Source: Pseudomonadota bacterium (GTDB lineage: Bacteria > Pseudomonadota > Gammaproteobacteria > JAADHS01). Taken from it: 43,324 bases of DNA. Under the pieces are notes generated by a model, which was given only the letters and a program-made list of their open reading frames with translations, was not told the DNA's origin and ran no database searches. Positions within the stretch are counted from its first letter, which is position 1, and each line of letters opens with the position of its first letter. The translations under genes were made by a program, and so were the position numbers. Below, piece by piece: positions 1-43,324 of this stretch. The stretch is from the NCBI GenBank assembly GCA_021821045.1, contig JAKACW010000034.1, positions 1-43,324 of the forward strand, written 5' to 3'.

Positions 1-290
1 AAACCGCTCCCACAACTGCGATCTCAGCTTGTGGTGTGGGAGCGGATCATTCCGCGATGAGTCGGGCTGTGGCGATGAGTCGAGAAAAGAATCGCGGTAG
101 GAAACCGCTCCCACGAGTGCGATCTCAGCTTGCGATGTGGGAGCGGATCATTCCGCGATCGACCTAGCGAAGAATCGCGGTAGGAAACCGCTCCCACGAG
201 TGCGATCTCAGCTTGCGATGTGGGAGCGGATCATTCCGCGATCGACCTAGCGAAGAATCGCGGTAGGAAACCGCTCCCACAATAGATGGG
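1..290. repeat. Tandem REP-like palindromes (BIME cluster)
   Basis: Alternating, oppositely oriented copies of two related palindromes fill this stretch. Both begin GTGGGAGCGG and end CCGCGATT; the central parts are ATCATT or TTTCCTA. The segment 102-184 (83 bp) is repeated exactly at 185-267. The first unit (1-101) is a diverged, longer version, and a partial copy ends near 290. The same palindromes recur singly or in pairs at seven or more other intergenic sites in the window. This layout matches REP/BIME elements mobilised by RAYT transposases in Pseudomonas-like genomes. No RAYT gene lies in the window. There is no coding evidence here. Confidence 0.9.
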
Positions 291-297
291 GTCGTCG

Positions 298-2961
298 CTA
301 ATGACTGGGGGCGACAGTGAAATCCTGCTCGATTAACGCGCGCTGGGCCGCGGGGTCGATTACGCGCACGCGCCAATTTCCCGGTTCCAACGGTGGGCGG
401 CCTTCATAGGGCACCCAGCTTTGGTCCCAGCCTTTCTTCACTTCGAACTGGCTCTGGCGAATCGTGCCGCTCGGCGATTGCCATTGAAAGGTGAGATCCT
501 TCGATTTGGGCAGTTCACGCCAGCGCGTCCACAGCACCGGGATGTGAGTTTGCTGCAATGTGGACGCGGCGAAAAACCTATCTTGCTGCGAGCGGTCGCG
601 CGCGGCGTAAGTTCCCACCGCGCTTTCCAATGCTTGGACGCCGGCGTCGAGGGGCGAATGCAGCGGCGCGCTCCCATCGACTCGATAGGTTTTCTCGATC
701 AGCTTTTTGTCGCCATCCCGCAGCTCGATGCGCCACGTACCTTCGGTCATGGGCGCGCCGTCGTATTTCACGCGGGTGGTCGACCATTCCTCTTTCACCT
801 CGAATTGAAATTCATGCACTTCGCCATTGGGTCCGACGAAGCGGTAACCGAACGTTCTGTCATACGGATAACCCAGCCACTTGGTCCATACGACGACGTT
901 TTCCTGCGGATGAACCACGTCCTGCTCGACAAAGCGGACGCCGTCGGCGGTGTCGACTTCGTGGCCGACGGCGACGATCTTGGGGCCGAAGTCGTCCAAG
1001 TCGGCGACTTGAAAGCCGCGGCCGCCGATGTATTGGTAGTCTTGCAGGTGCGCGACGAAGCGATCGTTGGTCTGCAGATACCATTGCTGCACCGCGGCGC
1101 GCAGTTCGCCCAGATGAGGTCGGTATTGCTCCGCCAGATTGTGCTGTTCGGTGGGGTCGGCATCGAGATCATACAGCTCCACTTCGTTGTCGTCCCGCGT
1201 GGCGATATATTTCCACTTGCCGTAGCGCAGTCCCCATTTTTCGGGGTAGGCGTTTTTGTAGAAGAAAACCGGTTTGCTGTCGAACTCGGGGTCGAAGAGA
1301 TCCGGGTGCGCGGCATCCATGGGCGGATGTCCCGTCAATCCGAGCAGGGTGGGATGAATGCTGCCTATGGATGCCACGCGATGGGAGACGACCGGCGCGT
1401 GATTCCAGGCCGGATGGTACAAGAACAGAAAGTTTTTGACGTTCTCCTCGTAGAGATAGTTTTTGTGCGTGAGATTGTTGGCATGGCGGTCGGCGAAGGC
1501 TTGGCCGTGGTCGCCGGTGATGGCGATGAGCGTGTTCTGGTCAAGGCCGCGTTGTTGAAGGCGTGTCACCAGCTCGGCGATGACGCGGTCCGTGTAATGC
1601 AGCGCGTTTTGGTAGCGGGGCAGGCGGTCGTCGCCGCTGGCCGGTCCGAGGTAGCCCTCTGGCGCTGTGTAGGGGTGGTGCGTCGCCACATTCAGATACT
1701 GAACGAAGAAAGGCCGCGTGTGATCTCGTTGCTCGATCCAGGCGAAGATTCGATCGAGGGTGTTCAATTCCTCGCCGCCCCACGAGTTCAAGCGATGCAG
1801 CTCTTGCTCATCCTCTTCAAGCTGGCCGAATTCGTAGAAGTGATCCCAATCCAATTGGCGATAAAACCCGTCCATGTTCTCAAATTGCAGGAGTTGACTG
1901 GAGAATAGCGCGGTGCCATAGCCGGCCTCCCCGAACCGGCGATTGATGGTCGGGCCGGTGTATGGATAAGACAGTTCGTGAAACACGCTGCCCCAGGTGA
2001 GTGTGCTGCCGCCGGTCATCAGCGCGACGTGAGAGCGCACCGTGCCCGGGAACGGGCTGTATAAGGAGTCGAATACCACGCCGCTTTGTTGCAGCCGCGC
2101 GATGTTGGGCGTGATGCGCGGATCGGCCAGGCCGTCGTTGGGAAAGAGTTGCAGCGATCCCACCGATTCCAACACGACGAGAATGACGTTGAGTTGTTTG
2201 TTCGTCTCGCGCAGGACTTTTGTGCGTGTGATCAACGCCGCGGCGTCCGCGTTAGCGGGCTGCGCCGCGCCGTGCGTCCAGAATTGAAGATCGATCGGCT
2301 TGTTATCGATGTCTTCCGGCTTTGGCGGCAGCGGCTTCGTATCCTCGTTCAACAGCGCGATCAAGGGGTGGCTGCGCAGTTTAACCAGCGGTGAGCCCGG
2401 ATCGATGCTCATAAGCTGCCCCGCGGCAATCGCAACGACAGCAGGCATGGCTGCGACAAACGCCGTCGCGCCCATCCGTCGCGGTGCGCTGGCGGTGCGG
2501 CCGGTCGCCAGGTACAGGAGCAAACCGGCGAACAGCGCGACGAGACCGAGGTTGAGGAACACCACCCAGTCGACTTCATAGCGGATGGAATCCAACAGCG
2601 CTTCGCCGCCCTCCAGCGGGCCTTCGGTGAACGACAAGCGAAAGTGCTGGGAAAAGAATTTGAGACTCAAGATATTGATGGCCAGCAGCAAGTTCGCCAA
2701 GGTAACCAAGGCGACGAAGCAATAACGCGCCCACATCCGGGCTCCGGTGAGGATGCCAAGGGCGGCCAGCAATGCCGCGATGGCAATGTTTTCGCTCTGC
2801 GCACTGAGCAGGTCCAGCCAGCGCTGCTCGTCGGTCCAGGTGGTGGCACCGTAGATCCACGTCGCTTCCGCCTGACACAGCAGCGCGATGAACCAATGGC
2901 TGAGGAACGCGGCAACCACCAGCGGCAATTGGGACGTGGGAACCGGGCGGGGCTTAGTCAT
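298..2961 (-). CDS. LtaS/OpgB-like membrane phosphotransferase (alkaline phosphatase/sulfatase superfamily)
   Basis: An 887-residue inner-membrane protein. About five hydrophobic helices occupy residues 10-185, followed by a linker and a periplasmic alkaline-phosphatase-superfamily domain (about 257-560). Visible active-site residues are E265 (VVLESVG), a Thr nucleophile T307 (PGTVRSH), H428/H429 and D484-H485 (GDHG). Thr in place of the Cys/Ser of sulfatases points to the phosphotransferase branch (LtaS, OpgB, EptA), which moves phosphoglycerol or phosphoethanolamine from phospholipids. Two C-terminal beta-type repeats (about 668-763 and 785-884) each end in a G-x-W-R-(I/V) pattern resembling DUF2914. 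The start overlaps the end of the upstream phosphodiesterase gene by 8 bp, so the two are probably co-translated. The natural acceptor is unknown: polyglycerol phosphate, a glucan or lipid A are all possible. Confidence 0.85.
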   Translation of the reverse strand: MTKPRPVPTSQLPLVVAAFLSHWFIALLCQAEATWIYGATTWTDEQRWLDLLSAQSENIAIAALLAALGILTGARMWARYCFVALVTLANLLLAINILSLKFFSQHFRLSFTEGPLEGGEALLDSIRYEVDWVVFLNLGLVALFAGLLLYLATGRTASAPRRMGATAFVAAMPAVVAIAAGQLMSIDPGSPLVKLRSHPLIALLNEDTKPLPPKPEDIDNKPIDLQFWTHGAAQPANADAAALITRTKVLRETNKQLNVILVVLESVGSLQLFPNDGLADPRITPNIARLQQSGVVFDSLYSPFPGTVRSHVALMTGGSTLTWGSVFHELSYPYTGPTINRRFGEAGYGTALFSSQLLQFENMDGFYRQLDWDHFYEFGQLEEDEQELHRLNSWGGEELNTLDRIFAWIEQRDHTRPFFVQYLNVATHHPYTAPEGYLGPASGDDRLPRYQNALHYTDRVIAELVTRLQQRGLDQNTLIAITGDHGQAFADRHANNLTHKNYLYEENVKNFLFLYHPAWNHAPVVSHRVASIGSIHPTLLGLTGHPPMDAAHPDLFDPEFDSKPVFFYKNAYPEKWGLRYGKWKYIATRDDNEVELYDLDADPTEQHNLAEQYRPHLGELRAAVQQWYLQTNDRFVAHLQDYQYIGGRGFQVADLDDFGPKIVAVGHEVDTADGVRFVEQDVVHPQENVVVWTKWLGYPYDRTFGYRFVGPNGEVHEFQFEVKEEWSTTRVKYDGAPMTEGTWRIELRDGDKKLIEKTYRVDGSAPLHSPLDAGVQALESAVGTYAARDRSQQDRFFAASTLQQTHIPVLWTRWRELPKSKDLTFQWQSPSGTIRQSQFEVKKGWDQSWVPYEGRPPLEPGNWRVRVIDPAAQRALIEQDFTVAPSH

Positions 2962-4531
2962 GGGATACGGTCGCGATCTGGTCAGGAATGCCTTGCGCCG
3001 ACGGTCCGCCCAGTGCGGCGACGTCCTGATCGGTCATGGCGTAATTGCGGATTTGGATGCTGTTGACGAACAGCGGCGCCGTTTCGCCGTTGTCGTCGCT
3101 GAACAGCAATGTGCCCAATGATGGCAGCGTCGAGTAGATGGACCAGCGGTTGTCGATGCCGTCCAAAGGAATGCTTCCGACCGGATCGCCGTCGATGAAG
3201 GTGCGCATCTCGCCGCCGTCCGGCCGCGTGAGATCGACGACGACGGCGAGGCGATGCCAGTGGTTGGTGACAATGCGGCCGTGATAGTGGTCCGCCACGC
3301 CGACGGCACCGTCGGGATTGATGAACAGGTCGGCGTCGGAGCGATTGAAGATGTCGGTTTGCAGCAAGGCCTGCCACTGGTTCTCGCTGGCCACCGGGCG
3401 CAGAAGGTCCATGATCAGGCTGTAGCGGTTGATGAATTCGCCGTTGCCTTGTCCGGCGGGGTGCATGTTGGGATACATGATCAGGCCCTGGTTCGGCTGC
3501 AGGGCGCCGACGCGCATGACATGCCCCGCGCCGTCGTGGAGAGCGGGCACGCCCAATTGTTCCGCGCTGCCGAAGGTCAGCGCTTCACCCGCCAACTGTT
3601 GCGGCACCAGTTTAGAACCGATCGTGGCGTCGAGATTTGCCGCGGCAAAATCCCATTGACCGGCGATTCGCGGTTGCGGTCCGCTGCGCGGCGTGGGATC
3701 AGCGCACGCCCCGCCGAGCAGTTCGACGAAATCGGTCTCGATTCCGCTGACGCCGTGGGCGAGCGCCGCGCGAAGGGTTGTCGTGTCGTTGAGCAGATAG
3801 GTCCACACGCCGAGCTTCTTCGCTTTGGCCCGTTCGATGAGCGCGAGAACATTGGCGGTCTTTTGCAGGGTGGGCCAGAATACTTCGATGGCCGTTACGT
3901 TGTGCGCCAGAAGACTGTCGAACCACGCGTCGTCCCAATTGGAGGGAATGGCGCCGAACCACACCAGCGGCGTATGCGGCAAATCGGCGTGGTAGCGTCG
4001 CAGCGCATCCTCGTCGCTCACCGCGATCAATATGCTGTCCGGCGCAAACCCGCCGGCACTAAGAACGTCGCCAATCGGTTTGCTCAGACCGGCTTCCTTG
4101 ATGTCGAGGTAGAGCCGCGCCCGCGGATAGGCGGCGGCAATGGCCGCTTGCAGTGTGGGCACGGGTTCGCCGCGAAATGATCCATGCCTCCAACTTCCCG
4201 CGTCGAGTTCCGCGAGTTGCTTGGCGCTGAATGCCGACGCCGGACCGGTGCCGTTGGTGGTGCGATCGACGTCCGCATCGTGCATCAGCACCGGCACACC
4301 GTCGCGCGACAAGCGGACATCGACTTCGATCAGTCGCGCGCCCCTGTTGATCGCTTCCCTAATGCCTATCACGGTATTCTCGGGGGTGTGGTACGAATCG
4401 CCGCGATGCGCGATCACGTCGACGTCGCAAGCGGCGAACGCCACGGACCACGGCAACAATCCAATGAGGGCGAAGTATTTCGAGAACACCAGAGTACTGC
4501 GGCGGGGCGCCGCTCCCAAGTTAGAAACCAT
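2954..4531 (-). CDS. Secreted glycerophosphodiester phosphodiesterase with LamG-like domain
   Basis: A 525-residue protein. An N-terminal signal peptide ends near AFA-A (residues 31-34). The GDPD catalytic domain covers about 38-285, with H42-R43, the PENT motif at 50-53, E69, D71 and H84, the usual metal and acid-base residues. Residues about 300-510 look like a concanavalin/LamG-type beta-sandwich, so the enzyme may bind a polysaccharide or envelope polymer. GDPD enzymes release glycerol-3-phosphate from glycerophosphodiesters, including polyglycerol-phosphate polymers. It lies in one transcription unit with the LtaS-like gene, which suggests synthesis and turnover of one polymer or modification. 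No Shine-Dalgarno precedes ATG 4531; a GTG at 4489 is an alternative start that keeps most of the signal peptide. Confidence 0.88.
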   Translation of the reverse strand: MVSNLGAAPRRSTLVFSKYFALIGLLPWSVAFAACDVDVIAHRGDSYHTPENTVIGIREAINRGARLIEVDVRLSRDGVPVLMHDADVDRTTNGTGPASAFSAKQLAELDAGSWRHGSFRGEPVPTLQAAIAAAYPRARLYLDIKEAGLSKPIGDVLSAGGFAPDSILIAVSDEDALRRYHADLPHTPLVWFGAIPSNWDDAWFDSLLAHNVTAIEVFWPTLQKTANVLALIERAKAKKLGVWTYLLNDTTTLRAALAHGVSGIETDFVELLGGACADPTPRSGPQPRIAGQWDFAAANLDATIGSKLVPQQLAGEALTFGSAEQLGVPALHDGAGHVMRVGALQPNQGLIMYPNMHPAGQGNGEFINRYSLIMDLLRPVASENQWQALLQTDIFNRSDADLFINPDGAVGVADHYHGRIVTNHWHRLAVVVDLTRPDGGEMRTFIDGDPVGSIPLDGIDNRWSIYSTLPSLGTLLFSDDNGETAPLFVNSIQIRNYAMTDQDVAALGGPSAQGIPDQIATVSHD

Positions 4532-4551
4532 ACGACTGTATAATTATAAGT
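4532..4551. promoter_or_regulatory. Symmetric divergent -10 element (TATAATTATA)
   Basis: Only 20 bp separate the divergent start codons at 4531 (minus) and 4552 (plus). The perfect palindrome TATAATTATA at 4539-4548 gives a consensus -10 hexamer TATAAT on each strand. Transcripts starting about 7 bp downstream would begin at or within a few bases of each annotated ATG, so both mRNAs would be leaderless or nearly so. Neither start has a Shine-Dalgarno. No good -35 box was seen on either side. Confidence 0.5.
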
Positions 4552-6183
4552 ATGGAAGCCAATGTTACAGTGAATACGCAGCGAGCTAAAGCTCTGGCGT
4601 TGGCTTTAAGCCATTTCGTGTTTGCGGTGTTGCTCCAGGCCGAGATTGGACTGATTTTTCTTGACAATGGAGCATTCGACTTTGCTCAGTTTTCCGAATA
4701 CCTGCTGTGGCTTCCTGCTTCCCAGTTCTCGGCGGTTGTCGTCGGGCTGATCGTTTATTTCCTCGCTCTGATTGCGCTGGACCGTCGTGGCGCGCGGGCG
4801 TTTGTCGTCAGCGTCATCGTGTTGGCTAACGTGTACCTGTGTTTGGCGCAGATATTCTTTCTCGCCGTGGGCGAACCGTTCGATCTGGATTTCCTCGGCG
4901 ACGACGGCGGCTGGGCGGCCATCGTTGCGGTCTTGACGCGGCATGCCGGGCCGCTGTTTTTTGTCAACGTGTTCATCGGTCTCGTGCTGGTCATCGCCGC
5001 GCTGCGGTGGCGCGGTGTAACGGCAATATCGTTGCGCGTTACTCGTTCCAGCGCGGCCGCTCAAGGTGTCGGTTTGGTGATCCTCGGCGCGATGCTGTTG
5101 GCCGGCGCGCTGTCGCCCTTTTCCGCCATTGCTATTCACCCGGTTTACGGTTTGGTGGCGAGCGAAGTTGATTCGTCCGCGCCGCAGCGAATGGCGCAAC
5201 AGCCGATTTGGAATGTTTATGGCACGGGGTTTGGAACGCCCGGCGATTACGTTTTCTTTCGCGCCCCCGAGCCCGGCGTCATGTGGGGCGTACGGGATGG
5301 GCAATGGAAGTTTCGGGCCGGGTACTACGGCAACGGCGCGCGTTTGTTCGACCTGGTGAATGATCCATTCGAGCTGCGTAATCTTGCGCCGCGGTTCCCG
5401 CGCCGGGTCGACTACTATCATCGCCTGCTGGCCAGCCGCTACACCAATTTCGGCGGTCCGCAGCGCGTGGCGGCGGCTGCCGATGTCGACATCGAAGAGC
5501 CGCCGCCTTACCGCACGACCATGTTCGGCCCCAAAGTGATGAAGCTTGCGGGTGCCGCAAACGGGACGGTGTTTCGGCCGGACGAGATGCCGGTGCTCGA
5601 ACTTGCATTGCTGCCCTATGCGCGCGATACGACCCTGCTCAGCCAGTGGGCGGGGCCGGCGGGGGAAAGGTTGACGTATGATATGCGCATCGCCCAGCGT
5701 TGGTCCCGTTATCGCTTCACGCCTACATTGCCCAGGCCGTTATCGCCGGGGCAGTGGCAAGTGGTGGTGAAGGACGGCGATCAAGCACTGATCGGCGGCG
5801 ACTTCTTTGTGGCGAAGAATGACTCAGCGAGTGCCAGTGACGCGCAGGGCTATCGGATATTGAAACGCGCGTTCGACAAGAGCCACGATGCCATGACATT
5901 CCACGAGGCAAACGTTTTCGATCCCTACGATTTGCCCTATGTGGGCGGCGGCGACGCGCTCGCTGATCGAGTCGTGTACACCGAATGGTGGCCGCCCAGC
6001 GGAGAGCCGGTGCTGGGTGTCGCAACGCCAAGGGACAAGGACGCCGCCGTTGTTCAGATGTACGCCGGGCAGCGCCCGCTCCAAGAAGGCCGCTGGCGCG
6101 TTAAGATCGTGGATCAACAGGCGACATTGGCGGAACGCGGCTTCGATGTCCGGCCCTTGCCGGCAACGCCGAAAGAAGAATGA
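4552..6183 (+). CDS. Paralogue of the LtaS-like protein lacking the catalytic domain
   Basis: A 543-residue protein. About five membrane helices fill residues 12-190. It aligns by eye with the 887-residue phosphotransferase at 298-2961: HPVYGLVASE (196-205) matches HPLIALLNED (198-207) there, and DYVFFRAPEPGVMWG (232-246) matches its residues 563-577. About 26 residues therefore replace about 355, and every catalytic residue is gone. The region after the catalytic core and both C-terminal G-x-W repeats (roughly 335-430 and 450-540) remain. The frame is open throughout and the stop overlaps the next gene (ATGA), so this looks like a functional non-enzymatic derivative rather than decay. There is no Shine-Dalgarno before ATG 4552; GTG 4570, preceded by GGAAG at 4554, is an alternative start. 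It may be a scaffold or acceptor-binding partner for the Dlt-like enzymes. Confidence 0.82.
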   Translation: MEANVTVNTQRAKALALALSHFVFAVLLQAEIGLIFLDNGAFDFAQFSEYLLWLPASQFSAVVVGLIVYFLALIALDRRGARAFVVSVIVLANVYLCLAQIFFLAVGEPFDLDFLGDDGGWAAIVAVLTRHAGPLFFVNVFIGLVLVIAALRWRGVTAISLRVTRSSAAAQGVGLVILGAMLLAGALSPFSAIAIHPVYGLVASEVDSSAPQRMAQQPIWNVYGTGFGTPGDYVFFRAPEPGVMWGVRDGQWKFRAGYYGNGARLFDLVNDPFELRNLAPRFPRRVDYYHRLLASRYTNFGGPQRVAAAADVDIEEPPPYRTTMFGPKVMKLAGAANGTVFRPDEMPVLELALLPYARDTTLLSQWAGPAGERLTYDMRIAQRWSRYRFTPTLPRPLSPGQWQVVVKDGDQALIGGDFFVAKNDSASASDAQGYRILKRAFDKSHDAMTFHEANVFDPYDLPYVGGGDALADRVVYTEWWPPSGEPVLGVATPRDKDAAVVQMYAGQRPLQEGRWRVKIVDQQATLAERGFDVRPLPATPKEE

Positions 6184-7730
6184 GCATACGCGTGCCAGGG
6201 ACGACGCCATCGTACAATCTTGCGGCGGCATTTTTTCGCCACTATGACGCGCGGCCCGACAAGGCTGCGCTGATTCTGAAGCGGGAGACGCTTACTTACC
6301 GGGAGTTGGGCGATCGTGCCCTGGGCATCGCGGCGGTGCTTCGGCGGCAGTCGGCGCGCGTCGAGCGTGTTGGCATACTCGCCTCCCGTTGCGCCGAGGC
6401 CTACGCGGGAATCCTCGCGGCCAACGTCGTCGGCGCTGCGTATGTCCCGTTCAATCCCAAGCTGCCGCTGGCGCGCCTCAAGGACATGGTGGAGAACGCG
6501 GACGTGCAGGCGCTGATTGTTCAGTCCTCGATGATGGATTCAGTGCGCAATGTCATCGCCAAGGGCGCGTCTTGTCTGGTCATTAACCCGGACTCGACCG
6601 AGTCCGCGGAGCCTATCTTAGATCTTGCCCCTCTCGCCAAAGACGACTTGGCGTACATCATCTATACCTCCGGCACCACCGGCCAACCCAAAGGCGTGAT
6701 GGTGAGCGTCGGCAACGTGCGTCAGTTCATCGATGTCATGCAGGCGCGTTACGATCTCACCGAGCGCGATCGCGTATCGCAGTTTTTCGAGATCACTTTC
6801 GATCCGTCGGTGTTCGATTTGTACATGGCATGGGAAGCGGGGGCGAGTGTGTATGTTGTTCCCGAGGAGCAGGTCATGGCGCCGGCCGACTTCATTCGCG
6901 AGCACGAGTTGACCGTTTGGTTCGCGGTGCCGTCGGCCGTGGCGATCTTGCGCCAATTGAAGCGGCTCGCCCCGAACAGCCTGCCGAGCTTGCGTCTGTC
7001 GCTGTTCGCCGGCGAGCCGCTGCCGGTTGCATCGGCACGGGCGTGGATGGCGGCGGCGCCGAACAGTCGCTTGGAAAATCTATACGGCCCGACGGAAACC
7101 ACGGTCGATTGCTTGCTGGAGCCGGTGGCCGAACCGATACGGGCGACGCCCGAACGGGATATCGTGGCCATCGGTTTGCCCTATCCCGGCACGTTGGCGG
7201 CGATCGTCGACGCGGAGCGGACGTTTTTGCCGCCGGGGCAACACGGTGAGCTTGCCATCGCCGGCGAACAGGTCGCGCTGGGGTATTGGCGCAATTCGGA
7301 GCTGACAGCGAAGCAGTTCGTTCAACTCGCGCATCCGCAGAACGGCATGCAACGCTGGTATCTGACCGGCGATCTCGCTTATCAAGACAGCGCTGGCCAT
7401 TATCACCACCTCGGCCGCATCGACAATCAAATCAAACTCATGGGCCATCGCATCGAACTGGAAGAAATCGAGACCCATTTGCGCCGCGTGTGCGGCAGGG
7501 ACACGGTGGCCGTCGTGGCGTGGCCGATGGAGGGGGGAGTCGTCAAGGGATTGATCGGCTGCGTGAGCGATTGCTCCCTCGCGCCGACGGCGATTCGCAA
7601 GATGCTGGCGGCGAGTTTGCCGGCGTACATGGTGCCCACCCAGATCATCGCCATCGAACGTATTCCGCTCACGGCGAACGGCAAGACGGACCGCAAGGCC
7701 ATCGTCGACTGGCTCGACGCGCGACCATGA
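6180..7730 (+). CDS. DltA-like amino-acid adenylation enzyme (carrier-protein ligase)
   Basis: A 516-residue stand-alone ANL-superfamily adenylation domain. Core motifs are YTSGTTGQPKG (162-172), FDPSVFDLY (207-215, resembling the DltA A4 region), LYGPTETT (301-308), YLTGDLA, GRIDNQIKLMGHRIE and the C-terminal NGKTDRK with the catalytic Lys. It should activate an amino acid with ATP and load it on the carrier protein at 9172-9417. DltA uses D-alanine, and a Cys in an FCGE motif helps select the D-form; here the corresponding stretch reads LFAGEPLP (A277), so the amino acid may differ. It overlaps both neighbours by 4 bp (ATGA), indicating translational coupling. Confidence 0.87.
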   Translation: MSIRVPGTTPSYNLAAAFFRHYDARPDKAALILKRETLTYRELGDRALGIAAVLRRQSARVERVGILASRCAEAYAGILAANVVGAAYVPFNPKLPLARLKDMVENADVQALIVQSSMMDSVRNVIAKGASCLVINPDSTESAEPILDLAPLAKDDLAYIIYTSGTTGQPKGVMVSVGNVRQFIDVMQARYDLTERDRVSQFFEITFDPSVFDLYMAWEAGASVYVVPEEQVMAPADFIREHELTVWFAVPSAVAILRQLKRLAPNSLPSLRLSLFAGEPLPVASARAWMAAAPNSRLENLYGPTETTVDCLLEPVAEPIRATPERDIVAIGLPYPGTLAAIVDAERTFLPPGQHGELAIAGEQVALGYWRNSELTAKQFVQLAHPQNGMQRWYLTGDLAYQDSAGHYHHLGRIDNQIKLMGHRIELEEIETHLRRVCGRDTVAVVAWPMEGGVVKGLIGCVSDCSLAPTAIRKMLAASLPAYMVPTQIIAIERIPLTANGKTDRKAIVDWLDARP

Positions 7731-9175
7731 GCGTGAAAATCATTCCGCCGCTGGAGCGCTACGAGTTTCTTGTTGCGGCAGCGCAGACGGTCTGGGGCAA
7801 AGCGGCGTTGCTGGCGGTTTTCTCGGCGCTGTTGTGGGTCGGCGGAAAGTCATGGTGGATGGAGTTTGGCGTGATCGCCGCGTTCACGACCTATTCTCCG
7901 ACGTGGCGGCGCGCCGTCATTCTACTCGGCACGGTGTATTGGCTGGTGAACTACACCTGGTTCGACCGCGAAGCCGCGGCGGACATTTTCATTCAGCTCG
8001 ACGTGCAAGGCGCGCTGGATTGGTGGCGCGTCTGGACTGGCGCGTTTGGCGCGGCGTTTATATATCTGGGCGCGTTCTATCTGCTGGCGTGGCGATTGCA
8101 GGAGCGGCGCATCGTGTGGCATCCGGTGGCGGCGTTTGTCGGAGTGTATGGGGCGATGCTGGCGAGTGTCGAGTTGCTACCGGTGTCCGCGGCCTGGCAG
8201 GCGAGCGCTTGGGTGTTCGTGATCGTGGTCGGCCAATACGTGTGGTTCTTTTGTTATTCGTTGATCGATTTGCAGACGGCGCGGCCCACCGCACTCTGGC
8301 GGCAAGCCGGCTTTTGGTTGCCATTTTGGCAGGGCACGGTCAACACCGCGACGCCCTTGCCCAAAGGCGCGGCCTATCTCAATCGCATCGAGGCGCAGGA
8401 TGACCGCAGCTTGGCGGTTACCCAACTCAAGGCGATCAAGCTGCTGCTGTGGGCGTTGCTGCTGAGCGGCGTGTATTGGCTGTACAAAGCGGTCGTTTAC
8501 GGTGATCCCGCGATCGGCGTGGTTTCTCTGGAGATCCCAACATTGCGCCAAGCGATCGCTGCGTCCGCGGCCGGCCGGCCCGAGTCGTGGTATGTCAACT
8601 GGACCGCCTTGCTAGCGAATTTCTTCCGCGATATTTTGCAGTTGGCGGTGTGGGGGCACATGGTCATCGCCTGCGCGCGCTTCGTCGGTTTCGCTGCCCT
8701 GCGCAACACCTATCGACCGTTGGCATCGCGCACCATTGCCGAGTTCTGGAATCGTTACTATTACTACTTCAAGGAGCTGCTGGCCGAGTGTTTCTTTTAT
8801 CCGGTGTATCTGAGGTTCTTCAAGAAGAATCCTAAACTGCGGGTGTTCGCCGCGGTGTTTGCCGCGGCCGGCGTGGGCAACTTTCTGTATCACTTTTTCC
8901 GCGATGTCGAGTACATTGCCGATCACGGATTCTGGCCGGCCTTGTATGACTTTCGGGTGTATTTGTTTTACGTTACCGTGCTGAGCGTGGGCATCGCCGT
9001 GTCCATGTTGCGTTCGCTGTCCGGCGCGGCGAGAAGTTCGTCAACAAGCGCACGCTGGCGTGGGCCGCTGACAGTGCTGAGCTTTTACGCCGTGTTGTCG
9101 ATTTTCGACGACCCGGATCGCAGTCTGTCGTTTACCGATCACGTGATTTTCGCGGGGCGTCTGGTGGGGTTATGA
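7727..9175 (+). CDS. MBOAT-like membrane acyltransferase (DltB-type)
   Basis: A 482-residue polytopic membrane protein with about ten or more hydrophobic helices. The segment around 330-400 resembles the MBOAT core of DltB and alginate O-acetylases: YRPLASRTIAEFWNRYYYY followed by GVGNFLYHFFRD, where H389 would be the catalytic His. Similarity outside this core is weak, so the family call rests on the core motif and on context between a DltA-like ligase and a carrier protein. The expected role is moving the carrier-bound aminoacyl group across the membrane to a periplasmic acceptor. ATG 7727 overlaps the upstream stop; the frame is open further upstream, but only as a shadow of the preceding gene. 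Confidence 0.75.
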   Translation: MSVKIIPPLERYEFLVAAAQTVWGKAALLAVFSALLWVGGKSWWMEFGVIAAFTTYSPTWRRAVILLGTVYWLVNYTWFDREAAADIFIQLDVQGALDWWRVWTGAFGAAFIYLGAFYLLAWRLQERRIVWHPVAAFVGVYGAMLASVELLPVSAAWQASAWVFVIVVGQYVWFFCYSLIDLQTARPTALWRQAGFWLPFWQGTVNTATPLPKGAAYLNRIEAQDDRSLAVTQLKAIKLLLWALLLSGVYWLYKAVVYGDPAIGVVSLEIPTLRQAIAASAAGRPESWYVNWTALLANFFRDILQLAVWGHMVIACARFVGFAALRNTYRPLASRTIAEFWNRYYYYFKELLAECFFYPVYLRFFKKNPKLRVFAAVFAAAGVGNFLYHFFRDVEYIADHGFWPALYDFRVYLFYVTVLSVGIAVSMLRSLSGAARSSSTSARWRGPLTVLSFYAVLSIFDDPDRSLSFTDHVIFAGRLVGL

Positions 9176-9417
9176 ATGCGAAGGACAAGATACGCCAGAT
9201 GATCGGCAACGTGTTGCGCATGAAGGGCGACAGCGATCCGATCGGCGATCAAGATCCGCTGGTGACGACGGGAAGAATCGATTCGCTGGAAGTGATGCAG
9301 CTCACCATGCACTTGGAGGAAGCGTTCGGCGTCGATCTGTCGCGGCGGCCGTTCGATAAATACGATTTCGAGTCGGTGGAGTCGATAGCACGGATGCTTG
9401 AGGAACTGCAGCATTGA
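9172..9417 (+). CDS. Acyl/aminoacyl carrier protein (DltC-like)
   Basis: An 81-residue acidic, helical carrier protein. The phosphopantetheine attachment site is S38 in GRIDSLEVMQL. Length and position match DltC, the D-alanyl carrier protein of Gram-positive dlt operons. It overlaps the MBOAT-like gene by 4 bp (ATGA). It is the last gene of the operon; a single REP-like palindrome follows and separates it from the convergent Gly-Ser-rich gene. No dltD homologue follows. Confidence 0.9.
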   Translation: MNAKDKIRQMIGNVLRMKGDSDPIGDQDPLVTTGRIDSLEVMQLTMHLEEAFGVDLSRRPFDKYDFESVESIARMLEELQH

Positions 9418-9430
9418 CTGGCAAGGTGTT

Positions 9431-9454
9431 GTGGGAGCGGATCATTCCGCGATT
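9431..9454. repeat. REP-like palindrome (single)
   Basis: A single copy beginning GTGGGAGCGG and ending CCGCGATT lies between two convergent genes, a typical REP position. It can form a short GC-rich hairpin (GCGG/CCGC) and might act as a weak bidirectional terminator or RNA stabiliser. Confidence 0.85.
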
Positions 9455-9462
9455 CCTCCCGC

Positions 9463-9957
9463 TTAGTTCAGAATGATCTCCTTCCAGGAGATGCGCTTCT
9501 GTTTGGAAATATCGATTGGCGGACAAGGCTCGCTGCCGTTGCCGCCGTCGGAGCCCGAACCGCTACCGCTCCCCGAGCCGGAACCAGAACCTGATCCGCT
9601 GCCCGATCCGGAACCACTGCCCGATCCTTTGTCGCAACCTTCGCACGAGCCTGACCCGCTCCCCTTGCCGGAACCCGATCCCGAACCGCTGCCTGACCCG
9701 CTACCTGATCCTGACCCTGATCCCGATCCGCTGCCCGGACCTGTGCCCGGACATTCGCCGCCGGGGGCGCCGCGTGAGCCGGAACCCGAACCGCTGCCCG
9801 AGCCCGATCCTGACCCCGAACCACTGCCCGATCCCGAGCCGGAGCCGCTGCCCGATCCCGATTCGCTCGCCCACACATCATGTGGCCCGACAAACGCCGC
9901 TACGCTGATGCCCAGCAGCAGCCCAAGGCAAAGTCTTATCACTCCGTCGCGCTTCAT
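9463..9957 (-). CDS. Secreted Gly-Ser-repeat protein in the minor-pilin operon
   Basis: A 164-residue protein from ATG 9957, which has AGGAG 7 bp upstream; a GTG at 9972 would add five residues and is less likely. A signal peptide (MKRDGVIRLCLGLLLGISVAAF to about residue 31) is followed by about 100 residues of nearly pure Gly-Ser dipeptide repeats. These are broken by two short Cys-bearing segments (GGECPG and SCEGCDKG). The C-terminus (EPCPPIDISKQKRISWKEI) is non-repetitive. Its ribosome-binding site abuts the pilX stop, so it is the fifth gene of the fimT-pilVWX operon, where pilY1 usually sits. It may be a flexible extracellular linker or pilus-associated protein. The DNA is an imperfect GC-rich repeat, so copy number could vary. 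Confidence 0.75.
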   Translation of the reverse strand: MKRDGVIRLCLGLLLGISVAAFVGPHDVWASESGSGSGSGSGSGSGSGSGSGSGSGSGSGSRGAPGGECPGTGPGSGSGSGSGSGSGSGSGSGSGSGKGSGSGSCEGCDKGSGSGSGSGSGSGSGSGSGSGSGSGSDGGNGSEPCPPIDISKQKRISWKEIILN

Positions 9958-9972
9958 CGGGGCACTCCTCAC

Positions 9973-10512
9973 TTAGTTCGCCATGTGGACGGTTTGGGCC
10001 AGTGTGTGTGACACGCCGTCGAGGCCCACACCGAGCATGGACAGACGAAATACGTAAACCAATTCGCTGGTTGTTCGATCATCCAGCACAACCGTCTTGC
10101 GACCTAGGTACTCGATTACGTACTTGTTGTTCGCGTTTACCGAGACATAGTTGGACGTATTGGCATCGGACCAAAAGTCGCTGTCCGCGATATTGGGTCG
10201 CGCCTTGCCGCCAGTCACGTTGTAGTAGCCGACGATCGAAGTGGGAAAGGCGCCGCCCGCTTTCATGGTTGTTACCACCGACTCCGCAGCTTGTTCCGCC
10301 AACTCGCGGGCATCTTCCGCCTCTTGAAAAGAAACGGTCTTTTGCAGCGCATTGGCTGACATTTTCAATTCCAGGCCGCTGCCGTTCATCGCCACCAGGC
10401 CGATGATGGAGAGAATCCACAGAAAGAGTAGAGCCAGAATCAGCGTAATCCCCCGTTGCGGCCGCCGCGCGCCGAAGAAATCTTGTCGTTTGTTGTGCTT
10501 CAAGTCGCTCAT
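9973..10512 (-). CDS. pilX: Minor type IV pilin PilX
   Basis: A 179-residue protein. After a short basic leader comes a prepilin-like cleavage site (QRG-ITLIL) and one hydrophobic helix (ILALLFLWILSIIGLVA), without the Glu5 of major pilins, as is usual for PilX. The globular part includes FQEAEDARELAEQAAESVV, typical of the PilX family. PilX joins PilV, PilW and FimT at the pilus tip, where it primes assembly and, in other bacteria, presents PilY1. Four bases separate it from pilW upstream, and its stop abuts the ribosome-binding site of the Gly-Ser gene. Confidence 0.88.
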   Translation of the reverse strand: MSDLKHNKRQDFFGARRPQRGITLILALLFLWILSIIGLVAMNGSGLELKMSANALQKTVSFQEAEDARELAEQAAESVVTTMKAGGAFPTSIVGYYNVTGGKARPNIADSDFWSDANTSNYVSVNANNKYVIEYLGRKTVVLDDRTTSELVYVFRLSMLGVGLDGVSHTLAQTVHMAN

Positions 10513-10516
10513 GCCG

Positions 10517-11605
10517 TCACTCGGAATAGTTTCTAACCGCCGCCGTGGTCGAGAAGATCTGCCGCCGGTAGTGATCGCCGGGGACTACGGACACATCCCC
10601 CATCGAGTATGTCTTGGAATCCGCATAGCCGCCTTCCGGTTCGATGGCGCGGGCCAGCAACCACACCCGGGCCGAGCGGACTCGATTCCAAGCAAGCCAG
10701 CTCGATGTGGCGGTGGGGTTGCCGATGTCGTTCGCATCCCGGTATTGGGTGACGTAGCCGATGTTGTTGTTGTCGACGCCGAATTGGATCTGCATGTTTT
10801 CGACACCATCGGCGACGACTTCGGTTATCAGGGTGGCGTCGGCCTGGAGACGGGTGCGTACCAGGGACGGAATGTTAGGTTGGTCGCCGTCGTCGGAAGT
10901 TCCACACAGATTGTCGCCGCCCGGTTCGCGGCAGGGTCGAATGTAGTAGACCATCGCGTGCAGCGGATAGTGAAAGTCGGTCTCCACGTCCCAACTGCCC
11001 CCGCCGTCCGGCAAACACGTCCCGCCCGCGCTGTTGCACTTGTATAGCACGCCGTGGTTCAAGTCGGCCCGCAAATAGATTTGGTTTGGGACGCGAAAGC
11101 CGTCCGCCACGTTGTTTGGCCCCACGTAGTGCACGCTGACAACGTCGGTGTTGACGACGTAATTCTGCGCCGGGATGCACGCCGCGAAGGCGCCGAGGCC
11201 GTTGTTCGAGCCGCTGATCTTCGGCGCGAAGACGGACAAAGTGGCGTTGCTGCCGTCATGATCGACGTCGGTTATGAACGGGGCGACCCAGCGATAGGGT
11301 GCGGTAAAACACTCGCCGCCGACGGCCGGCAACCGAGTGGAGCCGGAAGTCGATTCAGTGATTTCCCAATATTCCTGAATCTCGCCCAAGTGGCCGGCCA
11401 GTCGAATATCGCGACCGAGGGTGGAGAGGGCGTAGCGGCCGTTCTCCTGAATGCGCGACAGCGATTCGTGAATGAGGTAGCTTTGCTTGCTGCCGAGAAA
11501 AATCGCGATCACGGCGCCAATGATCAGCAAACCCAACAGCAGCGAGATGAGCACTTCGACGACGGTGAAGCCCTGCTGCCGAGCATGTTTGACCGTGAGC
11601 TGCAT
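10517..11605 (-). CDS. pilW: Minor type IV pilin PilW
   Basis: A 362-residue protein. Prepilin-type N-terminus: cleavage at QQG-FTVVEVLISLLLGLL with Glu5, then a large globular domain rich in Cys, Gly and Asp, characteristic of PilW. ATG 11605 is chosen because GAGG lies 9 bp upstream. A TTG at 11620 overlapping the pilV stop (TTGA) would add five residues and is also possible. It is the third gene of the fimT-pilV-pilW-pilX unit and acts in the inner-membrane minor-pilin priming complex. Confidence 0.88.
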   Translation of the reverse strand: MQLTVKHARQQGFTVVEVLISLLLGLLIIGAVIAIFLGSKQSYLIHESLSRIQENGRYALSTLGRDIRLAGHLGEIQEYWEITESTSGSTRLPAVGGECFTAPYRWVAPFITDVDHDGSNATLSVFAPKISGSNNGLGAFAACIPAQNYVVNTDVVSVHYVGPNNVADGFRVPNQIYLRADLNHGVLYKCNSAGGTCLPDGGGSWDVETDFHYPLHAMVYYIRPCREPGGDNLCGTSDDGDQPNIPSLVRTRLQADATLITEVVADGVENMQIQFGVDNNNIGYVTQYRDANDIGNPTATSSWLAWNRVRSARVWLLARAIEPEGGYADSKTYSMGDVSVVPGDHYRRQIFSTTAAVRNYSE

Positions 11606-11616
11606 CGACGGGTGCC

Positions 11617-12099
11617 TCAACTTGTGATGATGTTCAAAGTGAAGCAGGAGTAATCCGTGCCCGCGCTGCTATCGGCAGCGCAATTGCCGGCCATTTTCGG
11701 TTTCCAGCGCACGGTGACGGTGTAGGCCTCCTGGGCGCCGCCGGAAAAGCCGATGCGTCCGGCGCCCTCGGGCAAGCTGGTGCTCAGAATGCTTATCCAT
11801 TGTTGGACGTCGAAGCGCGCCATGTTCGATGCTGAACACGGACTGGCTACGCAGTCCAGCGTGGTGGGCGGCGCGGTCGACATGGCCAGCGCATAGCTGC
11901 TGTCGCCGTCGGGATTGACCCGGATTCGCTCGGCCATCTCATAGGCAAGGAAGGAGGCCAGGGAGGCGTGGTAAGCGTCGGTGTTGGCGAACAGCGCGTT
12001 CGACTGCAACTTGGTCACGCCGATCAACCCCAACGCGACGACGATCAACGAGACGAGAATCTCGAACAGGCCGAACCCGCGCGCGTATCGGGCGTTCAT
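11617..12099 (-). CDS. pilV: Minor type IV pilin PilV
   Basis: A 160-residue protein from ATG 12099, which overlaps the fimT stop by 4 bp (ATGA). The frame is open for about 100 codons upstream, but that part is the shadow of fimT. Prepilin signature ARG-FGLFEILVSLIVVALGLIG with Glu5 is followed by the LQSNALFANTDAYHASLASFLAYEMAERIRVN-type region seen in PilV. It probably acts with FimT, PilW and PilX in pilus initiation. Confidence 0.88.
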   Translation of the reverse strand: MNARYARGFGLFEILVSLIVVALGLIGVTKLQSNALFANTDAYHASLASFLAYEMAERIRVNPDGDSSYALAMSTAPPTTLDCVASPCSASNMARFDVQQWISILSTSLPEGAGRIGFSGGAQEAYTVTVRWKPKMAGNCAADSSAGTDYSCFTLNIITS

Positions 12100-12638
12100 G
12101 GGCAGAGCGTCCTCGAAACCGAAATGCGCCCGGTCGCTGACACCTCGATTTCCCGTTGCTTGTCGCCGCTGCAACCGGGGATGGTAAGAGAGAACGTGAC
12201 GATGTTGCCCGCGGTCGTCGCTCCGGAGGCGTCGAACTGAATCGCATTGCTCGCGCTGGTCAACTGAAACCGCGAACTCAAACCGTCGCGCGCTTCCAAG
12301 ATTTCTCCCGTGGCGTCGAGCTTGGTTAGCCAGCCGGCATGCCAGTTCACATAGTCGGCATCGCCGCCGGCGCGGCAGGTCGCGGCGTCGCCGCTGGTGC
12401 ATAGCGTGACATTGCGCCGCCGCGTCACGGCGTGACTGCGTCCGGCGTTAAGCGATGTCACCAGTTCGTTCGCAGCGGCGGCGGCGCGGTTGTTTTCGAT
12501 CATCGACCACAGCCCGGGCGCGGCAAGGCCGAGCAGGATGCTGAGCAGCAGCATGGCGATGATCACTTCGATCAAGGTGAAGCCGCCGTCCCGGCGTGGT
12601 GACGATCTCGCTACCATGCGTCTGGTCATCCGCTTCAT
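12096..12638 (-). CDS. fimT: Minor pilin FimT/GspH family
   Basis: A 180-residue protein with basic leader, cleavage site DGG-FTLIEVIIAMLLLSILLGLA and Glu5, then a GspH/FimT domain (NNRAAAAANELVTSLNAGRS, a typical first strand-helix region). FimT-type proteins prime pili and in some species bind DNA during natural uptake. It is the first gene of the operon. No clear Shine-Dalgarno precedes ATG 12638, because a GGGGTCAGACCCC palindrome abuts the start; internal ATGs at codons 4 and 8 are alternatives. Confidence 0.87.
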   Translation of the reverse strand: MKRMTRRMVARSSPRRDGGFTLIEVIIAMLLLSILLGLAAPGLWSMIENNRAAAAANELVTSLNAGRSHAVTRRRNVTLCTSGDAATCRAGGDADYVNWHAGWLTKLDATGEILEARDGLSSRFQLTSASNAIQFDASGATTAGNIVTFSLTIPGCSGDKQREIEVSATGRISVSRTLCP

Positions 12639-12640
12639 AA

Positions 12641-12662
12641 GGGGTCTGACCCCCGGCTAATC
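12641..12662. repeat. GGGGTCTGACCCCC palindrome (single copy)
   Basis: A near-perfect palindrome with an adjacent GGCTAAT tail. The same core and tail recur three to four times at 42032-42124. It sits two bases upstream of the fimT start codon, inside what should be the 5' untranslated region. It is a dispersed repeat, distinct from the GTGGGAGCGG family. Confidence 0.75.
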
Positions 12663-12746
12663 TAAGGCCCGAATATATAAGAAGGACGCCGCCGCTTATA
12701 TCAGTAGCGTCCCTTCCATCGTCGAAGTAAGTGATTGAAAAGAGGG

Positions 12747-14942
12747 TTAGTGTTGGTCGGCGAGCTGCGGTGTGCGAGCCGTGGCGTCGCGGGTCGCTGT
12801 CTTGGTTTCGGGCCGCTGAACTTGGAGATCCTGCGCGCCAGGGACTATCAGCGGCAGATCAATGGTGAACGTTGATCCTTGCCCCGGCGCGCTGTGTACG
12901 GCAATGTCGCCGCCCATCATGTTGCAGAAGCGTTTGCTGATCGCCAACCCCAATCCGGTGCCGCCGTAGTTCTTGGCGGTCGAGGCGTCGGCTTGGCTGA
13001 ACTCCTTGAATAGCTTGGACTGTTGTTCCGGCGTCATCCCGATTCCGGTGTCCTTGATGCTAATTATGACGCGATCTTCATCGGGATCGTCCAGCCGCAC
13101 GCGAACGGTTACAGTGCCGTTGCTGGTGAACTTGCAGGCGTTGCCAATAAGGTTGAGTAATATCTGGCGCAGTTTGGTCTGGTCGCCCACCATCCGGATC
13201 TCCGCCGCTTCAATGTCCACGGACAGTTGATTCCCGTTCTTCGCTGCAAGCGGGGTAGCGATAATCTGCACGTCCGTGACGAGGTGATTCACGTCGAAGG
13301 GTTCGCTGTGCATTTCCATGTGACCGGCTTCGATTTTGGCGAAATCGAGCACGTTGTTGATGAGACTGAGCAGGTGTTTGCCGCTGGTCTGAATCTTGAG
13401 CAAATCGTCGCCGATCTGGGTCAGGCCTTGGTCCTGGGCGTCTTCGTGGAGCATTTCGGAAAAACCGATGATCGCGTTGAGCGGCGTGCGCAACTCATGG
13501 CTCATCCCGGCCAGAAAAGCACTCTTGGCTTGGTTGGCGCGCATGGCTTCGTCCCGGGCGGTCACCAACTCCGCCGTCCGTTCCTCCACCACCTGCTCCA
13601 AATGCACGTTGGCATTTTGAAGTTGCTCGAAGCTTGTAGCATTGGAGAAGGCCACGCCCATCTGGCGGGCGACGTTGTGGAGTAGCTCGACGTCGTTGGT
13701 GGTGAGAGGCTTCGCCGCCGAAACATTCTCGACCGCAAGCACGCCGAGAACTTTGGTTTCGAAGGCGATCGGCGCGGCCATTAGCGACTTGACGCGTAGC
13801 GCTTTGAGCAATTGTTGGCTGCGCTGGGACAGGATGTGAGCCTGCGCCACCGTGTCGCGAATCAGCAGCGGCTCGCCCGTGTTGGCGACCCGCGCCAAGA
13901 ATCCAGTCCTGTTTTCCGGGTTCAGATTGAATTCCACTGACTGTAAAAGCTTCTGGTCAGCTTGGGCGAAGCCCACGTGGGCGCCGATACGCAGCCGCTG
14001 TTCGTCCTCGTCGACTACGAATACCGTTACTCGGTCGTATTGCATCTGCTTGTGGATCACCGACGCCGCGATCTCGCATAACGTCGGTATGGGCATCATT
14101 TTGGTCAAGGCGCCCGTTACGTTTTGGACCAGCACAGCTTCGCGACGGCGGCGCTCGCTGGACTCCACCGATATGGCCAATGCCTCTACCTGTTCGTCCA
14201 ACGCTTTTTTGAGCCGGCGATGCGCCTCGAGACGCAAGGCGGCATGAGTTCCGCCAGCTGCGACGGCGGCACCCATCGACGCGAGCGCCAACGGTAGCCA
14301 CCATGCGAACGCCGCGAAACTGACCAATCCGGCAGCTGCCGTGAAACCGAGAACCCGGGAACGCGCGAGCGGGTCGATCCAGGAAACGTGATATTCGCAG
14401 CACTCGTCGCCGCGATGGAAGCAGTGGGGGTGGTCGACCTTTGCTCGTGGCAGCCCAAAGATCGGTGGTATCGCTTCCAAGATCCCGAGGCGATTCTTGC
14501 ACTGATAAGGGCGCTCTTCACAACCTGGCACCACGTGCGCGCGGATGATCGCGCTGGAGTCACGTACCTCAACGGGGACTAAGGTGGCCGCAGTGGAGTA
14601 CATGGCGGCGGCCCTTTGTACGTGCTCGAAGACCGCTTTCGGGCTCAAGAAACTCGCAAGGATTCGAGCCGCTATGCCCTTCGTTCGCTCGTGAACCGCA
14701 TGCGCGCCGACCTTGTACGCAATGTCCGCATCACCGGTCAGACGCACGACCTCGGCGTGAAATCGATCTGCTAGCTGTTGATCAAACCAGTTTTCCGCCG
14801 AAAACAGAAGTGATCGGTCAGCGCCGCAGGCGGCGAACAAATCGTCGACTTGCTGGGCGGACCAGTGCAGCGTACTGAACAGGTATTCCACGTAGATTTG
14901 GAGGATACCCACATGATACGGCTTGGCAATCGGCTGGATCAT
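12747..14942 (-). CDS. Membrane-associated GAF sensor histidine kinase with V4R-like N-terminus
   Basis: A 731-residue protein. Residues 1-190 form a cytoplasmic input domain ending in [16 protein letters not shown], which resembles the Cys-bearing end of V4R/heme-NO-binding-like folds. Two closely spaced hydrophobic segments follow (about 203-232), then a coiled linker, a GAF domain (about 289-435), a second coiled coil (455-475), HisKA with phosphoacceptor H482 ([17 protein letters not shown]), and an HATPase domain with N (LIGNACKFT), G1 (DTGIGM) and G2 ([10 protein letters not shown]) boxes. There is no receiver domain. The start overlaps the PilZ gene stop by 4 bp, making this the third gene of a coupled operon. 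The partner regulator is not in the window. Confidence 0.88.
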
Positions 14943-17008
14943 GATGCCTCGGGCACCTTACGGCGCCGGAGATAAGACCGAATGTTCTCAAACACGCGCA
15001 GCGAGGCATCGCGAAATTGAGGTCCGTAGTTCGTATCGATGAACCACTGCGTATAAGTCTTTGTCACCGCATATCCTTTTGGGGTCGGCTGGCCAGGCAA
15101 TAGCAGCAGAACCATCTCGGGCATGTCGGTTTCCGCATAGGAGGCTGCGGCGTCGACCGTTAGGCGATCAATCAGCGCTTGGTTCTCTGTGCAGTGTGGA
15201 GCGCTGAAAAAGAATTTGATTGAATTGGTGAGTTCCGACAAGTTGATGCCTGGCGAGGCGTAGTTGCATACCGCATAGGCCCTGTGTCGAGTTGGGCTGT
15301 GCTCGGCGACAAAGATGCGCCGGTAGCGATATAGACCAATCGATTCGTACTCCCGCGTAATGTCCAGATGCACCATCTTTTCCTGGGTTAGTCCTTCAGC
15401 GCGCATGAGCTGATGTTCGCCGGTCGTGATCAGTAGCGTCTCGAGCCCAGCGCGGTCCGCCTCGTTTGCCTCCCAAACATCCACGTTGTCCGAGTTGCCC
15501 GCGACGGCAACGGGTGCCTTGGGCGGCACGGCGAATCCGTAAGCCACAGTCCAACAGAACTGTGGATCGTCAATGATCTGCGCCGACCCGCCGAATACGG
15601 CCGCCGGGTAAAGATTGTTGGGGCGGTAGAACGCCATGACGTAGCGTGCCCCCGAGTCTCTGTTGGCCTTTGCGTCGACAAAAAACGTGTTTATGCCTTG
15701 AATCACGGCCCGCCCCGCGGATTCCCCTGATGCCTTCAGTGCATTCAAATGCTGAATGATGAAGGACTGATCGAAAAACCGAACGGCGTTGATGTGGCCC
15801 TTGATTTCATCGCCTTCCCTATACAAGATCTTCTTCAATAACGGCGTGTTGGACTGCAGCAACTTCTGAAACGTGTTGAAGCACTTCGCCGCATGGGCCT
15901 GAATCTGTTTGCGCTTGCCTCCGTAGATGAACCCGGTTTCAAAATAGAATTCCCAAAGCCGGTCGTAGTCTTCGCTGCTCGCGTCGACCAGATGTTCCGA
16001 CACTTCCCGTTGCAGAATCGCTGTCACCGCTTTGACCAACGCGGGCGACATGTTCTGGAATTCCAGACCGATGCGGCGCTCCCCCTCGGCGTCCTCCTGC
16101 TCAATCTGCTGGAAGGTGACAACACGCAGCTCGATGGGAATGCGCGGTTTCAGCGGCAACTGCAAACTGGCATCGGCAACCAGCAGGCCCACGGGAATGG
16201 GCGGCATGCCCGACTCCAGCAGAATCGACAGGCCCGAGTTCGATAAATCGCTCAGATAGCCGCTGAGCCGGACCTCCGGCGCCAACGGATGCTGAAACTC
16301 GACGAACGCGTTCTGTTCCTCCAACAGTGACACGCGCTCCGAGCGGCGCCGGCTGCGGCCAACCTGCAGTGGGCAAGCGGGGGCGGGGGCATCGAGCCGT
16401 ACCACAACTACATAACTGTCGGGATGGTCTTGGGTTTGGCGCGTCTTGTCGACCAGCAGCACGCTGCCTGCGCCTTCCAACACCAGCGTGTCGCCTTTGA
16501 ATACTTGGATTTGCCGGACCACGTCGCCCGGCAGGGTGAGACCGTCTGCTCGATTCAAAAACAGCGCAATACTCTCGAAGCTGTAGTTGTCGAGCGCGAG
16601 AGCTTGGAAACGCAGCAGTCCGTCGACCCCCTCGATCTGCAGCTCAACCCGCAGATCGGAGCCGGTCAACCTGGCGCGTGCCGCGTTGCGTTGTTCGCGC
16701 AACGTCCCTTGCAGCGGCAGTTGCACGGTGAGGTGGCCGTGAGACCCCATTTCGACGACATCGGCCGAGAACGTCAGCACCATGGATTTGTAGGGCGCCG
16801 AGACTTCGACCGATTGACCGGCCTGACCCTGCATCGGCCCCCAGCTTTCAATGCCGCGACACTGCAGCACCGCTTTGCCGTCCTCGTGATCGGCGATCAG
16901 GGCATAGACGACGCGCCCCGAACCCAAGCCCACCTTGATAGTCGCGCTGGTAAAGATCAGGTAATCGACCGGACCCTTAAGATGAATCTTCCCAACTTCA
17001 TTACTCAT
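14939..17008 (-). CDS. PilZ-domain protein with large uncharacterised C-terminal domain
   Basis: A 689-residue cytoplasmic protein. Residues about 1-215 are beta-rich and may be a YcgR-like N-terminal domain. A PilZ domain follows (about 219-335) with the c-di-GMP-binding RSRRRSER cluster and the DLSNSG motif matching (D/N)xSxxG. The last 340 residues ([19 protein letters not shown] onward) are unfamiliar; the pattern of strands and Tyr/Trp resembles two GNAT-like halves, but that is a guess. It overlaps both neighbours by 4 bp. It probably couples c-di-GMP to the methyltransferase and kinase encoded with it. Confidence 0.8.
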
Positions 17009-17832
17009 GACGGCTTAACACCCTCCACCAGAATCAACGGTGTGTAGCTGAAGCGCCCAGGCGAGCGCAGGAATTCGAGAAACGCGGCGCCGAACTTGCG
17101 CACGTCGAACGACACGTCGAGCAGGCCGCGGTCCTGATAACTGACCATCTGCTCCATCTTTTTGGACCAATTGAAGTCGTCGCTTTGGTCGAGTTGGCCA
17201 TAGAAAAGATGATGAGCGTAGAGACGGACTCTTATTTGATCGAGTCCGGCTTTATGGAAAAAGCTGTACAGCTTGCGGCCCGCCGAGAAATCCAGCAGAC
17301 CACGGGACTCCACGGCGCGACTCAGTTCGTCGAGTTGGGCCTGCAGCACGTCCGGCAACGGGTAGTGGTTCAGGCTGTTGTTGTCCAGATCGCCAATCAC
17401 CAGCTTGCCGCCGGGTTTCATGATGCGCACGTATTCGTCGAATACACGCTGCGGATTGGCCAGGTACTCGAACACGAAGCGGCAGAACAGATAGTCAACG
17501 GAGTTGTCCGGCAGTGGGATGTTTTCCAGATTGCATTCCACGAACTGCTTGTCGAGATTCTCGAACGACGAGAGATTTTTCGCCGCGGCCTCGAGACGGG
17601 TTTGCGATCCGTCGAGCAGCGTGAGTTTCGCGCCTTGATAGTGCCGGGATAACACCTCGGCCATTTGGCGCGCGACGACGCCTGCGCCGGTGCCTGCATC
17701 GATGACGTGCGGCTGCGCGGGCAAGTCCGCCATGCCGGAATCGAGCAATTGCTGCAGAGTTTGCTCGGGTCGGTCCTTGGCAAGTAAACGCACCGATTCG
17801 AGATCGGTTTCCATCAGATACTGGAACTTCAT
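17005..17832 (-). CDS. Class I SAM-dependent methyltransferase
   Basis: A 275-residue protein. Motif I is VIDAGTGAGVVARQ (43-56), the acidic end of strand 2 is LTLLDGS, and NIPLPDNSVDYLFCRFVFEYL is the typical region before motif III, with MKPGGKLVIGD after it. The fold is of the methyltransferase-11 type; the substrate cannot be read. AGGAG lies 6 bp before ATG 17832. It is the first gene of the coupled unit with the PilZ protein and histidine kinase, an unusual trio that suggests a signalling or envelope target. The 297 bp upstream (17833-18129), shared with the divergent porin gene, shows no further gene or clear promoter. Confidence 0.85.
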   Translation of the reverse strand: MKFQYLMETDLESVRLLAKDRPEQTLQQLLDSGMADLPAQPHVIDAGTGAGVVARQMAEVLSRHYQGAKLTLLDGSQTRLEAAAKNLSSFENLDKQFVECNLENIPLPDNSVDYLFCRFVFEYLANPQRVFDEYVRIMKPGGKLVIGDLDNNSLNHYPLPDVLQAQLDELSRAVESRGLLDFSAGRKLYSFFHKAGLDQIRVRLYAHHLFYGQLDQSDDFNWSKKMEQMVSYQDRGLLDVSFDVRKFGAAFLEFLRSPGRFSYTPLILVEGVKPS

Positions 17833-18129
17833 TCATCGCTCCTGCTGTGCTTTTCCGGCGCGTCGGCGGCCATCGGCGATGGTTTCGTAAACAACATGAC
17901 CGACGCTGTAGCACTCGTTGTTTGAGTCCGTTCAGGTCTGCAGTCGCGTGTCCGCCCGCGGTGGACGAAGCAATCGCCTGCGGGCGGTCTTCGTCCTCAC
18001 GTTCAGTCATCGACCCACGGGAACGATTTATTAAGGAATCAGATGTTTAGGGAGTAACTCACGAAGGTAAATCTACACCCGTCGCAGTCGACACCCTGTT
18101 GCTTTCGTTTTTCAACAGCGGATTAACCA

Positions 18130-19443
18130 ATGCTGCAAACGCGTATTTTTTTTGGTGCCGTGATCGGAATTCTTTTGCCCTCGAGCGTGCTCGCCAACTT
18201 CTCACTCACGCCCTACATCGGCGATTTCAATCGTGCGCGCGCAGGGGGCGCCGCCGCCGCTGAAGACGCAACGACCACATTCACGAATCCGGCGGGTCTC
18301 GTGCGTCTTGCGAAACAGCAGTGGGTGGTCACCGGTCATTACTACTTGCCGAGTGCGGAGTTTCGCGACACGGGTACGATCGACGGCATCGGCAATGCGA
18401 TTTCCGGTGGCGACGGCGGCGATGGCGGCGTCGAAGCGGCGGTGCCTAACGCGTTTTATGCGCGACCGCTGTCGTCGGACTGGACCATGGGGGTGGCGTT
18501 GGCGGCGCCGTTCGGACTTGGCACCAAGTACGAATCGAATTGGGTTGGCCGTTATCACAGCATCGAGGCGGGCATTGAAACCATGGCGATCAACCCGGGC
18601 GTCGGCTTTAACATGGGTGACGGCTGGTCCGTTGGCGCGGGTGTGACACTGCAATATGCCAAGGCAACCATGTCGAGCGCGCTCGATTTTGGTGCCATCT
18701 GTTTGAACGCGCTCGATCCGGCCACCTGCGCCGGGTTGGGCATGCCGGCACCGCAATCGGCCGATGGCATGGTCGTCATGGAAGGCGACGATTGGGGTCA
18801 TGGGATCAACGTGGGCTTGCTGTGGTCCGGTGAGAACACACGGTTTGGCCTTAGCTATCGTTCAAAGGTTGAACATACGCTGGACGGCGATGCCACCTTC
18901 ACCACGCCCGCGGGGGCCGCGGCGTTCCAACCCATGTTCGTCGACACGGGCATGCAGTTGGCCATGACGCTGCCTGAGATACTGTCGGTGAGTGTCTACC
19001 ATCAATGGTCCTCGCGGCTGGCGGTCATGGCCGACATCACCGGCACCCGCTGGAGTCGCATCGAACGGTTCGAGTTCCAATACGACAACCCGGCGCAGCC
19101 GACCCAGACTGTCGACAAGGACTGGGAAGACACCTGGCGCCTTGCCGTAGGCGCGGACTATCAATGGCGCGCGCGGTGGAAACTGCAGGGCGGCGTGGCC
19201 TTTGAACAAAGCGCGCTGCCGGACCGGACCTTCGATCCCAGCATTCCCGTTGCCGATGCCATCTGGTTGGTGGCGGGCGCCGAGTACAGCCCTTCCGACA
19301 AAATGTCGCTTGGCTTTGGCTGGACGCATATCGTGTTCGAGGATCGTACCGTCAATCACGTCGGCGCAATGGGCGACACGTTGCGCGGCGACCTGGAACC
19401 GTCACTGGACGTCATTGATCTGCGCGTGAAGTGGCTGTTCTAA
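18130..19443 (+). CDS. FadL/TodX-family outer-membrane porin
   Basis: A 437-residue protein. A signal peptide ends near SVLA-N (residues 18-23). The mature N-terminus contains FNRARAGGAAAAEDATTTFTNPAGL, the hatch-domain signature (A-x-A-E-D-A-x-T...NPAG) of FadL-type channels. Alternating beta-strand segments follow and the chain ends in a terminal Phe (VKWLF), as expected for an outer-membrane barrel. The family imports long-chain fatty acids or hydrophobic aromatics. It stands alone, divergent from the methyltransferase operon. The substrate is unknown. Confidence 0.9.
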   Translation: MLQTRIFFGAVIGILLPSSVLANFSLTPYIGDFNRARAGGAAAAEDATTTFTNPAGLVRLAKQQWVVTGHYYLPSAEFRDTGTIDGIGNAISGGDGGDGGVEAAVPNAFYARPLSSDWTMGVALAAPFGLGTKYESNWVGRYHSIEAGIETMAINPGVGFNMGDGWSVGAGVTLQYAKATMSSALDFGAICLNALDPATCAGLGMPAPQSADGMVVMEGDDWGHGINVGLLWSGENTRFGLSYRSKVEHTLDGDATFTTPAGAAAFQPMFVDTGMQLAMTLPEILSVSVYHQWSSRLAVMADITGTRWSRIERFEFQYDNPAQPTQTVDKDWEDTWRLAVGADYQWRARWKLQGGVAFEQSALPDRTFDPSIPVADAIWLVAGAEYSPSDKMSLGFGWTHIVFEDRTVNHVGAMGDTLRGDLEPSLDVIDLRVKWLF

Positions 19444-19467
19444 GCGCGACACGCATCGGTTTGATCT

Positions 19468-19483
19468 TGGCACATTTTTCGCT
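19468..19483 (+). promoter_or_regulatory. Candidate sigma-54 promoter of the nasT-like gene
   Basis: TGGCACATTTTTCGCT: GG at 19469-19470 and GC at 19481-19482 are separated by exactly 10 bp, and the first half is the exact TGGCAC of RpoN promoters. One base departs from the TTGC half. The predicted start near 19494 gives a leader of about 65 nt. Two other elements of this form precede the reductase operon and nrtA. Confidence 0.6.
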
Positions 19484-19499
19484 CGTTCAATTGAAAGAT

Positions 19500-19523
19500 C
19501 CCGGCGATAGCGTTGTCGCCGGG
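19500..19523 (+). other. Hairpin in the nasT-like leader
   Basis: CCCGGCGA and TCGCCGGG form a perfect 8-bp stem with an 8-nt loop. There is no T-run, so it is not an intrinsic terminator. It lies in the predicted 5' leader, just downstream of the candidate sigma-54 promoter, and may influence stability or translation. Confidence 0.5.
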
Positions 19524-19558
19524 TGCGGGGTCAATGCGGCTGCGAGAAGGTGCTGGGT

Positions 19559-20170
19559 ATGACCGATACGGCTCTGGTGCTGAGTCACGTCGAAGACGAG
19601 TTGTTCTTATATAAACAGCAGCTTGCCGCGCTGGGTTTCGATGTGGCGTGGTGTCCGCTGGCCATCCCGACGCGGGATCTGGGCGGCGTCGTCGCGACCG
19701 CCGCGCCGCGGGTCATCGTCGTCATTTGTTCCAAGGTAACCGAGACGATTCTGGTGCGGCTGCGCCACATCATGGCGCATTGCTGCGCGCCTCTGCTGGT
19801 GTTTACCGCCGACGACGATTCGCGAATGATCGACGAGGCGCTTCGGGCCGGGGTGGCATCTTATGTGGTGGATCCGGACGGCGCGGCGGATCGTCTGCCG
19901 GCCATCATGCGGGTGGCCGATGCGCGCTGCCGTTTGGAGCAACAGCGCAAGTTTGATCTGCTCCAAGCGCGACAATCGCTGCAGGAGCGCAAGACCATCG
20001 ACCGCGCCAAAGGGATTCTCATGGACCGCAAGGGATTGTCCGAGTTCGACGCTTACCAGCTGCTGCGCAAATCGGCGATGAACAATAACGAGAAGATCAT
20101 CGATGTCGCGCGGCGGGTGCTGTCCGTCGCAAGCCTGAGCGCCGAACGCGGCGAATCTGCACGCTCCTAG
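19559..20170 (+). CDS. nasT: NasT-like ANTAR-domain antiterminator
   Basis: A 203-residue protein from ATG 19559, preceded by GAGAAGG at 19544-19550. An N-terminal pseudo-receiver (about 1-125; VIVVICSK, LLVFTADDD) is joined by a coiled coil to a C-terminal ANTAR domain (about 140-195: ERKTIDRAKGILMDRKGLSE, then DAYQLLRKSAM). NasT/AmiR proteins bind pairs of hexaloop RNA hairpins and prevent leader termination when nitrate or nitrite is present. The very next leader (20309-20433) has exactly such hairpins and a terminator. No NasS sensor lies beside it: the only NrtA-like protein in the window (25468) carries a signal peptide. Confidence 0.9.
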   Translation: MTDTALVLSHVEDELFLYKQQLAALGFDVAWCPLAIPTRDLGGVVATAAPRVIVVICSKVTETILVRLRHIMAHCCAPLLVFTADDDSRMIDEALRAGVASYVVDPDGAADRLPAIMRVADARCRLEQQRKFDLLQARQSLQERKTIDRAKGILMDRKGLSEFDAYQLLRKSAMNNNEKIIDVARRVLSVASLSAERGESARS

Positions 20171-20189
20171 CGCAAACATAGCTGTTAAA

Positions 20190-20297
20190 TGCACCATATT
20201 GCGGCTTGCTGGCGCGGTCTGCCCGTGATTCACTCCGCGAAAAATTCGAACGCACAGTGACTTAAGAATTTTCGAACCTCTTGGCACAACCTCTGCA
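20190..20297 (+). promoter_or_regulatory. Candidate sigma-54 promoter and upstream region of the reductase operon
   Basis: TGGCACAACCTCTGCA at 20282-20297 has GG (20283-20284) and GC (20295-20296) separated by 10 bp. The predicted start is near 20308, one base before the ANTAR hairpins. Upstream, TGCACC at 20190-20195 with a poor partner at 20201-20206 is a possible NtrC half-site, about 115 bp before the start. TTCGAA occurs at 20245-20250 and again at 20271-20276. RpoN/NtrC control is inferred from these elements and from the gene content. Confidence 0.65.
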
Positions 20298-20308
20298 AAG
20301 CTTACTGC

Positions 20309-20361
20309 GCAACCCAATGATGGGCTGTTAACCAACGCATAGGCGGTCATGGCCGACCGCC
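20309..20361 (+). ncRNA. ANTAR-target leader RNA (P1 and P2 hexaloop hairpins)
   Basis: P1 (20309-20328) pairs GCAACCC with GGGCTGT (one mismatch, one G-U) around the six-base loop AATGAT. P2 (20342-20361) is a perfect 7-bp stem, GGCGGTC with GACCGCC, around the six-base loop ATGGCC. Both loops have A at position 1 and G at position 4, the bases conserved in RNA targets of ANTAR proteins. The hairpins are directly followed by an intrinsic terminator and the reductase gene, and nasT lies immediately upstream, so the assignment as a NasT-controlled attenuator is strong. Confidence 0.85.
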
Positions 20362-20369
20362 ACTGGACA

Positions 20370-20433
20370 ACGGCGTCCACGCTTCGCTTCCAACCCTCCC
20401 GGATTCGGCGAAGCAGTGGACGCCGTTTTTTTT
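20370..20433 (+). terminator. Intrinsic attenuator terminator before the reductase gene
   Basis: ACGGCGTCCAC (20370-20380) pairs perfectly with GTGGACGCCGT (20416-20426), and GCTTCGC (20381-20387) pairs with GCGAAGC (20408-20414) across a single bulged base. Eight T residues (20426-20433) follow. The reductase start codon is only 10 bp beyond, so this is a leader attenuator rather than the end of a gene. NasT binding to the two upstream hairpins would be expected to allow read-through. Confidence 0.92.
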
Positions 20434-20442
20434 GGGGTACGC

Positions 20443-22497
20443 ATGCTGAGTTTGACCAAGCAGGTTGTCGAGCGATCGCTGTCGGCGAATGTGGCGCGGC
20501 GAAGTCCGTCGCCACCGGCGCAGAATCCGGCGGCGTCTCAGGACAGGCCATCGCAAACCCATCCTGTCGTCATCGTGGGCGCCGGGCCGGTGGGCATGCG
20601 GGCCGCGCAGGAACTGCTCAAGCGCGACCAACGCACACCTTTGGTTCTGTTCGGCGACGAGCCCTGGCAGCCGTACAACCGGGTGCGCCTATCCTCATTG
20701 CTGTCGGGGGAGTTGAGTTGGGCGGCGACGTTCGAGGGGCTGACCTTGGCGGCGGATGCGCGCGTTACCCAGCACTTTCACTGTCCGATTGTCGCCATCG
20801 ATCGCGACAACCGCAGCGTAACGGATGCCAAGGGAACGACCTATTCCTACTCCTACCTGATTCTGGCCACGGGGTCGCGGGCTCACATGCCCAGCATTCC
20901 GGGCATCGCGCTTACGGGCGTTTACAAGTTTCGTGATTTGAACGATGCGCAACATTTGTTGGCTCGCCGCGTGCGTACCCGAAAGACGGTAGTGATCGGC
21001 GGCGGTTTGTTGGGGTTGGAAGCCGCGCGGGCCATGCAGCGTTTCAATACCGAAGTGACCGTGATCGAGCACGCGACCCGTTTGATGAATCGTCAGCTCG
21101 ATGACGGCGCCGCCGAGCGCTTGCGCGAGCATTTGATGTCGATGGGTATGCGCATCGTTTTGCACGACTCGGTGCGGCAGGTCGTCGGTGATCAGCGCGT
21201 GCAGGGCGTCGCGTTGCTGAGCGGGCGGACGATCGAGTGCGACACCGTGGTGGTGGCCACCGGCATTGTGCCCAATGTGGAACTGGCGCTGCAGGCGCAA
21301 CTTAGCGTCGGCCGCGGCATTCGCGTCAATGACAACATGCAAACCAGCGATGAGCGGATCTTCGCCGTGGGCGAATGCGCCGAGCATCGCGGCGTGGTCT
21401 ACGGTTTAGTTGGACCGGGGTTCGAGCAAGCAGCGGTCGCCGCCCACCGCATCGCGGTTGGCCGGGCGCGTTATCAGGGCTCCATCGTCGCCGCGCGGTT
21501 GAAGGTTGTGGGCCAGCCAGTGTTTAGCATGGGGGCGGTCACCGAGGAGGCCGTTCCGCCCGAAGCGACGGCGCTCGTATTTGAGCGCACCAATGCCCAT
21601 CTCTATCGCAAATTGATTATTCGGCGCGGGCGTCTCGCCGGCGCCGTGGCACTGGGCGAGTGGGAACAGTTGGGCCGCTTGCAGGAAGCGATTACTCGTC
21701 GCCGAATCGTGTGGCCGTGGCAGCGCCGTCGTTTTCGCCGCGAGGGCGACCTGTGGCCGGCGGCTCAGCGCGACGCCATCGCCCATTGGCCCGCGGGGAC
21801 GGTGATCTGCAATTGCACCGGCGTGACGCGCGGTGCGATTTCACGGGCCATCGATGGCGGCTGCACCAGCGTGTCCGCCGTTGCGCAGTGCACTGGCGCA
21901 TCCAGTGTGTGCGGTTCGTGCCGGCCGCTGGTGGTCGAACTGCTCGGCGACAGCACCCTGTGCGAAGCGACCCGCGAGCAGAAAGCGATTTATGGGGTTT
22001 CGCTGCTGGCGTTGGCACTTGCCATGCTGACCTGCATCGTGCCCGCGATCGGCTCCCTTGACAGCGTCCAAGCGCCGATTCGCTGGGATCTGTTGTGGAC
22101 CGACGGATTGATTAAGCAGATCACCGGCTACAGTCTGCTCGGCCTGTCTGTCGTGGGCTTGGCGTTGTCGTTACGCAAGCGCATCAAACGCTTTACCTGG
22201 GGCGACGTCGCTAATTGGCAGGTGATTCACGTCGTTCTGGGCGCCGCCATCGTCGCTGCCTTTTTCGCTCATACCGGCTTCGGCCTTGGCGAGAACCTCA
22301 ATCGGGCGTTGGCGGTGGACTTCCTTGTGCTGTTGCTGGTGGGCGCACTGGGCGGAGTGCTCATTGGGTTGCAGTCGCGATTGCGCGCGGCGGTTGCCAA
22401 ACAGTGGCGCGACGGTCTGCTGTGGGCCCACATTCTGGCGTTCTGGCCGTTGCCCGTTCTGCTCGCCTTTCATATCACCGGCGTCTACTACTTTTAG
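20443..22497 (+). CDS. NirB-like flavoprotein fused to a di-haem b membrane domain
   Basis: A 684-residue protein. The N-terminal half matches the electron-input part of NirB: FAD-binding VVIVGAGPVG (42-51), NAD(P)-binding VVIGGGLLGLEAA (about 180-195) and VGECAEHRG closing the FAD site. A BFD-like [2Fe-2S] domain follows with C456, C458, C490 and C493. In NirB a sirohaem/[4Fe-4S] nitrite reductase domain comes next; here it is absent and replaced by about five membrane helices (530-684). Helices 3 and 5 each carry His pairs 14 residues apart (H596/H610 and H663/H677), the HX13H pattern of transmembrane b-haem pairs. It probably passes electrons from NAD(P)H to the periplasmic multihaem cytochrome of the next gene. 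ATG 20443 has GGGG just upstream; a GTG at 20416 lies inside the terminator and is rejected. Confidence 0.85.
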   Translation: MLSLTKQVVERSLSANVARRSPSPPAQNPAASQDRPSQTHPVVIVGAGPVGMRAAQELLKRDQRTPLVLFGDEPWQPYNRVRLSSLLSGELSWAATFEGLTLAADARVTQHFHCPIVAIDRDNRSVTDAKGTTYSYSYLILATGSRAHMPSIPGIALTGVYKFRDLNDAQHLLARRVRTRKTVVIGGGLLGLEAARAMQRFNTEVTVIEHATRLMNRQLDDGAAERLREHLMSMGMRIVLHDSVRQVVGDQRVQGVALLSGRTIECDTVVVATGIVPNVELALQAQLSVGRGIRVNDNMQTSDERIFAVGECAEHRGVVYGLVGPGFEQAAVAAHRIAVGRARYQGSIVAARLKVVGQPVFSMGAVTEEAVPPEATALVFERTNAHLYRKLIIRRGRLAGAVALGEWEQLGRLQEAITRRRIVWPWQRRRFRREGDLWPAAQRDAIAHWPAGTVICNCTGVTRGAISRAIDGGCTSVSAVAQCTGASSVCGSCRPLVVELLGDSTLCEATREQKAIYGVSLLALALAMLTCIVPAIGSLDSVQAPIRWDLLWTDGLIKQITGYSLLGLSVVGLALSLRKRIKRFTWGDVANWQVIHVVLGAAIVAAFFAHTGFGLGENLNRALAVDFLVLLLVGALGGVLIGLQSRLRAAVAKQWRDGLLWAHILAFWPLPVLLAFHITGVYYF

Positions 22498-22510
22498 GCT
22501 TGTTTGGACC

Positions 22511-23869
22511 ATGGCATCGAGCAAAGCAAAAGTGTGGGCGATGTGGATCGCGATGACGATCTTTGCCGCGACCTATCTTGGCTACGCCATGGCGGGCAAG
22601 CATCAGGCGCTCTATCTACCAGGTGCGACAACGGATGGCCATTACCAAATCGAGTTGAAATGCGAGCAATGCCATGGCGGCGGTTTCGAGGGCGGCGCGG
22701 CTTTGCAGAAAGCCTGCGTTCGATGTCACGGCGACGAACTCGCGGCGGTGGAGGACTCCCACCCGCGCAAGAAGTTCACCGACCCGCGCAATGCTGAACG
22801 GGTGTCCAAACTCGACGCGACCCTCTGCGTGACGTGCCACAGCGAACACCGGCCCCGCCACACCCGCGCCATGGGCGTGACGCTGGCCGACGACTTCTGC
22901 GTGTTCTGTCATGCCGACATCGAAGAGGACAGAAAGAGCCACAAGGACTTTGGGTTTGAAGGCTGTGCGGCGGCGGGGTGCCACAACTTTCATGACAACG
23001 AAGCGCTGTACGAAGACTTTCTGGTCAAGCACGGCGGAGACCCTGACTTGTTGGAGTCGCCGCGTGTGCCTGCGAGAGACTTTGGGGAATTCAATAGACG
23101 CGTCCATCCCGATCAAGCGATCCCGCTGTTAGCCGCGGCCAGCGACGCGCCGAGTTCGGCGGCGGAGCGGAAGATTGTGGATGACTGGGCGAAGTCGGCC
23201 CATGCCGACGGCGGGATCAACTGCAGCGGTTGTCATTCGAAAACCGAGACGGATCGAACATGGGTGGGCAAGCCGGGGCTGGATGTCTGCGCGCGCTGCC
23301 ACGAAGCGGAACAAACCGGCTTTCGCGCCGGCAAGCACGGCATGCGCCTGGCCGCCGAACTCGAACCCATGTCGCCGGTGCTTGCCCGCCTGCCCATGAA
23401 AGCGGATGTGAAAGACCAGCCCATGGGTTGCGAGACTTGTCATGGCGGTCATCGCTATGACACGGCGCGCGCAGCCGTGGATGCCTGCCTGGGTTGCCAC
23501 GACGATGACCACTCGCGGGAATACAAGAAGTCACCTCACTTCGAGTTGCCCGCGGAGGCGGCGGTCACGTGCGCAACCTGCCACTTGCCGCGCTTGGCCC
23601 ACAAGCAAGACGGCGAGCGGCGCGTGCTCGTCCAACACAATCAAAATTTCAATCTGCGGCCCAACGAAAAAATGATTCGCACCGTCTGCATGAACTGTCA
23701 TGGCCTGCGCTTTGCCATCGACGCGCTGGCCGATCCGGCGCTGATCGCCAACAACTTTCGCGGTAAGCCCAGCAAACATGTCGGGAGCATCGACATGGCG
23801 ATCGCGCGGGAGTTGAGTGGCGAAAAGGACAAGGATAGGAAAGAGCGCAGGAATGAAGAAGGCTCATGA
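22511..23869 (+). CDS. Membrane-anchored undecahaem cytochrome c
   Basis: A 452-residue protein from ATG 22511. One N-terminal hydrophobic helix (about 8-28) acts as signal or anchor; the rest is periplasmic. Eleven haem-binding motifs are seen: CXXCH at residues 51, 69, 106, 130, 238, 260, 307, 326, 354 and 393, and one CX4CH (CAAAGCH) at 152. None is CXXCK, the catalytic motif of NrfA and octahaem nitrite reductases. The chain ends in a highly charged tail. The gene follows the reductase by 13 bp. It may be an electron conduit or a new type of terminal reductase; the sequence does not decide. The haems fall in two groups (1-5 and 6-11) separated by about 80 residues. Confidence 0.85.
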   Translation: MASSKAKVWAMWIAMTIFAATYLGYAMAGKHQALYLPGATTDGHYQIELKCEQCHGGGFEGGAALQKACVRCHGDELAAVEDSHPRKKFTDPRNAERVSKLDATLCVTCHSEHRPRHTRAMGVTLADDFCVFCHADIEEDRKSHKDFGFEGCAAAGCHNFHDNEALYEDFLVKHGGDPDLLESPRVPARDFGEFNRRVHPDQAIPLLAAASDAPSSAAERKIVDDWAKSAHADGGINCSGCHSKTETDRTWVGKPGLDVCARCHEAEQTGFRAGKHGMRLAAELEPMSPVLARLPMKADVKDQPMGCETCHGGHRYDTARAAVDACLGCHDDDHSREYKKSPHFELPAEAAVTCATCHLPRLAHKQDGERRVLVQHNQNFNLRPNEKMIRTVCMNCHGLRFAIDALADPALIANNFRGKPSKHVGSIDMAIARELSGEKDKDRKERRNEEGS

Positions 23870-23883
23870 GCAAAAAAGAAGTT

Positions 23884-23944
23884 GTGGGAGCGGATCATTC
23901 CGCGATCGAGTCGGGCGAAGAATCGCGGAATGATCCGCTCCCAC
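23884..23944. repeat. REP-like inverted pair (BIME)
   Basis: Two oppositely oriented copies (GTGGGAGCGG... and ...CCGCTCCCAC) flank a 14-bp centre and can form a long hairpin. The pair lies between the multihaem cytochrome and the haem lipoprotein genes inside the putative operon, where it could set 3' ends and relative mRNA levels. Confidence 0.88.
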
Positions 23945-23988
23945 AGTGCATGCGATCAATATTTTCTAACAGAAGAGGAGTAGCAACG

Positions 23989-24573
23989 ATGAAAAACAAA
24001 GCAGTGCTAATGGGCGCAGTTCTCAGCGTCGGATCGGTCGGCGCGATCCTTGGCGGATGCTCCGAGACCACGGCCAAGAGCGGCGGCTTGAATCCGCAGA
24101 GTGTGGCCGATTCGATTCATGCCGTTCTGGAGTCGGATCGAACTGTCTACACCAAGTTCGTGGTCAATCGCCTGGTCAAGGAGGAGAAGGTCATCAAAGC
24201 CAGCGAACATTGGAAAGACGACAAAGCCCTGCCGCTGCCGGCGCAGATGTTCCGCATGGGGGCGGAGGCCGTGGCCGAGAAGAACGCAGGGTTCAGCTAC
24301 TCGCTGTTGTCGCTGTGGCCCATCAACAAACAGAACGAGCCGAAAACCGAAGCGGAAAAGAGCGGTTTGAAGTTCATCGCCGAAAACCCCGGCCAGAACT
24401 TCTACACCGAGGAAGAACTGGGCGGCAAGAAATACTACACCGCGGTCTACCCCGATATGGCTATCGCCCCGGCCTGCGTCGAGTGCCACAACGACCACAA
24501 AGACACGCCCAAGAGCGATTTCAAAATCGGGGACGTCATGGGCGGCGTGGTGATTCGATTGCCGATGAGTTAA
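23989..24573 (+). CDS. Haem lipoprotein with Tll0287-like (DUF3365) domain
   Basis: A 194-residue protein from ATG 23989, with a strong AGAAGAGGAG ribosome site at 23971-23980. An open frame from 23866 includes the REP pair and is not coding. The lipobox LGGC places the lipidated Cys at about residue 24. A single CXXCH (CVECH, followed by NDHK) lies near the end. The body (LLSLWPINKQN, FTYTEEEL-like region, GGVVIRLPMS) matches the DUF3365/Tll0287-like haem domain, which has been linked to redox or signalling roles. Being in the nitrogen-oxide cluster, it may carry electrons to or from the 11-haem protein, or sense redox or NO; the function is unproven. Confidence 0.82.
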   Translation: MKNKAVLMGAVLSVGSVGAILGGCSETTAKSGGLNPQSVADSIHAVLESDRTVYTKFVVNRLVKEEKVIKASEHWKDDKALPLPAQMFRMGAEAVAEKNAGFSYSLLSLWPINKQNEPKTEAEKSGLKFIAENPGQNFYTEEELGGKKYYTAVYPDMAIAPACVECHNDHKDTPKSDFKIGDVMGGVVIRLPMS

Positions 24574-24606
24574 TGGATTTTGATCGAGTCGAATCGCGGA
24601 ATTCAT

Positions 24607-24685
24607 GTGGGAGCGGTTTCCTACCGCGATTCTTGGCCGGACGTGCAGAGTGGCCCGGTCACATCGCGGAATGATCCGCTCCCAC
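24607..24685. repeat. REP-like inverted pair (mixed types)
   Basis: A TTTCCTA-type copy at 24607-24631 faces an ATCATT-type copy ending at 24685, with about 29 bp between. It lies between the haem lipoprotein and globin genes. Confidence 0.87.
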
Positions 24686-24712
24686 AATTTTCAATCAAAC
24701 GGAGAGAAAACA

Positions 24713-25132
24713 ATGACACCTGAACAAGTAGCACTGATCAAATCAAGTTTCGCCAAGGTCGAACCCATCGCCGACACCGCCGCCGCGATATTCTATGGCC
24801 GCCTGTTCGCGCTGGATCCGGAACTCAAACCGCTGTTCAAGGGCGACATGGTCGAGCAAGGCCGCAAGCTGATGCGCATGATTGGCACCGCCGTGCGCGG
24901 GCTCGACGACTTGCCGGCCATCGTGCCCGCGGTGCAGGATCTGGGCCGGCGGCACGTTCGCTATGGTGTGAAGGACGAGCACTACGACACGGTCGGGGCG
25001 GCGTTGATCTGGACACTGGAACAAGGCTTGGGCGAGGACTTCACGCCGGCGACCAAGACAGCGTGGGTCGACGTGTATACCGTTTTGGCGACGACCATGA
25101 AGGACGCCGCGGCCAAGCAGCAAGCGGCTTAA
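24713..25132 (+). CDS. Single-domain globin
   Basis: A 139-residue protein from ATG 24713, with GGAGAG upstream at 24701-24706. It has the globin fold pattern of bacterial single-domain haemoglobins: MTPEQVALIKSSFAKV at the A helix, IFYGRLFALDPELKPLFKGD in the B-C region, LGRRHVRYGVKDEHYDTVG with the proximal His of the F helix, and LIWTLEQGLGEDFTP in the G helix. There is no reductase domain, so it is not a flavohaemoglobin. In a nitrate/nitrite cluster the likely role is binding or oxidising NO leaked during nitrite reduction, or oxygen handling. Confidence 0.9.
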   Translation: MTPEQVALIKSSFAKVEPIADTAAAIFYGRLFALDPELKPLFKGDMVEQGRKLMRMIGTAVRGLDDLPAIVPAVQDLGRRHVRYGVKDEHYDTVGAALIWTLEQGLGEDFTPATKTAWVDVYTVLATTMKDAAAKQQAA

Positions 25133-25160
25133 CCGTTTCCCCGCCAATCATCTCCTATCG

Positions 25161-25193
25161 GCGCGCCGGGCGTCCGCAACGGACTCGGCGCGC
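25161..25193 (+). terminator. GC-rich hairpin after the globin gene
   Basis: GCGCGCCG (25161-25168) pairs with CGGCGCGC (25186-25193), and inside it GTCCG pairs with CGGAC. A T-rich stretch (TTATTTCATTTC) follows. It probably ends the reductase-cytochrome-globin transcript. The rest of 25133-25467 holds the candidate sigma-54 promoter of nrtA and no other gene. Confidence 0.65.
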
Positions 25194-25338
25194 TTATTTC
25201 ATTTCTGTGTTGTGCTGGTGCAGTGCCGCTGGCGCGCGCACAACTTGAGGGCGTCCGTTTCCTCTCAGGAATCGCCCCCGGCGCGGTGGATCGTCGTAAC
25301 GCGCGGAAACTACGCGCATTTCGCGTTCGATCGGAAAG

Positions 25339-25354
25339 TGGCACGCCAAGTGCT
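25339..25354 (+). promoter_or_regulatory. Candidate sigma-54 promoter of the nitrate transporter operon
   Basis: TGGCACGCCAAGTGCT: GG at 25340-25341 and GC at 25352-25353 are 10 bp apart, with an exact TGGCAC. The predicted start near 25365 gives a leader of about 100 nt. Unlike the reductase leader it shows no hexaloop pair or terminator. GGTGCA at 25217-25222 is a possible NtrC half-site about 145 bp upstream. Confidence 0.6.
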
Positions 25355-25467
25355 ACTTATGAATTGAGACGAAGCTTTCGTGCCTGCCGAGAACCCAAAG
25401 CGGTTCGAATAAGGTGCGCGGCGGATTCACTTTGAACGAGAAAACGACACAACAGGCGGAGTTACTT

Positions 25468-26844
25468 ATGCAGAATCTTTTGGTATCGATGTCATTGCGG
25501 GCAAAGGTTGGCTTGGCAGCGGCGTTAGTACTGGCATCCACGAGCGCGCTCGCTGAGATCGGCCCCCCCGAGAAGGAAGATCTCAAATTCGGCTTCATCA
25601 AACTTACCGACATGGCGCCCTTGGCGATTGCCTACGAGAAAGGCTACTTCGAAGACGAAGGTCTGTTTGTCAGCCTCGAAGCGCAGGCGAATTGGAAAGT
25701 GCTGCTCGATCGCGTTATAGACGGCGAACTGGACGGCGCCCACATGTTGGCGGGGCAGCCTTTGGGCGCGACCATCGGCTTCGGCACCCAGGCCCACGTC
25801 GTTACCGCTTTCAGCATGGATCTCAACGGCAACGGCATCACCGTCGCCAAGAGCGTGTGGGATGAAATGAAAAAGCACGTCCCCATGGAAAACGGCAAGC
25901 CGGTGCATCCGGTAAAAGCCGATGCGCTCAAGCCGGTGGTGGAAAAATATCGCAAAGAAGGCAAAGCGTTCAACATGGGCATGGTGTTCCCCGTGTCGAC
26001 TCACAATTATGAGCTGCGCTACTGGCTGGCCGCGGGCGGCATCAACCCGGGATTTTACGCTCCGGCCAAGGGCGACATCACCGGACAGCTCAAAGCCGAT
26101 GTATTGCTCAGCGTAACGCCGCCGCCCCAAATGCCCTCCACCTTGGAAGCCGGAACCATTCTTGGTTACTGCGTTGGAGAGCCGTGGAATCAGCAGGCGG
26201 TATTTAAAGGGATCGGCGTGCCCGTCATCACCGACTACGAGATCTGGAAGAACAACCCGGAGAAAGTATTCGGTGTCAGCAGCGACTGGGCGAAGAAATA
26301 TCCCAACACCCACATTCGCGTCGTCAAGGCGCTGATTCGCGCCGCTTACTGGTTGGACGAGAACAGCAACAAGAATCGCCCGGAGGCGGTGAAGATTCTC
26401 GCCAAGAGCCAGTACGTGGGCGCCGACTACGACGTCATCGCCAACAGCATGACCGGAACCTTCGAGTACGAGAAGGGCGACAAGCGGGAGGTGCCGGATT
26501 TCAACGTGTTCTTCCGCTACAACGCGACCTATCCCTACTACAGCGATGCGATTTGGTATCTGACGCAGATGCGCCGCTGGGGTCAGATCGCCGAACAGAA
26601 GCCGGACGACTGGTACAAGGAAACGGCGAAGAAAGTCTACCGGCCGGACATTTACGCCGCCGCCGCGAAGGAGTTGATCGCAGAAGGTAAATTCAAAGCA
26701 AGCGACTTCCCCGACTTCGCCACCGAGACCGGCTATCGAGCTCCCCAGTCCGAGTTCATCGATGGCGTGACCTACGACGGAACAAAACCCAATGAGTATC
26801 TGGAGAAGTTCTCCATTGGGTTGAAAGGTAAGGAAACGATTTAA
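25468..26844 (+). CDS. nrtA: Nitrate ABC transporter substrate-binding protein (NrtA-type)
   Basis: A 458-residue protein from ATG 25468, with GGAG 6 bp upstream. The signal peptide (about 1-29, ending ASTSALA-E) shows it is periplasmic. The fold resembles NrtA/CmpA/SsuA proteins: [22 protein letters not shown], the ligand-pocket region [20 protein letters not shown], and [12 protein letters not shown], typical of nitrate or bicarbonate binders. The downstream permease and ATPase genes, and the nasT control of the neighbouring operon, favour nitrate/nitrite over bicarbonate, taurine or cyanate. It is not NasS, which has no signal peptide. Confidence 0.88.
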
Positions 26845-26861
26845 TTGGAATCGCAAATGTT

Positions 26862-26922
26862 GTGGGAGCGGATTATTCCGCGATTGGGCTGGCGAAGAAT
26901 CGCGGTAGGAAACCGCTCCCAC
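26862..26922. repeat. REP-like inverted pair between nrtA and nrtB
   Basis: An ATTATT-type copy faces a TTTCCTA-type copy. The element separates the binding-protein gene from the permease gene and ends 18 bp before the nrtB start. Such hairpins can protect the upstream mRNA, which fits a need for excess binding protein. Confidence 0.87.
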
Positions 26923-26939
26923 AAAGAAAGGTGAAGTTT

Positions 26940-27959
26940 ATGAATTCTCAAACAGCAACCATACCGAAAGCCGGCGATCTGGCGCGCAACTGGATCTCCA
27001 AGTGGTTAGCCGACAGCAACCCCGTCGCAACGCTAAAAGATATGAGCTTCAATCTCGGCGTTCCCTTGCTCGCCCTGGTGGCCTTCTGTCTGTTGTGGGC
27101 GGGCGTGGCCTCGAAGGTCCAAACGTCGCTCGGACAATTGCCCGGCCCCACCATGGTATGGGGTCAGGCGATGACGCTGTATCAGGAACACAAAGCGGAG
27201 CGCGAGAAGGAAGCGGCTTTCTATGAGCGCCAAGAGCAGCGCAATGCGGAAAAGCTCGCCGCCGATCCCAACGCCGACGTGAAGATCCGACCCTACACCG
27301 GCAAGCCGACCTTTATCGATCAAATCAAGACCAGCTTGTTTACGGTCGCGACGGGCTTTCTGCTGGCGGCGTTGATCGCCATTCCGGTCGGCATCGTGTG
27401 CGGGCTCAACAGCGGACTGTATCGGGCTTTCAACCCGCTGATTCAGATCTTCAAGCCGGTTTCGCCGCTGGCCTGGCTGCCCATTGTCACCATGGTGGTC
27501 AGCGCGCTGTATGTGTCGGACGATCCGATGTTTTCCAAGTCGTACCTCAACTCCGCCATCACCGTGATGCTGTGCTGCGTGTGGCCGACCATCATCAACA
27601 CCACGGTGGGCGTGGCGTCGGTGGACAAAGATCTGCTGAACGTCAGTCGCGTGCTGCGTTTGAGCTGGTTCACCAATGTCATCAAGATCGTCATTCCGTC
27701 GGCGATTCCCATGATATTCACCGGGCTGCGGGTGTCGCTCGGCATCGGCTGGATGGTGCTCATCGCGGCGGAAATGCTGGCCCAGAACCCCGGCCTCGGC
27801 AAGTTCGTGTGGGATGAGTTTCAGAACGGCAGCTCCGATTCGTTGGCCCGCATCATGGCGGCGGTGTTCACCATCGGCATCATCGGTTTCTTACTCGACC
27901 GCATCATGCTCGGCATTCAACGCTGGGTAAGTTGGGATAAAGCGGCGAACTTGCGTTAG
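26940..27959 (+). CDS. nrtB: Nitrate ABC transporter permease (NrtB-type)
   Basis: A 339-residue inner-membrane protein from ATG 26940; the frame is open upstream only through the REP pair. After one N-terminal helix (about 37-57) there is a charged, coiled periplasmic segment (EHKAEREKEAAFYERQEQRN), then a BPD-type permease domain with about five helices. The EAA-type loop is VDKDLLNVSRVLRLSWFTNVIK followed by IPSAIPMIFTGLRVSLG. The family is that of NrtB/CmpB/SsuC. It forms the channel with the ATPase encoded downstream. Confidence 0.9.
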   Translation: MNSQTATIPKAGDLARNWISKWLADSNPVATLKDMSFNLGVPLLALVAFCLLWAGVASKVQTSLGQLPGPTMVWGQAMTLYQEHKAEREKEAAFYERQEQRNAEKLAADPNADVKIRPYTGKPTFIDQIKTSLFTVATGFLLAALIAIPVGIVCGLNSGLYRAFNPLIQIFKPVSPLAWLPIVTMVVSALYVSDDPMFSKSYLNSAITVMLCCVWPTIINTTVGVASVDKDLLNVSRVLRLSWFTNVIKIVIPSAIPMIFTGLRVSLGIGWMVLIAAEMLAQNPGLGKFVWDEFQNGSSDSLARIMAAVFTIGIIGFLLDRIMLGIQRWVSWDKAANLR

Positions 27960-27990
27960 ACGTGGACAAGGGTAAACAACTGTGACAACG

Positions 27991-28014
27991 AATCGCGGAA
28001 TAATCCGCTCCCAC
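27991..28014. repeat. REP-like palindrome (single) between nrtB and nrtD
   Basis: A single copy (AATCGCGG...CCGCTCCCAC) lies in the 86-bp gap between permease and ATPase genes. It is the fourth REP-type element within the nitrogen-oxide island. Confidence 0.85.
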
Positions 28015-28045
28015 AATGGATCGCGATTCTTTCTGAGGACTTAGC

Positions 28046-28933
28046 ATGACAACCGACAACTATCTCGAACTCAGCCAAGTTGCCATTACCTTCCCCACGC
28101 CGAAGGGGCCGTTTCTCGCCTTGCAGGACGTGAATCTCAAAATCGCCAAGGGCGAGTTTATTTCCGTCATCGGCCATTCCGGTTGCGGCAAATCGACTGT
28201 TCTGAATATTGTGGCGGGCTTGCACCAAGCGACCACGGGCGGCGTGATTCTCGAAGGCAAGGAAGTCACCGAGCCCGGCCCCGACCGAGCGGTGGTGTTT
28301 CAAAATCACTCGCTGCTGCCGTGGCTGACCGCTTATGAAAACGTCGAACTGGCAGTTAAGCGCGTCTTCGGCAAGAAGAAATCCAAGCAGGAAATCGCCC
28401 AGTGGGTCGAACACAATCTTGGTTTGGTGCACATGGAACACGCCATGCACAAACGGCCCCACGAGATTTCAGGCGGGATGAAGCAGCGCGTCGGCATTGC
28501 GCGGGCGCTGGCCATGGAGCCCAAGGTGCTGCTGATGGACGAGCCTTTTGGCGCATTGGATGCCCTGACCCGGGCCCACATGCAGGACTCGCTGATGGAA
28601 ATCCAGAATCGCCTGAACAACACGGTGATCATGGTGACCCACGACGTCGACGAGGCGGTGTTGCTCTCCGATCGCATTGTCATGATGAACCAAGGTCCGG
28701 GCGCCACCATCGGCGAGATTCTCAAAATCGATCTGCCGCGACCGCGGGATCGGGTCACTCTGGCCGAGACGCCGGAATACAACCACTACCGCGCGGCGGT
28801 GCTGCAGTTTCTGTATGCGAAAAAGCACGCGTCCGCCAAGCCAGCGGTCAAGAGCGAAGCGGTTGAGGAAACGGCCGAGCCGGAGCCGGGGTTGGTGTCG
28901 TTGGAGGAGCACAAGAAGAAGAAATTCGGCTGA
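28046..28933 (+). CDS. nrtD: Nitrate ABC transporter ATP-binding protein (NrtD-type)
   Basis: A 295-residue ABC ATPase. Walker A GHSGCGKST (43-51), Q-loop VFQNHSLLPW, signature ISGGMKQR, Walker B VLLMDEPFGALD and H-loop VTHDVDEA are all intact. The last 45 residues (KKHASAKPAVKSEAVEETAEPE and beyond) are a charged tail not needed for the ATPase fold. It is of the NrtD/SsuB/TauB family and energises uptake with the preceding permease. GAGGAC before ATG 28046 can serve as ribosome site. Confidence 0.92.
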   Translation: MTTDNYLELSQVAITFPTPKGPFLALQDVNLKIAKGEFISVIGHSGCGKSTVLNIVAGLHQATTGGVILEGKEVTEPGPDRAVVFQNHSLLPWLTAYENVELAVKRVFGKKKSKQEIAQWVEHNLGLVHMEHAMHKRPHEISGGMKQRVGIARALAMEPKVLLMDEPFGALDALTRAHMQDSLMEIQNRLNNTVIMVTHDVDEAVLLSDRIVMMNQGPGATIGEILKIDLPRPRDRVTLAETPEYNHYRAAVLQFLYAKKHASAKPAVKSEAVEETAEPEPGLVSLEEHKKKKFG

Positions 28934-28935
28934 AG

Positions 28936-28960
28936 AATCGCGAAAAGAATTCGCTCCCAC
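28936..28960. repeat. Degenerate REP-like palindrome
   Basis: AATCGCG...CGCTCCCAC with a changed centre lies just after the nrtD stop. It is a decayed copy of the dispersed element and may mark the transcript end. Confidence 0.65.
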
Positions 28961-28995
28961 AAGGCGCGGCGAATCGCGGTCGGCGGCGTCGTGAG

Positions 28996-29070
28996 TGGTG
29001 GGCGGTACTGGGATCGAACCAGTGACCCCTGCCGTGTGAAGGCAGTGCTCTCCCGCTGAGCTAACCGCCC
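28996..29070 (-). tRNA. tRNA-Val (anticodon CAC)
   Basis: Read on the minus strand, GGGCGGT pairs with ACCGCCC in the acceptor stem. The D-arm is TAGCTCAGCGGGAGAGCA, the T-loop region is GGTTCGATCCC, and CCA is encoded (28996-28998). The anticodon stem CTGCC/GGCAG encloses loop TTCACAC, giving anticodon CAC (29036-29038), which reads GUG. Confidence 0.97.
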
Positions 29071-29079
29071 ACTCGATTT

Positions 29080-29116
29080 GCTCTGAGATTCTAAGAGCGC
29101 GCCACCTGTCCGTCAA
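29080..29116 (-). promoter_or_regulatory. Sigma-70 promoter of tRNA-Val
   Basis: On the minus strand, -35 TTGACG (29116-29111) and -10 TAGAAT (29093-29088) are spaced by exactly 17 bp. The predicted start near 29080 is about 10 nt before the mature 5' end of the tRNA. Confidence 0.8.
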
Positions 29117-29201
29117 ACAGCGGCGCGGATTTTCGCTACATTTTTCAGGCTATGCGCCTTTGTGCCACAATGGGGTCATTGCGTACAACCATGGATGGCA
29201 C

Positions 29202-31394
29202 ATGTGCGGCTTCGCGGGTTTTGTTTCCTTTCCCATTGAAACGCGTCCTCGCGACGAGCGGCAGTCCATTCTGCAGCGCATGAGCCGAGCCCTGGCCCAC
29301 CGCGGACCGGACGACGAGACGTTTTACCTCGACGACCACCTGTCATTCGTGTTCCGCCGCCTGTCCATCATCGACGTGGCCGGCGGCGCTCAGCCGATCT
29401 GGAATGAAGACAAATCGATGTTCGTCGCCGTGAACGGCGAGATCTACAACTACCGCGAACTGCGGCGCTCCCTCGAAGGCAAGCACACCTTCAGCACCCA
29501 CTCGGATTCCGAGGTGGTGCTCCACCTGTTCGAGGAGCACGGCATGGCGGCATTCGCCATGCTCAACGGCATGTATTCGGTGGTGTTGTGGAATGGGAAA
29601 AGCAAACAACTCGTTCTTGCCCGCGACCGTTTCGGCATCAAACCGCTTTATTACGCCGAAGTCGACAGCGGCGTGCTGTTTGGCTCGGAGCTGAAAGGCC
29701 TGCTCATGCATCCGCGCTGCCCGCGCGAACTGGACTGGGCGGACCTAACGGCCGTTGGGCTGAGCCAGCGTAGCCAAGTTCCGAGCTACGTCAAAGATGT
29801 ACATCATCTTCCGGCGGGCGCCTATGCCGCAGTATCGCCGAACGCACCGATCAACGTGCGCTCCTATTGGCGTATCGAGGCGTTGAGTTCGAACAAAGCG
29901 ACGGCATCCCGTCCGGCCGATTATGTCGACGAATACGAAGCCCTGCTGGTCGACAGCGTGCAACGGCAACTGATGAGCGACGTGCCCATCGGTTTGATGC
30001 TTAGCGGCGGGATCGATTCCAGCCTCATCGCCGCCATCGCCGCCAAAACCGGCGCGGAGTTTCACTGCTTCAGTTTCGCCGAGGAGAACACCTATCTCTC
30101 GGGCGATCTGCAGGACTCGGTGAACGTAACTAATACACTGAACTTGCCCCACCATCCGGTGTATTTCGACTTGACGACGTTGCTGGCGGAGATCGATTTC
30201 GGTCTGGCGACGCTGGAGCACTTCGTGTGGATGATGGATTCGCCGCGCTTCGATCTTGAATTTCTTTTCAAGCACGAGATTCACCGTTTCGTTAAAACCC
30301 GCTATCCCGCCGTCAAGGTGCTGCTGCTCGGGCAAGGCGCTGACGAGTTCAGCGGCGGTTATTCGGGGCTCGACGAGGGCAACTACAAGGATTGGGATGA
30401 CTACATGGCGCGCTCGGTCGAGCTGGGCGTGCGCAGCGCAGTCGCCGGGGATCGAGGGATTCCGTCGCGGTTCGTTGCCTTGTTGCGCGACGGCCAAGAC
30501 GACGGCGCGCGATCGTTTCGCGACTATGATCGCCGCATGGAGAACTACTACTATCAAATGCAGCATTTCAATCTATGGCACGAGGACCGCACCAGCTCGT
30601 CCCAAGGCAGGGAAGCACGGGTGCCGTTTCTGGATCATCGTCTAGTGGAGTTTGCTTTTGCGGTTCCGCAATCCCTGCGCCGGGATTTGTTCTGGAACAA
30701 GCGCATCGTGCGCGATGTGATTGCCCGGCAACTGCCTTCCTATCCGCGCGGCAAGAAAAAGATTCCGTTTTTTGTCACGGCGCAACGAAAATCGATCGAG
30801 AAGTTCAGCGCGGCGATTTTGAGCAAAGTGTATCCGGCGTTCGAAGAGAAGTACCTGAGTGAGGACGACGCGCTATTCGGTCAGGCGGAGTTCCACGCAC
30901 TTGTCGAGCGGGCGCAACGCAGAGGCGGCGCCGATGAGGAAGCGGTCTGGTTGGCGATGGAAGCGATGTGTGTGCAGATCTTCGTGAATCAGCTCGCCGC
31001 GACCGCAGCGCAGACGGCCGCGCCGTTGCCGGAGTTGATTCGGGCATCGCCGTTGCTGGAGTTGACGCACGAGCAGCGAGCCGAACTGGGGCGGTGTTTC
31101 GTTTCTAACGCGCAGGCCGACGACGCCGGTTTTGAGTTTGTGCCGGGGCTGCGTTTCGCGTCCGCCTTGCCAGCCGATCCCGCGACGACCCATTTATTGG
31201 TGATCAAGGACGACAAAGTGCTCGGCAAATTGAAATTGCCCGGCGCCCAGCATTGGGTTACGCGCTGGCTCGGCGCACCGGACGCCCTCTCAAGACGCTG
31301 GCAGATCGAGCAGGTGGCCAGCGAAACCCATGCCGCATTAAGCGCCGTAGAAGGTTTTATAGCGGGTCTGCGCGAGCGCGGCTACGTTCAATAA
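29202..31394 (+). CDS. asnB: Asparagine synthetase (glutamine-hydrolysing)
   Basis: A 730-residue protein. The start at 29202 is fixed by the class II amidotransferase rule that Cys2 is the nucleophile (MCGFAGFV). The GATase domain (2 to about 210) shows HRGPDDE, NGEIYNYREL and DRFGIKPLYY. The synthetase domain has the ATP-pyrophosphatase loop SGGIDSS (268-274) and GQGADEFSGGY. Residues past about 600 form an extra 120-residue C-terminal part, longer than E. coli AsnB (about 550), reminiscent of AsnB-like enzymes that amidate other substrates. It is a single gene between two tRNAs, and the neighbourhood does not point to a special substrate, so plain asparagine synthesis is the default. Confidence 0.88.
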   Translation: MCGFAGFVSFPIETRPRDERQSILQRMSRALAHRGPDDETFYLDDHLSFVFRRLSIIDVAGGAQPIWNEDKSMFVAVNGEIYNYRELRRSLEGKHTFSTHSDSEVVLHLFEEHGMAAFAMLNGMYSVVLWNGKSKQLVLARDRFGIKPLYYAEVDSGVLFGSELKGLLMHPRCPRELDWADLTAVGLSQRSQVPSYVKDVHHLPAGAYAAVSPNAPINVRSYWRIEALSSNKATASRPADYVDEYEALLVDSVQRQLMSDVPIGLMLSGGIDSSLIAAIAAKTGAEFHCFSFAEENTYLSGDLQDSVNVTNTLNLPHHPVYFDLTTLLAEIDFGLATLEHFVWMMDSPRFDLEFLFKHEIHRFVKTRYPAVKVLLLGQGADEFSGGYSGLDEGNYKDWDDYMARSVELGVRSAVAGDRGIPSRFVALLRDGQDDGARSFRDYDRRMENYYYQMQHFNLWHEDRTSSSQGREARVPFLDHRLVEFAFAVPQSLRRDLFWNKRIVRDVIARQLPSYPRGKKKIPFFVTAQRKSIEKFSAAILSKVYPAFEEKYLSEDDALFGQAEFHALVERAQRRGGADEEAVWLAMEAMCVQIFVNQLAATAAQTAAPLPELIRASPLLELTHEQRAELGRCFVSNAQADDAGFEFVPGLRFASALPADPATTHLLVIKDDKVLGKLKLPGAQHWVTRWLGAPDALSRRWQIEQVASETHAALSAVEGFIAGLRERGYVQ

Positions 31395-31448
31395 CCCCTC
31401 TGATTGGGTAGACCTTTTGGCGTCGCTTCGTTATTCTATCCGCCACTC

Positions 31449-31454
31449 TATATA
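31449..31454 (+). promoter_or_regulatory. Possible -10 box of tRNA-Arg
   Basis: TATATA at 31449-31454 lies 12 bp before the tRNA 5' end. The best -35 partner at the right spacing is TTCGTT (31427-31432, 16 bp), which is poor. Position is the main support. Confidence 0.4.
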
Positions 31455-31465
31455 TATGCTCCCAC

Positions 31466-31542
31466 GCGCCCGTAGCTCAGCTGGATAGAGCGCAGCCCTC
31501 CGGAGGCTGAGGTCAGGGGTTCGAATCCCTTCGGGCGCGCCA
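31466..31542 (+). tRNA. tRNA-Arg (anticodon CCG)
   Basis: GCGCCCG pairs with CGGGCGC in the acceptor stem; D-arm TAGCTCAGCTGGATAGAGC, T-arm GGGGTTCGAATCCC, and CCA encoded at 31540-31542. The anticodon stem CAGCC/GGCTG encloses loop CTCCGGA, giving CCG (31500-31502), which reads CGG. Confidence 0.97.
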
Positions 31543-31576
31543 ACTCGCTTCCACCCCGAAATGTTTTTCCGCTGCC

Positions 31577-31605
31577 GGGAATAAAACCCGATGGCCGCTT
31601 GTTTA
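31577..31605 (+). promoter_or_regulatory. Possible ECF-type promoter before the 31686-33647 genes
   Basis: GGGAAT (31577-31582) and TGTTTA (31600-31605) are 17 bp apart, an arrangement like the GGAA-type -35 and short -10 of extracytoplasmic-function sigma promoters. An ECF sigma gene is at 40763. The match is loose. Confidence 0.3.
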
Positions 31606-31685
31606 TCCCAAAGACAGCGGTCGCTTTTCGCGGCTAAAACAATTACCGGGTCAGGTTCAAATCGACCTAGACAGGGGAGGATCCC

Positions 31686-31760
31686 ATGTCGAGATCACAA
31701 AACAGTCGGGCGCGTAAATCCGCAAATGCGTTTCACACCAAGGAGTCACTCTATGTTTAA
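31686..31760 (+). CDS. 24-codon leader ORF overlapping the next gene
   Basis: ATG 31686 is preceded by a very strong GGGGAGG (31674-31680, 5-bp spacing). The peptide has 24 residues (begins MSRSQNSRARKSANAF, ends KESLYV), basic and soluble, with no signal or membrane segment. Its TAA (31758-31760) lies 5 bp past the next gene's ATG 31753 in another frame, so ribosomes leaving the leader could restart there. No known leader peptide is recognised, and no run of one amino acid suggests attenuation. Translation coupling is the simplest role. The downstream gene also has its own AGGAG. Confidence 0.5.
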   Translation: MSRSQNSRARKSANAFHTKESLYV

Positions 31761-32130
31761 GCGAAACAACCACGTTCTTTGCTCCGGTCTGGCCGTTCTC
31801 GCGCTCACCGGCGCCAGCTTGAGTGTATCCGCTGTCGCCGACGACATGGCCATGGCTACGGGGACCGTTACCATCATGTCGCCTGCGGACGGAGCCATGC
31901 TCTCTTCCAACGGCGAGAACAAACTTGACTACGCCATCACCCTTGGCAAAGGCGATGACCACTTTCATGTGTGGGTCGATGAAGAAAAGAGCCCGGCGCA
32001 GCGTGATCTGAAGGGCAGCTATGTGTTGCCTAAGCTCACTCCCGGTAAGCACGCCATCACCATCAAGGTCGTCGACAAAGGGCATGTGCCCACTGGTCCC
32101 GAGCAGACGGTTTCCGTTCTGGTGGAGTAA
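31753..32130 (+). CDS. Small periplasmic Ig-like protein
   Basis: A 125-residue protein from ATG 31753 with AGGAG 7 bp upstream. A signal peptide ends near SAVA-D (about residue 31). The mature part is a single beta-rich domain (TVTIMSPADGAMLSSNGENK, DDHFHVWVDEE, LPKLTPGKHAITIKVVDKGH) similar in outline to DUF4399-type domains. The Met- and His-bearing N-terminus (DDMAMATG, HFH) might bind metal, but this is a guess. It is followed 5 bp later by a small membrane protein gene and then a di-haem peroxidase-like gene. Confidence 0.75.
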   Translation: MFKRNNHVLCSGLAVLALTGASLSVSAVADDMAMATGTVTIMSPADGAMLSSNGENKLDYAITLGKGDDHFHVWVDEEKSPAQRDLKGSYVLPKLTPGKHAITIKVVDKGHVPTGPEQTVSVLVE

Positions 32131-32135
32131 GCGGC

Positions 32136-32540
32136 GTGGCCGCCGATCTCGCGTACGCAATTGTCCAGACTGTTCATAACTTCGGGGCTGTCGCCGTCGT
32201 CGGCAGCCCCGCCGCCGCGTGGGTCTGGCAACGTGAGCAACGCATGCCACCGATGGCGTTGGTCTGGTTAACGCTGTCCGGTTGGATTATTCAGGCATTG
32301 AGCGGCAGCGCCTTCGCGGTAACGAGTTATACGTCACGCGGCGAACTGCCGGAAGTTGCGGGCGTGGCGTTCGTCGCGCTGTGTGTGAAAGTGCTGTGCG
32401 CCGTCGTCGGCATGGTCTTGCTATGCGCGTTTAGCTGGACCTCGTGGCGTCAACGCATGCAGTTGTGGATCTGGCCGAGCTTGGTCGGTATCGGCGCGAC
32501 GGCGTTGACCGGCGCGGCATTTTTGCGCTGGTTCGGTTAG
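32136..32540 (+). CDS. Small four-helix membrane protein
   Basis: A 134-residue protein starting at GTG 32136, with GGAG 8 bp upstream inside the preceding gene's end. Four hydrophobic helices fill most of the chain. His14 (VQTVHNFGAVAVVG) in the first helix could ligate haem, as in small cytochrome-b-like or CopD-like proteins, but only one such residue is obvious. No family is recognised with confidence. The gap of 5 bp upstream and 33 bp downstream suggests one operon with the Ig-like protein and the di-haem protein. Confidence 0.75.
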   Translation: MAADLAYAIVQTVHNFGAVAVVGSPAAAWVWQREQRMPPMALVWLTLSGWIIQALSGSAFAVTSYTSRGELPEVAGVAFVALCVKVLCAVVGMVLLCAFSWTSWRQRMQLWIWPSLVGIGATALTGAAFLRWFG

Positions 32541-32573
32541 CATAGGCGCGCACACAGTCCAGGAGAGAACATT

Positions 32574-33647
32574 ATGTCCTTTCGAGTATTGAATATGAGA
32601 AGTTGGTTCATCGTGACTTGCATGTTCGCGACCGCGCCTTCGGCATGGACTGCGGACGTTCCCGACATCGGCCCGTTGCCGCCCGTTACGGCCAATCCGG
32701 ACAATCAACCCACACCCGAACGCATGGCGCTGGGTCAGGCATTGTTTTTTGATAATCGCATCTCGGGCAGCGGCAACATGAACTGTTCGAGCTGCCATTT
32801 GCCCAATGTCGGCTGGACGTTGCCGTCCGCGTTTTCCCTCGCCAACGAAGGCTTCGTCGAGCGGCGCAGTGCGCCGACGCTCATCAACGTCGGCTACAAC
32901 AAAGCGCTGATCTGGGACGGGCGCGCGCCGAACTTGGAAAAGCAGGCCATCGGTTCCACGACCAACCCCGTCCACAAGGGGCAGAACATGGACACGTTGA
33001 TGAAGATCCTCAACGACGATCCTAAAGTGGTCGCGATGTTTAAGGCCGCCTACAACAGCAAACCCAATCCCGATGACTACGGTCGCGCCATGGCGGTGTG
33101 GCAACGGCATTTTCTGGTGACGGGCGACAGCGCCTTCGACAAATACATGAAAGGCGACAAATCTGCGCTGAGCGAGTCGGCTGTGCGCGGTATGGCGATC
33201 TTCAAGGGCAAGGGTGGCTGTATCGCCTGCCACAACGGTTCTAACTTTACTGATTCCGATTTTCACAATACGGGGCTGAAACGCAATCCCGAGTTCGATA
33301 AGCCCGAGTTTCGTAAGATCTTGGCGTTCGACGCCAAGCGCATGAAACTCGACGATCCGGATAACGTCACCGATGATCCGGGCCGGTACCTGGTCACCAA
33401 GAACAAGGCCGATTGGAAGAAATTCAAAACGCCGACCCTGCGCAACATCACCGACACGGCGCCTTATATGCATGACGGTCGGTATCAAACGCTAGATGTG
33501 GTCATCGATCACTACAACCGCGGCGGCGATGGGGTGGAAAACCAGGATCCGCGCATCAAGCCGCTGGGGCTTACCGCGACGGAGAAGGCGGATCTCAAGG
33601 CTTTTCTTGAGTCGCTATGGGGGCCGTTGCCCAGCTTGGCGATGTAA
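32574..33647 (+). CDS. Di-haem cytochrome c peroxidase/MauG-family protein
   Basis: A 357-residue periplasmic protein. The signal peptide ends near SAWTA-D (about 27). Two haem motifs are present, CSSCH (71-75) and CIACH (216-220), with the family features FFDNRISGSGNMNCSSCH, LIWDGRAPNLEKQA, FKTPTLRNI and APYMHDGRYQTL. AGGAGAG precedes ATG 32574. The family contains hydrogen-peroxide-reducing CcpA enzymes and MauG-like enzymes that oxidise protein side chains. Its neighbours (small periplasmic and membrane proteins) could be a substrate and an electron partner, which would favour the MauG side. No decisive residue was identified. Confidence 0.88.
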   Translation: MSFRVLNMRSWFIVTCMFATAPSAWTADVPDIGPLPPVTANPDNQPTPERMALGQALFFDNRISGSGNMNCSSCHLPNVGWTLPSAFSLANEGFVERRSAPTLINVGYNKALIWDGRAPNLEKQAIGSTTNPVHKGQNMDTLMKILNDDPKVVAMFKAAYNSKPNPDDYGRAMAVWQRHFLVTGDSAFDKYMKGDKSALSESAVRGMAIFKGKGGCIACHNGSNFTDSDFHNTGLKRNPEFDKPEFRKILAFDAKRMKLDDPDNVTDDPGRYLVTKNKADWKKFKTPTLRNITDTAPYMHDGRYQTLDVVIDHYNRGGDGVENQDPRIKPLGLTATEKADLKAFLESLWGPLPSLAM

Positions 33648-33683
33648 GACTTACACAATTTAAAACTGATTTGGAGGTAAAGA

Positions 33684-34871
33684 ATGAAAACGCGAGATCG
33701 CTTGCTGAGAAAGGTTCCATTCGGATTTGCTGTGTTGGTACTTATCGCTGTGAATCTCATTGGCTGCGGTTCGGACAACGATAGCGACCCAGTGCCATTG
33801 GTGCCCGATATTCCGTCATCGGACCAAATCACCAAAGCGGCAATTTTAACCGGCGCTCAAGAAACGCCGTCGGTGACTACGAGCGCGACGGGTTTCGGTT
33901 CGGTAGTCGTGAATTCGACGACGCGCGCGATCTCGGGCGAGTTCAACTTCACTGGCGTCACCGCGACGGCGGCGCACATCCATACGGGCGCTGCGGGTGT
34001 GGCGGGCGCGCCGGCGATCACGTTGACCGTTGACAATGCCAACTTCAGCGCCACCGTTCCTGCCGGAACGGTGTTGAACCAAACCCAGTACGACGATCTG
34101 ATGGCCGGCAACCTGTACGTCAACGTTCACAGCGCAACCAATCCCGGCGGTGAGATTCGCGGGCAGCTCGGTCGAATCGTGATGACGGCAACGCTGAACG
34201 GCGGGCAAGAAACGCCGGCAGTGGTCACCGCGGCGAACGGCACGGGTAGGGTTGTGGTGGATCCCGAATCCCGCGCGATGACCGGCGGCGTAGAATTCAG
34301 CGGCGTCGTCGCTACCGCGGCGCACATTCACACCGCGGCCGCGGGCATCGCTGGACCCGTTGCGATCACGTTAACGCTCGGCGTGGAAAGCGCCACCGTG
34401 CCGGCCGGCACGGTACTGACCCAACAACAGTACGACGATCTCTTGGCCGGAAAGCTCTATTTCAACGTGCATAGCATTTCCAACCCGGGCGGCGAGATTC
34501 GCGGTCAGATCGGGCCTGTCGCCATGGTGGCGGTGCTCGATGGCGCGCAGGAAGTCCCGGCCGTGATAACCGCGGCGACGGGCCAAGGGGTGATGGTCGT
34601 CGATCCGGTGACGCGCGCCATGTCCGGCGGCGTCGTTTTCAGCGGCGTCGTCCCGACCGCCTCCCATATTCACACCGGCGCGCCCGGCGTCAGCGGCGGC
34701 ATCGCCGTTCCTTTAACGCTCGGGGCAGGGGGCATCAGCGCGGTGGTCCCGCCTGGCACGCTGCTGACCCAACAGCAGTATGACGACCTCGTGGCCGGCA
34801 ATCTGTATGTCAACGTCCACAGCGCGGCCAATCCCGGCGGTGAAATTCGCGGTCAATTGGAGACGCCGTAA
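33684..34871 (+). CDS. Lipoprotein with three CHRD domains
   Basis: A 395-residue protein. The lipobox NLIGC puts the lipidated Cys at 28. Three CHRD domains follow (about 53-160, 162-275 and 277-395), each with the repeated elements G(A/G)QE(T/V)P, AHIH(T)GA or SHIHTGA, and VHS-NPGGEIRGQ. CHRD domains are named from chordin; their bacterial role is not established, though the His pairs suggest metal binding. GGAGG stands before ATG 33684. It lies 36 bp after the di-haem gene on the same strand and may be co-transcribed. Confidence 0.9.
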   Translation: MKTRDRLLRKVPFGFAVLVLIAVNLIGCGSDNDSDPVPLVPDIPSSDQITKAAILTGAQETPSVTTSATGFGSVVVNSTTRAISGEFNFTGVTATAAHIHTGAAGVAGAPAITLTVDNANFSATVPAGTVLNQTQYDDLMAGNLYVNVHSATNPGGEIRGQLGRIVMTATLNGGQETPAVVTAANGTGRVVVDPESRAMTGGVEFSGVVATAAHIHTAAAGIAGPVAITLTLGVESATVPAGTVLTQQQYDDLLAGKLYFNVHSISNPGGEIRGQIGPVAMVAVLDGAQEVPAVITAATGQGVMVVDPVTRAMSGGVVFSGVVPTASHIHTGAPGVSGGIAVPLTLGAGGISAVVPPGTLLTQQQYDDLVAGNLYVNVHSAANPGGEIRGQLETP

Positions 34872-34880
34872 ACTGACGAG

Positions 34881-35441
34881 TTATTCGTGCTCCAGGTTGC
34901 GGTGGGCCGCCATCAGGGTACTGGTCATGATGCGGTCGGTGTAGGCGATGGCGATGGCGGACACGATGAAGGTGATATGAATGATCACCTGCCATTTGAT
35001 GGTGTGCTCGGACAGTTGTTCGGCATTGATGAACGTCTTGAGAAGATGGATTGACGATATGCCGATCAGCGCCATGGAGAGTTTGATCTTCATGGTCGCG
35101 GCGTTCACGTGGGCCAGCCATTCGGGCTGGTCCGGGTGTTCGCGCAGATTGAGCCGTGACACGAAGGTTTCGTAACCGCCGATGATGACCATGATCAGCA
35201 GGTTGGCGATCATCACTACATCGATGAGCCCCAGTACGATAAGCATAATCTCGGTTTCGCCGATCTTATGGGCTTCGTGCACCAGGTGATAGAGTTCGAC
35301 GCCAAACAGATACACATACACGCATTGCGCAATGATCAGGCCGAAATAGAGTGGCGCCTGAAGCCAGCGGCTCCAGAAAATGATTTCCGCCAGCCAGGTC
35401 AGGGTGGGATTGCGGTGCAATGCTGGTTTCGTGTCGCTCAT
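34881..35441 (-). CDS. UPF0114 (YqhA-like) membrane protein
   Basis: A 186-residue protein from ATG 35441 with GAGGAG close upstream; the frame is open to 35573 but without support. Four hydrophobic helices, with FWSRWLQAPLYFGL near the start, DVVMIANLLIMVIIGGYETFVS in the middle and LMALIGISSIHLLKTF after it, match the UPF0114 family. Its function is not established. It converges with the CHRD lipoprotein gene, whose stop is 9 bp away. Confidence 0.92.
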   Translation of the reverse strand: MSDTKPALHRNPTLTWLAEIIFWSRWLQAPLYFGLIIAQCVYVYLFGVELYHLVHEAHKIGETEIMLIVLGLIDVVMIANLLIMVIIGGYETFVSRLNLREHPDQPEWLAHVNAATMKIKLSMALIGISSIHLLKTFINAEQLSEHTIKWQVIIHITFIVSAIAIAYTDRIMTSTLMAAHRNLEHE

Positions 35442-35811
35442 AGGCTCCTCAAACTCGAAAATGTTTAGATTTATTATCTCCGGCGATGGCGGCCGGGGGC
35501 GCGCGCCGTCCCCCGGCGCTGGCCCGGGCAAACTGTAGCAGCACAGGCGATGGCCAGCAACCAAGGTTCTCATGCGCCGCCCTGCTAGGCCGGGAGCCCT
35601 TCCTGGTGGGGCGTTTCGCCTTTCGTGACCAAATCGTGACCGTTTTTCGCTAGCGTTTACCCGGAGGTCGCCTTCCGTCGCGTGTTCCCTGGACGCAGTG
35701 GCTCAAAATTTAGCTGGATTATACGACCCTGTAAGGTACCAACGGTAGGCGCGACCAATAGCTGTCCCGCAAATGCTGGACACTCAAATACTAAAGAACC
35801 GGAGAAATCAC
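35442..35811. promoter_or_regulatory. Intergenic region upstream of the bufferin operon
   Basis: This 370-bp gap between divergent genes has no credible ORF. A direct repeat TCGTGACC occurs at 35623-35630 and 35634-35641, one helical turn apart, and could be an operator. GTAAGG (35731-35736) followed 15 bp later by CGAC (35752-35755) resembles the GTAACC-N16-CGAA promoters of SigF-type ECF factors that control copper-responsive bufferin operons in Caulobacter. GGAGA (35801-35805) is the ribosome site of the precursor gene. Confidence 0.35.
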
Positions 35812-36099
35812 ATGAGTACCAAGAAGTCAGTTGTATCCATTGCCGCCGCCGCTGCCGCGCTGGCCGTTTCCTCGTTTGCGTTTGCGGCCGAAAAGCCCGA
35901 AGGTGCAACGGGCCCCGCTGTCGCCGCCGGCGACAAAGTGCACTGCTACGGCCTGAATTCCTGTAAAGGCAGTTCGGACTGCAAAACGATCATCAGCTCC
36001 TGCAAGGGCAAGAACTCTTGCAAAGCCAAGGGCTTCAAGGCCGTGACGGCGAAGGAGTGCTTGGAGAAGGACGGCATCATTTCCGATCTGAAGAGCTAA
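35812..36099 (+). CDS. bufA: Bufferin-like RiPP precursor peptide
   Basis: A 95-residue protein from ATG 35812. A signal peptide (1 to about 26, ending SFAFA-A) is followed by a short linker and a Cys-rich core with C45, C51, C57, C64, C70 and C83 set in C-Y-G, C-K-G and C-K-x contexts (CYGLNSCKGSSDCK, CKGKNSCKAKGF). This is the pattern of bufferin-type precursors, in which DUF692 enzymes convert core Cys to thiooxazoles that chelate copper. The next two genes encode the expected enzyme and partner. Export through Sec is indicated by the signal peptide, unusual for RiPPs but normal for bufferins. Confidence 0.85.
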   Translation: MSTKKSVVSIAAAAAALAVSSFAFAAEKPEGATGPAVAAGDKVHCYGLNSCKGSSDCKTIISSCKGKNSCKAKGFKAVTAKECLEKDGIISDLKS

Positions 36100-36112
36100 T
36101 GCCGGGTCATGC

Positions 36113-36156
36113 CGCCGCTCGGTGATGTGCTGGAAGTATTTCATCATTGAGCGGCG
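36113..36156 (+). other. Intergenic stem-loop between precursor and enzyme genes
   Basis: Positions 36113-36127 and 36142-36156 form a 15-bp stem (CGCCGCTC with GAGCGGCG, continued by GGTGATG with CATCATT, two G-T pairs) and a 14-nt loop. There is no T-run. It may stop part of the transcripts or protect the precursor mRNA, giving more peptide than enzyme. Confidence 0.7.
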
Positions 36157-36175
36157 CATACTTTACTGAGAATTC

Positions 36176-37021
36176 ATGACGCTAACGATACGCAAACCTT
36201 CTCCCGGCTTCGGCCTGGGCCTGCGCACCGAACACTACACCGACTTCCTCGGCGAGCCGCAGCCGGTGGACTGGCTGGAAATCATTTCGGAAAACTTCAT
36301 GGTGCCGGGCGGCAAGCCTCTGGCCGTGCTGGATCAGATCCGCGAACGCTATCCCATCGCCATGCACGGGGTGTCGATGTCCCTTGGCGCCGCCGATGGT
36401 TTGGATCGCGATTATCTTGCTGCGCTCAAGAAGCTCGTCCAGCGAGTGAATCCACTGTGGGTGTCCGACCATCTCTGCTGGACGGGTATTCACGGAATCA
36501 ATACCCATGATTTGCTGCCGCTGCCTTACCATGAGCAAGCGTTGAGACACGTGGTGCAGCAAATTCGCCAGGTCCAAGATATCTTGGAGCGACCGCTGCT
36601 GATCGAAAACGTATCCAGTTACGTCAACTTCACCGATTCGACATTGAACGAGTGGGATTTCCTGCGCGCCGTGTGCGAGGAAGCCGACTGTCTGCTGTTG
36701 CTGGACGTGAACAATATTTATGTCAGCAGTTTTAACCACGGCTTCGATCCGCTGACCTATTTGCGGGCGATTCCGCCGCAGCGCGTGCAGCAGATTCACT
36801 TGGCGGGACACACCAACAACGGCGACCACATCATCGATACCCATGATCATCCGGTAGTCGATCCGGTGTGGGAGTTGTACACCGCCGCATGCGACCACAT
36901 CGGGCCCGTCGCGACCATGATCGAACGCGACGACCATATTCCGCCGCTGGCAGAAGTGCTGGCCGAATTGGATCACGCTCGCCGCATTACCGCGGCCGTT
37001 CATGCCCGACAGGTGGCCTGA
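36176..37021 (+). CDS. bufB: DUF692 multinuclear iron oxidase (BufB/MbnB-like)
   Basis: A 281-residue TIM-barrel protein of the DUF692/MNIO family. Metal-ligand regions are visible: [41 protein letters not shown] and IHLAGH. MNIO enzymes use two or three iron ions and oxygen to modify Cys residues, making oxazolone-thioamide in methanobactin and thiooxazole in bufferins. It lies between the precursor gene and the DUF2063 gene, which overlaps its stop (TGATG). Confidence 0.93.
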
Positions 37022-37809
37022 TGGACGACGCGTTGACCGATCTGCAAACGGGATTTCAGGACTACATCCTGGGCCGCAGCGATCGCGTGCTGGGGCGAGT
37101 GGAATCCACTGCCTCACTGCATGCCGAGCGCCGCCTCGATATTTATCACAACGCCTACCGGGCGCGACTGGCCGAAGTTCTGGCGGACACCTACGAGCGG
37201 GTGGCGCTGTACATCGGCGAGGAGAGCTTCGAGAAAGCGGCGCTTGCGTTCATCGAGCAGCATCGTTCCGCTAGGCGCAACCTGCGCGACTATGGCGCCG
37301 CCTTTCCGGCATTCCTTGGCGAATATTTCGCAGATGATCCCGACGTGGCGGAGCTGGCCGAAATGGATCAACGGCTGCGCAACGCGTTTGATGCCGTCGA
37401 TGCGCCGGTGTTGGCTGTGTCTGATCTGGCCACGCTGCAGCCCGAAGATTGGGACGAAGTGGTTTTTATCCTGCACCCGACGGTGACGTTTCAGCAATTC
37501 AACTGCAACACGCCGGCCATCTGGCAGAGCGTAAGCGACGAGCAAACGCCGCCGCCTGCCGCGTTGCTGCCCGAGCCGGTGACATGGTTGTTCTGGCGCA
37601 AGGAGCTGCAGCCGCATTTTCGCTCGCTGAGCGTCGCCGAGCACGCTGCATTGCGGGCGATTGGCGAGGGCGAGCGCTTCGGCGCGATTTGCGCCATGCT
37701 CGCCCAAACCTGGCCGGAGTTGGATGTGACGACCGCGATCGCGCGCTGGCTGCGCCAGTGGCTGGAAGATGGCGTGCTGGCCCAAGCGATCGATTTCAAT
37801 CGCGGCTGA
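37021..37809 (+). CDS. bufC: DUF2063 partner protein (BufC/MbnC-like)
   Basis: A 262-residue protein. Its N-terminal DUF2063 domain (LQTGFQDYILGRSD, RLDIYHNAYRARLAEVLADTYE, then a DFPALR-like region at LRDYGAAFPAFLGEYF) is typical of DNA-binding-domain-like partners that hold the RiPP leader for the MNIO enzyme. ATG 37021 overlaps the enzyme stop. The last three codons and the stop come from a REP-like palindrome (37798-37821), so the C-terminus FNRG was set by insertion or recruitment of that repeat. Confidence 0.88.
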   Translation: MDDALTDLQTGFQDYILGRSDRVLGRVESTASLHAERRLDIYHNAYRARLAEVLADTYERVALYIGEESFEKAALAFIEQHRSARRNLRDYGAAFPAFLGEYFADDPDVAELAEMDQRLRNAFDAVDAPVLAVSDLATLQPEDWDEVVFILHPTVTFQQFNCNTPAIWQSVSDEQTPPPAALLPEPVTWLFWRKELQPHFRSLSVAEHAALRAIGEGERFGAICAMLAQTWPELDVTTAIARWLRQWLEDGVLAQAIDFNRG

Positions 37810-37901
37810 AGCCGCTCCTACGCCACCGGCCTTCGCCAGTTGTTGTGGGAGCGGATCATTCCGCGATTAATTTTAGGAATCGCGGAATGATCCGCTCCCA
37901 C
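37798..37901. repeat. REP-like elements: one variant plus a perfect inverted pair
   Basis: 37798-37821 is a variant REP (AATCGCGG...CCGCTCCTAC) that overlaps the bufC stop. 37845-37868 and 37878-37901 are exact inverted copies of the GTGGGAGCGG-ATCATT type, a perfect 24-bp inverted repeat with a 9-bp centre. The arrangement probably terminates or stabilises the bufferin transcript. Confidence 0.9.
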
Positions 37902-37988
37902 ATCGTCCACATCCCTTCCAAACCATCCCCCGGACAACTTACAATTTGGCGGCAGCTGCCTTGTCCTCAATAATTTAGGTGACATCAA

Positions 37989-38960
37989 ATGACGACGCTC
38001 AAAGCCAATCTGAATCCCGTGAGCGATCAACACGTTGAACAGTCGCGCCCCAACATCGTCTGCCCTGCGTGTTCGGCGGCCCTTCCCGCTTTGGAGGAAT
38101 GGTCGAACGATACGCTGCGATGCCCGGGCTGCGGGGCGACCTATGCCCGCATTAACGGCATTTATCGTTTCGTCTCGTCAGAGCACTACACCGGCACATT
38201 CGGTTATCAGTGGAACAAGCCCAACCCTCATTACTTCGGCGACGAAGCGCGCAAAGCAACCGAGGATTCGTTACGCAAGCTGCACATCACTCCGGAGCTG
38301 GTCAAAGGCCGGCTTGTGCTCGATGCCGGCTGCGGAATGGGGCGATTCAGTGAAGTGCTGTCCCGGTGGGGCGCAAACGTCGTCGCCGTCGATTTAAGTG
38401 AAGCGGTCGAGGCTGCCCGCGCGAATCTGCGCGACCGAGCGAATGTCACAGTCTTGCAGGCGGATCTGACCAAGCTACCGTTTCCGCCCGCGTCGTTCGA
38501 TGTCATTCTGTCGTGGGGCGTATTACATCACACACCCAATACGCATCAATCCTTTAAGGCGTTGGTTCACTACTTGCGTCCGGGCGGAAGGATGGGCATC
38601 AAGGTGTATGGGAAGAACAAGAGCATACGCCGCAAGATGTGGGCCACGTGGCGGCGTATCACCACCCGCATGCCCAAACGCCTGTTGTTCGCGCTCTGTC
38701 ACTTGGCCGGGCCCTTGTTCTATATATATAAGATCCCACTGATCGGGCCGGTTCTGCGCAATCTCTTTCCTATTAGCCACCAGCCCCGCACCAGTGAGCG
38801 CATCATCGAGACGTTCGATGAGTACGCACCCCAGTACTCGTGGCGCCACGCCTTTCCGGAGGTGCATGGTTGGTTTGTCGACGCGGGTTTTGAAGATATT
38901 AGAATTTACGATCCGCCGATCTATGCCACCGGCGTTCTTGGGCACAGCCGGAATCAATAA
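37989..38960 (+). CDS. Methyltransferase with N-terminal zinc ribbon
   Basis: A 323-residue protein. Residues 25-48 form a zinc ribbon (CPAC at 25-28, CPGC at 45-48). The class I methyltransferase domain starts at about 105, with motif I VLDAGCGMGRFSE (110-122), VVAVDLSE, and LPFPPASFDVILSWGVLHHT. A hydrophobic stretch (about 232-255) follows in the C-terminal part. TTAGGTGA precedes ATG 37989. Similar enzymes sit in polysaccharide and lipid modification loci; the substrate is not readable. It is a single gene flanked by REP pairs. Confidence 0.87.
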   Translation: MTTLKANLNPVSDQHVEQSRPNIVCPACSAALPALEEWSNDTLRCPGCGATYARINGIYRFVSSEHYTGTFGYQWNKPNPHYFGDEARKATEDSLRKLHITPELVKGRLVLDAGCGMGRFSEVLSRWGANVVAVDLSEAVEAARANLRDRANVTVLQADLTKLPFPPASFDVILSWGVLHHTPNTHQSFKALVHYLRPGGRMGIKVYGKNKSIRRKMWATWRRITTRMPKRLLFALCHLAGPLFYIYKIPLIGPVLRNLFPISHQPRTSERIIETFDEYAPQYSWRHAFPEVHGWFVDAGFEDIRIYDPPIYATGVLGHSRNQ

Positions 38961-38974
38961 ACTTCTCGCTCATT

Positions 38975-39052
38975 GTGGGAGCGGATCATTCCGCGATAAG
39001 ACTCGGTGCTCACGTTGGGTCGGGGAAGTATCGCGGAATGATCCGCTCCCAC
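38975..39052. repeat. REP-like inverted pair
   Basis: Two ATCATT-type copies face each other across about 31 bp, just after the methyltransferase stop. The following 140 bp up to the next gene show only a short AAGGCG/CGCCTT inverted repeat (about 39115-39137). Confidence 0.87.
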
Positions 39053-39193
39053 GTTGCCGACCAAAATTTTCTTCCGGATTCGGAATAAATCTCCTCGCCA
39101 GGTGTTAACTCCCTAAAGGCGGCGTTTTTCAACGCCTTGCCATGCTGCATCCGCAGTCCAACAGGCCCTAACACAAAAAAGAGGGAGAGATTC

Positions 39194-40603
39194 ATGAGCT
39201 TCACCCACCGTTTTGCCACGTTATCTGCATCTTTGTTACTGGCATCCGCCATGGTTCCGGCGTCTGCCGCGCCGCTGCCCGCCGGAACGTTGCTCACGAT
39301 TGACCAAGGCATCAACAACACGACCACGAATGCGTGTTACACCGGTTCGTGCTTTACCGTCGCCTATCCGAGCTATGGCTACGTCTTCCACTACAACCTG
39401 TCCCCCGGAACGGACGGCGGGTTTGTCATCGGTAAAAACCAGACCCAAGGGGTGAGCCCCGCCCCGGGCGAACTGGCGGGTTTCGTGCGGGTGGGTACGG
39501 TCGAGGCGCCGGGCTCAATGTTTACCACGCCCGACCCATTCCAGCCGACCGACGCCTCCGCCAACATTTTCGATGACAAATCGTGCGCCTCCTCGACCGA
39601 CTGTGCGGGCAAAACCGTGCTCGGCACTTGGAACAGGAGCGGCGGGATTGGCAATTTGCGGGTGCTCGGCAGCGCATCGAGTCAGTGCAGCTCGACGTAT
39701 TATTGTCCGGGCGTCACCAAATGGACGATTACGTCGGCCGGTGCGTCGGGGCTCGATGGTGATCGCTATGTGCTCGAATACAAGCGCATCGATCCCGATT
39801 ACAACAATGGCATTCAAATCGTCTACACGTTTCATCTCGAGGGGACGATCATGTTGCCGAAGACGGCCGGCGTCGATGTCGCGGCCGCATTGACCGCGGC
39901 GCCCAGTCCCGCCACGCAATACGCGCCGTTGACTTACACCGCAAGTGTCATCAACAACGGCACGCAAACCGCGACGGGCGTTGCGCTGAGCGATGCACTG
40001 CCGCCGGGCGTGGATTTCGTTTCCGCCGTGGCGAGCCAGGGCTTTTGTAACGGAACGGCCGTGGTGTCTTGCACGTTGGGCGACTTGGCGAGTGGCGCCA
40101 GCGCAACGGTGCAGATCGCAGTGACGCCCACGGTGACCGGCACTTTGAATAACACCGTCAGCGTGACCAGCAACGAGACCGACGTCAATCCAGTGAACAA
40201 CAACGCCAATTCCAGCGTGTTTGTGCAAGTGCCGGCGATTGCGACCGATGTTGCGGTGACGATGACCGGTAGTCCAGGTACAGTGAAGCGCTTTGCGAAT
40301 GTCACCTACACGATCAACGTCAGCAATATCGGCCCGAACGGCGCCAGCAACGCCACGCTGACCGACACCGTGCCATCGGGATTGCGAATCGTGTCCGTCA
40401 GCAGTGCTCAAGGCAACTGTTACGGGACCAGCACGGTTACGTGTTTGTTCAATACGTTAGCCAGCGGCGCGAGTGCTAGTGCCACGATCGTCATGCAGGC
40501 GCGTACACGTGGAACCTACACGAACGTGGCCAATGTCAGCACGACGACACGAGACAGCAACACAGCCAACAACAAAGCCAGCGTGACCACCGTCGTGAAG
40601 TGA
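39194..40603 (+). CDS. Secreted DUF11-repeat protein
   Basis: A 469-residue protein from ATG 39194 with GAGGGAGAGA directly upstream. A signal peptide ends near ASA-AP (about 26). Residues about 27-235 are a Cys- and Gly-rich beta domain of unknown type. Two DUF11 repeats follow (about 237-350 and 357-468), each with the GVALSDALPPGVDFVS- or NATLTDTVPSGLRIVS-type motif and closing VNPVNNNAN or DSNTANNKAS. There is no PEP-CTERM or LPXTG-like tail. It is probably an extracellular or surface adhesive or structural protein. Confidence 0.85.
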   Translation: MSFTHRFATLSASLLLASAMVPASAAPLPAGTLLTIDQGINNTTTNACYTGSCFTVAYPSYGYVFHYNLSPGTDGGFVIGKNQTQGVSPAPGELAGFVRVGTVEAPGSMFTTPDPFQPTDASANIFDDKSCASSTDCAGKTVLGTWNRSGGIGNLRVLGSASSQCSSTYYCPGVTKWTITSAGASGLDGDRYVLEYKRIDPDYNNGIQIVYTFHLEGTIMLPKTAGVDVAAALTAAPSPATQYAPLTYTASVINNGTQTATGVALSDALPPGVDFVSAVASQGFCNGTAVVSCTLGDLASGASATVQIAVTPTVTGTLNNTVSVTSNETDVNPVNNNANSSVFVQVPAIATDVAVTMTGSPGTVKRFANVTYTINVSNIGPNGASNATLTDTVPSGLRIVSVSSAQGNCYGTSTVTCLFNTLASGASASATIVMQARTRGTYTNVANVSTTTRDSNTANNKASVTTVVK

Positions 40604-40615
40604 CGGTCGGCTGAT

Positions 40616-40641
40616 GCGAGCGGCGATTGAACGCCGCTCGT
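40616..40641 (+). terminator. Hairpin after the DUF11 gene
   Basis: CGAGCGGCG (40617-40625) pairs perfectly with CGCCGCTCG (40632-40640) around a 6-nt loop, 13 bp after the stop codon. No T-run follows, so termination would be weak or factor-assisted. Confidence 0.55.
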
Positions 40642-40762
40642 AGATTCGGTCAGACCCGTGATAATTCCGTGAATGTTGGTTGGTAGGCTATCGGTTCGTG
40701 TTCTGTACCTGCCGCGGAAACAAACAGGTGAGTGAAACGGGAATTCTCTCGTCTGAGAGATA

Positions 40763-41272
40763 ATGTATCGACCCACAATGACCACTCATCCTTTCGAAGA
40801 GCATATTCCCCGTTTGCGTCGCTACGCCTCCGCGTTGCTGCGCGACCGGACTCGCGCCGATGACTTGGTGCAGGACACTCTTGAGCGGGGGCTCAAGAAG
40901 TTTTCGTTGTACCGGCGCGGCACTGATTTGCGCGCCTGGCTGTTTACCATCATGCACAATATCCATGTGAATGATGTCCGCAGTGCGACCCATTCCCGTA
41001 CAATTCCGCTTGATGATGAGCCGGTTTATGAGGCCGTGGAGACCGACGGCACGTCGGCGTTGCTGGACCTTACCAATGCACTCGAACGCCTTGATCCTGC
41101 GCAGAGAGAAGTCGTGCTGCTGGTAGGATTGGAGCAATTGTCGTACGAGGAAACCGCCCGCGTACTGAATATACCCATCGGAACCGTCATGTCCCGCTTG
41201 TCGCGGGCGCGGGAGCGTTTAAGTGCATTGATCTCTGGGGAATCTGTGTCGTATCTGCGGAGAGTTAAATGA
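40763..41272 (+). CDS. ECF-family RNA polymerase sigma factor
   Basis: A 169-residue protein. Region 2 is RYASALLRDRTRADDLVQDTLERGL with LRAWLFTIMHNI, and region 4 is LERLDPAQREVVLLVGLEQLSYEETARVLNIPIGTVMSRLSRARERL, the sigma-70-family DNA-binding helix. ATG 40763 has GAGAGA very close upstream; ATG 40778 (MTTHPFEEHI) is an equally plausible start. The gene overlaps its anti-sigma gene by 4 bp (ATGA). Regulon and signal are unknown. Confidence 0.93.
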   Translation: MYRPTMTTHPFEEHIPRLRRYASALLRDRTRADDLVQDTLERGLKKFSLYRRGTDLRAWLFTIMHNIHVNDVRSATHSRTIPLDDEPVYEAVETDGTSALLDLTNALERLDPAQREVVLLVGLEQLSYEETARVLNIPIGTVMSRLSRARERLSALISGESVSYLRRVK

Positions 41273-42030
41273 GTGAGCCGTTAAGTCCGGTGACTGAGGA
41301 TGATTTGCATGCTTACGTGGATGGGCAACTGAGCGAGTCCCGTCGGGCCGAGGTCGAGGCGTGGCTGGAATCCAATCCGGAGGCGGCCGAGCGTGTGCGT
41401 GCATACCGCGAGCAAAATGCCGCTCTGCAAGCGATGTTCGCCCCCGTATTGGATGAACCGCTGCCGGCGCGGTTGACCGAGATGCTACAGCCCAAACGGT
41501 CGGGATGGAGTATGCGAGTTGCCGCGGCCGTGGCGTGGCTTGCGGTCGGCGGCATCGCGGGTTATCTCGTGCATGACGGTCTTGCGCCGGCGCCCACGGT
41601 GGCGTTGTTTGCCGAACGCGCCGCGGTCGCTCACGTGGTTTATGCCGCGGAGGTTCGCCATCCCGTCGAGGTCACAGCCGACAAGCAAGATCATCTTGTA
41701 AAATGGCTTTCCAATCGCCTCGGCAAGCCGTTGCGCACGCCGGATTTCGGGCCTTTAGGTTATCAGCTCGTCGGCGGCCGACTGCTTCCCGGCGAGGCCG
41801 GCCCCGCCGCTCAGTTCATGTATGAAGATCCACAAAACACCCGGTTGACGCTTTATGTCTCCACGCCGGCACCGGGTGAGCAAGCCACCGCATTCGCCTT
41901 CCGCGAGCAGGGCGCAGTGAAGGTGCTGTACTGGGTCGAGCACGATCTCAGTTTCGCGCTGGTCGGCGACGCCGAGCGCCAAGCACTGCTGGACCTCGCC
42001 CACGTCGCCTACCAAGCCTTCGGATCCTAA
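41269..42030 (+). CDS. Membrane anti-sigma factor
   Basis: A 253-residue protein. The cytoplasmic N-terminal part (DDLHAYVDGQLSESRRAEVEAWL) is the RsiW/ChrR-like anti-sigma helix pair found in ECF partners, but without a zinc HxxxCxxC motif. One membrane helix lies at about 83-100 (VAAAVAWLAVGGIAGYLV). The periplasmic part (about 101-253) is a beta-rich domain that may sense an envelope signal. ATG 41269 overlaps the sigma gene stop. Confidence 0.9.
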   Translation: MSEPLSPVTEDDLHAYVDGQLSESRRAEVEAWLESNPEAAERVRAYREQNAALQAMFAPVLDEPLPARLTEMLQPKRSGWSMRVAAAVAWLAVGGIAGYLVHDGLAPAPTVALFAERAAVAHVVYAAEVRHPVEVTADKQDHLVKWLSNRLGKPLRTPDFGPLGYQLVGGRLLPGEAGPAAQFMYEDPQNTRLTLYVSTPAPGEQATAFAFREQGAVKVLYWVEHDLSFALVGDAERQALLDLAHVAYQAFGS

Positions 42031-42031
42031 C

Positions 42032-42124
42032 TGGGGGTCAGGCCTCCGATTCTGGGGGTCAGACCCCCGACTAATTCGTTCGTTGGGGGTCTGACCCCCG
42101 GTTAATTCGGGGTCTGACCCCCGG
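42032..42124. repeat. Cluster of GGGGTCAGACCCC palindromes
   Basis: Three good copies (starting about 42054, 42085 and 42109) and one decayed copy (42033-42047) carry the core GGGGTC(A/T)GACCCC, mostly followed by CGACTAATT- or CGGTTAATT-like tails. A further copy is at 12641-12662. They lie directly after the anti-sigma stop and may end its transcript. The rest of the gap to 42219 shows no gene. Confidence 0.85.
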
Positions 42125-42219
42125 CGGTTTGTGTAAACTACCGCTCTGAGGAGCGCGGGTCGGAGCGGCGGCTAGGCCGTTGGCCGCACGCGCGCATCCG
42201 AGTTGAAGCGGAGGTAGCG

Positions 42220-43146
42220 ATGCGAGCATTGGTAACAGGCGGAGCGGGGTTTATCGGGTCCCATCTTGTGGATCAGTTGACCCATGACGGGTTTAATGTG
42301 GTCGTGTTGGATGACTTTTCCACCGGCAAACTTTCAAATCTCGCCCATTCTCCCAAGACGCGGATCATCGAAGGCGACGTGGCGGACTTCAATGCGGTCG
42401 CGAACGCCATGCAAGGGGTGGATGTCGTGTTCCATCAGGCTGCCGTCGCGTCGGTGCCCAAGACCATCGAGGATCCGCTCGGGAGTCATCAGGTTAACTA
42501 CGTCGGCACGCTGAATGTTCTCGAAGCTGCGCGGCGAGCCGGCGCGCAGCGGGTGGTTGCGGCTTCCACGGCGGCGGTGTACGGCGATCTTCCCGAGTTG
42601 CCCAAGCGCGAGGACATGACGCTCAAGCCGTTGTCGCCGTATGCGGTGGATAAGCTGGCGTCCGAGCTGGCGTGTCAGATGTATTTCAACTTGCACGGCC
42701 TGCACACCGTCTGTTTGCGCTATTTCAACGTCTTCGGCCCGCGCCAGGATCCGTCGTCGCCTTACTCGGGGGTGATCTCCATTTTTTTAAGCCGTTTGTC
42801 GCAAGGCGCCGCGCCGACTATCTTCGGCGACGGTCAGCAAACGCGGGACTTTGTGTTCGTTAAGGATGTGGTTCGGGCGAACATCAAAGCGGCGACGACC
42901 GATGGGGTCGGTGGGCAGGTGTTCAACATCGGCACGAACAAGCGCACTTCGCTGCTTGATTTGTACCAAATCCTCAGTCATCAACTTGCCGTGAATCTTC
43001 AGCCGACGTTGGCTGCGCCGAGGATGGGCGACATCAAGGATTCGGTGGCCGACGCGAGCAAGGCCGCCAAACTGTTGGACTGGCGCGCGCAGGTGAGTTT
43101 CGATGACGGCGTAAGGCAACTCGTGGCGGAAGTGGTTAAGCGCTAG
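42220..43146 (+). CDS. NAD-dependent sugar epimerase (GalE/WbpP-like)
   Basis: A 308-residue short-chain dehydrogenase/reductase of the extended type. NAD-binding TGGAGFIG (6-13), DD at 31-32 contacting the adenosine ribose, and the catalytic Y141-x3-K145 (SPYAVDK) with the upstream STAAVYG. RYFNVFGPRQDPSSPYSG and GDGQQTRDFVFVKDVV are typical of UDP-glucose/UDP-GlcNAc 4-epimerases. GGAGG lies 6 bp before ATG 42220. It probably supplies nucleotide sugars for surface polysaccharide. No glycosyltransferase neighbours are visible before the window ends. Confidence 0.92.
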   Translation: MRALVTGGAGFIGSHLVDQLTHDGFNVVVLDDFSTGKLSNLAHSPKTRIIEGDVADFNAVANAMQGVDVVFHQAAVASVPKTIEDPLGSHQVNYVGTLNVLEAARRAGAQRVVAASTAAVYGDLPELPKREDMTLKPLSPYAVDKLASELACQMYFNLHGLHTVCLRYFNVFGPRQDPSSPYSGVISIFLSRLSQGAAPTIFGDGQQTRDFVFVKDVVRANIKAATTDGVGGQVFNIGTNKRTSLLDLYQILSHQLAVNLQPTLAAPRMGDIKDSVADASKAAKLLDWRAQVSFDDGVRQLVAEVVKR

Positions 43147-43163
43147 ATCTGTAGGAAATGAAA

Positions 43164-43324
43164 TGGACCCGTCCTTCTCTTAAACGGCCTCTAAAATTGG
43201 GCCAAGATGAGAATGTGAATTTCATCTGAAACAGAGTAAGGAGGGTCCGAGATGAAGCTTAAAGCATTGGGAATCGACTTGGCAAAGAGCGTGTTTGCGC
43301 TGCACGGGGTGGATGAGCGCGGGA
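43164..43324 (+). mobile_element. Left end of an IS110-family insertion sequence (cut by window)
   Basis: An IS110-type transposase starts at 43252, so the element's left end lies in 43147-43251. TGGACCC at 43164 and GGGTCC at 43244-43249 could be subterminal inverted motifs. The exact boundary cannot be set without the right end, which is outside the window. Confidence 0.5.
43252..43324 (+). CDS. IS110-family transposase, N-terminal fragment
   Basis: The 24 visible codons (starting MKLKALGIDLAKSVFALHG, then VDERG) match the N-terminus of IS110/IS1111 DEDD transposases, where the Asp of GIDLAK is the first catalytic residue. AAGGAGG precedes the ATG. The gene runs past the window edge, so its integrity is unknown. 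Confidence 0.82.
   Translation, partial: MKLKALGIDLAKSVFALHGVDERG

Follow-up and report, generated by a model that had tools for sequence, protein, structure and literature searches.

A NirB-type head with a membrane tail, paired with an 11-haem cytochrome: a candidate NasT-controlled electron conduit to the periplasm

The window analysed here, the whole 43,324-nt contig JAKACW010000034.1 (GCA_021821045.1) of a Pseudomonadota bacterium from the gammaproteobacterial group JAADHS01, encodes a module in which the input half of NirB carries a membrane tail and is followed by an anchored 11-haem cytochrome. We consider it very probable that this module is an electron conduit from NAD(P)H to the periplasm, and give about even chances to its purpose being the handling of NO during nitrate use. 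The explanation as a whole, a NasT/nitrate-induced transmembrane conduit serving NO handling, is one on which we would place an even bet. The feature was originally flagged at 20282–23869; its start is sound, because the regulatory leader falls inside it, and its end is too early, cutting off a co-directional Tll0287-like gene and a globin gene that are part of the picture (Table 1).

Table 1. Features of the module and its surroundings, in window coordinates
Feature	Position	Strand	Basis
NasT-type regulator with ANTAR RNA-binding domain	19523..20170 (start may be 19553)	+	PF03861, E 5e-20
ANTAR-type antitermination leader (putative)	20305..20437	+	Sequence; fold z -4.4; Rfam P11 at 35.4 bits (below threshold 70)
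NirBTM: NirB-type FAD/NAD(P)H and [2Fe-2S] head, five-helix tail with two HX13H pairs	20443..22497	+	Domain matches, alignment, AlphaFold2
Anchored 11-haem c-type cytochrome	22511..23869	+	Motif count, alignment
Tll0287-like (DUF3365, sCache_heme) protein, one c haem, probable lipobox	23989..24573 (open frame from 23866)	+	PF11845, E 1e-20
Single-domain globin	24713..25132 (open frame from 24605)	+	PF00042, PDB matches, start codon with ribosome site
NrtABC nitrate ABC transporter genes (binding protein, permease, ATPase)	25414..28933	+	Domain matches

Composition and distribution of the module

An earlier note, made from the letters alone, had described the 684-residue protein (P0001, here NirBTM) as the FAD/NAD and [2Fe-2S] parts of NirB without the sirohaem half, and domain searches agree. 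Pfam places Pyr_redox_2 at residues 41–333, Rubredoxin_C at 351–420 and Fer2_BFD at 454–501, the 794-position NirB model TIGR02374 aligns over positions 1–480 only (396 bits versus a cut-off of 578), and neither the Pfam search of NirBTM nor the genome scan at the locus returned a match to the NIR_SIR sirohaem/4Fe-4S domain. The four BFD cysteines are invariant in 14 aligned sequences, and the head is most likely a complete NAD(P)H oxidoreductase of ferredoxin-reductase type, an activity predicted from its domain families.

The C-terminal membrane helices with two HX13H pairs were likewise borne out. The AlphaFold2 model (mean pLDDT 77) has long C-terminal helices after residue 510, with five membrane passes (513–532, 556–580, 589–611, 619–642 and 649–683), and the paired histidines (596 and 610, 663 and 677), located in helices 3 and 5, show no variation in 14 aligned homologues or in a set of 35. 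These pairs make the tail a candidate di-haem b-type transmembrane domain. Since the Arg-Lys-Arg loop after helix 2 is invariant in the alignment, the five passes and the positive-inside rule together predict a cytoplasmic head and a periplasmic C terminus. The tail alone matched no Pfam family above cut-off; weak DUF4405 similarity appeared in 7 of 15 tails searched against Pfam, with PF01794 (Ferric_reduct) absent among the matches, and fold searches with the whole of NirBTM returned only flavin-head relatives, none informative on the tail.

The product of the next gene (P0003) is the anchored 11-haem cytochrome previously proposed, with ten CXXCH motifs, one CX4CH and a single N-terminal membrane helix, and the count of 11 holds in almost every homologue. 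Across 36 long sequences the 11 motif histidines are accompanied by 11 further histidines conserved at 97% or more, and CXXCK is absent from all 38 sequences. A wire with bis-His haems throughout would therefore suit this protein better than a nitrite reductase, with ligation deduced from motif and histidine counting because its AlphaFold2 model was poor (pLDDT 44). Structure prediction, which the earlier note had suggested for the pair, was useful for NirBTM and not for its partner, whose model was excluded from the fold search. PDB matches of the cytochrome to NrfA and octahaem nitrite reductases covered short stretches around haem motifs, and assignment to these enzymes was rejected given the missing CXXCK and 11 distal histidines for 11 haems; a profile search gave a weak match to DmsE. 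The small shortfall from 100% among the distal histidines is consistent with masked letters in a single sequence (L005); one homologue (G300) ends after four haems. No plasmid record matched the 11-haem gene at E 1e-20.

The pairing of the two genes, offered originally as something to check across genomes, proved constant. A scan of public genomes yielded 15 relatives, and a membrane-tail profile run against 369 genomes of the same class returned 25 strong hits (E < 1e-35), of which 23 lie in open frames 653–732 amino acids long; with one overlap removed (G199 and L006, whose contigs are equally long), about 39 beta- and gammaproteobacterial genomes carry NirBTM. The 11-haem gene lies directly downstream in 38 of the 38 carriers whose next gene is visible, and a Tll0287-type c-haem gene is next in 37 of these, counts that treat relatives as independent and come mostly from draft, in many cases metagenomic, assemblies. 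Many modules also include a monohaem cytochrome c gene, NasT-like ANTAR genes occur in many related loci, and several carriers belong to Thiobacillus, Hydrogenophilales or Thiotrichaceae. Apparent NirBTM/11-haem fusions in four loci (L005, L009, L012, L014) were dismissed as out-of-frame open frames in GC-rich DNA. A split cousin of the module, with very large multihaem cytochromes, shares a genome with it.

Regulatory leader and gas-binding neighbours

Control by NasT, which the earlier note had suggested, is supported by a putative antitermination leader upstream of NirBTM. ANTAR targets are hexaloops with A at position 1 and G at position 4 (PMC3369931), and three such loops occur here: AATGAT (20316–20321), ATGGCC (20349–20354) and AACGGC (20369–20374). 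An intrinsic terminator follows, ending in a T run at 20426–20433, and because the loop and 3' arm of the last hairpin overlap the terminator's 5' arm, hairpin and terminator would be mutually exclusive. The two hexaloops and terminator that define ANTAR leaders (PMC3369931) are found within 20342–20433, and Rfam P11 matches the leader over its full length, below its own threshold. In tests that count related genomes as independent, a strict form of the leader precedes 11 of 34 modules compared with 4 of 1652 control windows (Fisher p 5e-17; 3 of 3400 shuffles), and a looser form, comprising the P2-terminator part, precedes 20 of 34 compared with 39 of 1652 (2.4%; p 2e-22). The own NasA-NirB locus, scanned for the same leader, had no convincing copy. 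Co-location with nitrate uptake, also part of the original reading, was confirmed, the NrtABC transporter adjoining the module here and in about a dozen loci.

In addition, 30 of the 38 modules have a gas-binding or NO-consuming neighbour. In 23 modules the protein in this slot is a single-domain globin, divergent in two cases. Three modules have a truncated haemoglobin there, two a hemerythrin, and two (L004 and L005 only) a CuA (PF00116) plus COX1-like (PF00115) pair; no slot protein was found in the other eight, some of which lie near contig ends. The nearest solved relatives of the globin in the window are Hell's Gate-type bacterial globins. In one locus (L135) the truncated haemoglobin is followed by a ferredoxin-NAD reductase-type gene. 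The COX1-like protein of L004 has the motif GHVFIN, in which Asn takes the place of the Tyr of oxygen reductases, and the L005 copy is 88% identical. Asn at this position is tabulated as a mark of sNOR (PMC8756737), and with their CuA partners the two COX1-like proteins are classed as sNOR-like. The globins and hemerythrin may handle NO, and both may bind O2. It is mainly because unrelated O2/NO-binding or NO-reducing proteins repeatedly replace one another in this slot that we favour a role in NO handling. The Tll0287-type proteins of the module combine PF11845 with a CXXCH motif, which places them among sCache_heme proteins, and their alignment contains no conserved Cys beyond this motif, hence no axial Cys.

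In the mechanism that we propose, the cytoplasmic head would oxidise NAD(P)H at FAD and pass electrons to the [2Fe-2S] cluster, from which they would exit through a stacked pair of b haems, placed towards opposite faces of the membrane and held by the four invariant histidines. The anchored 11-haem protein would collect them in the periplasm and hand them to the Tll0287 haem protein and also to the small cytochrome c in modules that have one. Their use there might be to reduce or remove NO or related nitrogen oxides; the presumed NO-consuming partner is the globin, truncated globin, hemerythrin or sNOR-like enzyme encoded alongside. The module would work beside NasA and NirB, which make or use nitrite and can leak NO. 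The outward direction of flow is what we infer from these parts, and the terminal acceptor is hypothetical.

Relation to NirB and alternative readings

The earlier note had pictured electrons crossing the membrane to a periplasmic nitrogen-oxide reductase, possibly the 11-haem protein itself, as an alternative assimilatory route. The wiring of a NirB-type input to the 11-haem protein is supported; a role of the 11-haem protein as the reductase is not, given its 11 distal histidines and the absence of CXXCK. Reduction of periplasmic nitrite, or another nitrogen oxide, to ammonium by this protein or an unknown partner would fit the NirB-type head, the NasT-type leader, the NrtABC neighbours and the five of 25 sampled carriers that have no full NirB. 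However, a complete sirohaem NirB, which the note itself had named as evidence against this route, is present in the module's own genome (844 aa, 963 bits, beside NasA on contig C136) and in 20 of 25 carriers compared with 146 of 344 non-carriers in the class sample (p 0.0003), and shares a cluster with the module in L004, L005, L010 and L123. Gene order is NasA, CobA, NasB-like, NirB, NirD, NasT and module in L004, and NasT, globin, module, NrtABC, NirB and NasA in G325. Of the five NirB-less carriers, G067 encodes next to NasA a two-domain protein about the size of NirA. The near-complete genomes G025 and G195 gave no match to NasA at E 1e-80, so that the role of the module is not strictly nitrate assimilation; the looser leader nonetheless precedes the module of G025, which has no match to NasA or to NirB. 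The module thus appears to accompany the normal nitrite-assimilating enzyme and not to replace it, and an assimilatory route is highly improbable. NirS-type denitrification was not enriched in carriers (4 of 25 versus 69 of 344, p 0.80), which takes away one simple origin of NO and leaves leakage during nitrate assimilation in place.

Flow could also run inward, from periplasmic donors through the 11-haem protein to the head and on to NasA or NAD+, which would save NAD(P)H in sulfur oxidisers and other chemolithotrophs of that kind, to which the Thiobacillus, Hydrogenophilales and Thiotrichaceae carriers would correspond. NirB-type heads are known electron donors to assimilatory nitrate reductases in Nas systems. 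The flavoprotein Flp of Bradyrhizobium offers a parallel (PMC4724949). Yet the head resembles a complete NAD(P)H oxidoreductase, two carriers have no NasA match to receive the electrons, and the gas-binding slot would go unexplained, and we regard inward flow as decidedly unlikely. A general redox outlet, in which excess NAD(P)H electrons reach periplasmic cytochrome c and oxidases while the globin supplies or senses O2, would account for the monohaem cytochromes, for the redox-like behaviour of the best characterised stand-alone Tll0287-type protein and for the split multihaem cousin; it leaves the NasT-type leader, the nitrate-transport context and the sNOR-like replacement unexplained and seems to us unlikely. 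Alternatively, head, di-haem tail and 11-haem wire might feed an open Tll0287 c haem acting as the catalytic site of a new type of NAD(P)H-driven periplasmic NO (or nitrite) reductase, a version that we consider unlikely. The conduit serving NO handling through interchangeable partners is retained as our preferred reading.

Comparison with known systems

In line with the earlier note, which knew of no such layout, the literature searched, with subscription journals mostly outside it, contained no description of this cluster. What is new here, judged from sequence, is a module that travels with interchangeable gas-binding or NO-consuming proteins and with a Tll0287 protein that has no redox-type axial Cys. 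If the proposal is right, a membrane tail added to the NirB input half has opened a widespread electron path between NAD(P)H and the periplasm. This path would stand under nitrate-type regulation in numerous uncultured beta- and gammaproteobacteria and would connect the uptake of nitrate with the control of NO, and a NirB-like annotation can hide an electron exporter in place of a nitrite reductase.

NirBTM shares its FAD/NAD(P)H, Rubredoxin_C and BFD [2Fe-2S] head with NirB, the large subunit of the NADH-dependent sirohaem nitrite reductase, but has a membrane tail instead of the sirohaem/4Fe-4S half and coexists with full NirB. In NOX, ferric reductase, MsrQ and STEAP, a reduced nucleotide or flavin inside the cell, one or more b haems across the membrane and an acceptor outside form the same layout as that proposed for NirBTM, whose head, by contrast, is NirB-type, N-terminal and equipped with [2Fe-2S], and whose output would be an 11-haem c protein. 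The latter recalls the MtrA/DmsE decahaem conduits in its weak DmsE match and in haems that can all be bis-His, but has 11 haems and a membrane anchor, with no MtrB-type porin among the constant neighbours.

The Tll0287 protein has the sCache_heme domain with one covalent c haem and, although stand-alone, has no axial Cys; the stand-alone relative that has been characterised has this Cys and behaves as a redox protein (PMC12889525). The NO-retaining subgroup combines absence of the axial Cys, slow NO release and fusion to signalling domains (PMC12889525); the module protein shows the first of these features but is not fused. NasR/NasT ANTAR leaders (PMC3369931) and Rfam P11 have the same A1/G4 hexaloops upstream of and overlapping a terminator, whereas the leader described here would head an electron-export module. 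A functional precedent may be narK-bjgb-flp-nasC of Bradyrhizobium, NasT-controlled nitrate genes that include a single-domain globin (Bjgb) and an NAD(P)H flavoprotein (Flp), the proposed donor to NasC and Bjgb; there, globin and flavoprotein detoxify NO arising from nitrate assimilation, and NO protection was demonstrated (PMC4724949). In the part of that source covered here, neither a membrane fusion of a NirB head nor an 11-haem or Tll0287 protein is described. The chances seem to us evenly divided that the module is comparable in purpose to this globin-flavoprotein pair, with different machinery.

Relatives of the module and of its membrane tail

A split cousin of the module is encoded on contig C126 of the same genome (locus L116). 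After its 21-motif cytochrome come further cytochromes, which carry 24 and 34 haem-like motifs. A membrane tail like that of NirBTM was also found in an 863-aa fusion in genome G299 (locus L120), where it is combined with two cNMP-binding domains, a BFD domain and an FNR-type FAD/NAD reductase, and no 11-haem gene adjoins the fusion gene at this locus.

Variation among carriers

Directly 3' of the Tll0287 gene, three carriers encode an alginate-export-type outer membrane porin, and their modules are without a globin neighbour. A zinc alcohol dehydrogenase-type gene adjoins the module in both carriers with a hemerythrin neighbour. In genome G300, only the first four haem motifs of the 11-haem gene are present, which may reflect an assembly error or decay.

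Coordinates of the features described
Feature	Locus	Position	Strand
4Fe-4S and FAD/NAD oxidoreductase, split cousin	L116	within 1145-9894	-
Cytochrome b (309 aa, two HX13H pairs), split cousin	L116	within 1145-9894	-
Multihaem cytochrome (21 motifs), split cousin	L116	within 1145-9894	-
863-aa fusion	L120	7833-10421	
Shortened 11-haem gene	L122	9833-10279	
Porin gene	L150	4977-6134	
Porin gene	L151	2278-3516	-
Porin gene	L152	10546-11751	-
Alcohol dehydrogenase-type gene	L124	13120-14118	
Alcohol dehydrogenase-type gene	L125	7575-8573	-
REP-like repeats	window	23881-23951, 24661-24692, 26859-26884, 27990-28021	
Peroxidase/MauG-type and CHRD-repeat proteins	window	32574-34868	

Repeats and further genes in the window

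The intergenic spaces of the operon hold REP-like palindromic repeats (GTGGGAGCGGAT...ATCCGCTCCCAC). Elsewhere in the window, a di-haem cytochrome c peroxidase/MauG-type protein is followed by a protein made of CHRD repeats.

Follow-up and report, generated by a model that had tools for sequence, protein, structure and literature searches.

What controls a flavoprotein gene whose short upstream region, lying behind a nasT-like gene, holds several hairpins and a terminator? The question is raised by a contig of a Pseudomonadota bacterium (GCA_021821045.1, contig JAKACW010000034.1), of which a stretch of 43,324 nt, here called the window, was analyzed. An original prediction had placed an ANTAR RNA attenuator at this position, starting at a sigma-54-type promoter. 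That outline has stood, with nasT adjoining and genes for both RpoN and NtrC present; the pair of hairpins assigned to the switch has not, a further hairpin (H3) having been overlooked. The leader is most probably a NasT-type (ANTAR) transcription attenuator at a sigma-54 promoter, a reading to which we assign a probability of about 0.8.

The gene cluster behind nasT

The genes concerned are all on the forward strand; the coordinates given for the cytochrome, Tll0287-like and globin genes are those of open frames.

19559 to 20170 (+): nasT-like gene with a divergent receiver-like N-terminus and an ANTAR domain (Pfam ANTAR, 71.2 bits); alternative start GTG 19523
20443 to 22497 (+): controlled gene, a NirB-N-terminal-like FAD/NAD(P) oxidoreductase with a BFD [2Fe-2S] domain and a hydrophobic C-terminal part, without a siroheme domain
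22286 to 23869 (+): multihaem cytochrome c; true start further in
23866 to 24573 (+): Tll0287-like protein (Pfam, 74.7 bits)
24605 to 25132 (+): globin (Pfam, 65.5 bits)
25414 to 28933 (+): NrtA-, NrtB- and NrtC-like ABC transporter genes (25414-26844, 26862-27959 and 28046-28933), possibly with a separate sigma-54-like promoter at 25339

The position of nasT immediately upstream thus agrees with the original prediction, its start being ATG 19559 or GTG 19523 and its stop 20170. The flavoprotein aligns to positions 1-480 of the 794 of NirB only, and the siroheme domain is absent. Matches to PF01077 in this genome fall on other contigs only, including one in a cluster identified by eye as nasA-nirB; none of this kind of leader was seen in the stretches of that cluster that were read. 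Relatives of the flavoprotein were gathered at 15 loci, 14 of them with readable upstream sequence, and five more came from 56 genomes, the window being excluded. The cytochrome and the Tll0287-like gene lie 3' of the flavoprotein gene at 14 of the 15 loci, the exception L024 being truncated, and a globin gene is present at 11; the cytochrome carries ten CXXCH motifs in most relatives counted. We infer that the cluster may move electrons from NADH to periplasmic haems.

Two further features of the window were recorded. A 22-bp sequence, TGGGAGCGGTTTCCTACCGCGA, occurs in five exact copies (0.01 expected) and also on other contigs of the genome; it is a dispersed REP-like repeat, in part forming a regular array. 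An open frame at 9463-9972 on the reverse strand has a signal-peptide-like start and long runs of Gly-Ser dipeptides.

92-113, 175-196, 258-279 and 26900-26921 (-): TGGGAGCGGTTTCCTACCGCGA, exact match
24608-24629 (+): TGGGAGCGGTTTCCTACCGCGA, exact match

Hairpins and terminator of the leader

ANTAR target sites, as described in the accessible parts of two reports, consist of an upstream hexaloop hairpin, P1, and a second, P2, that is embedded in a terminator, P2 and the terminator being mutually exclusive (PMC3369931; PMC8934654). The leader contains the following elements.

20281 to 20296 (+): sigma-54-type -24/-12 box TTGGCACAACCTCTGC, predicted start at about 20308
20309 to 20328 (+): hairpin H1, loop AATGAT, core CCC-AATGAT-GGG at 20313-20324; likely P1
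20342 to 20361 (+): hairpin H2, GGCGGTC-ATGGCC-GACCGCC, without overlap with the terminator; spacer hairpin or alternative P1
20364 to 20379 (+): hairpin H3, TGGAC-AACGGC-GTCCA, nested in the 5' arm of the terminator; P2 antiterminator hairpin
20369 to 20433 (+): intrinsic terminator (20369-20425) with T8 (20426-20433), ending 9 nt before ATG 20443

The two predicted hexaloop hairpins with A1 and G4 in their loops, AATGAT and ATGGCC, are present as H1 and H2, and H3 carries the same two bases. The predicted terminator with eight T before the reductase gene is likewise there, with a stem of 12 bp (two of which are A-U pairs with the T tract), a bulged A and 7 bp; a simple terminator scan had skipped it, as loops were allowed up to 8 only. 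The loop and 3' arm of H3 form the start of the terminator 5' arm, and the 3' arm of the terminator pairs with 11 of the 11 bases tested. Nested in this way, H3 and the terminator are mutually exclusive, and such nesting of P2, the defining trait of attenuating ANTAR targets, is an argument for an attenuator. H1 and H2 make no contact with the terminator and by themselves could not bring about antitermination. In the version that takes these two as the dual hairpin, NasS-NasT would report nitrate or nitrite; both exist with A1/G4 loops, but the overlap belongs to H3, for which reason the pairing was rejected. NasS was not found in the genome, and the version as a whole is very improbable. The hairpin to mutate is accordingly H3.

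Folded in isolation, the terminator comes to -36.1 kcal/mol and H3 to -5.6 kcal/mol. The terminator being so much the stabler, termination would be the default and H3 would need help to form. The whole leader folds at -62.5 kcal/mol compared with -44.3 kcal/mol in shuffles, beating 200 of 200 (z -5.0), an excess due mostly to the terminator, since the part with H1 and H2 alone is unexceptional (z -1.6, with 16 of 200 shuffles as good).

H1 is favored as P1, and the original assignment of that role to H1 may be right, because it begins at the predicted +1, like P1 in several relatives, and because its loop has A in second position (T in H2); in the P1 and P2 loops seen, this position is mostly A or G. 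H2 would then be a spacer, an extra hairpin or an alternative P1. In one relative (L011) P1 is the second hairpin, which speaks against settling on H1. Measured from H2 to H3, the linker between the two hairpins of the site is 2 nt; measured from H1, it is interrupted by H2. It varies widely among relatives, and in the window it counts against the attenuator.

A hexaloop nested in a terminator is found in 15 of the 19 readable leaders of flavoprotein relatives: ten of 14 in the first set (L011, L013, L015, L016, L017, L019, L021, L022, L023 and L024) and all five of the second (L091-L095), L091 having a stem of 3 bp that was read by eye. L017, L021 and L025 are near-duplicates and so not independent. 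The arrangement is absent from the leaders of L012, L018 and L020. The L014 leader (7557-7760) has a series of four A1/G4 hexaloop hairpins and then a terminator, with no canonical P2.

How rare such nesting is elsewhere was estimated from 407,625 bases, both strands, where 18 of 176 terminator-like sites have an A1/G4 hexaloop with a stem of 4 bp or more nested in them. Nine of the 18 are flavoprotein leaders, including that of the window, and five precede nrtA-like genes or belong to a nasT/P11 locus (L077), leaving four of the 162 remaining sites, which are taken as the background because the loci had been chosen for holding such genes. The frequency among relatives, set against four of 162 unrelated sites, supports the attenuator. 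It also bears on whether this might be a plain terminator behind nasT with coincidental hexaloops: the terminator is strong and the folds of H1 and H2 do not exceed chance, as that account would have it, but distant relatives keep both the nested P2 and its sequence, and such nesting is rare elsewhere, which makes mere coincidence highly unlikely.

Pairing was also counted across 25 leaders (15 flavoprotein and 10 P11-like), with L012, L014, L018, L020 and L091 falling below threshold or having no site. Pairing is kept in 98 of the 100 cells for P2 and in 254 of the 275 for the terminator, both sides of the stems showing changes, a result that none of 2000 shuffles reached but that holds partly by construction, the script having demanded three P2 pairs and the best terminator register; in L013 and L091 it took the upstream hairpin rather than P2. 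A MAFFT alignment of nine leaders (the L019 row cut at a wrong start) brought P2 and the T tract into register and left P1 unaligned. The P2 core GACAAMGGYGTC, used with one mismatch as a genome probe, proved unspecific (270 sites, 144 for the reversed pattern), and its 30 loci were left out of further use.

Predicted promoter, regulators and the proposed NasT reader

The spacing rule for -24/-12 elements places the start predicted from TTGGCACAACCTCTGC at about 20308, one base before H1, as had been claimed. Within the window the box alone matches TGGCAYN5YTGC exactly, but 0.48 are expected and 41 of 100 shuffles contain one, so a single box by itself is weak evidence, and this chance level is to be set against the attenuator. 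What evidence there is for sigma-54 initiation comes from recurrence, a box standing upstream in 12 of 15 leader-bearing relatives (by a loose pattern, that of L019 picked by eye). The genome encodes RpoN (Sigma54_DBD, 238.7 bits) and NtrC (ntrC equivalog, 767.3 bits; cut-off 558.6), in support of the proposed control. No convincing NtrC site was found, matches near the leader having three mismatches (20158 and 20190) and the window holding 19 against 28 expected, which weighs on the other side.

The switch could be real and the box incidental, transcription arriving from nasT or another promoter. The leaders of L091, L093 and L094, which directly follow an ANTAR gene and before which no box was found, are of this kind, and chance alone would give the window a box in roughly half of cases. 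The recurrence among relatives argues against it, as does the failure to find a sigma-70-like promoter on this strand between 18000 and 29100, and we consider an incidental box unlikely. Two near-boxes, each with one mismatch to TGGCAYN5YTGC, lie on the forward strand before nasT (TGGCACATTTTTCGC, 19468-19482) and before nrtA (TGGCACGCCAAGTGC, 25339-25353); both are intergenic, on the correct strand and where such promoters would be useful, the total in the window (17 found, 14 expected) being at chance level.

For an attenuator at a sigma-54 promoter, the following course of events can be proposed. Under nitrogen limitation, phosphorylated NtrC and RpoN would start transcription near 20308. 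By default the RNA would fold the terminator and transcription would stop at T8, just before the reductase gene. NasT would bind A1/G4 hexaloops, that of H1 (perhaps H2) as P1 and that of H3 as P2, and by holding H3 would prevent the terminator, so that polymerase could enter the flavoprotein, cytochrome and globin cluster.

The NasT encoded in the window gives no receiver match in Pfam. Counted on an alignment, it keeps eight of the 11 RNA-contacting residues of EutV that are named in the accessible text of PMC8934654 (Arg142, Lys143, Lys149, Glu160, Tyr164, Arg168, Met172 and Asn173), the changes being Lys147 to Arg, Arg175 to Asn and Arg177 to Lys. Adjoining the leader with these contacts largely kept, nasT supports the attenuator. 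So does its distribution: a NasT-like gene is present in nine of ten genomes of leader-bearing relatives and in one of four of leader-less relatives (one-sided Fisher p 0.04). When any ANTAR gene is counted, the figures are nine of ten and two of four (one-sided Fisher p 0.18), which counts against it, as does L017 (8886-8992), where the leader is complete but the genome yielded no ANTAR gene. In L021, nearly a duplicate of it, leader and ANTAR gene are both present, and either an incomplete assembly or loss of the reader could account for the difference. Another contig of the window's genome (L026) carries two adjacent response-regulator-ANTAR genes (7289-7891 and 8407-9039) and no PF13379 gene.

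NasS was sought with the protein beside nasT in a P11 genome (L077), named by PF13379 and position. None was found in the window's genome (assembly 98.46% complete), where the top match is the NrtA of the operon (37%; with an apparent signal peptide, judged by eye) and others reach 22-24%; this too tells against the attenuator. Among 14 relatives, NasS-like proteins of 51-55% identity occur in G274, G284 and G286 only, and a NIT-ANTAR protein of the NasR type in G280 and G285. The leader thus occurs together with NasS-NasT (L011, L016 and L021), with NasR (L019 and L024), or with NasT where NasS was not found (the window, L013, L015 and L023; L022 is uncertain, its best match being 38%). Where a genome has NasS, its NasT carries a DSPxRD-like motif close to the former phosphorylation site; the motif is altered in the NasS-less ones, in a small sample read by eye, and L022 retains it.

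The original prediction of a nitrate/nitrite layer is therefore plausible but unproven for this genome, no NasS having been found there. NasT seems to work without NasS, and what it senses becomes directly testable. Searches for published papers on this operon and on orphan NasT returned nothing on point, by which the print record is not exhausted.

Relation to P11, NalA and other ANTAR systems

Against the Rfam family P11 (RF00625) the window scores 35.4 bits (E 3.6e-6), below the gathering score of 70, and the match is the sole one in its genome (E 7.7e-6 in the genome search). The uniqueness of this distant match favors the attenuator and the missed gathering score disfavors it; the leader appears to be a distant relative of P11 and is not filed as a member. 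An Rfam scan of the window at gathering scores gave two tRNAs only. P11 was matched at E <=0.01 in 12 of 274 genomes of the class, the window's own included; one passes the gathering score and one (L040) looks like chance. The P11-like loci have GGAC-AAAGGC-GTCC or a close variant nested in a terminator, those read on the forward strand have a box upstream, and the P11 sequence of L029 has three A1/G4 hairpins, like the window. P11 was first described as a small RNA acting in trans, and by similarity the terminated leader might be one too; what is conserved is the overlap between terminator and antiterminator, immediately ahead of the gene, and such a role seems remote. We take the NalA leader of Pseudomonas nirBD to be P11.

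If the attenuator is accepted, the leader ties an uncharacterized cluster of flavoprotein, decaheme cytochrome and globin genes to nitrogen control. More tentatively, and with rather less than even odds, one conserved sigma-54/ANTAR leader may guard an undescribed electron-transfer module (NirB-like flavoprotein with a membrane part, decaheme cytochrome, Tll0287-like protein and globin) across beta- and gammaproteobacteria, its reader having been exchanged (NasS-NasT, NasR, or, in the window, a NasS-less NasT with an altered receiver and another signal). On this view the module would constitute a nitrogen-oxide pathway of its own, distinct from the cell's nasA-nirB genes.

Control of the Paracoccus nas genes by NasS-NasT, to the extent covered by the available part of PMC5424462, differs in that no NasS was found here and that the nasA and nirB of this genome are at another place, where the stretches checked hold no leader of the type; the two have in common an ANTAR protein like NasT and control by nitrogen status via NtrC. 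Linkers of 5-12 nt separate P1 and P2 in eut genes, and both shortening and lengthening of the linker harm induction at EutV targets, according to the accessible parts of PMC3369931 and PMC8934654. The linker in the window lies outside that range or is broken by a hairpin, and the NasT receiver is by its sequence not of the phosphorylated kind, unlike that of EutV; the A1/G4 hexaloops and a P2 nested in the terminator are shared with the EutV leaders described there.

The combination of sigma-54/NtrC initiation with subsequent antitermination by NasT has already been published for NalA of Pseudomonas nirBD, as set out in the available portion of PMC12830290. New here are the genes that the leader precedes, a NirB-like flavoprotein, decaheme cytochrome, Tll0287-like and globin cluster with no siroheme nitrite-reductase domain, and a genome with NasT, RpoN and NtrC where NasS was not found, which raises the question of the sensor. 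The window leader differs from NalA/P11 in its score below gathering, in the operon that follows and in this missing NasS; it has in common with NalA/P11 the box, the upstream A1/G4 hairpins and GGAC-AAMGGC-GTCC nested in the terminator.
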